IMG/VR virus record: IMGVR_UViG_3300025767_000034
Coordinates: 1-47,282 of that record
Reading direction: 5' to 3' (one strand)
Length of the DNA: 47,282 bases
DNA from: a virus
Under the pieces are notes generated by a model that was not told the origin of the DNA, did no database searches, and worked only from the letters and a program-made list of their open reading frames with translations. A program made the position numbers and the translations under genes. Shown one piece after another: positions 1-47,282 of this stretch; position 1 is the stretch's first letter, and every line of letters starts with the position of its first letter.

Positions 1-2
1 CA

Positions 3-545
3 GGTATCACCGAATTAAGATTAAAGCGTCGAGATTTAGCTAACGAAATTGTAGGCACTGTAGTTGTTAATCCTTTAGATCCATATGAGTTATCAATAGC
101 TTGGGATGCAGATACATTGCCAGCAGATACTGTTATTAGTGGTCCCAATGGAGATCGCAATAAAATTGATTATATTATCAATCCTTACAAAACTAATCCT
201 ACAGATTTAAAATCTGCTAATCCTCGCATATTAATACTTGCAGACATTAATGATAGTGTTAATGTTGGAGGTGATGCAGGATATGAAACACCAGATAATT
301 TTGCATACGACGGCCCTGATGCTTGGAAAAATGCAGACGGTTCTGATTTCGTAGCAGGTGCAAACGATATTATTGAATGGGATGGTACAAATTGGAATAT
401 AGTATTTGATGCAAGTTCGCAAGATAGCACAGTTATATATACATCAAATCTTAATACTGGTAAACAGTATAAGTTTGAAAACGACGAATGGATACTAGCA
501 TATGACGGCGAATATCCAATTGGCACATGGAGACTCGCATACTAA
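3..545 (+). CDS. Putative virion structural protein, C-terminal part (5' end outside window)
   Basis: The reading frame is open from the first bases of the window, so only the last ~180 residues are seen. The text begins GITELRLKRRDLANEIVG and ends GTWRLAY. It has the beta-rich, Asn/Asp/Gly-rich make-up of phage neck, baseplate or fibre proteins and carries a W-D-G-T-N-W motif (about 55 residues from the C terminus) that recurs in fibre proteins elsewhere in this window. An in-frame TTG at 117 could be mistaken for a start, but the coding text continues upstream without a break. I do not recognise the exact T4 equivalent. It is encoded on the opposite strand from the main structural block and is followed directly by the Nudix gene, so it may end a separate plus-strand late operon. 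Confidence 0.6.
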   Translation, partial: GITELRLKRRDLANEIVGTVVVNPLDPYELSIAWDADTLPADTVISGPNGDRNKIDYIINPYKTNPTDLKSANPRILILADINDSVNVGGDAGYETPDNFAYDGPDAWKNADGSDFVAGANDIIEWDGTNWNIVFDASSQDSTVIYTSNLNTGKQYKFENDEWILAYDGEYPIGTWRLAY

Positions 546-558
546 GATAATTATTAGT

Positions 559-996
559 ATGAAGACAAATAATATTATTTGTAGTGGTGCAATTGTTTAT
601 GCCCTTGATACTAAACGCTTTTTATTCTTACATAGAGTAAAAGGGCGTTCGGGTAATCTTTGGGGTCTAGTCGGTGGAACTAACGAAGAAACTGAAACTC
701 CTTGGGAAGGACTACGGCGTGAAATCTTTGAAGAGATTGGAGAAATTTCTATAAAGAAAACTATGCCTTTAGAAACATTTGTTAGTAACGACACTCGCTT
801 TCATTTCCATACATACCTATGTGTAGTAGAACAAGAATTCTTACCTGTGCTTAATGACGAACACGATGGTTATGCGTGGGTTGAGTTCGGTAAGTGGCCA
901 CGGCCCTTGCACCACGGGTTAAACAATACTCTACAAAATAAAGTTAATTTAAAAAAACTAGAAACAGTCTTCAAAGTTATAGATTTATTAGATTAG
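559..996 (+). CDS. Nudix hydrolase
   Basis: A 145-residue protein with a clear Nudix box: G40-x5-E46-x7-R54-E55-I-x-E58-E59-x-G61, the Mg-binding signature of enzymes that hydrolyse nucleoside diphosphates linked to another group. The usual hydrophobic residue after the last Gly is Glu here. I chose ATG 559, 13 nt after the preceding stop, because an upstream ATG at 502 would overlap the previous gene by 44 nt and add 19 residues that do not look like a Nudix N terminus. The strand before the box (FLFLHRVKGRSGNLWGLVGG) is typical of the fold. The next gene is a cupin-like protein, so a sugar-nucleotide substrate is possible, but substrate cannot be read from the sequence. T4-type phages often carry Nudix enzymes. 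Confidence 0.85.
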   Translation: MKTNNIICSGAIVYALDTKRFLFLHRVKGRSGNLWGLVGGTNEETETPWEGLRREIFEEIGEISIKKTMPLETFVSNDTRFHFHTYLCVVEQEFLPVLNDEHDGYAWVEFGKWPRPLHHGLNNTLQNKVNLKKLETVFKVIDLLD

Positions 997-1006
997 AGAT
1001 TTTTAA

Positions 1007-1375
1007 ATGAGTGAATTACAAAACAAAGCAGTACAAACGCCTTGGGGGTTTGAGTTACTATGGGCAAGCGCACAAACGTATAGCGGTAAAATGTTAGTGT
1101 TTACTACTGCTGGAAATCGAACACCGTTCGGGTTTACTAAAAAACAAGAACGATCTTGGTTTGTTAATAACGGAAGTGTAAAGTTAAGATGGATTGATAC
1201 TTCTAAAGGTCAACTATTTGAAGCCATTCTCAATGAAGGACAAACTTATCATGTTCCTCCTTTTCTTCCGGTAAGTCTAGAAGCCATTAATGATAACGCC
1301 AGTGTTACAGAAGTTAACAATGGAACATTTAGCGATGATTACTGTATAATATTAAAATCTGATAGTATAGGATAA
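1007..1375 (+). CDS. Cupin-fold protein, mannose-6-phosphate-isomerase-like
   Basis: A 122-residue protein that follows the layout of single-domain type II phosphomannose isomerase cupins: an N-terminal PWGFELLW segment, a first cupin strand pair around residues 27-60 (KMLVFTTAGNRTPFGF, then W-F-V-N-N-G-S-V), and a second around residues 76-96 (L-N-E-G-Q-T-Y-H-V-P-P-F). The metal-binding H-x-H of the first cupin motif is replaced by TPFGF, and only the His of the second motif (YHVPP) remains. It is therefore more likely a binding or structural cupin than an active isomerase. It starts 11 nt after the Nudix stop. The fold assignment is by pattern only. Confidence 0.6.
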   Translation: MSELQNKAVQTPWGFELLWASAQTYSGKMLVFTTAGNRTPFGFTKKQERSWFVNNGSVKLRWIDTSKGQLFEAILNEGQTYHVPPFLPVSLEAINDNASVTEVNNGTFSDDYCIILKSDSIG

Positions 1376-1379
1376 TAGC

Positions 1380-1649
1380 ATGTTTCCAAAATTACAAAAT
1401 GATAATAAATTTAAACAAGACCTAACACTGTTTAATAATGCATTAGAGCAGTGTCCTAAAGATTATTATAAAACGCTAGAATCACTTATTGAAAAATTTA
1501 AAGCAAACGCAAAAAAAATCGACGATGGACACGATGGGTTTGCAGGTGGATATATGGACCCACGAACTTTGATAGATGCTAAGTTTTTGCTAACTGATGC
1601 TAGAACAAAGATTTTTAATTTATTAAGAAAATTAAAATTAGATAAGTGA
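1380..1649 (+). CDS. Hypothetical small helical protein
   Basis: An 89-residue, lysine-rich, probably all-helical protein with a central D-D-G-H-D-G-F-A-G-G-Y segment (about residues 47-57) separating two helical regions. I do not recognise it. It starts 5 nt after the cupin gene, preceded by TAGGATAA which could act as a ribosome binding site, so it is probably co-transcribed. Its last 12 nt overlap the 3' end of the convergent minus-strand fibre gene. Coding potential is supported by tight packing and by a codon composition like that of its neighbours. Confidence 0.65.
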   Translation: MFPKLQNDNKFKQDLTLFNNALEQCPKDYYKTLESLIEKFKANAKKIDDGHDGFAGGYMDPRTLIDAKFLLTDARTKIFNLLRKLKLDK

Positions 1650-3245
1650 TATACGCTTAACTGTTATTGCACCAACCATTGCAGGGTGTAGCGTACATTG
1701 ATATCTGTATCCGCCTGATATAGTTTCAGGAACTTCCCAATATAAGGTTCCGCCATCTCTACCATTTGCCGCTGCGCCAAAAGTAACGTTACCAATTGTA
1801 TCTACGTGAGTTAGTCCAGTATTATACGGCGTACCAGTTCCGTCTTGTATTTGAAACGGATGTCCTAAAATCGAAGATAAATCAAATGCAATTGTCATCC
1901 CGCCAATAGCAAAAAACGTTGGGTTAGCTCCAGTGTATCCGTGACTATCACAAAGGTAACTTGTATTGCCGTTATTATTTAATCTCAGCATAGCAAAAGC
2001 CGGCAAATAACTTTTATCAATTGTTCTGTTAGCAGTAGTAACATCAGTTAGTGCAGCATATGTTGTAGATCCAAGCGTACCTGTCATATTGATTGTAACT
2101 TGGTTATCTGTAACCGTTGTACTAATGTTTGCGCCACCTATTATATTAAATGTATCAGTTATTGAATTAGCCGTAGTCGATCCAGCATCTCCATTAAAGG
2201 TTGCCCATAAGTTTTGATCTGGATCGCCGCCACCGCCACTTACTGTATCAGGTCCCCATTGTGTGCCGTCCCATACTAGTGCTTGTCCTGTTGCCGCAGC
2301 AGCATTAGAAACGTCTGTTAAACTACTTAATGTTGCTGCTGTTGAAAGAGCATCAGTAATTCCGTATCCGGTTAATGTAGTTGGGGTTATGCCGAGATCT
2401 GCAAAATCTACTACAGCGTCAGTAATTCCATATCCTGCTATAGTAGTAGGTTTAGAAGTTAATGATGCAAACGCTCCATCAAAATTACTAGTTCCGGCAC
2501 CTATTGCTGTCCTTACCTCGAGAGCAGTAATACCTGTTGCAAGAGTAGGAGTTCCTGCGACATCTTCGATTGCCGGTGCAGCGGGAATTAAATTTGTTGT
2601 GTCAGTTAGATTGCTTAGATCTGTTGGTATAGTAGGCTTGTTGTTTAGGTTGTTATAATTTAAATAATAAGATCCTGAGAAGCCGCTCAACGTAGTAGCA
2701 TCTAAGCCTGCGCCGCCACTAGCAACGTCAGTGCCAGGCGCCCATTTTGCACCGTCCCACTTTAGTACATCGCCAGTTGTTGGAGTTGTATCAAATGTAT
2801 CGACATCAGTTAAATCGTTAATACTTAAAGTTGGTGTAGTTTGAGTTCCTGTAATAGTTATAGTTTTTCCAGAAATTGACGTACTGATAATTCCAGCACC
2901 TACAATGGTTATGTTATCTGATAGCTGATCTGCTACCATAACACCTGATTGGCTATTAATTGTTTGAAACACATTTGGTGCTGCTGGAATAATTCCTGTA
3001 AAATCTACAGTTAGCGTATCATTAACAATAGACGTAGTAATATCAACGCCGCCTGCAATTGTAAGAGTATCGTCTGATCGATTTGCTGTTGTAGTGCCAG
3101 TATCTGCTACAATGGTTTTAAACACATCAGCAGTAATAGCACTGCCTGCTGCAACATTCCATGCGGTACCGTCCCAAATCCATGTTGTGGTGCCGTCTGT
3201 AAATGTATCGTCTAGTGCTGGTGTTGCTGGAAAATTTAATGCCAT
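1638..3245 (-). CDS. Tail-fibre protein with C-terminal cupredoxin-like domain
   Basis: A 535-residue virion-type protein. The N terminus (to about residue 35) has the W-I-W-D-G-T-A-W-N motif seen in other fibres. The middle consists of beta repeats with recurring 'ADTGTTTANRSDDTLTIAGG'-like and 'LSDLTDV'-like units (about residues 45-390). The last ~110 residues form a cupredoxin-like domain: a conserved H-P at about residue 462 (GHPFQI) and, near the end, YQCTLHPAM (C-x2-H-x2-M), the ligand set of a type-1 copper site. The gene is preceded by a late promoter 16 nt from its ATG and a good GAGGAA ribosome site. It is the last gene of the minus-strand block. Role in host contact is inference; the copper-site motif is visible. 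Confidence 0.8.
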   Translation of the reverse strand: MALNFPATPALDDTFTDGTTTWIWDGTAWNVAAGSAITADVFKTIVADTGTTTANRSDDTLTIAGGVDITTSIVNDTLTVDFTGIIPAAPNVFQTINSQSGVMVADQLSDNITIVGAGIISTSISGKTITITGTQTTPTLSINDLTDVDTFDTTPTTGDVLKWDGAKWAPGTDVASGGAGLDATTLSGFSGSYYLNYNNLNNKPTIPTDLSNLTDTTNLIPAAPAIEDVAGTPTLATGITALEVRTAIGAGTSNFDGAFASLTSKPTTIAGYGITDAVVDFADLGITPTTLTGYGITDALSTAATLSSLTDVSNAAAATGQALVWDGTQWGPDTVSGGGGDPDQNLWATFNGDAGSTTANSITDTFNIIGGANISTTVTDNQVTINMTGTLGSTTYAALTDVTTANRTIDKSYLPAFAMLRLNNNGNTSYLCDSHGYTGANPTFFAIGGMTIAFDLSSILGHPFQIQDGTGTPYNTGLTHVDTIGNVTFGAAANGRDGGTLYWEVPETISGGYRYQCTLHPAMVGAITVKRISLI

Positions 3246-3260
3246 TTGTTGTTCCTCGTT

Positions 3261-3270
3261 GTATTTATCA
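3261..3270 (-). promoter_or_regulatory. T4-type late promoter (GATAAATAC)
   Basis: Minus-strand TGATAAATAC matches the T4 late promoter core TATAAATA at seven of eight positions. It overlaps the TGA stop of the upstream protease gene, and it lies 16 nt before the ATG of the 535-aa fibre gene. Confidence 0.75.
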
Positions 3271-5778
3271 GCTTAAAGATACACTGCCAGAAATACTCAA
3301 TCCGCTAGTATTTGTAGGCTGTCTACCATATTTTGAATATAGTAGCCTATTAGGTGATCCCATTAATGAAGTTGCAAATTCTGAATAATCGTTGTCAAGA
3401 TTAGTAGTATACATAACTGACTTTGCATCTTCTTCAATTCTATATTTTATGTCTGCAGGAGAAGCAAAAGGAGTAGCTTGCAAATGTTGTGCCATTACGC
3501 CAACTACTTGGGGTGCTGCCATGCTAGTTCCGTTAATCATTGCAATCTTATAATTAGAATCATTCGGATATGCAATTGCTGAAAATATTGTAGTATTACT
3601 ACATGTTGAAATAATATTTTGCCCTGGAGCAAAACACGTGACCCTAGGACCCCTGCTAGTACTCTCAGAAGTTTTATCTAAATAATTGCCGCCGCTAAGT
3701 TGGACATCAGTATCACTATTGCCTACAATTAATGCTTGGTCTGAATGTGGACTACTTCCTCTATGATAGTAATATGTAAGGCCGCCGTATACTGCGGTGT
3801 TATTGTAATCAACACCAGTAGTAACGTCACCTTTGTAGTAGTCATTGCCAGCTGCAATAACTACGTGTATGCCGGCATCAATCATATCATCAATTTCTGC
3901 ATCAACAGAAGCAACTCTTAATGGGTAGATTCTATCACCGGCGAGTAATGGTGGAACGATTCCAACGCCTTCCCATAATGCAAGGTTGTTTACATAATCT
4001 GTACCCCAAGACCATACTGTTCCTCTGTAATTTCCGCCTGTAGGATTGCCGGATAATTGTGAAAAATACCCCCAACTCATATTAACAATAGTTGGTCTGC
4101 CATTTGTTTTTGCTGCATGCCACAATCTAATAGTATCAAATGCATCAGCAATACTAATTCCAGTACCAGCATCGCCTGTACCTTCTAGCCCGTTTAATTT
4201 TTGACTGTAAACGTGTGCGTTCTTGGCCCAACCATATGTCTTTCCCGCTGCAATACCTGCACAATGTGTGCCGTGTCCTTCAAAGTCTCGATAATGATTT
4301 ATTGACTGAGTTCCTGATAATCCGCTTGCAGTATACCAATCAATTTGTTGTACCCGTGATGTGCCTGCAGTAGATACTACATATCCTGATGTTCCTGCTA
4401 GTGCTGGATTGTCTTGTGCTGGAGTATTCCCATCACCAAATATACTATTAATAGTCGCCAATGAAGGCTTACTAATAACTGGTGCAATGTATGTGTTAAA
4501 CAATGCATAACCCAATGGAAGATTTGTTTGAATTTGTGCTGCTGTGCGAACGGTATCTGCCCACTCAGGAGCAAGACTGTCGCCGTCCCATAAGCCTGTA
4601 TATTCAAACATACTAAAGTTTAACAAGTACAAATATTCTTTTGCTGCCACTTCAAATGCATCTGCTACAGTTTTAAAGTTATCACCGCCATAACCTGCCG
4701 GATCCCAGAAGCCACCATCATATGCTTCTACCATTGCATTATACAAAGGACCAGTTGCCCAGTCTGCACTAAACTGTGGATACATTTTTAATGACACAGC
4801 ATCAAGTCCGTGCATATGTAGTGTATGGAATACGTGTTCAATGACTTCTTGTGCGTCAATTTCGCCAATACCGTAGCCATCACCAGTTGAGTTCAAATAC
4901 CAAACCATATCGTTAGCAACGTGTGTATCAAATAATGGTGATAAGTTCCAGCTTGCAATACCTTCATCAGTTAAGAAGTTAGGAGTATAATCGCTGCCTG
5001 CTCCTCTTGCTACTCTTTGTAGTGTTGGTCCGGCAGATGCGTGGTACGTTCCTGCATCGCCACTTAGTGTTTTAATTAAGTTTCTTTGCGATACTTCGTT
5101 GATGCCTGCACCAGTTGGATCAGTAAACAGTTCAAACATACGTGCTACTTTTTCTAACCACGCATCTGGGACCGCTGCTTGGCCACCAACTGCACCAGCA
5201 CCCATAATTCTTACACCGTTGGTTGTAACTTCACGTTTGAAAAAATCACTACCATCGCCTGTAACATCAATAATTGCCCCGTTGTTGTATTCTGAGTCTA
5301 TAGCCCCTGCTATCATAAATTCTGGATGGTCTACTTGTAATCCGCTGTCTTGTATTACAATGTCAACACCTGTTCCATCTAACGCATACGGATATGCAGT
5401 TGTTGCGGTTGTGCTATTGCTGTATATGTTTGTAGTTTCAATGCATCTCCGCAATCCCCAATTAACTTTAGCAGACTCGAGTATTGTAGGTTTGTCAAAG
5501 TTTGCTGTTTGTAATGCTCTAAATCCTATCTTTACATCACTACGCTGGTCTACAGGAATCTCAACTGATAAGACTCTTGGGTCATTCATTAATGTAGTTG
5601 CTTCTTCATCTGTAAGCATCCAGTGTGTCATTCTATTAGACCCAAGTCTCGGATTTGCAATGTCTACTGATCTATTAGGAATAGGACCTTCGCCGGTAGA
5701 GGCTGATAGTTCTGCATCAAATGCGTCAATGTCGACGCCTCTGTTGACTACTACTACATATTCTTTTTCAGTACTCAT
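3268..5778 (-). CDS. Subtilisin-like (S8) serine protease with large insertion, probably virion-associated
   Basis: An 836-residue protein with a complete S8 catalytic set: Asp144 (VIQDSG), His502 (GHGTHCAGIAAG), oxyanion Asn645 (AAGND) and Ser752 (NGTSMAAP). In ordinary subtilisins the Asp and His lie only some 30-40 residues apart; here ~355 residues separate them, so roughly residues 160-480 are an inserted domain. That insert holds an acidic, helical stretch and a His cluster, EHVFHTLHMHG (residues 314-324). Residues 1-110 may be a propeptide-like domain (K-E-Y-V-V-V-V start). No signal peptide is seen, consistent with a protein built into the particle. It sits between a propeller protein and a fibre protein, so virion maturation, fibre processing or digestion of host surface protein are all possible. 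Activity is predicted from intact residues only. Confidence 0.88.
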   Translation of the reverse strand: MSTEKEYVVVVNRGVDIDAFDAELSASTGEGPIPNRSVDIANPRLGSNRMTHWMLTDEEATTLMNDPRVLSVEIPVDQRSDVKIGFRALQTANFDKPTILESAKVNWGLRRCIETTNIYSNSTTATTAYPYALDGTGVDIVIQDSGLQVDHPEFMIAGAIDSEYNNGAIIDVTGDGSDFFKREVTTNGVRIMGAGAVGGQAAVPDAWLEKVARMFELFTDPTGAGINEVSQRNLIKTLSGDAGTYHASAGPTLQRVARGAGSDYTPNFLTDEGIASWNLSPLFDTHVANDMVWYLNSTGDGYGIGEIDAQEVIEHVFHTLHMHGLDAVSLKMYPQFSADWATGPLYNAMVEAYDGGFWDPAGYGGDNFKTVADAFEVAAKEYLYLLNFSMFEYTGLWDGDSLAPEWADTVRTAAQIQTNLPLGYALFNTYIAPVISKPSLATINSIFGDGNTPAQDNPALAGTSGYVVSTAGTSRVQQIDWYTASGLSGTQSINHYRDFEGHGTHCAGIAAGKTYGWAKNAHVYSQKLNGLEGTGDAGTGISIADAFDTIRLWHAAKTNGRPTIVNMSWGYFSQLSGNPTGGNYRGTVWSWGTDYVNNLALWEGVGIVPPLLAGDRIYPLRVASVDAEIDDMIDAGIHVVIAAGNDYYKGDVTTGVDYNNTAVYGGLTYYYHRGSSPHSDQALIVGNSDTDVQLSGGNYLDKTSESTSRGPRVTCFAPGQNIISTCSNTTIFSAIAYPNDSNYKIAMINGTSMAAPQVVGVMAQHLQATPFASPADIKYRIEEDAKSVMYTTNLDNDYSEFATSLMGSPNRLLYSKYGRQPTNTSGLSISGSVSLS

Positions 5779-5789
5779 ATCATTTTTCC

Positions 5790-7088
5790 TTAAACTTTAA
5801 AAATATAAACTTTTCCGCTATTGTCGTTACCTAATTCATCTTCAGCAGGAACACCAACTGTGAGGAATTTATTAGATGCTGACATAGTTTCGCCAAATTT
5901 ATCTAGGTCAACTGTTCCGTATGCATTTGGATTTTGTATAGTATTCAATAGTGCCCCATTGCTTGGATTAAAAATGTATACTACACCGCTGCTTGTCCCT
6001 GCTGCGGTATCTTCTTCTAACGCTGCAACAGCACAGTATGTTTCTGTAATAGCAACTTCGGCACCAAAATAATCATTATTAACAGTGTTGTACGCATTAG
6101 GATTAGCTAGTGTAGTTGCTAATGCCCAAACACCGCCTTGTAATGTATAAATGTATGCATTGCCGCTATTAGTACCTTGTACATCTTCACCGATTGTGCC
6201 AACAATAATATAACTATCGCTAATATCAACACTATAACCGAACTGGTCAAAGTTATCAGTACCCGCAGCTGGACCGTTTGGATTAGGATTTAATATTGTT
6301 TGGACTGCTCCTGTAGCATTTGTAATGATATGAATTGCTCCACTATCGCCGCCGCCTGTGGGCCCAAATGTGTTTTCTCTCCACGAACCTACTACTGTAT
6401 ATGTATCGTTCATTGCAAGAGTTTGAACTCGTTCGCCTAACTGGTCGCCAGGATATTCGTCTTCAGCGTCTATATTAGGATTTTCAATAGAATGTAATAA
6501 GTTACCATTTGCAGTATTGAATATGTATATCCAACCAGTGTCATCGCCTAGTCCGGTTGCATCTTCTCTAGGTGCTGCTACTGCTGCATAGTTTTCAGAT
6601 ATAGCAACACTGCTGCCAAATCGATCTCCGTTAGTAGTAACCGCAGTAGTTGCAGGATTAGGATTATCTAAAGTAAATAACAATGATCCATCAGTAATAT
6701 CAAATATAAACGCTCTTCCTCTATCTACAATAGAAACACTTAAATCATCTTGTTGAGCTCCTGCAACTATATAACTTTGAGAACACGCAACTGCTGATCC
6801 AAATAAATCGCCGCCACTTTGAGGTGCAGTTAAACCTGGATTGTTAATAGTGTATAAAGGAGTTCCTGTATTTGTAAACACATATACCTTACCGTTTTCT
6901 GTTGATACTGCATCGCCTTCAAGACTGCCAACTACAATATATGCTCCGTTGGATGCAACACTTAAACCAAAACTATCTTGTTGCGCAGCAGCGTAGGCGT
7001 TTGGGTTATCTAACGTTGCAATTAATTTAAACGGAGTCTGCGGACTTGTAAAATATATGCTTGAACTGAGTGATCCTAATCTTGGCAT
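5790..7088 (-). CDS. FG-GAP repeat beta-propeller protein (seven repeats)
   Basis: A 432-residue protein made almost entirely of seven repeats of ~58 residues. Each begins near a T-L-x-N-P-N-x motif, has a D-x-F-G-x-x-V (FG) step, a V-x-V-G/A-x-x-x-E-D (GAP-like) strand, and ends G-x-V/A-Y-I-F. Examples of the FG step are DSFGLSV, DLFGSAV, DRFGSSV, DQFGYSV, DYFGAEV and DKFGETM; the fourth copy is altered to DQLGERV. Seven copies fit one closed seven-bladed propeller, as in integrin alpha-chain heads. The Asp/Glu-rich loops could bind calcium. The gene lies between the cupredoxin-bearing virion protein (7-nt gap) and the S8 protease (12-nt gap), so a role in tail-fibre adhesion is likely but inferred. 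Confidence 0.85.
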   Translation of the reverse strand: MPRLGSLSSSIYFTSPQTPFKLIATLDNPNAYAAAQQDSFGLSVASNGAYIVVGSLEGDAVSTENGKVYVFTNTGTPLYTINNPGLTAPQSGGDLFGSAVACSQSYIVAGAQQDDLSVSIVDRGRAFIFDITDGSLLFTLDNPNPATTAVTTNGDRFGSSVAISENYAAVAAPREDATGLGDDTGWIYIFNTANGNLLHSIENPNIDAEDEYPGDQLGERVQTLAMNDTYTVVGSWRENTFGPTGGGDSGAIHIITNATGAVQTILNPNPNGPAAGTDNFDQFGYSVDISDSYIIVGTIGEDVQGTNSGNAYIYTLQGGVWALATTLANPNAYNTVNNDYFGAEVAITETYCAVAALEEDTAAGTSSGVVYIFNPSNGALLNTIQNPNAYGTVDLDKFGETMSASNKFLTVGVPAEDELGNDNSGKVYIFKV

Positions 7089-7094
7089 TGACTG

Positions 7095-8567
7095 TTATCC
7101 ATAGTTTGTATAACCGCCTAATACTGTCCAAGATGCTCCTACTCGCAGTAATGTAAACGTTATTACATCAATGCTGTTTATATTACCAGCAGGCGCAATA
7201 GCTTCAATCCAATTAATGGTTTGCGCTACTCCGTCAATTTGTAATGCACTAGGTATATATGCAGTTGCGCCTTGATTTAATAACAATACTATGTTGATTG
7301 CTCTATTTGATGTAGTAGGAACATTTGTAATGTTAGCAGTGAAGTTAGCAGCAATACTAGAATGATTAAAGATTGCACTGTTTGCAAAATTATGATTAAC
7401 TACACCAGTTGCATTAGTGATAGTTGATAGTACTTCTGATTGCTTAAATATATTTTCTAAAGATATGCCATCCGGTGCTGTTAGTGTAATTGTTGACGCA
7501 CTATTTATTACTGCCGGACCAATACCGTTATTAATAAAACTAGGACTTGATACGCTAAGAAATTCAACAGCATCTGTAGTATTTAAACTTTGATCGTATG
7601 CTGCTCCGCCGCCGCCACCTGTACTGTTAATAGTAATAGTATTAGTAACTGGATTAATTGCAAGGGTAACGTTTGTGCCAGCAGCAAAATTTAATGTATC
7701 TGTTCTAGAGTCTGCATTTATACTGTTAATTAAATCGCTTGTAATTTTTACAGTGCTGAAAGTATTAATTGTAGGTATAGGCGATGATGGTTGAATCCAT
7801 TGACTTGAATCAGTATCTGTTACATATACATAGATTGATCCTGTAGCAGAGTTAAACCATATACTACCTTCTGTTGGTGTAACAGGCGGAGTATCAGAAA
7901 CATCAACACTTGCGCCACCGCCACTTGAACCTGTTGCACTTCCTGGATCAGCAACAGCAATTTCATTGCCCATATTAAGGTGTAATTGACACCAGTAATA
8001 AAGAGTGCTTGGAGTATTATTTGTTACTCTAATACTGACACGGCGTGTTGTAGCTGATCGAAATCCTGACCAGTATTGTGCTTGTGTAACTTCGGTGCCA
8101 TCTAAGTTGTAAACAACTCCTTCAAGATAACTTGTGCCGCCAGCAAGTGGACCGTTTAAATTGTCTGCACTAAAGTTTAATGGATGTTGATTTACTGTTG
8201 TACCGTTAGCATTTGGATAATATACATTAGTTAAGTCATCTTGTATAAATGTATAGGTATATCCGACAACAAAATTTAAAACAGGCTTATATGCTCCGTT
8301 AAGTATATACTTGTTACCTTCGCCTTGATTTTCAATTAATACTGTATATTCGACTGTTGCTGTTTTAGTTTCTTCAATACTAGATCTAAGAGTTGTCTTA
8401 GTTATTACTTCGAAACCGCCCTGCACTATTCCGTTATAAACACGAAGTGTACTTGCTTGTTTGTCGAAGAAAACTTCACCACTAGCACCAACGTTTCTAT
8501 CAAGAAAGTCGTCAGGTCTTGGTATTATTCTAATTCTATCTACTACTGGTGCTGAATTTGAAGCCAT
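7095..8567 (-). CDS. Virion protein with internal cupredoxin-like domain
   Basis: A 490-residue protein. The N terminus (RIRIIPRPDDFLDRNVGASG, then F-F-D-K-Q-A-S-T-L-R-V-Y-N-G) resembles attachment modules of marine T4-like fibres. About residues 75-210 form a cupredoxin-like domain with a conserved H-P (QHPLNF, near residue 127) and YYWCQLHLNM (C-x2-H-x2-M, near residue 192). A short 'GSIWFNSATGSIYVYV' fibre motif follows at about residue 235, then beta-rich sequence with 'TLNFAAGTNVTLAINP'-like repeats to the end. It begins a transcription unit behind a clear late promoter, with AAGGAA as ribosome site, immediately downstream of the non-structural cassette. Virion location is inferred from composition and promoter type. 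Confidence 0.8.
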   Translation of the reverse strand: MASNSAPVVDRIRIIPRPDDFLDRNVGASGEVFFDKQASTLRVYNGIVQGGFEVITKTTLRSSIEETKTATVEYTVLIENQGEGNKYILNGAYKPVLNFVVGYTYTFIQDDLTNVYYPNANGTTVNQHPLNFSADNLNGPLAGGTSYLEGVVYNLDGTEVTQAQYWSGFRSATTRRVSIRVTNNTPSTLYYWCQLHLNMGNEIAVADPGSATGSSGGGASVDVSDTPPVTPTEGSIWFNSATGSIYVYVTDTDSSQWIQPSSPIPTINTFSTVKITSDLINSINADSRTDTLNFAAGTNVTLAINPVTNTITINSTGGGGGAAYDQSLNTTDAVEFLSVSSPSFINNGIGPAVINSASTITLTAPDGISLENIFKQSEVLSTITNATGVVNHNFANSAIFNHSSIAANFTANITNVPTTSNRAINIVLLLNQGATAYIPSALQIDGVAQTINWIEAIAPAGNINSIDVITFTLLRVGASWTVLGGYTNYG

Positions 8568-8586
8568 TCTGATTCCTTATTTACAA

Positions 8587-8594
8587 TATTTATC
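8587..8594 (-). promoter_or_regulatory. T4-type late promoter (GATAAATA)
   Basis: GATAAATA on the minus strand lies 19 nt before the ATG of the 490-aa virion gene. It starts a new late unit just after the non-structural cassette ends at 8602. Confidence 0.75.
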
Positions 8595-8601
8595 GAAAAA
8601 A

Positions 8602-8850
8602 TCAGTAAATTCTCCTGTAGTAATGTGTCCATGTTTCCTCAAATGCTGCTAGTGCATTCATGTCATTAAAGTCAACATGCGTCTTATCATGACTTATTTT
8701 TGCTTTGAATGTGGCAAAATGCGGATGACGCTTTGACCACTGTAGCCAGTGCAGGTGAGCTAAGTTACCTACTTTATCAACTCTATTAGCATACGGCACG
8801 ATTTCTACTCTTGCAAAATTTCCTAGCTTGTTTTTATCTATAAGGTCCAT
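8602..8850 (-). CDS. Hypothetical small protein
   Basis: An ~82-residue basic, His- and Trp-containing protein with segments H-L-H-W-L-Q-W-S-K-R-H-P-H-F and T-W-T-H-Y-Y-R-R-I-Y (C terminus). I do not recognise it. Two ATG codons are possible, 8862 (86 aa) and 8850 (82 aa). I prefer 8850 because it shortens the overlap with the preceding J-domain gene to 17 nt, but this is uncertain. It is the last gene of the cassette and is followed at once by a late promoter for the virion gene. Confidence 0.6.
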   Translation of the reverse strand: MDLIDKNKLGNFARVEIVPYANRVDKVGNLAHLHWLQWSKRHPHFATFKAKISHDKTHVDFNDMNALAAFEETWTHYYRRIY

Positions 8851-9088
8851 ATTTACTTCCAAACATTTTTTTAAAAAATTCGTCTCTTGATTGATTTAGA
8901 TTTTTTAATTCTTTAAAGTTATTATTAACTCGTGTTATGTACTTATATGCTTGCACAACCTCATTAAATTTGTCACTATTACCTTCTCTATCTGGATGGT
9001 GTTTCATAGCTAATTGACGAAATTTTTGTTTAATTTCGTCATCACTAGAATTTATAGTTACACCTAAGAGATCATAATACTGTTGCAT
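8834..9088 (-). CDS. Single J-domain (DnaJ-like) protein
   Basis: An 84-residue protein whose first ~55 residues are a J domain: YYDLLGV start, helix II Q-K-F-R-Q-L-A-M-K-H, the diagnostic H31-P32-D33 loop, then helix III F-N-E-V-V-Q-A-Y. The short tail ends K-M-F-G-S-K-Y-G-P-Y-R. J domains stimulate ATP hydrolysis by Hsp70 (DnaK) and direct it to a client. There is no G/F region, zinc finger or substrate-binding domain, so the protein probably recruits host DnaK to a phage process. It may assist virion assembly or the neighbouring enzymes; which one cannot be told. Confidence 0.9.
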   Translation of the reverse strand: MQQYYDLLGVTINSSDDEIKQKFRQLAMKHHPDREGNSDKFNEVVQAYKYITRVNNNFKELKNLNQSRDEFFKKMFGSKYGPYR

Positions 9089-9096
9089 ACAATTAT

Positions 9097-9519
9097 TTAC
9101 TCATACATTGTACTTTTATACTCTTTATCAATTTCTGATATTCCTTCTTGAGTAGTTATCCACTCTATTACATTATCAATGTGAATGCATAATGGTTTCA
9201 TAGACGGCATTTCAAATATTCTTATATATTGATCTTCAAGGACTGTTTCTCCGTGAACAACTTCCGGAGTTAATGGGGTATTAGGCCAATGCACTTCTCC
9301 GCTCATAGGAGATGTACCTGTTGCAATTATTTGTTGTATAGCACCATCTTCATCCTTGTATTTTAAGACAACTTCTTTATACTTTACAACAGTATTAAAC
9401 CAATGTATATGTTTATGTCTATCTTTTTGTAGTTTTCTTGCAGTATATGCATCAGTAGGCTCTCTTAGTTTTTGAGTATAAATTAAATACTGTGCTGTGC
9501 TTGTTTCTGATAATGGCAT
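9097..9519 (-). CDS. Hypothetical protein (cassette member)
   Basis: A 140-residue protein, basic in its first half (R-K-L-Q-K-D-R-H-K-H-I-H-W-F) and ending in an acidic helix. I recognise no family. It begins 3 nt after the stop of the 260-aa gene and ends 8 nt before the J-domain gene, so it is translated as part of the same operon. A 'SPMSGEVHWPNTPLTPEVVHG' region near the middle is Pro-rich, which suggests a folded beta domain. Confidence 0.65.
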   Translation of the reverse strand: MPLSETSTAQYLIYTQKLREPTDAYTARKLQKDRHKHIHWFNTVVKYKEVVLKYKDEDGAIQQIIATGTSPMSGEVHWPNTPLTPEVVHGETVLEDQYIRIFEMPSMKPLCIHIDNVIEWITTQEGISEIDKEYKSTMYE

Positions 9520-9522
9520 CGC

Positions 9523-10293
9523 TTATTCCTTCCAAATGAGATTTTTTAATTTACTATAGTTAGTTACAAATTGACTATCTATTACATTTGCCCGCAGTCT
9601 TAGATTTTCGATATCCTTTTTTGTCGAACCTCTTACATCTACATCAACTGTTTCTTTTTTAATTAATATATACTGACAAAGTGGTGTTCCTGCTGGTATA
9701 AACACTTCATTATTTAGTTCATGCCAAAATAGCTGGACATTTAAAAAGTTTGGACCGTCATCTCCGTCTAATAAACCTATAGCTGCTGTAAACTCATGCC
9801 TATCTGGGTACGGAATAGGCATACTTAATAGATAGTATCCTTTAGGAATATATACCATCCACGGTGACTGTATTTTAATTACAGTTGATAACGAGTCTTT
9901 AGAATTGTTTGTATAAAACCCTGATAATTCTTCTGGATGATGTGATACATAATCCCACTTCCAGTTGTGATCAACTTCTGCACCTTTTTGGCTTGTTGCT
10001 GATACCCATTGAAATGATTTGCCGTCGCCATTAGTTTTAATTGACATATCTTGCCAAGAACGGTGTACGTATCCTGTTGCATTTATTCCAATGATTCCAG
10101 GACACCGTGCAATATGAGATATCTTATGAGTAAGAATTTCGTTATCTTTTCGTGCCTGTTTGTAATTTTGTAATGCATCTTTGTACCATGCATACGACTG
10201 CTTCTTTGCTTCAATGATAGGCATCGACTGTGTTAATTCAGGTATTAGCGATACAAATTCTAATTTAGGTTTTTTCTTAAAAAAGTTAATCAT
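9523..10293 (-). CDS. Conserved phage protein of unknown function, tandem paralogue B (DUF6065-like)
   Basis: About 256 residues from ATG 10293, which overlaps the previous gene by 8 nt and has GGAAAAA upstream; an ATG at 10305 is the alternative. It is a paralogue of the adjacent upstream gene. Both share a C-P-G motif followed by G-I/L-F-like text, a GY-V/L-x-x-x-W-x-D-x-x-I-K-T segment, a 'SPWMVYIPKGYYLL' strand (TPWNVIAPKGVKFL in the sister), an E-F-x-A-x-x-G-x-L-D turn, and a late 'I/L-x-A-G-x-x-L-x-x-x-I' strand. The pattern recalls the DUF6065 family found in phage and bacterial secondary-metabolism loci; I cannot confirm this. Its position behind a halogenase and an oxygenase hints at a substrate-binding or enzymatic role in one pathway. 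Confidence 0.65.
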   Translation of the reverse strand: MINFFKKKPKLEFVSLIPELTQSMPIIEAKKQSYAWYKDALQNYKQARKDNEILTHKISHIARCPGIIGINATGYVHRSWQDMSIKTNGDGKSFQWVSATSQKGAEVDHNWKWDYVSHHPEELSGFYTNNSKDSLSTVIKIQSPWMVYIPKGYYLLSMPIPYPDRHEFTAAIGLLDGDDGPNFLNVQLFWHELNNEVFIPAGTPLCQYILIKKETVDVDVRGSTKKDIENLRLRANVIDSQFVTNYSKLKNLIWKE

Positions 10294-11026
10294 TAGTTTT
10301 TCCAAAATGTTTATTATAAAAGTCTTTAATAATATTTCTATTAATTTTAAAAGTATGAATATTATAATATAATCTTTTTTCTAACCACTCTCTATCATGA
10401 TCAGTTGCATCCCTAACAACAAAGTCGTATTGGTGTTCTGTTAGAGGTATAAGATGTGCTAGTGCATGCCCTGCTTTAAGATGTATTTCACCTTGGGGAA
10501 CATTCCAATATCCTTGCACATTAATTTCAGTGCTTATTGCTGGATCTAAAATTCCAGTACATGCTTCAAATTCATAAGTGTCAGTGTATGCAACTGCTGT
10601 CATTAAAAACTTAACACCCTTAGGAGCAATAACGTTCCAAGGGGTATTAAATTTCATTACAGGTGCAATACTTTGAGGACGCTTAGGCAAAAACTTAGTA
10701 ATACTATATGGATGTGTACCTAACGGATCACCTTCTTTCATAGTTGCAAGTACTTCGCTAGGATGTACATATGCAAATCCTTCTTGACTTCGATCTGTCT
10801 TAATTAGTGTGTCGTGCCATAGCGGAACAAGATATCCGTATTTAAATAGATCAAAGATACCAGGACATTGGTACAAGTGGCTAGGGCGTGTTAAGTTTTT
10901 AGTTCTAACATAATCATCTCTGCAAGTTTGCATCCATCTAGGAGAATGTTCTCTAGCTAATCTAATAGGATGTGCATCCGCAACTCCTAGAATTGTAGAA
11001 AAGAATTCTATTTTATCTTGTTTCAT
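10286..11026 (-). CDS. Conserved phage protein of unknown function, tandem paralogue A (DUF6065-like)
   Basis: A 246-residue sister of the next gene with the same ordered motifs: Y-Q-C-P-G-I-F-D-L-F, GYLVPLWHDTLIKT, TPWNVIAPKGVKFL, YEFEACTGILD, and G-E-I-H-L-K-A-G-H-A-L-A-H-L-I-P-L. Its start overlaps the stop of the oxygenase gene by 1 nt (TAATG), a classic coupling arrangement. The C-terminal ~50 residues are helical and basic. Low identity outside the motifs suggests an old duplication with divergence, possibly a heterodimer or two substrates. No catalytic residues can be assigned with confidence. Confidence 0.65.
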   Translation of the reverse strand: MKQDKIEFFSTILGVADAHPIRLAREHSPRWMQTCRDDYVRTKNLTRPSHLYQCPGIFDLFKYGYLVPLWHDTLIKTDRSQEGFAYVHPSEVLATMKEGDPLGTHPYSITKFLPKRPQSIAPVMKFNTPWNVIAPKGVKFLMTAVAYTDTYEFEACTGILDPAISTEINVQGYWNVPQGEIHLKAGHALAHLIPLTEHQYDFVVRDATDHDREWLEKRLYYNIHTFKINRNIIKDFYNKHFGKTND

Positions 11027-11601
11027 TATGATACCTGTATGCTAAATGCAATATTAATTCGTTGTCTATTTGACTCGTTGCGCAACACTTCATGAGGAAC
11101 CCAAGCTGGCCACAATATTAATTCACCGTCAGTAGGATGTACAACACACTCTCTTACAAACGGAGATCTTGGATTACAATCACTGAGTAAGTTAGCAGGA
11201 TTGATAAACTTTAATCCTCCGGTATTTTTTCCTTGTAGGTAATACACTGCAACAAAACTATCTGCAACATGATTGTGCAATACGTTTGTACTTCCTGGTT
11301 CATTTACATTTGTCCAGTAGTCTATGCCAATTTGGTGATCTTTAATATGTTCTTTAAATGTATAGTCGTGTGCAAAGTAGTGTTCGCATGCATGTGCTGC
11401 GATATCTTGCACTCCGTTTAATAACCAATCAATATTTTCATATTTTGTATTACTACGCCAGCAGTTATCATTGCTCATGTGCATAGTACCGATATCTTGT
11501 TCTTTTGCTGTTAAGATCTGTTTTAATAAATCACTTTGTTGTTCTAGTGTTCCAAATTTTTCAACAAAGAAATCACTTTTAAATTGTGCTATTCGTTCCA
11601 T
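11026..11601 (-). CDS. 2-oxoglutarate/Fe(II)-dependent oxygenase
   Basis: About 191 residues from ATG 11601 (an ATG at 11613 would give 195). Numbering from the longer start, it has a HNHVAD iron-binding region (H113, H115, D118), the YYLQG strand that follows it in this family, a distal L-I-L-W-P-A-W-V-P-H174, and the 2-oxoglutarate-binding Arg in R-Q-R-I-N-I-A-F (R183/R185). This matches the short prolyl-hydroxylase-like oxygenases common in marine T4-type phages. They hydroxylate (or sometimes halogenate or desaturate) a small molecule or side chain. It overlaps the end of the halogenase gene by 13-25 nt, so the two enzymes probably act in one pathway. Substrate unknown. Confidence 0.85.
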   Translation of the reverse strand: MERIAQFKSDFFVEKFGTLEQQSDLLKQILTAKEQDIGTMHMSNDNCWRSNTKYENIDWLLNGVQDIAAHACEHYFAHDYTFKEHIKDHQIGIDYWTNVNEPGSTNVLHNHVADSFVAVYYLQGKNTGGLKFINPANLLSDCNPRSPFVRECVVHPTDGELILWPAWVPHEVLRNESNRQRINIAFSIQVS

Positions 11602-13094
11602 GTTTCGTACCACTCTTTTAAAAAGTTATAATGATTTGGAAAAATCTTTTTTGCTTCAGCTATCCTAGCACTTTGAGTATTAATAAAATATTCTAAATAT
11701 TCTTTTTCTTGTTTAGTTAATGACGGTTTATAATCTTTATATGCGCCACCTGCGTGTATCATAGTCCACCATTGTACACTACTAAACATGCTTTGCCGAC
11801 TAAAGAATATGAAATCTTTAGGCTCCGGATAATATTGACTTATCATATATTGTGCATCACCGGGCAATGTTGATAAATCTTTTGCTCTAACGTCTTTCCA
11901 GTAAGGTGTGTCGTCTTTGGTACTAAAATAATAGTGCGCATATACAAACGTTAATATTTCTATAGACATTTCGTAAAAGCCACGATTAAGCATTTCTTTA
12001 CATTGGTCTGTCCATTGTCCATTTGACAGATTTATCAAATCACATACTGAGGTTACTGTTGCTGTAGTAAATGTAATGCCAGTTGCTTCTAACGGCTCAA
12101 CAAACCCTGCACTTAGTCCAACGCCTACTACGTTCTTAATTGCAATTTGTTCGTGTGCGCCGCATTTCATTTTTAAATGTTTTGCAGGTGCATCCCATTC
12201 GTTTAAAGTTTCTCGTAATTCTTTTTCTGCTTCTTCGGCTGTAATGTGTTTACTAGAATAAACATATCCGTTGCCTACTCGGTGATATGTTGGAATAGTC
12301 CAACGCCACCCTGCATTCATTGCTGTTGCTTTGGTGTAAGGATGACACTCAGTTTCTGGATCAGTGTATTGTGTAGGAATAGCAACTGCACTATCATTCA
12401 TTAGCCAGTTATCGTAGCTAATAAACGTTGCGCCCATTGTTTTTTCTAAAAGTATACTTTCGAAGCCGCTGCAATCAATATATAAATCTGCACTATATTC
12501 TTTTTTATCAGCATCAATAAGTTTACTAATGCCGCGACTATCTTTTGCAACTTGTGTTACTTTAGTATCTACATATGTAATTTTATTTAAGATTAAACTT
12601 TTAATAGTATCAATAATGTCATACGCACTAAAGTGGACAGCGCCGTAACCATCTGGTCCTGTTTGAAAGTTACTGTCTAGGTCAGGAGTTAGTTTTGGAC
12701 TTAAATTAGCTTTAGCTAATTGATAAGCAGGATGCCATTTAGCAAACTCACTATAAGGTTTATCCATAAAGTGTTTATTTGCATATAGATACGGAGATGC
12801 AACTGTATTGTTGATACTATCGTTATCAACAAAATACGGTTCGTCATTCCATCCAGTTAACTCAACACCGTACTTGAATGCTGCGTTACTAGGCTTCATC
12901 CAATGCTTTGCTTCAATTCCGCACTTATATAAAAATGCAGCAGTTAGAGGCTGTGTACCTTCGCCGACGCCAATAGGACCTTTACTAGCATCTTCAATTA
13001 AAGTTACTTTAATATCAGTCTGTAGGTTATTAACTAGATATGCAGCAGTTAACCATCCGCTTGTGCCGCCACCAAATATTATAATATTTCTCAT
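11589..13094 (-). CDS. Flavin-dependent tryptophan-halogenase-family protein
   Basis: A 501-residue protein, the normal length for this family. It has the FAD dinucleotide fold G8-G-G-T-S-G-W near the N terminus, the active-site Lys candidate K74 (AAFKYGVELTGW), an I-D-C-S-G-F motif (206-211) for FAD contact, the family signature W263-R-W-T-I-P268, and G-F-V-E-P-L-E-A-T-G-I (330-340) holding the catalytic Glu region. These enzymes use FADH2, O2 and chloride or bromide to make hypohalous acid, which a Lys directs to an indole or phenol substrate. A flavin reductase partner is needed and is not in the window. The start overlaps the upstream stop as ATGA. All signature residues are present, so activity is plausible, but many phage and marine homologues are uncharacterised and substrate is unknown. 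Confidence 0.92.
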   Translation of the reverse strand: MRNIIIFGGGTSGWLTAAYLVNNLQTDIKVTLIEDASKGPIGVGEGTQPLTAAFLYKCGIEAKHWMKPSNAAFKYGVELTGWNDEPYFVDNDSINNTVASPYLYANKHFMDKPYSEFAKWHPAYQLAKANLSPKLTPDLDSNFQTGPDGYGAVHFSAYDIIDTIKSLILNKITYVDTKVTQVAKDSRGISKLIDADKKEYSADLYIDCSGFESILLEKTMGATFISYDNWLMNDSAVAIPTQYTDPETECHPYTKATAMNAGWRWTIPTYHRVGNGYVYSSKHITAEEAEKELRETLNEWDAPAKHLKMKCGAHEQIAIKNVVGVGLSAGFVEPLEATGITFTTATVTSVCDLINLSNGQWTDQCKEMLNRGFYEMSIEILTFVYAHYYFSTKDDTPYWKDVRAKDLSTLPGDAQYMISQYYPEPKDFIFFSRQSMFSSVQWWTMIHAGGAYKDYKPSLTKQEKEYLEYFINTQSARIAEAKKIFPNHYNFLKEWYETWNE

Positions 13095-14800
13095 ATATTA
13101 ACTATTATCTCTTCTTCTTTTTTAGGTTTATTAATTACAACAACGTATAGACCGTTCCACCAACTATTTTTGTCCTCAACGTCACACAAAAATAGTTTTT
13201 CATATCCTACAACTGCGCCGATGCTGTTAATACCCTTTCTTGCACCTTCTACAACTCCGTCCCAATTGGCATCATCGAAAATCAAAATTGCTTCATCAGC
13301 AAACGCCGACGAATAGTATTCTACAGCTTTTGCAGTACTAAACGAGTCATGGGGACCGTCATAAAACCACATTTGTATTTTACCAGCATAGTCTTTAAGA
13401 TTAACTCTAAATAAATCTTTGTCGATTACATCGATAGTATTATTGCCTTTGAACGTTTTTGCATTTGCAATAAATGTTTCTTTAGCGTTTGCAGGAAGTT
13501 TATCTCTACCTAGTTGCTGTGGCTGTATATCATTTTCCCAATTGTCAATTGCTACAGCATGCAATGTATTATCTTTTATTGCTGCACAGAATGTTGCGCC
13601 TTGGGCTGAGCCAACTTCCATATAACTATTAACACCGCTCGCAATGTTGTTTAGCAATGTTTGTACTCTAGGACTTGTAAGCCCAGGAATTTTAACACTA
13701 AGAGTAGGTATACCTGATCGTATAATACTATCCGAAGTATGCTTTACTAAATCAGTGTGATCAATTTTAGATTTAACTTTGTAAATGTCGTCACAAAAAT
13801 GACATTCCCAGCAATCAAACTTACAGTTTTTAATCTTCTTGCGCCACGCTAGAATAGGTTTTTCTTTGAGATTATTGTCTTCTAGATAATTTGTAAAATT
13901 ATCAAATAATATTTCTTCACCGTCGGCCCAGCGCTTGACAATGTCCATAGTTTCATACAGTCGACTTATTGCTTCGCGTCCGTGCATCTTAAATACATTG
14001 ATACCTAAGTCATCTAAGAATTCTTGCCAATCTTCGCGCCATGGAGGAATATTTGCAGTTTTTAAGTGAGTACTTGGGTCTTCAACATCCCACTTAGGAC
14101 AACTTACACGACTAATAGGATTATAAAAATATTGTGGATCAGTTCCGCTTCTAGTATTATTGTATTCGAAGTGCTCGACCATCATCGGACAATTGCCAGC
14201 ACATCCTTCATTTGCTAGCAAACTATAGTGTATATCTTTGTTTAAGTTTTCTTTAATCCAGTCTTTTGCTTCTTTTAAACGCAATAGTGTGTCTCTATCA
14301 CGCATCAAATCTCGGTCTAGGTTAATGTAATCAAACCCTGCTTTTGCTAGATGCACGATCTCAGCAGCGACCCTAACATCACGTAAGATAGTATTTTTTA
14401 CATATAGTTCAGGAAAGACTCTTTTAATTTGGCCTGTTGCCATCCAGTGCGTATGCGGAATAGTAGCAATGCGTATACCTTTATCGTATAACGGCTTAAA
14501 GTTTTTTATGAAGATATCAAGATTTTTTTGGCTAGGCGGAATCTGTATGTTATTAAATGTAGCACTTACTGGAACACCAGTATGCTCTTGTATAAACAAT
14601 GCTTGTTGAATAGCAGTGTCGTAATCTTCACTCTGTGCAAACACATCGCCCATTGCATCTTGCATAAATGGTGCAATACGGCATGTAAAATATACATCTT
14701 TGATATAGTCTTTGTATTTGTTAACAAAATTAATAAATTCAATATATTGTTCTCTATTTAATTTAGGGTTAAGCGGTATACTAAAGATTTTTGTGGTCAT
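13091..14800 (-). CDS. Fusion of U32-like TIM-barrel domain, Cys cluster and SAM methyltransferase
   Basis: A 569-residue two-domain protein. Residues 1-300 look like the TIM-barrel of peptidase U32-type proteins: C40-R-I-A-P, a PVSATFNN strand (77-84), I-N-L-D-R-D-L (159-165), and N-E-G-C200-A-G-N-C204-P followed by C234-P. A second cluster, C326-x3-C330-x2-C333-x2-C336, ends the domain. U32 relatives such as UbiU/UbiV and TrhP hold an Fe-S cluster and act in hydroxylation rather than proteolysis. Residues ~385-560 are a class I methyltransferase of the Methyltransf_24 type: E395-V-G-S-A-Q-G (SAM motif I), A-I-D419, F-Y-D481-G-P-H-D, and I-F-D-D-A-N-W. It is the first gene of the cassette, starting with a TGGAG ribosome site just past a terminator hairpin. 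The fusion is unusual, and its substrate is unknown. Confidence 0.8.
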   Translation of the reverse strand: MTTKIFSIPLNPKLNREQYIEFINFVNKYKDYIKDVYFTCRIAPFMQDAMGDVFAQSEDYDTAIQQALFIQEHTGVPVSATFNNIQIPPSQKNLDIFIKNFKPLYDKGIRIATIPHTHWMATGQIKRVFPELYVKNTILRDVRVAAEIVHLAKAGFDYINLDRDLMRDRDTLLRLKEAKDWIKENLNKDIHYSLLANEGCAGNCPMMVEHFEYNNTRSGTDPQYFYNPISRVSCPKWDVEDPSTHLKTANIPPWREDWQEFLDDLGINVFKMHGREAISRLYETMDIVKRWADGEEILFDNFTNYLEDNNLKEKPILAWRKKIKNCKFDCWECHFCDDIYKVKSKIDHTDLVKHTSDSIIRSGIPTLSVKIPGLTSPRVQTLLNNIASGVNSYMEVGSAQGATFCAAIKDNTLHAVAIDNWENDIQPQQLGRDKLPANAKETFIANAKTFKGNNTIDVIDKDLFRVNLKDYAGKIQMWFYDGPHDSFSTAKAVEYYSSAFADEAILIFDDANWDGVVEGARKGINSIGAVVGYEKLFLCDVEDKNSWWNGLYVVVINKPKKEEEIIVNI

Positions 14801-14812
14801 GACTACTCCAAT

Positions 14813-14845
14813 AAAAAAGGCACTACTATTATATATAGTAGCACC
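14813..14845 (-). terminator. Rho-independent terminator after the 184-aa gene
   Basis: On the minus strand an 11-bp stem (arms 14845-14835 and 14829-14819, with two G-U pairs) encloses a 5-nt AT loop and is followed by six T residues (14818-14813). It would end transcripts from the 16260 unit before the cassette. Confidence 0.8.
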
Positions 14846-14863
14846 TTTCTTTAGGTTTGTAAA
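14835..14863 (-). promoter_or_regulatory. Possible sigma70-like promoter for the enzyme cassette
   Basis: Minus-strand TTTACA (14863-14858) is separated by 17 nt from TACTAT (14840-14835): five of six and four of six matches to bacterial -35 and -10 boxes. It overlaps the terminator hairpin and points at the first cassette gene. AT-rich DNA yields such matches by chance. Confidence 0.3.
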
Positions 14864-14870
14864 GCGGTTT

Positions 14871-15425
14871 TTACGGAATAAATTTGCCTTCTAGCTCTTC
14901 TGAATACATTCTTGTTGCAAATAACTTACGCTTTTCTTTGTTAGCAGTATATGCACAATCCCATTCAAAATATGTTGCCATAAACATTTGAGTATCTGTA
15001 AGTTTTTTCAGTGTCGGAACGTTTGCTCTAATATAAGTTAGGCCGGTTTCTTCTGTTAAATGTGCTTCTGCATAGTTTAGCATCAATGCTTTTAACAGTG
15101 CTACAGTATTCAACTCATCTGCCGAAGTTAACTTATAAATGATCTTTTCGTAATCATTGTCGCCAAAACTAGTTGGTGATATAATATCTGCTGTATCTTT
15201 GACGTTACGCATTATCGGTACTTCACCATTTAAGGCATTAGTAAAGATGTGTGCATATGCAACGTCACGAGTTACTTGAGTAGCTTTAAGCCAATCAATA
15301 TTTACACTGCCTTCATCTTCTGGTGCAATATAACCTATAATGTGATGCCAAGAGGTTGAAATTGTTTTAATTCTTTTATCTGCTCTTGGATCGTCACTTG
15401 CGATAGCTTCAAATATTATATACAT
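14871..15425 (-). CDS. Hypothetical protein
   Basis: A 184-residue protein with predicted helices and strands (start MYIIFEAIASDDPRADKR; later W-H-H-I-I-G-Y-I-A-P-E-D-E-G). I do not recognise it. Its start overlaps the end of the 283-aa gene by 17 nt, and it is followed by a terminator, so it is the last gene of a two-gene late unit. It has no signal peptide, no membrane segment and none of the beta-repeat make-up of the fibre proteins. Confidence 0.75.
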   Translation of the reverse strand: MYIIFEAIASDDPRADKRIKTISTSWHHIIGYIAPEDEGSVNIDWLKATQVTRDVAYAHIFTNALNGEVPIMRNVKDTADIISPTSFGDNDYEKIIYKLTSADELNTVALLKALMLNYAEAHLTEETGLTYIRANVPTLKKLTDTQMFMATYFEWDCAYTANKEKRKLFATRMYSEELEGKFIP

Positions 15426-16260
15426 CGTTTAGGTCCTCGTCGATAGAATCACTACTATTTGTAGGTGATGATTCTAGTTTGTTCATTTCGCTAACAGGTG
15501 CTAGCAAATCTTTATTATCTACATTAGCGCCTAGCTTTAGATTTTCTTCTGATGCTGCTTGCAATTGTAGAGTGTACTGTTGAATCTGTGTACTAAAGTT
15601 CATGGTAAGTGCTAGCGTTTCTGCTTGCTGCTCTGGACTCATACTTAAAATAGCATCCATATTACCTGTACCAATACGACCGTAGAACAACATGTCAGTA
15701 GCAGCTTGTTTTGCAAGTCTGTTAGTCCAGTATTCGGCTTCGTATAGATCTTCTTCTTCAGTATTTAGAATATCCATATACGTTCTGCCCGAACCGTCTG
15801 GAATAATAGCTTCTTCTGATTCTTGAAACTCTTGCATCAAGTCTAACAAATGCTGGCGCTCAAGATACCAGTCTTGAAGTCTACGCTTGCTCATAACTAG
15901 GTTACGTTCAGCATTTTTTGCTTCTACTTCTGCAAGTCTGCGGTCTAAATCGTCGTGTGCTTGATCAGCCATGCGACGGAATCTTTCAATTTCAATTTCA
16001 AATTTAGAAATTTCGTATTCCATGTTATCAATAGATTCTTCTTTAGATTTGATTTCTAATAGCCACTGGCGAAACTTTGAAAAAGGTGTGATCTGCGCTT
16101 GACCAACAAAGTATCTTAGTTTGTATTTTGGGTTTGTCCATTCTTTGTTCAATGCAAACTCAATCATATCTTTTTCTTGATCGCTAATCATAGAGACGTC
16201 AGATCTAACGACACTTTTGTATCTATGATCTGTATATTGTAACCGTCTATCTGTTTTCAT
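15409..16260 (-). CDS. Hypothetical coiled-coil protein
   Basis: A 283-residue, strongly charged protein. Residues ~85-170 form a long predicted coiled coil (M-E-Y-E-I-S-K-F-E-I-E-I-E-R-F-R-R-M, then E-V-E-A-K-N-A-E-R-N). An N-terminal block (residues ~25-70) has K-Y-K-L-R-Y-F-V-G-Q-A-Q-I-T-P-F, and the C terminus is Ser/Asp-rich and probably disordered (SSPTNSSDSIDEDLNDVYNI). No family recognised. It has a late-promoter-like AATAAATA upstream and a GGAG ribosome site, so it is likely made late; a fibre-assembly or virion helper role would fit but is a guess. Confidence 0.75.
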   Translation of the reverse strand: MKTDRRLQYTDHRYKSVVRSDVSMISDQEKDMIEFALNKEWTNPKYKLRYFVGQAQITPFSKFRQWLLEIKSKEESIDNMEYEISKFEIEIERFRRMADQAHDDLDRRLAEVEAKNAERNLVMSKRRLQDWYLERQHLLDLMQEFQESEEAIIPDGSGRTYMDILNTEEEDLYEAEYWTNRLAKQAATDMLFYGRIGTGNMDAILSMSPEQQAETLALTMNFSTQIQQYTLQLQAASEENLKLGANVDNKDLLAPVSEMNKLESSPTNSSDSIDEDLNDVYNI

Positions 16261-16290
16261 TTAATTTCTCCTTAGTATAAACTACTAGCA

Positions 16291-16298
16291 TATTTATT
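16291..16298 (-). promoter_or_regulatory. Late-promoter-like element (AATAAATA)
   Basis: AATAAATA on the minus strand, 30 nt before the ATG of the 283-aa gene, differs from T4 TATAAATA at the first position only. It lies just past the stop of the propeller-like fibre gene. Confidence 0.55.
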
Positions 16299-16301
16299 GC
16301 T

Positions 16302-17327
16302 TTAGTCTCTCCAGCTCATCGTTGCTGAACTTTGACCGTTTACACCTTTTGCATTTAGACTTCCGCTACCTGTTGCACTGCTGCGTGTTGCATATACAAA
16401 TTTAGCACTCGATACAACGTGCGATCCTTGATACCATCCAATAGCATAGCCCCAATCTTGTCCAACAACCATGTTTTCTTCACCGCCGTAATAGCTTTTT
16501 CCACCAATAACATCTTGTGTTTGATCGTTGTAGAAGTTGGTCTCTCTCCAGTTTGTACTAGGATTACCTTCGCGGCCTGCAACCATGTTAGCATGTTTAA
16601 ACATAATAGCGTGTTGATGCTTGTCACCTTGTGGATTTGTTGCGCTTCTAGCAACTGATGTAGTTGATGCAAATTTAAATGCTGAATTATTGCTTATAAA
16701 AATGCCATAATTTTCATGTTGAAGTCCCCAAGAACCACCATCAGCTTGTGTACCTTGCTGTGTTACGAACGTACCAGTATTCATATCAAATCTATAAATT
16801 GCGCCGCTTCCGCCTTGTGACACCCAAGCAGTTTCTAGTCCTTGCTGAATTACTGCATTGTTGTTGTAAGCCCATTGTCCTGTTCTAGTATATCCAGTAG
16901 AAACACTATTTTCTGTTCTATGATTGTACGCTCTAATAGTATTTGAAGGCACACAGTGACCGTTTGAGCCACCGCCAAATGACCAACATAAATCCCTGTT
17001 ATGACAACTGTCTTTATAGTTGTGAGCACCTTCTTGTCTACCAGCTAAGTCAATTGTAGTATCTGTTGCAAATGTAACTCTGTTTGTATTGTTCCAAACA
17101 ACTGAGGATGCATATCCTCCATGTACATAACCAGTAGTAATAATTTGTCTTGTTAAGAACGGTTGTACCATAGACGACCAAAAGCCGCCACCACTTTGTG
17201 CTTGATAGGTTTCAATTCTACCTACAGATCCATTAAATCTAATATCTCCGTTTGATGCACCAGTAGTTGCGCCTGGCAACGTAAGATGACCAGTGTCATT
17301 AATTCGTGTGTTTTTAAGTGTTGCCAT
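16302..17327 (-). CDS. Fibre/baseplate-type protein, paralogue lacking the glycine-rich domain
   Basis: A 341-residue protein. The N terminus MATLKNTRINDTGHLTLPG is a short attachment module shared with the next two fibre genes upstream, followed by G-D-I-R-F-N-G-S-V-G-R-I-E-T-Y. Residues ~55-341 form a domain of repeated blades (TTGYVHGGYASSVVWNNTNR, later N-x-x-F-x-x-A/T-T) and end G-S-L-N-A-K-G-V-N-G-Q-S-S-A-T-M-S-W-R-D. The same domain forms the C-terminal half of the 644-aa neighbour, which ends SSSGSCGWRDN. The start overlaps the neighbour's stop by 1 nt (TAATG). A beta-propeller-like receptor domain is likely from the repeats but unproven. Confidence 0.75.
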   Translation of the reverse strand: MATLKNTRINDTGHLTLPGATTGASNGDIRFNGSVGRIETYQAQSGGGFWSSMVQPFLTRQIITTGYVHGGYASSVVWNNTNRVTFATDTTIDLAGRQEGAHNYKDSCHNRDLCWSFGGGSNGHCVPSNTIRAYNHRTENSVSTGYTRTGQWAYNNNAVIQQGLETAWVSQGGSGAIYRFDMNTGTFVTQQGTQADGGSWGLQHENYGIFISNNSAFKFASTTSVARSATNPQGDKHQHAIMFKHANMVAGREGNPSTNWRETNFYNDQTQDVIGGKSYYGGEENMVVGQDWGYAIGWYQGSHVVSSAKFVYATRSSATGSGSLNAKGVNGQSSATMSWRD

Positions 17328-19261
17328 TAGTTATCTCTCCATCCGCATGATCCGGAACTTGATCCGCCTTTGCCCTTAGGTTGCATACTACCACCTCCAA
17401 CTGGTCCAGTTTCGGTATAAAAGTTCCAACGGAAAGAGTTGTTGTTTTGTGCGCCATTATAATGACCTAAGCAATATGCATGATCCTGTCCGCTTCCGTA
17501 ATTTTCTTCGCCCATATTTCCTTCTGGCTTAGCATAAGTGCCTGCTGTTTGACGGGTAATAAAGTTTGTTCTGCGGAAGTTATAGCCGCCGTTATAAGAA
17601 CCTTCGTTACCTGCCCAGCAATAGTTTAGCTTAGAGCAAATTGATTTCTGTTGCGGGTGCGCAGCTGGTTGTGTCCCGCTCCACGATGTATATGTTTCAG
17701 TAAAGAAGTTCCATAGTCTTGAATCGTTTGACCAGTAAAATAGACCTTCGTTTTCCCAACTCATTCCCCACATGTCTGTTGTAGAACCTGCTGGTAATCC
17801 TTGACCTGTAGTCAATACCTCAGTACTAAAATTCATTTTAGCTAAGTTATTGCCGCCACTTGCCCAAGCAGTATATCCTTCGTGGAATACGCCGCCGTCA
17901 CGCATTCTGTTGCCGTCCATTGTTCTACCAAATGCACCTTGATACTGCGACTCTGTACGCATGTTGTAGCCAATAATATAATTAGAGTCTACTACGTGCC
18001 CGTTTCCTGCACCGAAGATAAAGTGTACGTGTTTCGAACATGCACCCCATTGATAGTTAAATGCTCTTTCTAGTGAGTTGTCACCTAAGTTAATTGTAGT
18101 ATCAACAGCGTGTGTACATCTGTTAACGTTATTCCAGGCAGACGAGTTTTGATATCCTCCGCACATGTAAGTAAATGCAATAATATACCTTTCTTTGAAT
18201 GGTAAAGCCATACTCAACCATTCACCGCTATTGCTTAGGTATTCAGCACTTCCAGTATTCGAATTAATTCTAAGTGCGCCCGATGCTGATTCATTCAATG
18301 CTGATGTTGTGTTGTATTTAACTACAACTATACCAGAACCGCCATTACCGCCTTGGTTACCTGCATTGTAGTGGGCACCACCGCCTCCACCGCCACCGGT
18401 GTTTGCACCAGCATTTCCGCCAGGTGTATTAGCCCAAGTGCTAGTGCCGCCGCCGCCACCGCCGTTGCCGTTGTTGTATCCTCTGCCGCCGTAAGTAGTT
18501 CCTACAGCGCCGCCTCCGCCACCGCCGTTGCCGCCGTCTCCGCCGCGGCCTTGATATCCGGCAGCGCCGCCTCCGCCGCCCCAAAATAAGTTTGCACCAG
18601 TTATGTCATTTTCTACACCACGGCCGCCATTGCCACCTTGTGTTCCAGATTCACCCGGTGTGCCAGCTCCGCCACCACCTCCTGGATACCATGTTCCTAC
18701 AGGGCTTGACCAAGCTCCGTCGTGACCTTGATCTGGATATATTGAACGACCTCTGTTGCCGCCACCATAGCCACTACCTGTTACATCCCAGTTGCCGCCG
18801 CGGCCGCCACTTGCTCCGCCGCCACTTGCTCCGTCACCTGCCGGAGCGCCCGAACTGTCATGACGCGAAGCGCCACCACCTCCACCGTAAGCAGTAATAC
18901 TTCCAAATACAGAGCTACCGCCGTTAGATCCTCTAACTTGTCCGTTACCTGCTGGTGCACCTGCACCTCCACCGCCTACTGTAACACTTACAGATCCGCC
19001 AGGAGTTACTGGATATACTGGAGAATAGATTACGCCACCGGCTCCGCCGCCGCCGCCCATATCTGATCCGCCTCCACCGCCTCCACCGACGGCTAGTACT
19101 TCTACAGTGTCTACGTTAGCAGGAACAGTCCAGCTCGTTGTACCAACACTAGTAAAGTATACAAGTGTGCCAGCAGCAGTGCCTATGCGCTGTGCTGTTG
19201 TACCTACTGGTAATGCAAGATAACCTGTATCGTTAATGTTAGTGCTTTTTAAAATTGCCAT
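17327..19261 (-). CDS. Fibre protein with glycine-rich domain and propeller-like C terminus
   Basis: A 644-residue protein. Residues 1-25 are the shared MAILKSTNINDTGYLALPVG module. A strand region W-T-V-P-A-N-V-D-T-V-E-V-L-A-V-G (~44-59) leads into a ~260-residue glycine-rich domain with many GGGGG runs and GGNGG/GGDGG turns, probably polyglycine-II-like or the Gly_rich phage-adhesin type. After a 'SGALRINSNTGSAEYLSNSG' linker (~331-351) comes the ~290-residue domain shared with the 341-aa neighbour (FTYMCGGYQNSSAWNNVNR). The glycine region makes this stretch locally GC-rich. In T4-like phages such glycine-rich adhesins tip the long tail fibres, so receptor binding is the likely job. Confidence 0.8.
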   Translation of the reverse strand: MAILKSTNINDTGYLALPVGTTAQRIGTAAGTLVYFTSVGTTSWTVPANVDTVEVLAVGGGGGGGSDMGGGGGAGGVIYSPVYPVTPGGSVSVTVGGGGAGAPAGNGQVRGSNGGSSVFGSITAYGGGGGASRHDSSGAPAGDGASGGGASGGRGGNWDVTGSGYGGGNRGRSIYPDQGHDGAWSSPVGTWYPGGGGGAGTPGESGTQGGNGGRGVENDITGANLFWGGGGGAAGYQGRGGDGGNGGGGGGAVGTTYGGRGYNNGNGGGGGGTSTWANTPGGNAGANTGGGGGGGAHYNAGNQGGNGGSGIVVVKYNTTSALNESASGALRINSNTGSAEYLSNSGEWLSMALPFKERYIIAFTYMCGGYQNSSAWNNVNRCTHAVDTTINLGDNSLERAFNYQWGACSKHVHFIFGAGNGHVVDSNYIIGYNMRTESQYQGAFGRTMDGNRMRDGGVFHEGYTAWASGGNNLAKMNFSTEVLTTGQGLPAGSTTDMWGMSWENEGLFYWSNDSRLWNFFTETYTSWSGTQPAAHPQQKSICSKLNYCWAGNEGSYNGGYNFRRTNFITRQTAGTYAKPEGNMGEENYGSGQDHAYCLGHYNGAQNNNSFRWNFYTETGPVGGGSMQPKGKGGSSSGSCGWRDN

Positions 19262-19284
19262 TTTTGGTGTGTCCTACTGTTTAT

Positions 19285-19293
19285 GTATTTAGC
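19285..19293 (-). promoter_or_regulatory. Weak late-promoter-like element (CTAAATAC)
   Basis: Minus-strand GCTAAATAC lies 24 nt before the ATG of the glycine-rich fibre. It keeps TAAATA but lacks the leading TA of the T4 consensus. Confidence 0.35.
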
Positions 19294-19298
19294 AAGAA

Positions 19299-20204
19299 TT
19301 ATATACGATATCTTGTGCGCAACGAAGTAGTTAACATTTGTACTTCTATATCATCTAATCTTCGACTATAAGCAGCAAAATATTTAATCCAGCCCCATGG
19401 TTGATCACCCGTTCCTAAGGAACTATTATTACCGTGATATCCACCGATGCTCATAAAACTATTGTTATATTCTCCGTTGCTATTATTAAAACTAGCTGTC
19501 CAAAGTCCTGCTGCGGCGCCGTCTACATTTAATACATAAGTTGGTTGCTGTCCTGTGTTAGCATTACCCCATCTCCATACCATAACTTGATAACCATCGG
19601 GATATTTAGGTAAACTTTGTTGACTATATCCAGTATCGATAAATCCAGCGACATCGTTATCGTACATACCAATATTCCAGCCACCACTTTGAATAATAAC
19701 GTGGTGATCAGGCTGGGGATCAAATCCTCGTGTTAGCGTGCGCCATTGACTAGTACTGTTTAATATTCTAGTTACGCATACATAGGTTACCTGTCTATCA
19801 ACTGCTACTCCTGGAACATTTACATTGTTAGTTTTATACTTTGCCATTTGGCCGTTAGCAGAAAAGTTAAATTGTCCATTTATACCACTGCCTTCAGCCC
19901 AACTTTGATCTACTCTAAAGTCGTTGCCGTTACCACTAGTATCAAACCAAGTTCCGCCGCTGCCCGGCCAACTCGCCGGATCATCAAAACTCAATTCTAC
20001 TTGTAAATTATTTCTCGGAAGGTATGAGCCCTTGCCGTCTGGAAATATAGACCAAGCACGGTTAACATATAACTCAGCATAACCTAAGTCAGTATTAAAT
20101 CGTATAGAGCCATCTGGAGGATTAGTGGGACGCTGTGCTGTAGTTCCACTAGGTAAGTTGATCGAACCTACATCTGCAATTACTGTATTTTTTAAATCTG
20201 CCAT
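19299..20204 (-). CDS. Tail-fibre protein with LamG/concanavalin-like domain
   Basis: A 301-residue protein. The N terminus (MADLKNTVIADVGSINLPSG, then T-T-A-Q-R-P-T-N-P-P-D-G-S-I-R-F-N-T-D) is the fibre attachment module common to several proteins here. Residues ~70-300 resemble a laminin-G/concanavalin A-like jelly roll: L-S-F-D-D-P-A-S-W, W-F-D-T-S-G-N-G-N-D-F, and a C-terminal strand pattern ending W-I-K-Y-F-A-A-Y-S-R-R-L-D-D-I-E-V. The D-x-S-G-N-G-N turn is typical of LamG-like lectin domains. Glycan binding at the host surface is inferred. Confidence 0.8.
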   Translation of the reverse strand: MADLKNTVIADVGSINLPSGTTAQRPTNPPDGSIRFNTDLGYAELYVNRAWSIFPDGKGSYLPRNNLQVELSFDDPASWPGSGGTWFDTSGNGNDFRVDQSWAEGSGINGQFNFSANGQMAKYKTNNVNVPGVAVDRQVTYVCVTRILNSTSQWRTLTRGFDPQPDHHVIIQSGGWNIGMYDNDVAGFIDTGYSQQSLPKYPDGYQVMVWRWGNANTGQQPTYVLNVDGAAAGLWTASFNNSNGEYNNSFMSIGGYHGNNSSLGTGDQPWGWIKYFAAYSRRLDDIEVQMLTTSLRTRYRI

Positions 20205-20214
20205 GTTGATCCTA

Positions 20215-21156
20215 TTACTTAGATTTCAAATCGTTAATTTCGTCTTTCAGTTCTTTAACAGCTTCGATCAAATACGCACTAAGTTTTGTATAGTTAATAC
20301 CTTCTGGTTTTCCATCTTTGTATGTTACAAGATTAGGAAGAACCTTTGCAGTATCTTCAGCGATTAGTCCAGCTTCGTTTTTAGTGCTACCATCTTTACG
20401 ATCATATGTAACACCGATCAACTGTAGGATTGCATCAAGTGCATTTGTAATTGGAGAAACGTTTTCTTTATATGCAATACTTGATGTTTCTGTAATTGAT
20501 GCTGCTGTTAATGCGCCACCTATATAACATGCGCCTGCAATACCAACGCCGCCGGCTACTCTTAAAGCACCAGTTGTAGTATTACTAGAAGCAGTATTTT
20601 CATCTATATAAACTTGTCCTTTTGTACCACTTGTTGTAGTTCTTAGTACTAGATTATTGCTTGCTCCTTCGCCGCCGTACAATATACCTGCAAATAATGC
20701 GCCAGTGTTTGGTTGATACATTAGTTTGTTATTACTAATTTTAATACCATTAATTGTGCCACTAGTTACATCAGTAAATGCAATATACTGGTTGTTATTT
20801 GTTGTACTAATATCGTTGGTCAATGTTATTGACGGTGTAGCAAATGCTAATCCACCGCTTCCATCGCTTTGCATAAACTGACCGCTAGTGCCATAGCTTG
20901 ACGGCAATGTGAATGTTAAATCACTTCCTTGTGTAGCAGCACTTTTAAGAGCAACAAAATTACTGTTATCTGCGTCTCTAAATTGTAAAGAAGCTGCACT
21001 TCGTAATTGAACTGTTGCATTGACTACGACTTGCCCAGAACCGTTTGGGTCTATTACTAGATTTTCATCTGGTAAAATAGTAGTAATAGTGTTGTCTAAC
21101 AGTAATTGACTACCAGTTACTGGATCTCCAGCAGTTCCTATTCCAATTTTACGCAT
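20215..21156 (-). CDS. Tail-fibre protein with C-terminal S74 self-cleaving chaperone domain
   Basis: A 313-residue fibre. Residues 1-215 are beta-helical fibre sequence with phage motifs (VIDPNGSGQVVVN, T-T-G-A-L-R-V-A-G-G-V-G-I). The last ~90 residues are a Peptidase_S74 intramolecular chaperone: the cleavage/catalytic Ser225 and Lys230 in TETSSIAYKEN, then the helical region A-G-L-I-A-E-D and I-N-Y-T-K-L-S-A-Y-L-I-E-A-V-K-E-L. In endosialidases and relatives this domain trimerises the fibre and then cuts itself off before the Ser. The Ser-x4-Lys spacing is kept, so self-cleavage around residue 224/225 is expected. Confidence 0.88.
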   Translation of the reverse strand: MRKIGIGTAGDPVTGSQLLLDNTITTILPDENLVIDPNGSGQVVVNATVQLRSAASLQFRDADNSNFVALKSAATQGSDLTFTLPSSYGTSGQFMQSDGSGGLAFATPSITLTNDISTTNNNQYIAFTDVTSGTINGIKISNNKLMYQPNTGALFAGILYGGEGASNNLVLRTTTSGTKGQVYIDENTASSNTTTGALRVAGGVGIAGACYIGGALTAASITETSSIAYKENVSPITNALDAILQLIGVTYDRKDGSTKNEAGLIAEDTAKVLPNLVTYKDGKPEGINYTKLSAYLIEAVKELKDEINDLKSK

Positions 21157-21166
21157 CTCTATTTCC

Positions 21167-21487
21167 TTAAACTGTTGTTGTTTCTAAACCGTATACCACT
21201 GCTGATACGTCAGTACTGTTTGAAAATACTACAATTTTCTGTCCTGCTGAGAGAACAAGTCCTGTTCTCTCAAGAGTGCCGTTTCCGACTAAACTTGTAT
21301 CAAATTCAATCCATTCGTCCGCAGTAGGTGTATCTGCATCAGCCATTGCAACTCTAACTGAACGCTGAGTTGAACTTCTGTTACACATACTTACTGTAAC
21401 TACAGCAAAAGTACTAGCAGGAACTGTATACACTGTTGTATTTGTGTTCGCTGCTATGTCTGCTGATCCTAATCTTCCTGTTGCCAT
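21167..21487 (-). CDS. Small virion-type beta-sandwich protein, paralogue 1
   Basis: A 106-residue protein (MATGRLGSADIAANTNTTVY start). Its order of strands matches two other small proteins here (109 aa at 35022-35351 and 110 aa at 44405-44737): a V-x-V-S/N-x-C-N-x-S central strand, a 'L-x-x-G-x-K-I-V-V' strand, then S-x-x-x-V-S/A-V-V-Y. It sits between the 2359-aa fibre and the S74 fibre, in the same relative place (beside a giant fibre) as the other two, suggesting a connector or cap for fibre subunits. Virion location is inferred. Confidence 0.7.
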   Translation of the reverse strand: MATGRLGSADIAANTNTTVYTVPASTFAVVTVSMCNRSSTQRSVRVAMADADTPTADEWIEFDTSLVGNGTLERTGLVLSAGQKIVVFSNSTDVSAVVYGLETTTV

Positions 21488-21508
21488 TATTTTTTCTCCA
21501 ATGTAAAT

Positions 21509-24500
21509 TTATCTTAAGAAGTAGTTGTAAGCTACTGGTAGTCCTGTAATACTTCCTGTGAAATTTATGTTCGCAGTAATATTTATCAGTTCTCCTGACG
21601 CCGTTGTAATAACATTATTGCTGATAAGAATGTCACCAGCTGTTATTGAGTTAACGTTTAGTGTAGCGCCGCCACCACCGATTTGTGCTTCAATGTATGC
21701 TTTAATAGCACGTTGAGTGGGCACAACACTATCTGAGTTTGCAGTAAAGAACGGATCTGTACTAAACTCGCTAACCGCAGCACTGTTACCACCTAGTGTA
21801 ACTTCACCTAGGGTAAGTTCTTGTAGACCAGCAATGTTAAATGCATCAGCATTTAGTGTTGCAACACCAGTTGCCTGTTCAATACTAAACAAATCACCAA
21901 CTCGGAAGTTACCGTCTTGGTCAGTTGCAGTAAAGAACACACGACCGCCATCAGCATCAAGTGTTTCGTTTGCTTGCACTGGTGCGTTAATTGGATCTCC
22001 TGGATAGTTAGTATCAACAAAGTTACCTGTACCAATATCTAAGAAGTCGTGTCCTGTTAAACGTACTTGCGAGAATCTAATACGCATTGTTACTGGATCG
22101 CCTTGCACCGGAGCATCAGCAATTGTCATTGCCGGACTTAACTGCAAGAATGTAGTGTATGATCCGTCGTTAGTTCCCAAGAAGCTAATAGTGTTAACCA
22201 GTTTAAAGTACTGGTCTGGTAAGCTATCAAACGTAACGTTTGAGCCTGGCACCGGACGTTCTGTCATTTGTCTAACAGCAAGATAAGAACCGTCTTGATA
22301 GAAGTCAGCATTACCGTTACTTGCGCTAGCTAAAACTTCAGCGGTTGCAGTTGCAAAGCCTATTCCTGGATTAACAATAGTAGGTGAACCTAATGCACCG
22401 TCACCTAAACGTATTTGTACTACAACATCGTCAATGTTGTTAGGATCAGTAACCGTCATAGTAGGAGCACTTGCGTATCCGCTGCCTGGTTCTGATAGTC
22501 TAATGTTAAATATCTTTCTACTTGCAATACTTGGACGACCTTTTGCTCTTGCTCCTGCACGTATGTCAGCAACTTCGCTAGTAGTTCCGCTACCTAGTGC
22601 AACAAACTTACCAATTCTATCTGGATTACCAAATGCCACTGGGCCTGTACCTGTACCAGCGAATCCTGTAACTGCTACTGTTGTCCAATTAATACCATAT
22701 TCTGAATATATTGGAACATAACCTGCACTTCTAGTAACTAAGAATACGCCTTGTCCGTATGTAATATTTCTAAATGTTGCTACGCCTTGGTCAGGTAAAT
22801 TGTTTTGTACCCATGTTGTGCCATCTAAACTGTATGCAGCAACCCCAGTAGAAGCAATTGCAACGAAACGCCCGTTACCCCAAACAACATCGATCCAATT
22901 AGCTGATGCTGGAAGTGTTACGGTTGTCCACGATATGCCGTCTGTTGATGTTGCTGCAACTGTAGAAGCCCCGCCTTGTACTGCAACAAATTTGCCTTTA
23001 CCGTATGTAACTGCTGTAAAGCCTGTTCCTGGTAATGCACTAGAAGCTGTTGTCCAAGTTGCGCCTGCATCAAGTGTATATGCAACGTCAGTATCTGATT
23101 CGCTAACTACAACAAATGTGTTTATGCCTACTCCTGTGTAACCGTATGCAATGTCCATACCGCTTGCAGTATTAATTGCAACAGGTAATGCTGTTCCGGC
23201 CGACCATGTAACACCATCTGCCGAAGTAGCAGTATTACTAGATCCTGCACAAACTGCAATCATTGCACTTTGCTTATACAATGAACTTCCGTCATTTTGT
23301 AAGCCGCTTGCCATAGCAGTCCACACGCCGCTGCCCGAACTTGGGAAAGTAGTTGCTGCCCATGTAATACCATCTGCACTATAACGTCCAGCAGTATTAT
23401 TTGGAACTGCAACAAATTTACCTTTACTACCTATGCCATCAAAGTCAAAATCGACAACAGCTCCGCTTGTTACTGTAGTTAATGTAATTACTAAGTCATT
23501 AGCAGGAGTTGCTCCACCTAAACTTGTACCTAAAATAGTAATAGTTTCTAGTCTAACATATCCTGATCCTGCTGCATTTATTGCAACATAGTACTTAGAA
23601 CCTATTCTGTTTATATCGAACGATGCTCCAACACCGTCTCCACTAGCAGTACCAGTTACTGCTGTAAACTGCTGACTAGTTTCTGCATATACTAAATCAT
23701 TATACTGATTTGAAGTAATAGCGCCAGTTGCTGAAGACGTAGCAGGTGCAGTAAATGATATTGTAGGCTCAATTTGATAAGTCGAAGAACTGTTAGGACT
23801 GATAATAGGTGTTCCTGGAACAAAATGATCCCATCCTGCTGCACCTGTTGATTCTTTAATAACTGACATTATTTTTGTGCCAGAATCATATGTATCACAC
23901 AATGCATATTGGCCAATCCCTGCGCCACCAGTAATAACAATCTTCATGCCTGGATATGTTGTATCAATACTGCCGTCAGTAGCTGCAAGTGTAATACTTG
24001 TTGCATCACCTAACTGTGCGGTGTTACTAATTACTAGGTATTCAGAACCACCTGCATCGCCCGGTGTTACGTCGTCGATAACACGAGCTTGTATTACTGC
24101 GCCATCACGGAATTCATCGCCTACAACTACTTCGCCGTCGCCTGGGCCAAATATATTAAATACTACTTCAGTATAATCATTACCAGCATGAGTAAATTCA
24201 AGATTTAACAATCCTTGCTGATCAGTATTTGTTAATCCTATCGTTGCGTTGTACTGGAACTTGTTATCAACAATAGCTGTTACTGGAGTTTCATCTGGAT
24301 CAACACCTTCTGCTACTGAGCCAAAATCACCATACGAGTTGTTACCGTTAGTAGCACGAGCTCTACCACCTGTTTCACACAAGTATCCAATGTGTGAGTA
24401 GTATGTGAACACTGACACCATTTCAGCACGACCGTTGTTTAGTAGCCAAGCACCAATACCGTCGGAAATAACTTGTGTAAAGTCGTTTGACACCATTGAG

Positions 24501-27500
24501 TCGTTACCACCATTGTGTAGTGCGCCGTCAATCTTTTGACCAACTGCGCCATAACCGAATGTTGTACAGTTTTGTACATATGGTGAACGTGCTGTAATCC
24601 ATACACGTTGGTCGTCTGGTCCCCATCCTGGATCAAGTGAAGCATATGCTCCGCCTGTAGGACGACTTGTTCCTGTAGCGTTCTCTGGACCTAAGTCACC
24701 GTATAGGCCTTCCATAGTCTGTAGTCTTAGACCAGTACCGTTACGCAAGTAGTAGAAATCTTCTTCCTGTGATCCTAGTACACTGTTAACATAGTATCTT
24801 GCACAGTACTTAGACTTATAGTTTGAAGGAAGTACTACTGTTACACCATTTGAATAGTTTCTAGTATATTGTTGTGCATAAACTAGATCCCATTTCATTG
24901 CATCGACAACAGTTCTTACATCGCGCTTGCACAATACAGCATTGTAAACATATGCCATTGATACATCCATTGAGCCTGTATCATCAGTAACTGTAACTGC
25001 TGCGCCACCGATTGTTGCACTAATAGTAAATGTAGCTGCACTTAAAATATCTTTAACATAATATGTAGTGTCTAATGATAAGCCGCCGATAGCAGTACCA
25101 GTAAACTTAATATCCATATTCTGTGATAACCATGCTGTCGAAGTTACAGTTAGCGCACCCGATGATGCAGTAGTAGCAGTAACACTATCACTAAAATATT
25201 CGTTTACATATGCAACTGCTTCGGATGCAATAAACTCTTTGTTTAGTTCTAGTTGTCTTACAGCACTATATACATCAAAGTCTGGAGATCCAGTATTTGA
25301 ACCTTCGTTTGATGCTCCAAATATCATGTCATTAACAAGTACAAAAGTATTGTCAACCTGTGCTATTGCAGCAGCTTCTGATGTGATTGCTCTAGCTAAT
25401 GTTCTTGCATAATCGTTAGCTGCAATAGTAGCTTCTTTCTGATCGCCTATTACTTTCAGTGACGGTCTTCTTAAATAACTATATGCAGCGACAGTACTTG
25501 CATAATTAGTTCCTAAGCAGAAATCATATCTCGCTGCATCTAAAATATAGCCGATGTCTCTTTCACACTTAGCACTATCATACGTTAAACTTGGAAAGTT
25601 TGTAGTAATAAATGAAGTTACACTTGTTTTGATCGATGCTGCATTTGTACCAATATCTGCATGATCGCTTTGCAATGCAGCTGATGCCCCAGCAATACTA
25701 GGGTACACAATTGCTACACTTCCTGAGCCGTTAGTAACAATATCGATAATGTCATCTAACAATGCGCCAATAGTAGTTGCTTGAGTTGCGCCACCTGCTA
25801 GTGCTGCTGTAACTTGTGTTTCAACACCGTAAGTAGGAGTTACTGCAATGTTTCTAGCAATAGTTTGCATGATACTTTTTAGATATCCGTATGCTGCAAT
25901 AGTTGCTGCTCGTTCGCTTGCTGCTGGAGAATCTTGCACTGCACCAACAAAGTATGCCTCTGCTGCAATAACGCTTTGCCAATTACCGCCGTAAGTTAAA
26001 TCGTACACTACTGCGTCAACAAGATATCCAGTATCCTGTCTACACTTAGTTCTGCTGTATTTTAGAGTCGGATAATTTGCATCGTCTTGTATCCATCCGA
26101 TTATTTCTGATTTGATAAAGTCTTTGTTAGCAATTAACAAATCTCTAGCATATCCGTCTGCTGGAGTAGCCATTACAGCAGCTAGTGGCAATGTTGCAGT
26201 AGCTTCTGCCTTGTCACCTATACCAAAATCAATATTACGTTTAACTAGTCTAGCTAATGTTTCAACTGCTGCACGCTCATTACCTTTGTCAACATTAGCA
26301 AACGGATAGTTTGCACTTTGTACTTCTGTATTACCAGTTGAAGGAGTAACACTTACACCTTCAACAATGTCGCCAATAATTGCTTCAATACGATCAAACG
26401 CTTTAAGACTATACTTTGTATCTTTCTTAGGCGTTAAGTTTCCGTCTAACTGATATGTATAGTTGTTTCTTGAAATTTTACTTGCTGTAGTTCCTGTTGC
26501 ACGTCTTGGAGCAACTTTAGTAGAACGTAGTTCGTCACCGATAACACAGCATTCTGCAGGAACAATAATAGGTAACACTTCCTGGTAGCTACCAGTAGCA
26601 ACTTTAATAAGTGTATTACGGATTAAACGACCTGGAATGTTAGTAGCATTTCCCGCTGTGATCGCATCAGTAACAATTTTAACTAAGCCTTGGATGTCAG
26701 TTAATACTGATTCAGATTCTAAGCCGCTTTCAAAATATTGTGCAACAACTGCTGTTGAGTTGTCACCGTTTGTAACCTGATAGTTAACTGTCGGAGCAGT
26801 TTGTGCTAATACATTTGCAATAACTGTTAGGCCGTAATTAATACTAGCAACAGTCTGCGTTTTCTGTGTAAGATAAGGTGAACCTACAGTATCATTTACG
26901 TATGATAATGCTGCTTCTCTTGATTTAACATTGCCGCCGTGCGTAATGTCCCAGATGAGCGCATCAACAATATAGCCCATGTCTCTTTCGCATTTATCGT
27001 TTACATATTCAAATGATGTTGTGAACGGTGCAGTGTTAGCTGCAATTTGTGCGTCAGTCCATTCGACGATTTCTCTTTGGATAAACTGTCTGTTTAATTC
27101 TAATAGTCTACGAGCATTAGGATTTTTTGCACCCTTTTCAACTTGCTCACATGCATAACGAATTGACTTCCAAGGCTTGTCAATGTTTCTACCATTAGTA
27201 GGAAGTAGTACATCTGCGCCATGAGTTGCAACATAGTATACATCGTCAGACACACCAAAGTACGCCCATTCAGGAATAAGATCTGTGCTTACACGTAGTA
27301 CTTGTCCTTCTGCACCTACTGGCAATCTTGCGGGGCCTGCACCTGCATAATATACCATGTCGCCTTTAGTAGTAAGTACACTTGCTTCGTTACCAACTGC
27401 AATAATGTTCCAATATGTACCTGTAATATCTAAGTCTGGGCGCGAGTTTTCTGCACCGCCGCCGCCTGGTTGTGTTTGAATAGTTGAGAAGTCGTCGCCC

Positions 27501-28588
27501 TCTGACCAGTGTTGTTGAACACAAACATAAGAGTTGTCTCCAAAGCGAGCAATATCACCTATTAGGTATTCTTGATCGTCTAACCAAGTACCTCTCCATC
27601 TTAGGCCACTGTTTAATTGATTCCAATATGTAGCATTAGGTGGTTCTTGATTTTGATGGTCTTGCACACAGATATATGTGTATGATCCGTGTCTAACAAC
27701 TTCGCCTACTTTATAATCTTGTAGACTTGAGTCATCGCCCCAGTCGCCTAAGAATTTTAATCCTTGACTATATAGCTGCCAATCTGTTGTTTCAACCGTT
27801 GGAAATTTTTCACTGTGGTTAGTTAATGCAATGTACTGATTGCCACCGTAATTTACAATGTCGCCTGGCTGATAAACTCTAGTTGCTATCCAATCAGATT
27901 CAAATTGGAAACCTTTTACAAATTGTGTCCAATTAGCAACATCTGTACTAAACAAGGCAGAAGAAGTGTGTGCAGATGTAGCTAACCAAAGTGCAGCACC
28001 GTATTGTACAACATCATTAACTTTATAACGGATTGATGCTTCCCACGTGCTTTTAAATTCAATACCTTGGTTTAACAAGTCCCATTTAGATTGGTCAGCT
28101 TCTAGGCCACCGGCCTCGGTAGCAGAACTTGTATGGTATGTATTACATACATATGTAGATCCGCCATACTTTACAGTGTCATTAACAATGTAACGAGTAT
28201 CAACAGCCCATTCACCCTTCCAGTTTAAACCTTCTGCATATAAGTCCCATTTAACTTGATCAGCTTCTAAACCTAAAACAGTTGTTGCTGCCGAAGTGTG
28301 TACTGTGTTGGCAATATATAATCTAGCACCGTATTGTACGATATCTCCATATACATACGGAGTGTCTACAGTCCATGCACCCTTCCATGTTTGGCCGTCA
28401 CTTACAAGATTCCACTTTGATGGAACTATTTCAAGATCAGTAAAGAAATCTGCTGCACTAGAGTGTCCTAATACACAAATATATACTTTGCCGCCAAATC
28501 TGATAACATCATCTTTGTAATATGTTGTTGTAGGGGTCCAACTGTCTTTCCAGACAAATCGTATTCTACCTAGTTTAAATTCTGCCAT
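21509..28588 (-). CDS. Giant modular tail-fibre protein (2359 aa)
   Basis: Modules in order: seven W-x-x-x-x-x-Y-x-x-x-D-x-V-x-Y-G-x-x-x-Y repeats of ~50 residues resembling chitin-binding CBM5/12 domains (residues 1-370); a link reading T-T-K-G-D-M-V-Y-Y; a V-Y-Y-V-A-T-H-G-A-D start of a pectin-lyase-like region; four helical repeats built on K-C-x-R-D-x-G-Y-x-V-D-A (about 490-1240), the fourth interrupted by a beta domain; a beta-helix part with S-P-Y-V-Q-N and D-G-A-L-H-N-G-G-N-D (about 1330-1400); six Asp-box S-x-D-G-x-T-W motifs forming a propeller (about 1740-1965); and a C-terminal R-L-T-G-H-D-F-L-D-I-G-T-G-N-F / D-G-N-F-R-V-G-D-L-F module (about 2175-2240). It is a paralogue of the 1984-aa gene just upstream. 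Host-surface recognition is inferred. Confidence 0.85.
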   Translation of the reverse strand: MAEFKLGRIRFVWKDSWTPTTTYYKDDVIRFGGKVYICVLGHSSAADFFTDLEIVPSKWNLVSDGQTWKGAWTVDTPYVYGDIVQYGARLYIANTVHTSAATTVLGLEADQVKWDLYAEGLNWKGEWAVDTRYIVNDTVKYGGSTYVCNTYHTSSATEAGGLEADQSKWDLLNQGIEFKSTWEASIRYKVNDVVQYGAALWLATSAHTSSALFSTDVANWTQFVKGFQFESDWIATRVYQPGDIVNYGGNQYIALTNHSEKFPTVETTDWQLYSQGLKFLGDWGDDSSLQDYKVGEVVRHGSYTYICVQDHQNQEPPNATYWNQLNSGLRWRGTWLDDQEYLIGDIARFGDNSYVCVQQHWSEGDDFSTIQTQPGGGGAENSRPDLDITGTYWNIIAVGNEASVLTTKGDMVYYAGAGPARLPVGAEGQVLRVSTDLIPEWAYFGVSDDVYYVATHGADVLLPTNGRNIDKPWKSIRYACEQVEKGAKNPNARRLLELNRQFIQREIVEWTDAQIAANTAPFTTSFEYVNDKCERDMGYIVDALIWDITHGGNVKSREAALSYVNDTVGSPYLTQKTQTVASINYGLTVIANVLAQTAPTVNYQVTNGDNSTAVVAQYFESGLESESVLTDIQGLVKIVTDAITAGNATNIPGRLIRNTLIKVATGSYQEVLPIIVPAECCVIGDELRSTKVAPRRATGTTASKISRNNYTYQLDGNLTPKKDTKYSLKAFDRIEAIIGDIVEGVSVTPSTGNTEVQSANYPFANVDKGNERAAVETLARLVKRNIDFGIGDKAEATATLPLAAVMATPADGYARDLLIANKDFIKSEIIGWIQDDANYPTLKYSRTKCRQDTGYLVDAVVYDLTYGGNWQSVIAAEAYFVGAVQDSPAASERAATIAAYGYLKSIMQTIARNIAVTPTYGVETQVTAALAGGATQATTIGALLDDIIDIVTNGSGSVAIVYPSIAGASAALQSDHADIGTNAASIKTSVTSFITTNFPSLTYDSAKCERDIGYILDAARYDFCLGTNYASTVAAYSYLRRPSLKVIGDQKEATIAANDYARTLARAITSEAAAIAQVDNTFVLVNDMIFGASNEGSNTGSPDFDVYSAVRQLELNKEFIASEAVAYVNEYFSDSVTATTASSGALTVTSTAWLSQNMDIKFTGTAIGGLSLDTTYYVKDILSAATFTISATIGGAAVTVTDDTGSMDVSMAYVYNAVLCKRDVRTVVDAMKWDLVYAQQYTRNYSNGVTVVLPSNYKSKYCARYYVNSVLGSQEEDFYYLRNGTGLRLQTMEGLYGDLGPENATGTSRPTGGAYASLDPGWGPDDQRVWITARSPYVQNCTTFGYGAVGQKIDGALHNGGNDSMVSNDFTQVISDGIGAWLLNNGRAEMVSVFTYYSHIGYLCETGGRARATNGNNSYGDFGSVAEGVDPDETPVTAIVDNKFQYNATIGLTNTDQQGLLNLEFTHAGNDYTEVVFNIFGPGDGEVVVGDEFRDGAVIQARVIDDVTPGDAGGSEYLVISNTAQLGDATSITLAATDGSIDTTYPGMKIVITGGAGIGQYALCDTYDSGTKIMSVIKESTGAAGWDHFVPGTPIISPNSSSTYQIEPTISFTAPATSSATGAITSNQYNDLVYAETSQQFTAVTGTASGDGVGASFDINRIGSKYYVAINAAGSGYVRLETITILGTSLGGATPANDLVITLTTVTSGAVVDFDFDGIGSKGKFVAVPNNTAGRYSADGITWAATTFPSSGSGVWTAMASGLQNDGSSLYKQSAMIAVCAGSSNTATSADGVTWSAGTALPVAINTASGMDIAYGYTGVGINTFVVVSESDTDVAYTLDAGATWTTASSALPGTGFTAVTYGKGKFVAVQGGASTVAATSTDGISWTTVTLPASANWIDVVWGNGRFVAIASTGVAAYSLDGTTWVQNNLPDQGVATFRNITYGQGVFLVTRSAGYVPIYSEYGINWTTVAVTGFAGTGTGPVAFGNPDRIGKFVALGSGTTSEVADIRAGARAKGRPSIASRKIFNIRLSEPGSGYASAPTMTVTDPNNIDDVVVQIRLGDGALGSPTIVNPGIGFATATAEVLASASNGNADFYQDGSYLAVRQMTERPVPGSNVTFDSLPDQYFKLVNTISFLGTNDGSYTTFLQLSPAMTIADAPVQGDPVTMRIRFSQVRLTGHDFLDIGTGNFVDTNYPGDPINAPVQANETLDADGGRVFFTATDQDGNFRVGDLFSIEQATGVATLNADAFNIAGLQELTLGEVTLGGNSAAVSEFSTDPFFTANSDSVVPTQRAIKAYIEAQIGGGGATLNVNSITAGDILISNNVITTASGELINITANINFTGSITGLPVAYNYFLR
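21580..21587 (-). promoter_or_regulatory. Possible internal late promoter (GATAAATA)
   Basis: GATAAATA on the minus strand inside the 3' end of the 2359-aa gene, 92 nt before the ATG of the 106-aa gene. It has the same octamer as the other late promoters but lies in coding DNA, so it could be chance. Confidence 0.4.
27480..28560 (-). repeat. Seven tandem CBM5/12-like repeats in the 2359-aa fibre
   Basis: Units of about 50 codons share W-x5-Y-x3-D-x-V-x-Y/F-G-x3-Y followed by an H-x-S turn. Examples are YKDDVIRFGGKVY, YVYGDIVQYGARLY, YIVNDTVKYGGSTY, YKVNDVVQYGAALW, YQPGDIVNYGGNQY and YLIGDIARFGDNSY. The 1984-aa neighbour carries a matching set at about 32980-34570. Confidence 0.8.
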
Positions 28589-28608
28589 TTTTTATACTCC
28601 GTTGCATG

Positions 28609-28616
28609 TATTTATC
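28609..28616 (-). promoter_or_regulatory. T4-type late promoter (GATAAATA)
   Basis: GATAAATAC on the minus strand, 20 nt before the ATG of the 2359-aa fibre, with GGAG as ribosome site between them. Confidence 0.75.
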
Positions 28617-28634
28617 GAATATGTGAAATACATT

Positions 28635-31600
28635 TTATTTCATGTTGTTTTCGTGATCTCTGTAGTACAGCATCTGTGCTACCCAACTACCTTGTAGTTG
28701 TACTAGTTGTCCAAAGGCATCTACTCCTTGATAATTTACGTCTACTGGAACAATAATAGTTGCTCCTGTTGCACTTTTTATCTCATTAGTTTCGCCTCCG
28801 AGATATATTTGGCCTGCTTGAATAGCGTTTAATTCTAAATCACTACCACCGACTGATAATCTATCAGCCAAGAAAGTTGCAATAGCTCGTTGCGTCGGAA
28901 CCACATTGTTTGAATCTTCAGCAAACGTTGGATCAGTTGAGAATTCTCTAACAACTGCACCTGATCCACCTAGTCGAACTCCACCTAATGCAAGTTCTGA
29001 TAGACCATCCAAGTTAAAGAATTCAGCACTAATTGTAACAATACCAGTTGCCTGTTGTACACTGAACAATTCACCAGCTCTAAAGTTACCATCTTGGTCA
29101 GTACTTACATAGAACACTCTGCCGCCTGCTGTTTCGTATGCTTCGTTTTCTGGAGCGCTAATAAAGTAGTTGCCACCAGCATACAAGTCTGGGTAGTTTG
29201 TCTGTAGGAAGTTACCTGTACCAATGTCCAAGAAGTCATGACCTGTAATACGGCACTGACTAAATGCCTGGTTAATAGTAACTGTACTATCATGTACTAA
29301 ATCATTCTCAGTTCTAATTCTTGGAGTAATTTGAATCTGTACTAGTCTAGTACCGTTGCCTGTACCATCATCACCTAAATCTGTAATAACAGCTGATCTA
29401 AAACTCTTTAAATCGTCTGGGTCCTCAGTATTTAAATCTGGTATAATATCAAACAGCAATTGAGATCCTAAATCAGGAACTTCTGTAAGGCCATATATTT
29501 TTACTGTAGTACTTTCAGGAATGATGTCTGCATAACCGTCACCTGTAATACTAACTCGAGTGCTTGAAGTTCTGTAACCTGTACCTCTATTAACAAAACT
29601 AGGTTGTGCAAGTACGCCATTGCCTACCCTGTTTTCCCATCCTACCGCTGATGTATGATCATTATCAGTAAGTGTAAACACTGGAGGATTAATAACAGTA
29701 TAGCCACTACCTGGATCAATAATATTAATACCAGTAAATGTACCAGTACCACTTAGGTCTGCTCTTACTTTTGCTCTACAACCTGTTTGTACTCTTGATA
29801 TACCGCCAAACGCTTGATTTTCTGAAGCTAGCACCCAATACGGAGTTCCGGATACTACTCCGAATCCAACACCGGTCCATGTTCTTGAAGATGTTAAGTT
29901 TTGTCCTAGCCATGTAATACCATCTTCTGTAGTTGCACAAAATGATGTATTATAACCGCTTAGATCGCCGCCTACTGGTTGCAAATTAGTATCGCAAATA
30001 GCAAAGAAAATGCCGTCTGCGTATTTCATACTTTTCCAACGCATTGTTGTAGATCCATCTGGACTAGGTGCCGATGTACCAGCTGTCCACGTTGTTCCGT
30101 CAAAGCTAAACACAGTTGACCCGTCATCTTCTAGTGCAAGGAATCTTCCTGCACCGTATTCTAAACTAACAAAATTGTATCCGTATTGTCCTACATTAGG
30201 TAGCGCATTTATCAAACGTGTCCATGCAACACCGTTAGTTGATGTAGCGACAGCACGGTCATTTCCTGCTACTGCAACAAACTTACCCTGACCGTATGTA
30301 ACACCTTGCCACTGACTTGCTGCTGAATCGCCTAGCAAGTCATCTGGTATTGCAGCACTACTCCAAGTAGCTCCGTCTGCTGAATATGCAACAGTATTTG
30401 TATTTTCTGCAACTGCTACAAATCTTCCTTCGCCGTATGTTACATCAGACCATGTTGCAGATTCTGGCATAGACGATAATGACCAATTTACTCCATCTAA
30501 CGAATATGCAACTTCAGTTGTATCTGAAGCAATTGCAACAAATCTATTATTACCAGAAATAACACGTTTCCAAGCAGTAAACAAACTATTTGGCAATGTA
30601 GCTTCAGTCCAAGTTGTTCCGTTGTCACTGTGTAGTACAAAGTTAGGAGTTGCAATAGCAACAAACTTACCGCTACGTCCTTCGCCGGTTGCAACAATAC
30701 TAACAATCGAGTTAGAGCTGTCTTCCGAAGTACTTGCAACTTTGATTGTTAAATCGTTTGCAGGACTTGTTCCTCCTAATACTGTTCCTAGTATAGTAAT
30801 CGTGTCACCTACGGCATATCCAAGTCCGCCATCAACAATAGTAACTGAATATGATGTACCTAATTTATCAATATTAAACACCGCAGCCGTAGCTACTAAT
30901 CCGTCTTGATCGATAACTTCGCCTGATCCTAATTGGCCTTCAATATTAGTAAAATTAAATGTGGTATCACTAAATGTTACGTCAGTTATATTTCTACCAT
31001 TAGATATGTTATATGCTGCTGATGTAAATCCTGGGTGCGATGCTTTTATTCGTGGTTCAATTCTGTAAACAGAGTTTGATGCAAGTGCAGCTTCTATAGG
31101 AGTACCTGGTACAATATGATCCCATCCTGGTGTATTGTCTGATTCTTTATACACTTGTGCAATTTTATTAGCACCGTTGTAGCTGTTAATATAACCATAT
31201 TGACCAGTACCTACACCACTAACAATCCATACTCTTAATCCTTCAATTTGTGCTGCTGAACTACCATCACTTGCTTCTAATTTAAAACTAGTAGCATCGC
31301 CTTCGGCTGCATTGTTTTGAGATATGAAGTATCCAACGCCTCCGGTCGATCCACTATCTTCTGGATTTACCAAGCGTGACTGGAATAAACCGCCTGCTCT
31401 AAAGTCTTCAAATAATAAATCAGCATTAGCGCCTGCACCAGTAACAGTTGCAGTAGCAGTTGTAAAGTTTTCTCCGCAATGTGCAAATTGTAGTGCAAAA
31501 ATTTCATCTGAAAATTCACCAGCAAAAACGCTATCTACTATTGGGTCGTTGTCTCTGTTCCATACTTTTCCAACTAAAGGAATTTCGTCTGGATCAATAC

Positions 31601-34589
31601 CGTCAGCAATGGCGCCATACTTGCCGTAACTGTTATTACCGTTAGTTGCACGAATAATGCCGCCACGTTCTGCAAGATATCCTACTTGATTGTAATATGT
31701 AAACACTGAAACAAGTTCTACTCTTGCTTTATTTGTAATCCATGCACCAATACCGTCACTTAATACTTGAGTATAATCGTTGGCGGTCATTGACTTGTTT
31801 CCACCATTGTGTAAACTACCATCAATTTTTATACCTACACAACTGTCACCAATTGTTGTAGCACCTTGAATGTATGGAGAACGCGAACTAATCCATACTC
31901 GATCGTCAGCTGGGCCCCATCCTGGATCTAACGCAGAATATGCACCTGATGTTGGGCGCTGATACAAATCATAAACGCCAGGCGGATTCAATGCCCCGGA
32001 TAGTCCAATCAATGTTGCATTTCTAATACCAGTAATATCTCTAAGTCTAAAGAAGTCTGCTAACTGAGCACCATTAACTGCATTCGAATATCGTTGTGCT
32101 GCTAATAAAGTTTTATAATTACCTTCGTAACGCAAATCATACACTATTCCTCTAACTAATGCACGAATATCATCAGTTAGTCTTCTTGTTGAATATGTCT
32201 TAGTTGGATAATTTAGTGCTGTCCATGCTAACACTTCGCCGATTAAAAACTCAACGTTTTGTTCTAATTTTACTGCTGCCTGACGTCTATTGTTTTCGCC
32301 AGTCATTGTGTTAGTTCCGATTACAGTTGGGTCAGTGTCGCCAGATCTTGTATAAAAGTCAACATAAGTTAAAAATTCATTTTTTAAATCAATTACAATG
32401 TTAGTTTCGATAATACCTAGACTAACTGTACTAAATGATTGTGGTATTGTATTTCCTACCGTAATTGTTACCGGATTATTAGAAAATATATCAAGCAAAA
32501 TTCCGTCAATGTGACTAAACATTGCGTTTAAGTAATCCCACTCGTTTTGGTATTCTGCAATAGGAGAAGTTGCTACTAATGTAGTAGATCTAAGTTCGTC
32601 TCCCATAACTACACAACCTGCTGGAATACTGATTGGTCCGATTTCCTCATATCGGCCGGTTGCAACTTTAACTTTTGCAGGAGTACCTGCTGGAAAGGTA
32701 TCTTCGATATATTCACATGCATATCGAACAGTTCTAAACGGTTTTAACGATGTACCGTAACCTGGAGCATCTACTCCATTTTCGGCAACATACACTTGTG
32801 TAGCAACATCTAACCACGTTTTCCAAAATACAGTATCATCATTGTCTATAGTTAGTATTTGATCAACTGTTCCGATAGGTACATTAGTTGCTCCTATAGA
32901 ACTTCCGTCGCCTACTCTTGTTCTAGTTAAATTGTAAGTTAGCAAGTCGCCGCGAGCTGTTAAACCTGCTTGTACACCTGCTTGTATTAATAAATCCCAA
33001 TAAAAGAATCCGCTGCCGTTGTCGCCTGGAAAACTATTGTCTGCTGAAGTGTGAGCTTCATTACACACATACGCATCACCGAAGTAGTATGCTACTTCGC
33101 CTACATAATAATCTCTATCTGCAACCCAAGGAGCAGACCAAACTTTACTAGGAACTAATAATTCCCAGCTTCCGTCATCTAGATAATCTTTTGAGCTACC
33201 GTCCGGTTCTACTGAACCTATAGTAATTAATGCAATGTATAATTCGCCACCTCGTTGGGCAATGTCACCTGGATTGTATACATTTCTAGGATTATATTGT
33301 CCTCTAAAATTGTATCCTTCTTGAATTACTTTCCAATTAAATGTACTATCTTTACCTTGTGCAGGCTGATCATCTAAATTATAATTTAATGCGTAATATA
33401 AATTACCACCATATCTTACAACATCACCTGGTTGGTATTGAACAGTACTGTCGTATTGCGATTCGTACTGGAAGCCAGGTAGGTCTAAAATAAACTTTGT
33501 AATATCCAATGCTACATCGTTTGATGTATGAGTTGATGTACATTTCCAAATAGATCCGCCGTAGATAACTAAATCATTTTTTCTGTAGGCAGTGTTTACG
33601 TCCCAAGGACCAACAAATTCAACTCCGTTATAAAATACTTCCCACGCAACTTCATTAGTAGTAGTTGTTGTTATATCTGCACCCATGCCTGCATGATAAC
33701 GGCAGTAGTAATATAAGTCAGTAGGGGCATCAGCAGCAACAGTAATTCTTACTTGTCTAGTTGTTGCAGTTGCAAAGTTTGCAACATAAGATAGTGCAGT
33801 TACTTCAATGTCATCTAAGTAATATGTAACGCCAGTTGAATATGTTACTCCAGAATTCCAAATACCATCATCTGTTGTACTTAACAATAACGGATGCGGA
33901 TTTTCCGCTTGCACTCCTAAAACAAATGCGCCACCAAAATACAAGTTAGTATCATCACTTTGATCAAATATATAAGATTTACCTTTACCTAAAACAATCG
34001 ATGCTTGGGGCGCTCCGTTTAATAAGTAAATATTTGCAGTGTCTGTTGCATTTCTAGCCACAGTAATTGTAAAAGTGCTAGGTGCAATTACAAGGTTATC
34101 TTCTAACAATGTTTGTGATACATGGGGCTGGATACATTTATAAACTATGCCATTGTACTTGACTAGGGCGCCATTGCTATAATCTGTACCAGTAGTCCAA
34201 TCAGCAGTATACTTAATACCAGCAGCTAATAGATTCCAGTTAGCTTGGTTGTTAACAAATGTACTGCTAGTATGACCTGTATTACACAACCATAAACTAC
34301 CGTCCTTGTTTACAATATCACTTTCGTTGTATAATGAGCCTGTGCTCCATACGCCGGCAAAGGTGCGTCCGTCTGTCATTAAGCGCCACAGAGGTTGTAT
34401 CTGTGGGGGATTTGATCCTGGTAATATTGCTTTTAGGTCTGCTTCAAAAAATGCATTTGCCGTATGCCCTCCAAGACATACGTAGCTTTTTCCGCCTACA
34501 CGTATAACATCATCTCTGTTGTATACTGTGCCTGTAACCCATTCGCCTCGCCATATATACTTAAATCTGTCTAACTTAAACTCTGCCAT
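28635..34589 (-). CDS. Giant modular tail-fibre protein with inserted cupredoxin-like domain (1984 aa)
   Basis: A paralogue of the 2359-aa protein with the same order of modules. Seven CBM5/12-like W/Y/G repeats occupy the first ~540 residues, but a cupredoxin-like domain (about residues 165-310) is inserted between repeats 3 and 4, with H-P (PHPLLL) and YYYCRYHAGMG (C-x2-H-x2-M). Then come a V-Y-V-A-E-N-G-V-D pectin-lyase-like start, one helical repeat (against four in the paralogue), S-P-Y-I-Q-G and D-G-S-L-H-N-G-G-N-K beta-helix motifs (about 900-940), six Asp-box motifs such as YSLDGVNW and YSADGATW (about 1320-1565), and the shared RITGHDFLDIGTGNF / D-G-N-F-R-A-G-E-L-F C-terminal module (about 1780-1850). 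No late promoter lies directly in front of it; it follows the 140-aa gene by 10 nt. Confidence 0.85.
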   Translation of the reverse strand: MAEFKLDRFKYIWRGEWVTGTVYNRDDVIRVGGKSYVCLGGHTANAFFEADLKAILPGSNPPQIQPLWRLMTDGRTFAGVWSTGSLYNESDIVNKDGSLWLCNTGHTSSTFVNNQANWNLLAAGIKYTADWTTGTDYSNGALVKYNGIVYKCIQPHVSQTLLEDNLVIAPSTFTITVARNATDTANIYLLNGAPQASIVLGKGKSYIFDQSDDTNLYFGGAFVLGVQAENPHPLLLSTTDDGIWNSGVTYSTGVTYYLDDIEVTALSYVANFATATTRQVRITVAADAPTDLYYYCRYHAGMGADITTTTTNEVAWEVFYNGVEFVGPWDVNTAYRKNDLVIYGGSIWKCTSTHTSNDVALDITKFILDLPGFQYESQYDSTVQYQPGDVVRYGGNLYYALNYNLDDQPAQGKDSTFNWKVIQEGYNFRGQYNPRNVYNPGDIAQRGGELYIALITIGSVEPDGSSKDYLDDGSWELLVPSKVWSAPWVADRDYYVGEVAYYFGDAYVCNEAHTSADNSFPGDNGSGFFYWDLLIQAGVQAGLTARGDLLTYNLTRTRVGDGSSIGATNVPIGTVDQILTIDNDDTVFWKTWLDVATQVYVAENGVDAPGYGTSLKPFRTVRYACEYIEDTFPAGTPAKVKVATGRYEEIGPISIPAGCVVMGDELRSTTLVATSPIAEYQNEWDYLNAMFSHIDGILLDIFSNNPVTITVGNTIPQSFSTVSLGIIETNIVIDLKNEFLTYVDFYTRSGDTDPTVIGTNTMTGENNRRQAAVKLEQNVEFLIGEVLAWTALNYPTKTYSTRRLTDDIRALVRGIVYDLRYEGNYKTLLAAQRYSNAVNGAQLADFFRLRDITGIRNATLIGLSGALNPPGVYDLYQRPTSGAYSALDPGWGPADDRVWISSRSPYIQGATTIGDSCVGIKIDGSLHNGGNKSMTANDYTQVLSDGIGAWITNKARVELVSVFTYYNQVGYLAERGGIIRATNGNNSYGKYGAIADGIDPDEIPLVGKVWNRDNDPIVDSVFAGEFSDEIFALQFAHCGENFTTATATVTGAGANADLLFEDFRAGGLFQSRLVNPEDSGSTGGVGYFISQNNAAEGDATSFKLEASDGSSAAQIEGLRVWIVSGVGTGQYGYINSYNGANKIAQVYKESDNTPGWDHIVPGTPIEAALASNSVYRIEPRIKASHPGFTSAAYNISNGRNITDVTFSDTTFNFTNIEGQLGSGEVIDQDGLVATAAVFNIDKLGTSYSVTIVDGGLGYAVGDTITILGTVLGGTSPANDLTIKVASTSEDSSNSIVSIVATGEGRSGKFVAIATPNFVLHSDNGTTWTEATLPNSLFTAWKRVISGNNRFVAIASDTTEVAYSLDGVNWSLSSMPESATWSDVTYGEGRFVAVAENTNTVAYSADGATWSSAAIPDDLLGDSAASQWQGVTYGQGKFVAVAGNDRAVATSTNGVAWTRLINALPNVGQYGYNFVSLEYGAGRFLALEDDGSTVFSFDGTTWTAGTSAPSPDGSTTMRWKSMKYADGIFFAICDTNLQPVGGDLSGYNTSFCATTEDGITWLGQNLTSSRTWTGVGFGVVSGTPYWVLASENQAFGGISRVQTGCRAKVRADLSGTGTFTGINIIDPGSGYTVINPPVFTLTDNDHTSAVGWENRVGNGVLAQPSFVNRGTGYRTSSTRVSITGDGYADIIPESTTVKIYGLTEVPDLGSQLLFDIIPDLNTEDPDDLKSFRSAVITDLGDDGTGNGTRLVQIQITPRIRTENDLVHDSTVTINQAFSQCRITGHDFLDIGTGNFLQTNYPDLYAGGNYFISAPENEAYETAGGRVFYVSTDQDGNFRAGELFSVQQATGIVTISAEFFNLDGLSELALGGVRLGGSGAVVREFSTDPTFAEDSNNVVPTQRAIATFLADRLSVGGSDLELNAIQAGQIYLGGETNEIKSATGATIIVPVDVNYQGVDAFGQLVQLQGSWVAQMLYYRDHENNMK

Positions 34590-34599
34590 TTTTTATTCC

Positions 34600-35022
34600 T
34601 TAATACCCTGGACCTGCAGGGACAACTTGTTCGTCTACACCTTCGCCGTATGCTGGAGAACTAATGCCTTCTGGATATGTGTATGCTTCTGATATGCGCT
34701 GTACAAAGTGACCAGTATCTGGTTCGATATAATACAACAGTGCTCTACCTTCCCACTTCATTTGTTGATAGCGTAAGTTATCATATTGAACATTGTGGTC
34801 TGCATCAATTCCTTCTAAGAAGTCAATTCCTTCTTCAAAATCTGGAAAGTTTTCAGCTGCATCGCCAAGGTCGTTAATAACAACAGAAGCGCCGCCGCCG
34901 CCTTGTAATTGATCGGTTCTAACTAAAAATAATTCGCCGTCGTCGTTTCTACGTAGTCCGTAAAAATATCTTTTAATAAATCCGTTAAGGACTTCACTAG
35001 GGCTTGTTCCAATATAATACAT
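34600..35022 (-). CDS. Conserved virion-type protein
   Basis: A 140-residue acidic protein (MYYIGTSPSEVLNGFIKRYF start, Gly/Pro-rich end VVPAGPGY). The central part holds E-E-G-I-D-F-L-E-G-I-D-A-D-H-N-V-Q-Y-D-N-L-R-Y-Q-Q-M. Its ATG overlaps the stop of the 109-aa gene by 1 nt. I recall similar small proteins beside fibre genes of marine T4-like phages but cannot name a function. A structural or fibre-assembly role is inferred from position. Confidence 0.7.
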   Translation of the reverse strand: MYYIGTSPSEVLNGFIKRYFYGLRRNDDGELFLVRTDQLQGGGGASVVINDLGDAAENFPDFEEGIDFLEGIDADHNVQYDNLRYQQMKWEGRALLYYIEPDTGHFVQRISEAYTYPEGISSPAYGEGVDEQVVPAGPGY

Positions 35023-35351
35023 TATGTAATCTCCACGTAACTAACAATAACGTCAACTGAGTCATCTAAACTTGATCTAACTAACAATCTATTGCTAGGT
35101 GCTAATACTAATTTTTCACCAGTTGATACTGCTCGCAAACTTGTGCCTGCAGGTAAAATTGAATCTTTTAAATAATAACCCGAAACACTAGTATCATCTT
35201 CTACTAACACATCAACATACAAGAATTTATCAGTTAAGTTAGTAAAACTTAAACCTAATACTGTTACTCGTGTTGTTGGTAGTGTTTCATAGATTAACAC
35301 TGGGACTGTTCCACAATTTTTAATTACTGTATTTTTTAGTACTGTTGCCAT
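35022..35351 (-). CDS. Small virion-type beta-sandwich protein, paralogue 2
   Basis: A 109-residue protein starting MATVLKNTVIKNCGTVPVLI. It shares the strand order of the 106- and 110-aa small proteins: L-G-L-S-F-T-N-L-T-D, then I-L-P-A-G-T-S-L, L-V-L-A-P-S-N-R-L, and V-D-V-I-V-S-Y-V-E at the C terminus (SYLEV in the 110-aa copy). The first residues 'LKNTVIKNCG' also echo the attachment module of the 301-644-aa fibres. It lies 6 nt after the 1426-aa fibre gene. A connector role is inferred. Confidence 0.7.
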   Translation of the reverse strand: MATVLKNTVIKNCGTVPVLIYETLPTTRVTVLGLSFTNLTDKFLYVDVLVEDDTSVSGYYLKDSILPAGTSLRAVSTGEKLVLAPSNRLLVRSSLDDSVDVIVSYVEIT

Positions 35352-35357
35352 TTTTTC

Positions 35358-38300
35358 TTATCCAAATATTAATACTTTTTCAATTGCAATATCTTCTGCA
35401 TCAGCAAAACTAATACCGCCTGTAGCACCTGCAACCGAAACCCAGTTAGTTCCGTCATACAGTTCTACTCTTCGATCTTCAGTATTATATCTTACCATTC
35501 CTTCTAACGGTGCTGCCGGTCTAGTTGTATTATCGCCTACTGGTAATATTACGCCATACGGGTCAGCAAATTCTACATATCCTGTTCCAGTATTTTGAAG
35601 TATTGTATTACTGTTAGCAACTCTGTTTAAAATAACGTTGTCTTTAATTGCAATGTTATCTATAACTACTCTACCAGTACCATTAGCATCTAATACTAAA
35701 TCTGTATTTGTTGTTATAGTACTTATCACATTGCCATCGAGCTGAATATTATCTACTGTCACTTTGGGGGCAGCTAGTCTGTCAGATGTAATATCAACAA
35801 TAGTATTATTTTCTACAATAAATCTAATAGTGTTGTCGTTAGCACCTTCAGTTAACTCAGCAGTTACTCGTGTATTGCCATCTAGGTCAACAACACCGTT
35901 TAGTTGTATCCAGTTAGAGCCGTTGTAACCTTCAAATCTAGATAAGTCACTATTAAATCTTATTTGGCCAGCTGCCGCTGTTGGACGTTCTAGTGTAGTA
36001 CCTAACGGAAGTGTTAACGCTCCTGTTGCATTAATGTTAACTATTCCAGTGTCTGGAGCAATAATTAAATCGCCAGTAGTTGTTATAGTGTTGTCAGCAA
36101 ACGTAAAATTATCTATGATAATGCTACCAGTGCCTGCTGCACGTAATTCTAAATTACTGTTTGATATAGTAGTGGTAATAAAATTATCATCAATTAAAAT
36201 ATCACCAGTAGTAAAATTATTAGCTTGTATTGTACCTATACTATCAATATCGCCAACATTTAAAACACCATTAACTGTTAAGTTATTTGATATAATAACA
36301 TTATTGTTTGGTATTAATACGCTGCCGGTTCCGTTCGCACGTAGTTCTAAATCTGCGTTTGAACTTGTAGTAGTAATAACATTATCGTCAACTAATATTT
36401 CTTCAAACTGTGCTGCTGCACCAATTGTGACATTTTGTGTAACTGCAACATTTCCTGTAACTGCGGTATTACCTATTTGATTAATGTCACCAGTAACGGT
36501 TGTAGTACCTGTAATATTTGTGTTTGCTAATGTTGTCAATCCACCTACAGTTAAGTCTTGGCTTAGTACTACATCATTGCTTGGAACTACAATTTCGCCT
36601 GTTCCGTTTGCACGTAATTCTAAATCTGTATCTACAGTAATAGTTTCAATAACATTATTGTCGATCAATATAGTATTATTTGTAAAACTATCAGCGGTAA
36701 CAATACCTGTACTTGTAATGTCAACAGTTGTTGTAACACCATTAACTGTTAAGTCATTATTAATTTGAACATTGTTATTTGATATTAATATTTCGCCAGT
36801 GCCATTAGCACGTAACTCTAAGTTTGCGTTAGAAGTAGTAGTAGTGATAAAGTTATCATCAATTAATATTTCTTCAAACTGTGCTGCTGCATTAACTGTT
36901 AGGTCTTGTGATACACTAACATCACCTGTAACTGTTGTGTCGCCTGTTTGATTAAATGCACCAGTAAGTGTTACTGAACCTGTAATATTTGTGTTTGCTA
37001 ATGTAGCAGTTCCGTTAACAGTTAGATCGTTGTCTAGTTGTACATCATTACTCGGTACTAGTACTTTACCTGTGCCATTAGCACGTAGTTCTAGATCTGC
37101 ATTTGATTCTACAGTTTCAATAAAGTTATCTCTAATTACAAGACCATCAATAGATGCTTGATTAGTCCAAACATTATTCCAACGCTTAGACGGAATACCT
37201 AAATTGTATGTGCTATCTAAGTTAGGTACTAGGTCTGAATCAATACCAGCAACAATTTGAATTGTGTCAGTTGCTTCGTTACCAATAGTAATATTGCCGC
37301 CGATAGTAACATTACCTGTTACATCTAAGTCGCCGGTAATATTAACATTGTTTAATAAATCAATACGATCATTTGCAGCGTTAAAATTAATGTCACCGCT
37401 TAAACTTTCAATAGTGTTTCCACTAATACGCAAGTTGCCAGTATCAATTCTTTCACCGTTTATAAATGTACTACTGCCGCCAGTTGTAAATGTTGCACCG
37501 TTTGTTAGGTCAATATTTAACGCACTAGCAACAAAATTAACAGTACCATCTTCTTGATTGACATAGAACAAATCACCAACTCTAAAGTCGCCTTTATGGT
37601 CAACTGAGTTGTATCTTATTTTTGCACCGTTCAATTCAACTATTTCATTTGGTTGAATTACTTCTAAAGGATCGTTTGATACTTCTTTTCCTGTTCCAAT
37701 ATACGCTAGGTTGTGACCGATAGCATAAACTAACACGCCAGGGCCGTCGCCGTATAGACCGTAGTTGCCGTAAACACTTGCACTACCAATCATACGTATT
37801 TCAGCGCCAAACTCTCTTAGGTCATAATTTAATATAGTAGTTGCAGTTGCAGTGCCATCACTGATACTTTGTGGAGTTGTATCAAAGCCAATTAAATCAA
37901 CATCTTTACCAGCGATAGATATTACATCGCCATTCACACTATCAATAGTAGCAGTAACTACTGTACTAGAATCAGTTGAAGTAAATGTAATTGTATTGCC
38001 TGGAGTAAATGTTCCAGTTATTCCGCCTAGTCTTATTTTAGTTTTGCCAGCGCCGTATTTTCCGTCATTACTATCATAAGCATAAAAACTTCTATTAGCA
38101 AAATATGTAAACGAATTTAACCATTCAATTCTAACACCGTTAGTTGCTGTAATTGCATCTACACCCGGTGTAATAAACGTTGCGCTGTGGAAAAGCATAC
38201 TTGCTTCTCGACTATTTGTAGTTGCATAAGCGCCGTCAACGTATGCACCTTTACCAGCATCACTACTGTTGAATCCTCTTGGATCTTCGATAGTAGTTGT

Positions 38301-39638
38301 TCTACCTGAAGTAATAACTGTTATATTTCTAATATAAGGACTGCGAGTAGTTACTTCAAAATCTGTTGCAAATTTAAATGCGTACCCGTTGTCTGGAAAA
38401 GTTCTTGTTCCGCCGTTGCAACTAAACACCAATCCTTTGATCATAACATCTGCGCCATTTGCAGGTGCAGTACCAGAATAGGTAATTACTACGTTACCTG
38501 TAGTATGATTGTACGTTGCGTTTGTTACAGCTATTGCTGAAGTAAATGCAGTATCGCTAATAGTTCCGCTGCTAACATATGTGTGTGCAAATGGTGACAC
38601 GCCAACATTAACTGTTAAACTTCCTGTTGCTGCACCCCCAGCTGTAATTGTATATCTACTGTATCCGCTGTAAAAATCTTTAACAGTAATGTCTTCAATA
38701 GTAGTTTCGCCGTTTACATGAAACGCATCTTTAGTTTCGGTTAGTGTAGTAGGCTTGATAGTTACACTGCGTAAACTTTGACCTTTGAGTGTAACTCCTA
38801 CTGGTACAACTAGCGGAAACGCTTCAGTATACACACCTGGGTAAACATGAATGGTATCGCCTGCAACAGCTACACTTAATGCTTTTGCAACACTTGCATA
38901 CGGGTCTTGTATATGATTTCCAGTATTAGTATCACTACCATTTTCTGCAACATAATATATGTTACCTTGACGGAATGTTAAATCAATACCGTCAACTTCT
39001 AGTGCAGTTGCGTTGATACTGTTTGCTATTAGATTATTAACCCAAACATTGTTCCATTCTTTACCGCCAGTTGCAGGGTTAGTACCTAAACTGTAAGTAT
39101 CAGTAAGATCTGGTATAATATTACTTGCAACTTCAGCATTGAATACAACATTATCTGTATCAGCATCGCCAAGAGTGATGTTTCCGTCGGCAGTAATATT
39201 TCCAGTAGCGTGTATATTTCCTTGCACAAGCATATGTGAATATACTTCTACAACACCGGTGCCGTTGGGTCTAAACTCTAAGTTTGCGTTTGAATTGTTA
39301 GTACTAATAACATTGCCTTCAATGTCAATAGCATCAATTCTTGCTTTGTTTTGATACACAACAGTATCTAACGTACCTAAGTTAAGATACGGATTAGTTG
39401 TGCTTATGGTATTATTTTCAATAGTAACTTCAGCAATGTCTGCTCTGGTATCTACTATTAAGTTTGATGTCTTAGTTGTTCCAACAACTTCTAATTCGTG
39501 AGTAGGAGTAGTCGTCTTGATACCGATGCGCTGGTTGTTTACATCTAGATATAATAAGTCTGTCTCAAAAGCTAAATCAATCCCATTACGGATTAGATTC
39601 TCTTTCAAGAGCGGACCTGATATGCGACCTACAGCCAT
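35358..39638 (-). CDS. Giant tail-fibre protein with pectin-lyase-like domain and tandem fibre repeats (1426 aa)
   Basis: Starts M-A-V-G-R-I-S-G-P-L-L-K-E-N-L-I-R-N-G-I-D-L-A-F, nearly the same as the 1302-aa paralogue. Modules: an N-terminal fibre region with 'NANLEFRPNGTG' repeats; a right-handed beta-helix (about residues 225-660) opening Y-Y-V-A-E-N-G-S-D-T-N-T-G; a D-F-R-V-G-D-L-F-Y-V-N module near residue 690; then five or six repeats of ~70 residues (about 830-1215), each with 'ILIDDNFITT', 'NLELRANGTG' and 'NDLTVNG'; and two C-terminal LPxGTT..RP..G..RYNT..R..LYDGTNW modules. Compared with its paralogue it has two extra segments inside the beta-helix. The long, structured leader in front of it is described separately. 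Confidence 0.85.
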   Translation of the reverse strand: MAVGRISGPLLKENLIRNGIDLAFETDLLYLDVNNQRIGIKTTTPTHELEVVGTTKTSNLIVDTRADIAEVTIENNTISTTNPYLNLGTLDTVVYQNKARIDAIDIEGNVISTNNSNANLEFRPNGTGVVEVYSHMLVQGNIHATGNITADGNITLGDADTDNVVFNAEVASNIIPDLTDTYSLGTNPATGGKEWNNVWVNNLIANSINATALEVDGIDLTFRQGNIYYVAENGSDTNTGNHIQDPYASVAKALSVAVAGDTIHVYPGVYTEAFPLVVPVGVTLKGQSLRSVTIKPTTLTETKDAFHVNGETTIEDITVKDFYSGYSRYTITAGGAATGSLTVNVGVSPFAHTYVSSGTISDTAFTSAIAVTNATYNHTTGNVVITYSGTAPANGADVMIKGLVFSCNGGTRTFPDNGYAFKFATDFEVTTRSPYIRNITVITSGRTTTIEDPRGFNSSDAGKGAYVDGAYATTNSREASMLFHSATFITPGVDAITATNGVRIEWLNSFTYFANRSFYAYDSNDGKYGAGKTKIRLGGITGTFTPGNTITFTSTDSSTVVTATIDSVNGDVISIAGKDVDLIGFDTTPQSISDGTATATTILNYDLREFGAEIRMIGSASVYGNYGLYGDGPGVLVYAIGHNLAYIGTGKEVSNDPLEVIQPNEIVELNGAKIRYNSVDHKGDFRVGDLFYVNQEDGTVNFVASALNIDLTNGATFTTGGSSTFINGERIDTGNLRISGNTIESLSGDINFNAANDRIDLLNNVNITGDLDVTGNVTIGGNITIGNEATDTIQIVAGIDSDLVPNLDSTYNLGIPSKRWNNVWTNQASIDGLVIRDNFIETVESNADLELRANGTGKVLVPSNDVQLDNDLTVNGTATLANTNITGSVTLTGAFNQTGDTTVTGDVSVSQDLTVNAAAQFEEILIDDNFITTTTSNANLELRANGTGEILISNNNVQINNDLTVNGVTTTVDITSTGIVTADSFTNNTILIDNNVIETITVDTDLELRANGTGEIVVPSNDVVLSQDLTVGGLTTLANTNITGTTTVTGDINQIGNTAVTGNVAVTQNVTIGAAAQFEEILVDDNVITTTSSNADLELRANGTGSVLIPNNNVIISNNLTVNGVLNVGDIDSIGTIQANNFTTGDILIDDNFITTTISNSNLELRAAGTGSIIIDNFTFADNTITTTGDLIIAPDTGIVNINATGALTLPLGTTLERPTAAAGQIRFNSDLSRFEGYNGSNWIQLNGVVDLDGNTRVTAELTEGANDNTIRFIVENNTIVDITSDRLAAPKVTVDNIQLDGNVISTITTNTDLVLDANGTGRVVIDNIAIKDNVILNRVANSNTILQNTGTGYVEFADPYGVILPVGDNTTRPAAPLEGMVRYNTEDRRVELYDGTNWVSVAGATGGISFADAEDIAIEKVLIFG
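36080..37140 (-). repeat. Tandem fibre repeats in the 1426-aa protein
   Basis: Several ~70-codon units with I-L-I-D-D-N-x-I-x-T, N-L-E-L-R-A-N-G-T-G and N-D-L-T-V-N-G, similar at DNA level as well (recurring GCACGTAGTTCTA-like and TCTTCAAACTGTGC-like strings). The matching region of the 1302-aa paralogue is about 40680-41660. Confidence 0.75.
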
Positions 39639-39754
39639 CTTTGCTCCTTAAACACGGGGATCCTGTCCCTCCAGCCTCATTTTCAGCCTCTCGGCTCTTT
39701 GCGGGTTGACCACAGTTTGGACCTGCAAAACAATGGTCGCGTTTTGCATTAATA
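39639..39754 (-). ncRNA. Candidate structured 5' leader RNA of the 1426-aa fibre mRNA
   Basis: Between a late promoter (39756-39763) and the ATG at 39638 lies a ~110-nt leader that is clearly more GC-rich than its surroundings. Read on the minus strand: a perfect 8-bp hairpin TGCAAAAC/GTTTTGCA (39748-39741 with 39731-39724) with loop GCGACCATT. Loop bases GACCAT (39738-39733) can pair with GTGGTC (39713-39708) to make a pseudoknot. A second hairpin AGCC-GAGA-GGCT (39696-39685) has a GNRA tetraloop. A weaker GGGA/TCCC stem (within 39672-39656) precedes the AAGGAG ribosome site. I recognise no known riboswitch class. Folding is by eye. Confidence 0.5.
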
Positions 39755-39755
39755 G

Positions 39756-39763
39756 TATTTATC
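39756..39763 (-). promoter_or_regulatory. T4-type late promoter (GATAAATA)
   Basis: GATAAATAC on the minus strand, 117 nt before the fibre ATG. Transcription would start around 39750, just before the hairpin of the leader. Confidence 0.7.
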
Positions 39764-39785
39764 GTTTATCGGAAAAAGGGTAGAC

Positions 39786-42700
39786 TTACCCGTAGATTAG
39801 CACCTGTGCTAGACTGATATCTTGCATTTCTGGTTCAGTGACGTTGTCAGTTAATCCTGCGCTCGGGATCCATTGTGTGCCGTCCCAAGTTTCTAACAAG
39901 TCTGTGTCAGTATTCTGTCTAGTTAATCCTAGTACAGGAGATACCGGACGTTCTGCTGTAGTTCCTGCTGGAAATCTAACAGCGTGATTGCCAGCAAATT
40001 TAACCAAGTGTGTACCAGTGCCGTAAATTTTTAAGTTTGCATTTGAAGGATTAGTATTAGTAATTGTATTACTATCAAATTGGAAATCATCAATTAGAAC
40101 CATTCCCAAACCATCTGGTGAAAGTTCTAGATCTGAGTTAGATACATTAGTAGTAATTTTATTACCGTTGACTAATATATCATCAACTTGTAAGCCGTTT
40201 AATTCAATGCCGCCACTATTTACTGTACCTACTTGTACATTATTAACTTTAAAAATTAATGTATTATTTGTAGGATGAGCAGTTAGACTTGTTCGTCTAT
40301 TATCTGAATAAACTCCGTTAAATGTTATAACATTATTGCTAGTGCCTTCAAAAACATTATCAGTAGTATTAAAACGTATATCGCCTCTATTACCTGAGGC
40401 TGATAGTATTGAGCTACCTGCATTATAAATTGTTGACGTAGGTCCAAAGATAGTTGACGCATTTCCGCCGTCTATAATAGAACCTGCATTTATAGCTTCG
40501 CCGCCGTCTATAAAAGTATCTAATGATATTACACGCTGTAGTGTAGTACCAGTTGGTATGCGTAGCGCACCCGTACCTATTATGTTTAAACTGTCATTAA
40601 CGTTAAGATTTAAATCAGTGGCAGGAAATGATCCTAATGTTGATGTGTTAACTGTTATATTTTCTAAAAATACACTTCCAGTTCCAGCAGCACGTAATTC
40701 TAGATTACTGTTTGAATTAGTAGTTCTAATAACATTGTCAAAGATTTCAATGTCAGTTGAACTATTTAAATTTTCTATAGCAAAAGTATTATTAATATTA
40801 ATAGTTGCTGCGTTTAATGTATCTACTGTTAAATCATTATTGATTTGTACATTATTGTTTGGAACAATAACATCACCTGTTCCGGCTGCACGTAATTCTA
40901 AATTTGCATTAGAACTTGTAGTTGTTATAAAGTTATCATTAATTAATATTTCTTCAAACTGTGCAGCAGCGCCAACAGTTAAATTTTGAGTAACGTTTAA
41001 ATCGTTTGATATTGTTAAATCATTTGAAACTGCAATGTTACCTGTTTGAGTAACAGTACCAGTGATATTAATAGATTGCAAATTGGTAATTACATCAACA
41101 TTTAAGTTATTTGTAATATTAACACTATCATTTAACGATACATTACCAGTTGCACGTAATTCTAAGTCTGCATTAGATATGTCTGTCTTGATAACATTTG
41201 AATTAATATTAATAGTGCTATCATCAAATTCTACAGCAACAACTTGGGTGGCAACATTTATGTCAGCTGCATAAGTTGTGCCCTGTACATCTAAATTATT
41301 TTCAATAACTGCGTCATCATTGGGTATTAAGATATTTCCAGTGCCGCTTGCACGTAGTTCTAAATCTGCATTAGAACTTGTAGTAGTAATGACATTGCCG
41401 TCAATTAGTATTTCTTCGAATTGTACTTGCGATCCTACAGTTAAGTCTTCTACGGTAAGATTAGTTGTTGCAAAGTTTGTAGAAATATTTAAATTGTTTG
41501 CTAACACAAAACTATTAGTAATAACATTTTGTAAATTAGTTGTACCGTTTACTGCTAAATTATTTGTAATTTCTAGATTGTTATTAGCAATGTAAATTTC
41601 GCCAGTGCCGCTTGCACGTAGTTCTAAATTTGCATTAGATACAAAAGTGCTCACATAGTTATTATAAAAAACTACATCGCCAAAGTATGCACGATTAGCG
41701 TTTGTGTATACCCATTCTTTAGCAGCAGAACCTAAACTAAATGTTCCGTCTTGATTAGGATTAATATCTTGATCAAAGTTAACATTGAAATCAACAATAT
41801 CAGTAGTTTGATTTCCCAGTAAGTTTAAATTACCTCCAAAACTTAGATCGCCTGATATATCTAAATTTTTAGACATATAAGTACTGCTGGTTAAATTAAT
41901 GTTTCCGCTTGCAGCAGTTATATTAATATCGTCTAATGTTGATAAGATTGTATTACCTGTTAGACGTATGTTACCAGTTTCAACTTTTTCACCATCGATA
42001 ACTGTAATGTTTCCGTTGGTAGTGATTGTCAAACCGCCTAGTGAATCAATCTGTGCTTCAGTAAGCACTAAACTTGTTTCGCCTGATTCTAAATCTACAA
42101 AAAAGTTATTACCAACTCTAAAGTTTCCTAAGTGGTCAGTTGTACTAAAATATATCTTACCACTGTTAAGTTCCTGAGTTTCTTGAGATTGTATTGCTAG
42201 GCTTGGATCATTTTCTACGCTTTTGCCAACACCGATATATGCCATGTTGTGCTGTATTAGGTACATTAGTGTATCAGTACCGTCTGCTACTGCACCATAG
42301 TTACCATAAACGTTTGCGGACCCAATTGAACGAATTTCTGCACCGTACTTAACTGTTGAGCCGTCTGTACTTAGGTGTCCTGTTATACCGTCAACTGCAT
42401 ACAGTCCTCTGTTAGCAAAGTATGTAAATGAATTCAACCATTCAACTCTAACACCGTTGGTCATTGTAACAGCATCAACTCCAGGAGTGATAAATGTTAC
42501 ACTATGGAAAAGCATACTTGCTTCTTGACTTGCGCTGTTTACACTAGCACCGTCAATGTATGCGCCGCCGCCTGCATCACCACTTGCAAATCCTCTTGGA
42601 TCGCTTGCACTTGTAGTCGTACCTTGTGTAATTACAGTTACATTTTGTACATACGGACTTCTAGTACTAACAACAGTGTTAGGAGCAAACTTAAATGCAT

Positions 42701-43694
42701 GCCCAGGAGCATAAAAGTTTTTAATTGTTAAATTTTGTACAGTACTTTCACCGTTGAGTAAAAATACATCACTGCTTTGTGTATTAGTGTCTGGCGTAAT
42801 AATTGTATTACGCATGTCTTCACCAACTACGCTAACATTAGTAGGAACTGTTAGAGGTAAGTCTTCTTGGTACTCGCCAGCATACACATGAATGCTAACT
42901 GGTCCTTGTATACTCGCATCAGCAGCCGCTAACGCACGTTTAATAGTTGCAAACGGTGCAAATACAGAATCGCCAGAATTAGTATCGCTACCATTTACAC
43001 TAACATAAAAAGTATTTCCTACTTTTAAATTATAATCAAGTCCACTAATAGAAAGATCGCCTGTTGATACACTTCTACCGTTAACTAAATTAGTATACAA
43101 TGCATCCCATCGCTTGTCAATTGAGCCTAATTGATATGTTTGAGACATATCTGGAATAATATCACTGTTTACATCAGTATTAAACTCTATAGTATCTTGA
43201 CTTAGTGTGTCACCAAATGTAATTGTACCGTCTAGTGTAATATTTTGATTACTGTGTAAGTTGCTGTAAACTTCTAAATTAGAAAATACATCAACTATGC
43301 CTGTTCCGTTAGGTCGTAAATCAATATTACTATTACTTCTATAACTAGAAATTGAGTTGTCTGATATATGAATATTATCAGTTTCGAAATTTGATAATTT
43401 TATTATTTGCGGAGCAGACAAGTTAATATCGCCTACTAATACATTAATCTCATTATTTCTAAACTGTAATAGATCAATATCAGCAGTAGTACCAATTAAA
43501 TTAGTAGTGTGTATTGTTGATGCTACATCTAATTCAACACTTGCAACACCTTTGTTGACGCCAATCTTACCTGAGTTTACGTCAAGGAATAGTAGCTGAG
43601 TATCAGAGGTAGTATTTCTGAACGCAAGATTAATACCGTTGCGTTCAAGGTTTGCTGTTAGTAATGGTCCGGAAATTCTACCGACTTGTGACAT
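39786..43694 (-). CDS. Giant tail-fibre protein, collinear paralogue (1302 aa)
   Basis: Starts MSQVGRISGPLLTANLERNG and follows the same plan as the 1426-aa protein. An N-terminal fibre region comes first, then a beta-helix beginning F-Y-V-S-V-N-G-S-D-T-N-S-G-D (about residues 228-470) with conserved S-P-Y-V-Q-N-V-T-V and NGVRVEWLNSFTYFANRG. Next are the G-N-F-R-V-G-N-N-F-F-V-D module (near 530), about five tandem repeats with 'QFEEILIDGNVITT', 'NADLELRASGTG' and 'NNLDVQGT' (about 650-1020), and a C-terminal LPxGTT-type module ending T-W-D-G-T-Q-W-I-P. It is preceded by a perfect late promoter and a TAGGAG ribosome site. It and its paralogue end alike (ISLAQVLIYG and IAIEKVLIFG), so the duplication covers the whole gene. 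Confidence 0.85.
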   Translation of the reverse strand: MSQVGRISGPLLTANLERNGINLAFRNTTSDTQLLFLDVNSGKIGVNKGVASVELDVASTIHTTNLIGTTADIDLLQFRNNEINVLVGDINLSAPQIIKLSNFETDNIHISDNSISSYRSNSNIDLRPNGTGIVDVFSNLEVYSNLHSNQNITLDGTITFGDTLSQDTIEFNTDVNSDIIPDMSQTYQLGSIDKRWDALYTNLVNGRSVSTGDLSISGLDYNLKVGNTFYVSVNGSDTNSGDSVFAPFATIKRALAAADASIQGPVSIHVYAGEYQEDLPLTVPTNVSVVGEDMRNTIITPDTNTQSSDVFLLNGESTVQNLTIKNFYAPGHAFKFAPNTVVSTRSPYVQNVTVITQGTTTSASDPRGFASGDAGGGAYIDGASVNSASQEASMLFHSVTFITPGVDAVTMTNGVRVEWLNSFTYFANRGLYAVDGITGHLSTDGSTVKYGAEIRSIGSANVYGNYGAVADGTDTLMYLIQHNMAYIGVGKSVENDPSLAIQSQETQELNSGKIYFSTTDHLGNFRVGNNFFVDLESGETSLVLTEAQIDSLGGLTITTNGNITVIDGEKVETGNIRLTGNTILSTLDDINITAASGNINLTSSTYMSKNLDISGDLSFGGNLNLLGNQTTDIVDFNVNFDQDINPNQDGTFSLGSAAKEWVYTNANRAYFGDVVFYNNYVSTFVSNANLELRASGTGEIYIANNNLEITNNLAVNGTTNLQNVITNSFVLANNLNISTNFATTNLTVEDLTVGSQVQFEEILIDGNVITTTSSNADLELRASGTGNILIPNDDAVIENNLDVQGTTYAADINVATQVVAVEFDDSTININSNVIKTDISNADLELRATGNVSLNDSVNITNNLNVDVITNLQSINITGTVTQTGNIAVSNDLTISNDLNVTQNLTVGAAAQFEEILINDNFITTTSSNANLELRAAGTGDVIVPNNNVQINNDLTVDTLNAATININNTFAIENLNSSTDIEIFDNVIRTTNSNSNLELRAAGTGSVFLENITVNTSTLGSFPATDLNLNVNDSLNIIGTGALRIPTGTTLQRVISLDTFIDGGEAINAGSIIDGGNASTIFGPTSTIYNAGSSILSASGNRGDIRFNTTDNVFEGTSNNVITFNGVYSDNRRTSLTAHPTNNTLIFKVNNVQVGTVNSGGIELNGLQVDDILVNGNKITTNVSNSDLELSPDGLGMVLIDDFQFDSNTITNTNPSNANLKIYGTGTHLVKFAGNHAVRFPAGTTAERPVSPVLGLTRQNTDTDLLETWDGTQWIPSAGLTDNVTEPEMQDISLAQVLIYG

Positions 43695-43713
43695 GCCCTA
43701 CTCCTATTAGTAG

Positions 43714-43721
43714 TATTTATA
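43714..43721 (-). promoter_or_regulatory. T4-type late promoter (perfect TATAAATA)
   Basis: TATAAATA on the minus strand, an exact match to the T4 late consensus, 19 nt before the ATG of the 1302-aa fibre. Confidence 0.85.
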
Positions 43722-43724
43722 GGA

Positions 43725-44405
43725 TTACTTGTCGAAGTTGTGTAGTACTGTTATAGGTTTTGTTAAATCAGGTGCTGAAGTAAATTCTAAATAGTATCCA
43801 GCAGCAAATCTTAGTCCTGCTGTGCCTGTACCAGATCCTGCGCCAGTTGCTGTAAAGAATGTACCTGGATTATTGTCTGCTGCTCCGATGGCAGTAAAGT
43901 CAGTGTCGCCACTAGTTACGATAACGTAATCTAAACCTACAGTAAATCCTGTGTCTCCGGAAATTGTAGTTCCGAACTGAGGTGTAGTTGGATTTTGTAC
44001 TAGGTCATAGTTAGTAGACGAAATTTGAAAAACGTTTTCTACTAATACTAATACGTTTTGTGCAGCAGCCGGTACTGGATAATCAGCATCGCCGCTTGCC
44101 AATGGGCCAAAAATAGTTTCTTGTGCATCACCGTTACCTAAGTTCTGCTGTATGATACCTACACTATTTGGCTCTTTATATCTTACTTTGCGCCAGGCGC
44201 CGTCTTGATAAAACTCAAACTCATCTACATCTGTATTGTATCTTGCATGTCCGTTGTTTGGACTTAATGGACGCTCTGCCGTTGTTCCTTTTGGTAGCAA
44301 CACAACATTAGTTGATTCAAGGACTACTTGATCATTAATGTCGTACTTTACTCCGCGTCCTACGATACTACGTAGATTGGTTGTTTGGGCTTTAATTAAT
44401 CTCAT
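43725..44405 (-). CDS. Virion structural protein
   Basis: A 226-residue protein. The N terminus MRLIKAQTTNLRSIVGRG is followed by the fibre module V-V-L-L-P-K-G-T-T-A-E-R-P-L-S-P (about 33-48) and A-R-Y-N-T-D-V-D-E-F-E-F-Y-Q-D-G-A-W-R-K-V (about 53-74). Residues ~85-130 form a compact domain with Q-Q-N-L-G-N-G-D-A-Q-E-T-I-F. Residues ~140-210 look like a small inserted beta domain (D-Y-V-I-V-T-S-G-D-T-D-F-T-A-I-G-A). Its start overlaps the stop of the 110-aa gene by 1 nt. Likely a tail-fibre or fibre-connector protein; exact role unknown. Confidence 0.75.
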   Translation of the reverse strand: MRLIKAQTTNLRSIVGRGVKYDINDQVVLESTNVVLLPKGTTAERPLSPNNGHARYNTDVDEFEFYQDGAWRKVRYKEPNSVGIIQQNLGNGDAQETIFGPLASGDADYPVPAAAQNVLVLVENVFQISSTNYDLVQNPTTPQFGTTISGDTGFTVGLDYVIVTSGDTDFTAIGAADNNPGTFFTATGAGSGTGTAGLRFAAGYYLEFTSAPDLTKPITVLHNFDK

Positions 44406-44737
44406 TATACTTCCAAATAACTTACTGTTGTTGCTAAATCTGTTAATGCACTTCCAATGTCAGGACTTGCAATAAATGATACAGTGTCGCCTGCTTCTAA
44501 TACAATTCGTTCACTATCAAATGTAAAAGTTTCGCCAGCTGGTAATGTTAAGTTATTAACAACTCTAGTGACTTTGTTATTTAATGCGTTACCGCTAGCA
44601 ACAAAATGTAAGTCAAACGTTGCATCAGCAGTGCCAGTGTTACATACTAAAATATTTGTAACAGCATAACTTTTAGTTGCTGGTACAGTAATTACATCTA
44701 GCTGGTTTGTTGTTAATTGTGCGTTTACTATTGCCAT
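44405..44737 (-). CDS. Small virion-type beta-sandwich protein, paralogue 3
   Basis: A 110-residue protein starting MAIVNAQLTTNQLDVITVPA. Motifs V-T-N-I-L-V-C-N-T-G-T-A-D, L-T-L-P-A-G-E-T-F, E-R-I-V-L-E-A-G-D-T-V and V-S-Y-L-E-V line up with the 106- and 109-aa proteins. The jelly-roll-like strand pattern and the absence of charge clusters suit a virion cap or connector. It starts 9 nt after the 343-aa gene. Confidence 0.7.
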   Translation of the reverse strand: MAIVNAQLTTNQLDVITVPATKSYAVTNILVCNTGTADATFDLHFVASGNALNNKVTRVVNNLTLPAGETFTFDSERIVLEAGDTVSFIASPDIGSALTDLATTVSYLEV

Positions 44738-44746
44738 TATGTTTCC

Positions 44747-45778
44747 TTAAAAAAGCATGCTAAACAGCAATGCTCTATTTTTACTTATTATTTCGCCAGC
44801 AGTACTATCTTTATTTACAAAATACAAACCAGTATCACCTGTTCCTTCATCTGTAGAATATAATTTTATTCCACTGTCCGGTATAGTTAATGCAGGACTT
44901 ACAGTATCGTCTTCATAAAGCGCCGATGTTATTTCAAATGTATCTTTAACTCGTACTGATCCTGTACCAGGTGCAGATAGTATTAACGATTCATTACTAT
45001 TAAGAGTTGATATTTCATTATTTTGTATTTTAATATCACTTAACTGGACTCTATTAGAATAAAAATTAACGATACTCGTCCCGTCAACTTGTACTAATAC
45101 TGTACTTTCACTGCTGCTTGTATCAAAATCAATAGCACTTACGCTTGTATCAGCATCAGCAATACCTGGTTGCAAATTATTTGCAAGTGAGTATGCAACA
45201 TAATCAACTACACCTTTAGCGTTAGGAATATAATCGTTATTTAATACTACGCCGCTGCCACTGTCAACGATTGCTCCAGCGACATAATTAAATACGTTTT
45301 CTTCGTAATCTACAGTTCCAGCAACGTTAATTGCAGCATTAGGTGTTGTAACATACAACGGTCCTTCTGCGTTAATGCTGTTTACATTAAGCGGAAGAAA
45401 TGCTCCGTTAATGTCTTCAAATCTAAAACTGCCTGTGCCGCTGCTTCCGCCTGCGACATAAGGACTTTGTTCGTCAAATACTAATCTTGCAGTAGGCAAA
45501 CTACCTCTATCAATCTCAATACCTGCTTTGTAGTCAAAACTGGGACGTATTCCGGCCCCAGTTTCTCCTTCGTTTAACGTTAGTATGTTGTCAGCAATAG
45601 TAGTAACAGTAGATTCTACAGTAGTTGTAGTGCCTCTAACTTCTAAGTCGCCGGTAACTACAACAGTTCCTCTCGGACTTGCTGCGCCACTAGTTGTATC
45701 CAAATAGATAGTTCCAGTTGCTCCGTTATCAACTATAATTCTATAGTCGCCGTCTGTTACTCGTAATACTTTTGACAT
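44747..45778 (-). CDS. Virion/tail-fibre protein
   Basis: A 343-residue protein. The start MSKVLRVTDGDYRIIVDNGA and T-I-Y-L-D-T-T-S-G lead to a fibre motif V-V-V-T-G-D-L-E-V-R-G-T-T-T-T-V (about 40-55) and I-A-D-N-I-L-T-L-N-E-G-E, a classic phage-fibre unit. Residues ~215-290 hold T-S-I-V-N-F-Y-S-N-R-V-Q-L and I-Q-N-N-E-I-S-T-L-N-S-N, matching repeats in the giant fibres. The C terminus is short and hydrophobic (ALLFSMLF). It lies 14 nt after the 136-aa gene. Assigned to the fibre set by shared motifs. Confidence 0.78.
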   Translation of the reverse strand: MSKVLRVTDGDYRIIVDNGATGTIYLDTTSGAASPRGTVVVTGDLEVRGTTTTVESTVTTIADNILTLNEGETGAGIRPSFDYKAGIEIDRGSLPTARLVFDEQSPYVAGGSSGTGSFRFEDINGAFLPLNVNSINAEGPLYVTTPNAAINVAGTVDYEENVFNYVAGAIVDSGSGVVLNNDYIPNAKGVVDYVAYSLANNLQPGIADADTSVSAIDFDTSSSESTVLVQVDGTSIVNFYSNRVQLSDIKIQNNEISTLNSNESLILSAPGTGSVRVKDTFEITSALYEDDTVSPALTIPDSGIKLYSTDEGTGDTGLYFVNKDSTAGEIISKNRALLFSMLF

Positions 45779-45792
45779 ACTATTATCCTAAA

Positions 45793-46203
45793 TTAGATTG
45801 CTGTTAGAACAATATAATCTTCTGACGAATCGTTTTCTAAGAACCATGTGTATTTGTTACCTGAAAAATCTGTAGCAACACGCTTGGTTATTTTAGCTAT
45901 AGCAACTAAGCCAGTATCTAAGTTACCAGTTGTCGACCCTTGCATTAGCATTTCGCCGTCTGCATTAGGTGTTGTTGCAACTAGTGAGCATATAAACTGA
46001 TTTGTTGAGCTATTAACACGAGTTGCATTAAGACTTGCACGGCGTGCAACTACAAAAGTGTCTGAGCCGCGTTGCTTAACAATGCCGCCGTCAACTTGAT
46101 TAGTTGATCCGTCGTAGAATTGTACTACAATGCCTGTGTTTGTTGTGCCTGATGTACCAATTACATCAATACCGTTAATATCTTTTCTTAGTGGACGTCC
46201 CAT
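45793..46203 (-). CDS. Conserved small virion protein
   Basis: A 136-residue basic protein starting MGRPLRKDINGIDVIGTSG. It has strands V-V-Q-F-Y-D-G-S-T-N-Q and V-V-A-R-R-A-S-L-N-A, and ends S-S-E-D-Y-I-V-L-T-A-I. Proteins beginning M-G-R-P-L are common beside capsid and fibre genes in marine T4-like phages; no function is known to me. It is the first gene after the gp23 terminator and has its own late promoter and an 87-nt leader that can form two hairpins. The ribosome site is AAAGGAG. Confidence 0.75.
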   Translation of the reverse strand: MGRPLRKDINGIDVIGTSGTTNTGIVVQFYDGSTNQVDGGIVKQRGSDTFVVARRASLNATRVNSSTNQFICSLVATTPNADGEMLMQGSTTGNLDTGLVAIAKITKRVATDFSGNKYTWFLENDSSEDYIVLTAI

Positions 46204-46290
46204 TTGTTTTCTCCTTTAAAACGTTCTAGGTCTACGCAGTGGGTCAGTTCTGCATAAGTCCGCATAATGCGGCACGATTTACGACATAAG
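46204..46290 (-). ncRNA. Candidate structured 5' leader of the 136-aa virion gene
   Basis: The leader between the late promoter and the ATG can form two hairpins on the minus strand: CCGCA-TTA-TGCGG (46272-46260), and TATGCAG/CTGCGTA (46256-46250 with 46239-46233, one G-U pair) around a 10-nt loop AACTGACCCA. Other late genes here have only ~15-30 nt. Folding is by eye. Confidence 0.4.
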
Positions 46291-46298
46291 TATTTATC
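46291..46298 (-). promoter_or_regulatory. T4-type late promoter (GATAAATA)
   Basis: GATAAATAC on the minus strand, 87 nt before the ATG of the 136-aa gene and 22 nt past the gp23 terminator stem, so the fibre operon restarts here. Confidence 0.75.
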
Positions 46299-46315
46299 AA
46301 AGTTTACTCAAGTCA

Positions 46316-46343
46316 TAAAAATAGGCCCCGAAGGGCCTATTTT
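46316..46343 (-). terminator. Rho-independent terminator of gp23
   Basis: An 8-bp stem ATAGGCCC/GGGCCTAT (46340-46333 with 46328-46321) around a TTCG tetraloop on the minus strand, followed by TTTTT. A-T pairs extend the stem. It lies 17 nt past the gp23 stop and is symmetrical enough to act on both strands. Confidence 0.92.
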
Positions 46344-46359
46344 GTATTTCAGTAATTAA

Positions 46360-47282
46360 TTACTGGAATGATACATTACTTGCAGTAATGCCAACTTTTG
46401 CTAGGTAATCAGCAGCATTGCCTAGTGACGATGCTGTGTTGTTTAGCTCAACATAACCATAACGTGTCATGAATGATACGACTGGTTCGAATGTTGCTGG
46501 ATCTAGAACAACGCCTGAGCTCATTAGCGGGATGTATGGGCAGTAGAATGCCGCTGCATCTGATTCGCTTGAACCTTTGTAGCCGATAAGCACGTCTGTG
46601 TCATCGCCTGCATATGTGTTAACATATACTTTCATTGCATTGTTCAATGTACCAACCATCTTAGTGTTAGTTGGAGCTTCGAATGTACCTTCTGTAGTAC
46701 GTGCAAACGCTGAAGTAGTTGCTGACTGAAGAATTGTAAGCGCAAATGGGCTAACAACACACCAGTTACCAGCACCACGACGTGTGCGCTGAGCAATCTT
46801 GTTTGACTCACGGTTGATTAGAACAGCTAATGCAGCATGCTCGTCACCAACGAAAGTAGCAGTACCAGAAACAGTAGTCTGATTGTAGTCAGAACCAGCT
46901 GCGCCAGCTAAAGTACTTAGTGAAGCAAGAACTTCTTGGTCAATCTCAGCAGTGATTTCTTGTGCTAAAGCAGCCATAATTTCTGCTTCAACGTCGATAC
47001 CATGCATTGACTGTGCGTCTTGTGCAGACTCAAAAGTCCAACGAGCTGATAGCTTGCGTGACTTAGCTTCTACAGTTTGCTTCAAGATCTGGATGCTTAG
47101 TTTGTTACCAGCTGCGCCTTCTAGTGCAGCAGTTGAAGCTGCTTTACCAGTATCGGCACCTGAGTATGACTCAGCAATCTTGAATGGTGAAAGAGCTTCT
47201 TCACCAGCAGTTGCACCAGATGCACCTGCGTTAAATGTGTCGCTATAGCGAACACGTAGTGTGTGGATTTGGCCCACAGGTC
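46360..47282 (-). CDS. gp23: Major capsid protein gp23, C-terminal part (5' end outside window)
   Basis: The frame is open to the window edge (a GTG at 47277 is internal), giving the last ~307 residues. It begins P-V-G-Q-I-H-T-L-R-V-R-Y, matching the GPTG(L/I)..(A/L)R..Y segment of T4 gp23. It contains the diagnostic K-L-S-A-R-W-T-F-E-S-A-Q-D-A-Q-S-M-H-G-I-D, followed by A-E-I-M-A-A-L-A-Q-E-I-T-A-E-I-D, then N-W-C-V-V-S-P, the A-A-A-F-Y-C-P-Y-I-P-L and V-S-F-M-T-R-Y-G segments typical of the C-terminal half. This protein forms the hexamers of the T4-type head after cleavage by the gp21 protease. It is separated from the fibre operon by its own terminator, which would allow much higher expression. 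Confidence 0.95.
   Translation of the reverse strand, partial: PVGQIHTLRVRYSDTFNAGASGATAGEEALSPFKIAESYSGADTGKAASTAALEGAAGNKLSIQILKQTVEAKSRKLSARWTFESAQDAQSMHGIDVEAEIMAALAQEITAEIDQEVLASLSTLAGAAGSDYNQTTVSGTATFVGDEHAALAVLINRESNKIAQRTRRGAGNWCVVSPFALTILQSATTSAFARTTEGTFEAPTNTKMVGTLNNAMKVYVNTYAGDDTDVLIGYKGSSESDAAAFYCPYIPLMSSGVVLDPATFEPVVSFMTRYGYVELNNTASSLGNAADYLAKVGITASNVSFQ

Follow-up and report, generated by a model that had tools for sequence, protein, structure and literature searches.

A conserved cassette of predicted halogenase, oxygenase and methyltransferase genes beside the tail-fibre genes of T4-like marine phages, and its possible role in virion-protein tailoring

Halogenase genes have been known in phages since the early cyanophage genomes and are usually termed metabolic genes, and 2OG oxygenases as a group include nucleic-acid and lipid enzymes. 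We know of no natural substrate for a phage halogenase. In published work, cyanophage halogenases are read as auxiliary metabolic genes (PMC2984593, PMC9964418, PMC10452541), and the enzyme VirX1 of cyanophage Syn10 (PDB 6QGM) accepts many small aromatics as substrates in vitro (PMC8407142). The cyanophage prnA and 2OG-oxygenase genes (T4-GC 212; PMC3037559, PMC2984593) place both enzyme types in T4-like marine phages, and individual cyanophage halogenases and oxygenases are already known. However, the literature treats these genes as sporadic metabolic genes of host-like or non-cyanobacterial type rather than as a cassette linked to tail fibres. Outside phages, the flavoprotein QhpG dihydroxylates protein-borne tryptophan during bacterial cofactor maturation (PMC7876137), and its partner enzyme shares its protein substrate. 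ChlH is a peptide flavin halogenase that modifies tryptophan in peptides and some proteins (PMC12518702); like other peptide tryptophan halogenases, it comes from a peptide natural-product gene cluster and has no phage context. The enzyme combination reported here was not found described in the literature searched.

The DNA analysed, hereafter the window, is the whole 47,282-nucleotide IMG/VR record IMGVR_UViG_3300025767_000034, which derives from a T4-like marine phage with a bacterial host. A sequence-only reading had proposed a compact cassette of eight genes in which halogenase, oxygenase and methyltransferase domains come together. Both the gene count and the domains hold: eight minus-strand open reading frames lie within the tail genes (8602-14800), and Pfam matches them to Trp_halogenase, 2OG-FeII_Oxy_5 and Methyltransf_24. 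With the listed starts, the junctions from first to last gene are -4, -25, -1, -20, +3, +8 and -29 nt, and internal ATGs would reduce the overlaps of 25, 20 and 29 nt to 13, 8 and 17 nt.

The cassette is genuine rather than a coincidental grouping of genes, because its arrangement is conserved in many divergent contigs. Close IMG/VR relatives carry it in almost identical gene order, and more distant lineages also keep the block. Neighbours were counted in 59 dereplicated viral contigs that extend far enough past the first gene: the 2OG oxygenase follows in 51, a phrog_7084 gene in 39, the halogenase in 30 and a 140-aa protein in 20, and each of the 30 halogenase loci has the oxygenase as well. 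Conserved co-occurrence of these families had been named beforehand as a check, and the block does recur across many divergent viral contigs. No DNA-level relatives were found among sequenced phages.

One possibility is that unrelated cargo genes, sharing no common substrate, have piled up in a plastic region beside the tail-fibre genes. Cyanophage genomes do vary in regions that lie between the tail-fibre and the neck genes, the composition of the block differs from lineage to lineage, and the halogenase and phrog_1458 (the family of the first gene) occur together in 0 of 7 isolate genomes tested. We nevertheless regard this explanation as quite unlikely, given the conserved gene order and the coupled junctions, such as the -4-nt junction in 11 of 19 oxygenase/phrog_7084 pairs. 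The genes also show correlated evolution, with distance correlations of up to 0.91 among cassette genes. Pairwise values for the first gene, halogenase, oxygenase and first phrog_7084 paralogue are mostly r 0.81-0.91, and the halogenase-fibre value is 0.83. These sequence distances indicate a common evolutionary history for the cassette genes. Furthermore, the same partner set accompanies two different halogenase clades, as described below.

The halogenase (PF04820; 11589-13094, minus strand) matches Trp_halogenase at 9.6e-90 (302 bits vs a 21-bit cut-off). It carries GGGTSG, corresponding to the GxGxxG flavin motif, and WRWTIP, corresponding to the WxWxIP motif; K74 and E336 are equivalent to PrnA K79 and E346. 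The catalytic lysine is kept in 33/33 relatives and the glutamate in 31/33. With its catalytic residues intact, the protein is predicted to be a flavin halogenase. As regards free tryptophan as a substrate, residues 86-151 do not align with tryptophan 5-halogenase 8fov. The NCBIfam QhpG model matches weakly (1.2e-5, 24 bits vs a cut-off of 240). VirX1 belongs to the same Pfam family and has the same catalytic motifs, but it is only 32% identical over 429 residues and falls outside the fully supported viral clade of the window halogenase (14 rows, support 100/100).

The surroundings of VirX1 are nonetheless similar. Its gene is near tail-fibre-region genes; a phrog_7084 homologue comes after it and then, as in syn9, several 2OG oxygenases in a row. 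More generally, VirX1-side halogenases have tail-fibre or tail-fibre-assembly genes on one side and phrog_7084 with numerous 2OG oxygenases on the other, so two halogenase clades have the same partners and the same place. In contrast to the window, the VirX1 system has tandem halogenases, and syn9, which is near-identical to Syn10, lacks the phrog_1458 barrel/methyltransferase gene. A proposed tie between fibre-side position and a single halogenase clade was rejected: the observed labels change on the tree at least as often as shuffled ones do, and therefore position alone defines no halogenase clade.

An auxiliary metabolic pathway might instead act within the infected cell, making or altering a small molecule (an indole, some other aromatic compound or a signal), with the late region serving as a tolerated insertion site. 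This is the published reading of the cyanophage genes, and it fits both the wide small-molecule range of VirX1 and the location of several phage halogenases in metabolic or replication gene regions; those of S-B64, Syn1, S-PM2, S-MbCM6, S-H38 and CP21 all lie away from tail-fibre genes. We find it somewhat doubtful for the present cassette, in which no gene for making a precursor, no transporter and no carrier protein could be recognised. In addition, the fibre-side position recurs in both halogenase clades, and oxygenase number ranges from one to many between loci while the fibre link stays constant.

The 2OG-Fe(II) oxygenase (PF13759; 11026-11613, minus strand; likely start at 11601, an internal ATG that corresponds to where the gene of relative L002 starts) matches 2OG-FeII_Oxy_5 at 1.9e-15 (57.5 bits vs a 27-bit cut-off) and also phrog_81, whereas its TIGR02466 score of 61.5 bits is under the curated cut-off of 62.5. 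H113, H115, H174 and R185 are invariant in 26 sequences, which thus keep the 2OG-binding arginine and the histidines. Relatives of known fold include 3bvc, which shares the HxH pattern, and 2rg4. On these grounds the protein is predicted to be a 2OG-Fe(II) oxygenase with intact catalytic residues.

The first gene (13091-14800, minus strand) encodes a two-domain protein of phrog_1458 (2.5e-172), predicted to join an N-terminal TIM barrel to a C-terminal class I SAM-dependent methyltransferase domain. The latter assignment draws on a Methyltransf_24 match (1.1e-7, 33 bits vs a 26-bit cut-off), found at E up to 0.1 in 40 of 45 family members, and on an AlphaFold2 model (pLDDT 88.5) for which Foldseek returned MTHFR, ranked first, O-methyltransferases and the U32 protein Mk0906. 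The gene had been called U32-like in the sequence-only reading, and a TIM-barrel fold with invariant cysteines and the Mk0906 match (TM 0.62 by target, below MTHFR in rank) are possible points of resemblance to Peptidase U32, UbiU/UbiV, TrhP and RlhA. However, PF01136 matches neither the window protein nor any of the 45 members, and hhalign against UbiU, UbiV, TrhP and RlhA gave a probability of 1.4%; E. coli sequences were used because no U32 sequences were found from Sphingomonadales. Seven cysteines are invariant in the 45 sequences (C200, C204, C234, C326, C330, C333 and C336), spaced C200-x3-C204-x29-C234 and C326-x3-C330-x2-C333-x2-C336, unlike the U32 four-cysteine pattern CX6CX15CX3/4C (PMC6747719). 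U32 membership finds no support in sequence, profile or cysteine pattern, and the predicted TIM-barrel fold is the one feature that would fit. UbiU/UbiV-type hydroxylation by this protein is unsupported because it presupposed that membership.

Downstream of the oxygenase lie two phrog_7084 genes on the minus strand, paralogue a (10286-11026; 2.9e-35) and paralogue b (9523-10305, likely start 10293; 6.1e-45), whose products are 29% identical. They had been described as two paralogous unknowns; they are paralogues, but not wholly unknown, as modelling predicts a dUTPase/dCTP-deaminase-like fold. For the paralogue a model (pLDDT 94), all 50 of the 50 Foldseek matches listed are dUTPases or dCTP deaminases (best E 8e-4). 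By eye, GxLD...NxQ and AGTP stretches resemble dUTPase motifs 3 and 4, and they were the only ones of the five catalytic motifs seen; PF00692 gave no significant match. Sequence similarity to dUTPases and dCTP deaminases is weak (2 of 49 members, best E 0.06, not significant). DUF6065, considered as an identity for the family, gave no match. Homologues of phrog_7084 also occur in Sphingomonadales, with no halogenase beside them in the neighbourhoods fetched.

This fold raises the possibility that the dUTPase-fold proteins handle a nucleotide or nucleotide-linked substrate and that the cassette modifies a glycan, lipid or nucleic acid, such as phage DNA or a host surface polysaccharide recognised by the fibre. 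The nucleic-acid and lipid enzymes known among 2OG oxygenases would suit such a role. Yet we consider it unlikely, since the cassette contains no glycosyltransferase, nucleotide kinase or thymidylate-synthase homologue and belongs to a late operon rather than to replication genes.

The remaining cassette genes, all on the minus strand, are small. The conserved 140-aa protein (9097-9519) has no Pfam or PHROG match, and its function is unknown, as is that of the last protein (8602-8862, likely start 8850), which is kept in close relatives. Between them, a short J-domain protein (8834-9088), anticipated from the sequence alone, matches DnaJ PF00226 at 5.1e-15 and contains the HPD tripeptide (HHPDR in the window). 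An alignment of nine such proteins shows a conserved C-terminal FFxxMFGSKxGP motif and loss of HPD in L002.

The neighbours of the cassette are likewise on the minus strand. Upstream are a 184-aa unknown also found ahead of the cassette in relatives (14871-15425), a phrog_1409 protein (15409-16260; 1.6e-39), a tail-fibre-like protein (16302-17327; phrog_1417) and a glycine-rich tail-fibre-like protein (17327-19261; PF21722 at 1.9e-18, phrog_1417 and phrog_863). Among 54 loci, phrog_1409 lies upstream in 50 and tail-fibre-like genes in 41. After the cassette, a tail/baseplate protein (7095-8567; phrog_708, 1.4e-18) resumes the virion genes.

This persistent fibre link points to a virion protein, more than to a host metabolite, as the substrate. 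We hold it possible, if short of probable, that the cassette is a late, translationally coupled tailoring island modifying a fibre or baseplate protein. The conserved block, its upstream neighbours, the correlated distances and the shared partners of two clades support virion-protein tailoring, as do the kept catalytic residues and the QhpG and ChlH precedents for protein-borne tryptophan. The off-fibre halogenases, the small aromatics accepted by VirX1 and the hint at nucleotides in the phrog_7084 fold weaken it, as does a result on the tryptophan shared at the fibre C-terminus: the WRD tail there, tried as a halogenase-specific target, is present too in loci without a halogenase, so it does not pinpoint the substrate residue. 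The literature searched yielded no published work on virion-protein hydroxylation or on cupredoxin domains in tail fibres.

Under virion-protein tailoring, the enzymes would act during virion assembly on at least one virion protein, and the tail-fibre or baseplate proteins encoded nearby are the most likely targets. An aromatic side chain would be halogenated (or hydroxylated) by the flavin halogenase, and different residues would receive hydroxyl groups from the 2OG oxygenase or oxygenases. The cysteine-rich barrel/methyltransferase would contribute one more modification, while the two dUTPase-fold proteins, together with the J-domain protein, would perhaps hold or present the substrate. Because the cassette has no reductase, we propose that reduced flavin would be supplied by the host. 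More tentatively still, marine T4-like phages may have repeatedly assembled, with different halogenase clades, a pathway that halogenates, hydroxylates and methylates their own tail-fibre or baseplate proteins. If true, this would amount to a new type of virion maturation, with a possible bearing on phage attachment to hosts, and would direct attention to new enzymes taking proteins as substrates. The fibre link in two halogenase clades makes the presence of halogen, hydroxyl or methyl marks on virion proteins a testable claim.

The transcription signals agree with the sequence-only reading, which had placed a terminator ahead of the cassette, no late promoter within it and a late promoter at the restart of the virion genes. 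The T4-type late promoter motif ATAAATA occurs nine times in the window, always on the minus strand. The last before the cassette is at 16291-16297, upstream of phrog_1409, and none was found from there to 8587-8593, which stands 20 nt ahead of the virion gene that comes next. This fits a T4-type late operon pattern, with the motif before virion genes and absent within the cassette. A sigma-70 scan was uninformative (60 found vs 63.5 expected). Since no late promoter in the window belongs to the cassette itself, late read-through is possible, which the sequence-only reading had named as one of two outcomes that would speak against it; transcription from 16291 would pass a leaky terminator, so that the enzymes would be made in smaller amounts than structural proteins. 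The candidate terminator is a minus-strand hairpin with a T run directly before the cassette (14813-14851), missed by a consensus terminator scan but detected by direct folding (-20.4 kcal/mol, z = -6.1). Relatives L001 and L002 have equivalent hairpins of different sequence, and such a hairpin is present in 14 of 30 halogenase loci vs 3 of 39 others. On the far side of the cassette, ATAAATA precedes the orthologue of the resuming virion gene in 16 of 17 distinct relatives.

The window, a virus record of 47,282 bases, carries T4-like late genes, and its major head protein has its best matches (66-69% identity) in large T4-like phages, among them Vibrio phage 2.275.O and Salmonella phage Munch. 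No DNA-level relative was found among 50,697 phage records. On the minus strand, the cassette (8602-14800) is flanked by fibre-like genes (16302-19261; phrog_1417 and the PF21722 glycine-rich domain) on one side and by a tail/baseplate protein gene (7095-8567; phrog_708) on the other. All eight of the tightly packed ORFs described in the sequence-only reading are present, and Pfam and PHROGs searches bear out the families named there, namely a halogenase, a 2OG-Fe(II) oxygenase, a methyltransferase domain and a J-domain. The same searches assign the two paralogous genes to phrog_7084. In the window, the order is phrog_7084-a, phrog_7084-b and a gene for a 140-aa unknown protein (9097-11026); in relatives, the 140-aa gene sits between the paralogues. 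A NUDIX-hydrolase-like gene (502-996; phrog_1198, 1.4e-23) lies on the opposite strand at the window end.

To survey relatives, IMG/VR was scanned with alignments of the first gene (13091-14800), the halogenase and phrog_7084, yielding 140 loci, many of them overlapping; clustering of the first gene at 95% identity left 69. Co-occurrence in marine viruses had been proposed as a check on the cassette, and its families do recur together: within 6.5 kb downstream of the first gene, among 59 loci with at least 4 kb of downstream sequence, we found the 2OG oxygenase at 51, phrog_7084-a at 39, the halogenase at 30 and the 140-aa unknown at 20, where the searches were seeded from cassette families and the proportions describe loci holding the first gene rather than all phages. 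The oxygenase accompanies the halogenase at 30/30 of its loci, and phrog_7084-a does so at 25/30. Upstream, where 54 loci extend at least 4.2 kb, the phrog_1409 gene (15409-16260 in the window) is present in 50/54 and a fibre-like gene in 41/54. The closest relatives (L002, L001, L014, L016, L108, L099 and L020) retain the whole block in their loci, through to the 86-aa protein and the tail gene; in L098 and L008 the block is likewise kept except for the J-domain gene. Cassette junctions are coupled across relatives, and the oxygenase/phrog_7084 junction is -4 nt in 11/19. Pairwise distances correlate for the first gene and halogenase (r = 0.91), halogenase and phrog_7084-a (0.91), halogenase and oxygenase (0.87), and halogenase and fibre (0.83); because these correlations also reflect common descent, they are evidence of joint inheritance, not of interaction.

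Among isolated phages, protein-level matches to the first gene number 123, every one in cyanophages; those to the halogenase number 66 and extend to Campylobacter and Pelagibacter phages. The halogenase and phrog_1458 (the barrel/methyltransferase family of the first gene) never share a genome in seven isolates (S-RIM44, syn9, HTVC008M, S-CREM1, P-TIM40, S-CAM4 and P-HM2), unlike the uncultivated relatives of the window, in which they lie side by side. The window halogenase belongs to a clade of uncultivated-phage enzymes with 100/100 support, whereas VirX1, the characterised Syn10 halogenase, falls outside it. Syn10's second halogenase proved to be VirX1, aligning over residues 1-530 with 6qgm (1271 bits), and some contigs, such as L027 and L037, carry one halogenase from each side of the tree. 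In syn9, Syn10, S-RIM44, S-CREM1 and P-TIM40, tail-fibre, structural or collagen-like genes are found close to the halogenase, a phrog_7084 homologue comes after it, and 2OG oxygenases follow wherever they are annotated or detected. The halogenase also adjoins tail-fibre or tail-fibre-assembly genes in P-RSM6, S-WAM1, S-SZBM1, S-SRM01 and P-SSM2, is away from tail-fibre genes in S-B64, Syn1, S-PM2, S-MbCM6, S-H38 and CP21, and adjoins terminase genes in HTVC008M. Tree and neighbourhoods together indicate that the two halogenase clades have the fibre-side position, phrog_7084 and 2OG oxygenases in common, which is the best argument for our prediction that these partners function together.

The window halogenase is likely to be catalytically active, because equivalents of PrnA K79 and E346, the flavin motif and WxWxIP are retained, as they nearly always are in relatives. 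Residues 86-151 do not align with a tryptophan 5-halogenase, so that several substrates are conceivable. The oxygenase has three invariant histidines and one invariant arginine, with an HxH pattern common to the solved relative 3bvc. For the first-gene product, a confident AlphaFold2 model shows a barrel and a methyltransferase; Foldseek ranks MTHFR first and places the U32 protein Mk0906 at TM 0.62 by target. The earlier U32-like label fails sequence, profile and cysteine tests. Seven cysteines are invariant in this product, which suggests a metal or Fe-S site. The phrog_7084 model is also confident (pLDDT 94), and its top 50 Foldseek matches are all dUTPases or dCTP deaminases; the fold is alike, but the full motif set of those enzymes is absent. 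Distant phrog_7084 homologues occur in bacteria (Sphingomonadales genomes L152-L161), and no halogenase was detected in the neighbourhoods fetched around them.

Earlier work already describes viral halogenases and phage 2OG oxygenases. In a search of open-access papers, we found no description of a conserved fibre-linked cassette that combines a separate-clade halogenase, a barrel/methyltransferase fusion and dUTPase-fold proteins. Most likely, the cassette enzymes would act late in infection to modify a virion protein, and fibre or baseplate proteins would be the first candidate substrates because they are constant neighbours of the cassette. Flavoenzymes of broadly similar type act on tryptophan in proteins (QhpG; PMC7876137) and in peptides (ChlH; PMC12518702). 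A possible alternative is that cyanophage halogenases serve a metabolic or antibiotic-related role, which is the published view, termed speculative there (PMC2984593; see also PMC9964418), and VirX1 accepts a wide range of small aromatics in vitro (PMC8407142).

The regulatory layout proposed for the cassette also held. Just before the first gene lies a T-run hairpin (14813-14851; -20.4 kcal/mol, z = -6.1), which has counterparts of different sequence at the equivalent place in the close relatives L001 and L002. Nine copies of the late promoter core ATAAATA are present in the window, all on the minus strand: five sites are 17-31 nt and three are 88-118 nt upstream of listed gene starts, and one is intragenic. 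The core is absent between 16291 and 8593, and 16/17 distinct relatives have the post-cassette site ahead of the orthologous gene as well. A terminator before the cassette and no late promoter inside it suggest low-level expression by read-through. In L001, L014, L098, L008, L016, L023-L026, L028, L032 and L033, the hairpin loop upstream of the first gene carries TAAGTA, mostly as ATAAGTA, one base off the late promoter core. ATAAGTA is more frequent before the first gene than before other genes (14/83 versus 10/400), and these hairpins are thus possibly terminators with a built-in promoter. The window hairpin lacks ATAAGTA.

The HPD motif of the J-domain protein is present in the window and lost in L002, where the homologue (L002:10550-10804) retains a C-terminal FFGSKFGPW motif, so this motif may carry a cassette-specific role. 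The tail protein encoded at 7095-8567, which has no Pfam match, contains a cupredoxin-like ligand set (H128, C193, H196 and M199; motif YYWCQLHLNM) that could be a copper site; its last position is Met or Gln in relatives. A similar stretch, YYYCRYHAGM, occurs in a second tail protein, the giant ORF at 28635-34589. Also in the tail region, the product of 5790-7088 is an integrin-like propeller with FG-GAP repeats, in which six stretches match PF14312 (1.1e-44).
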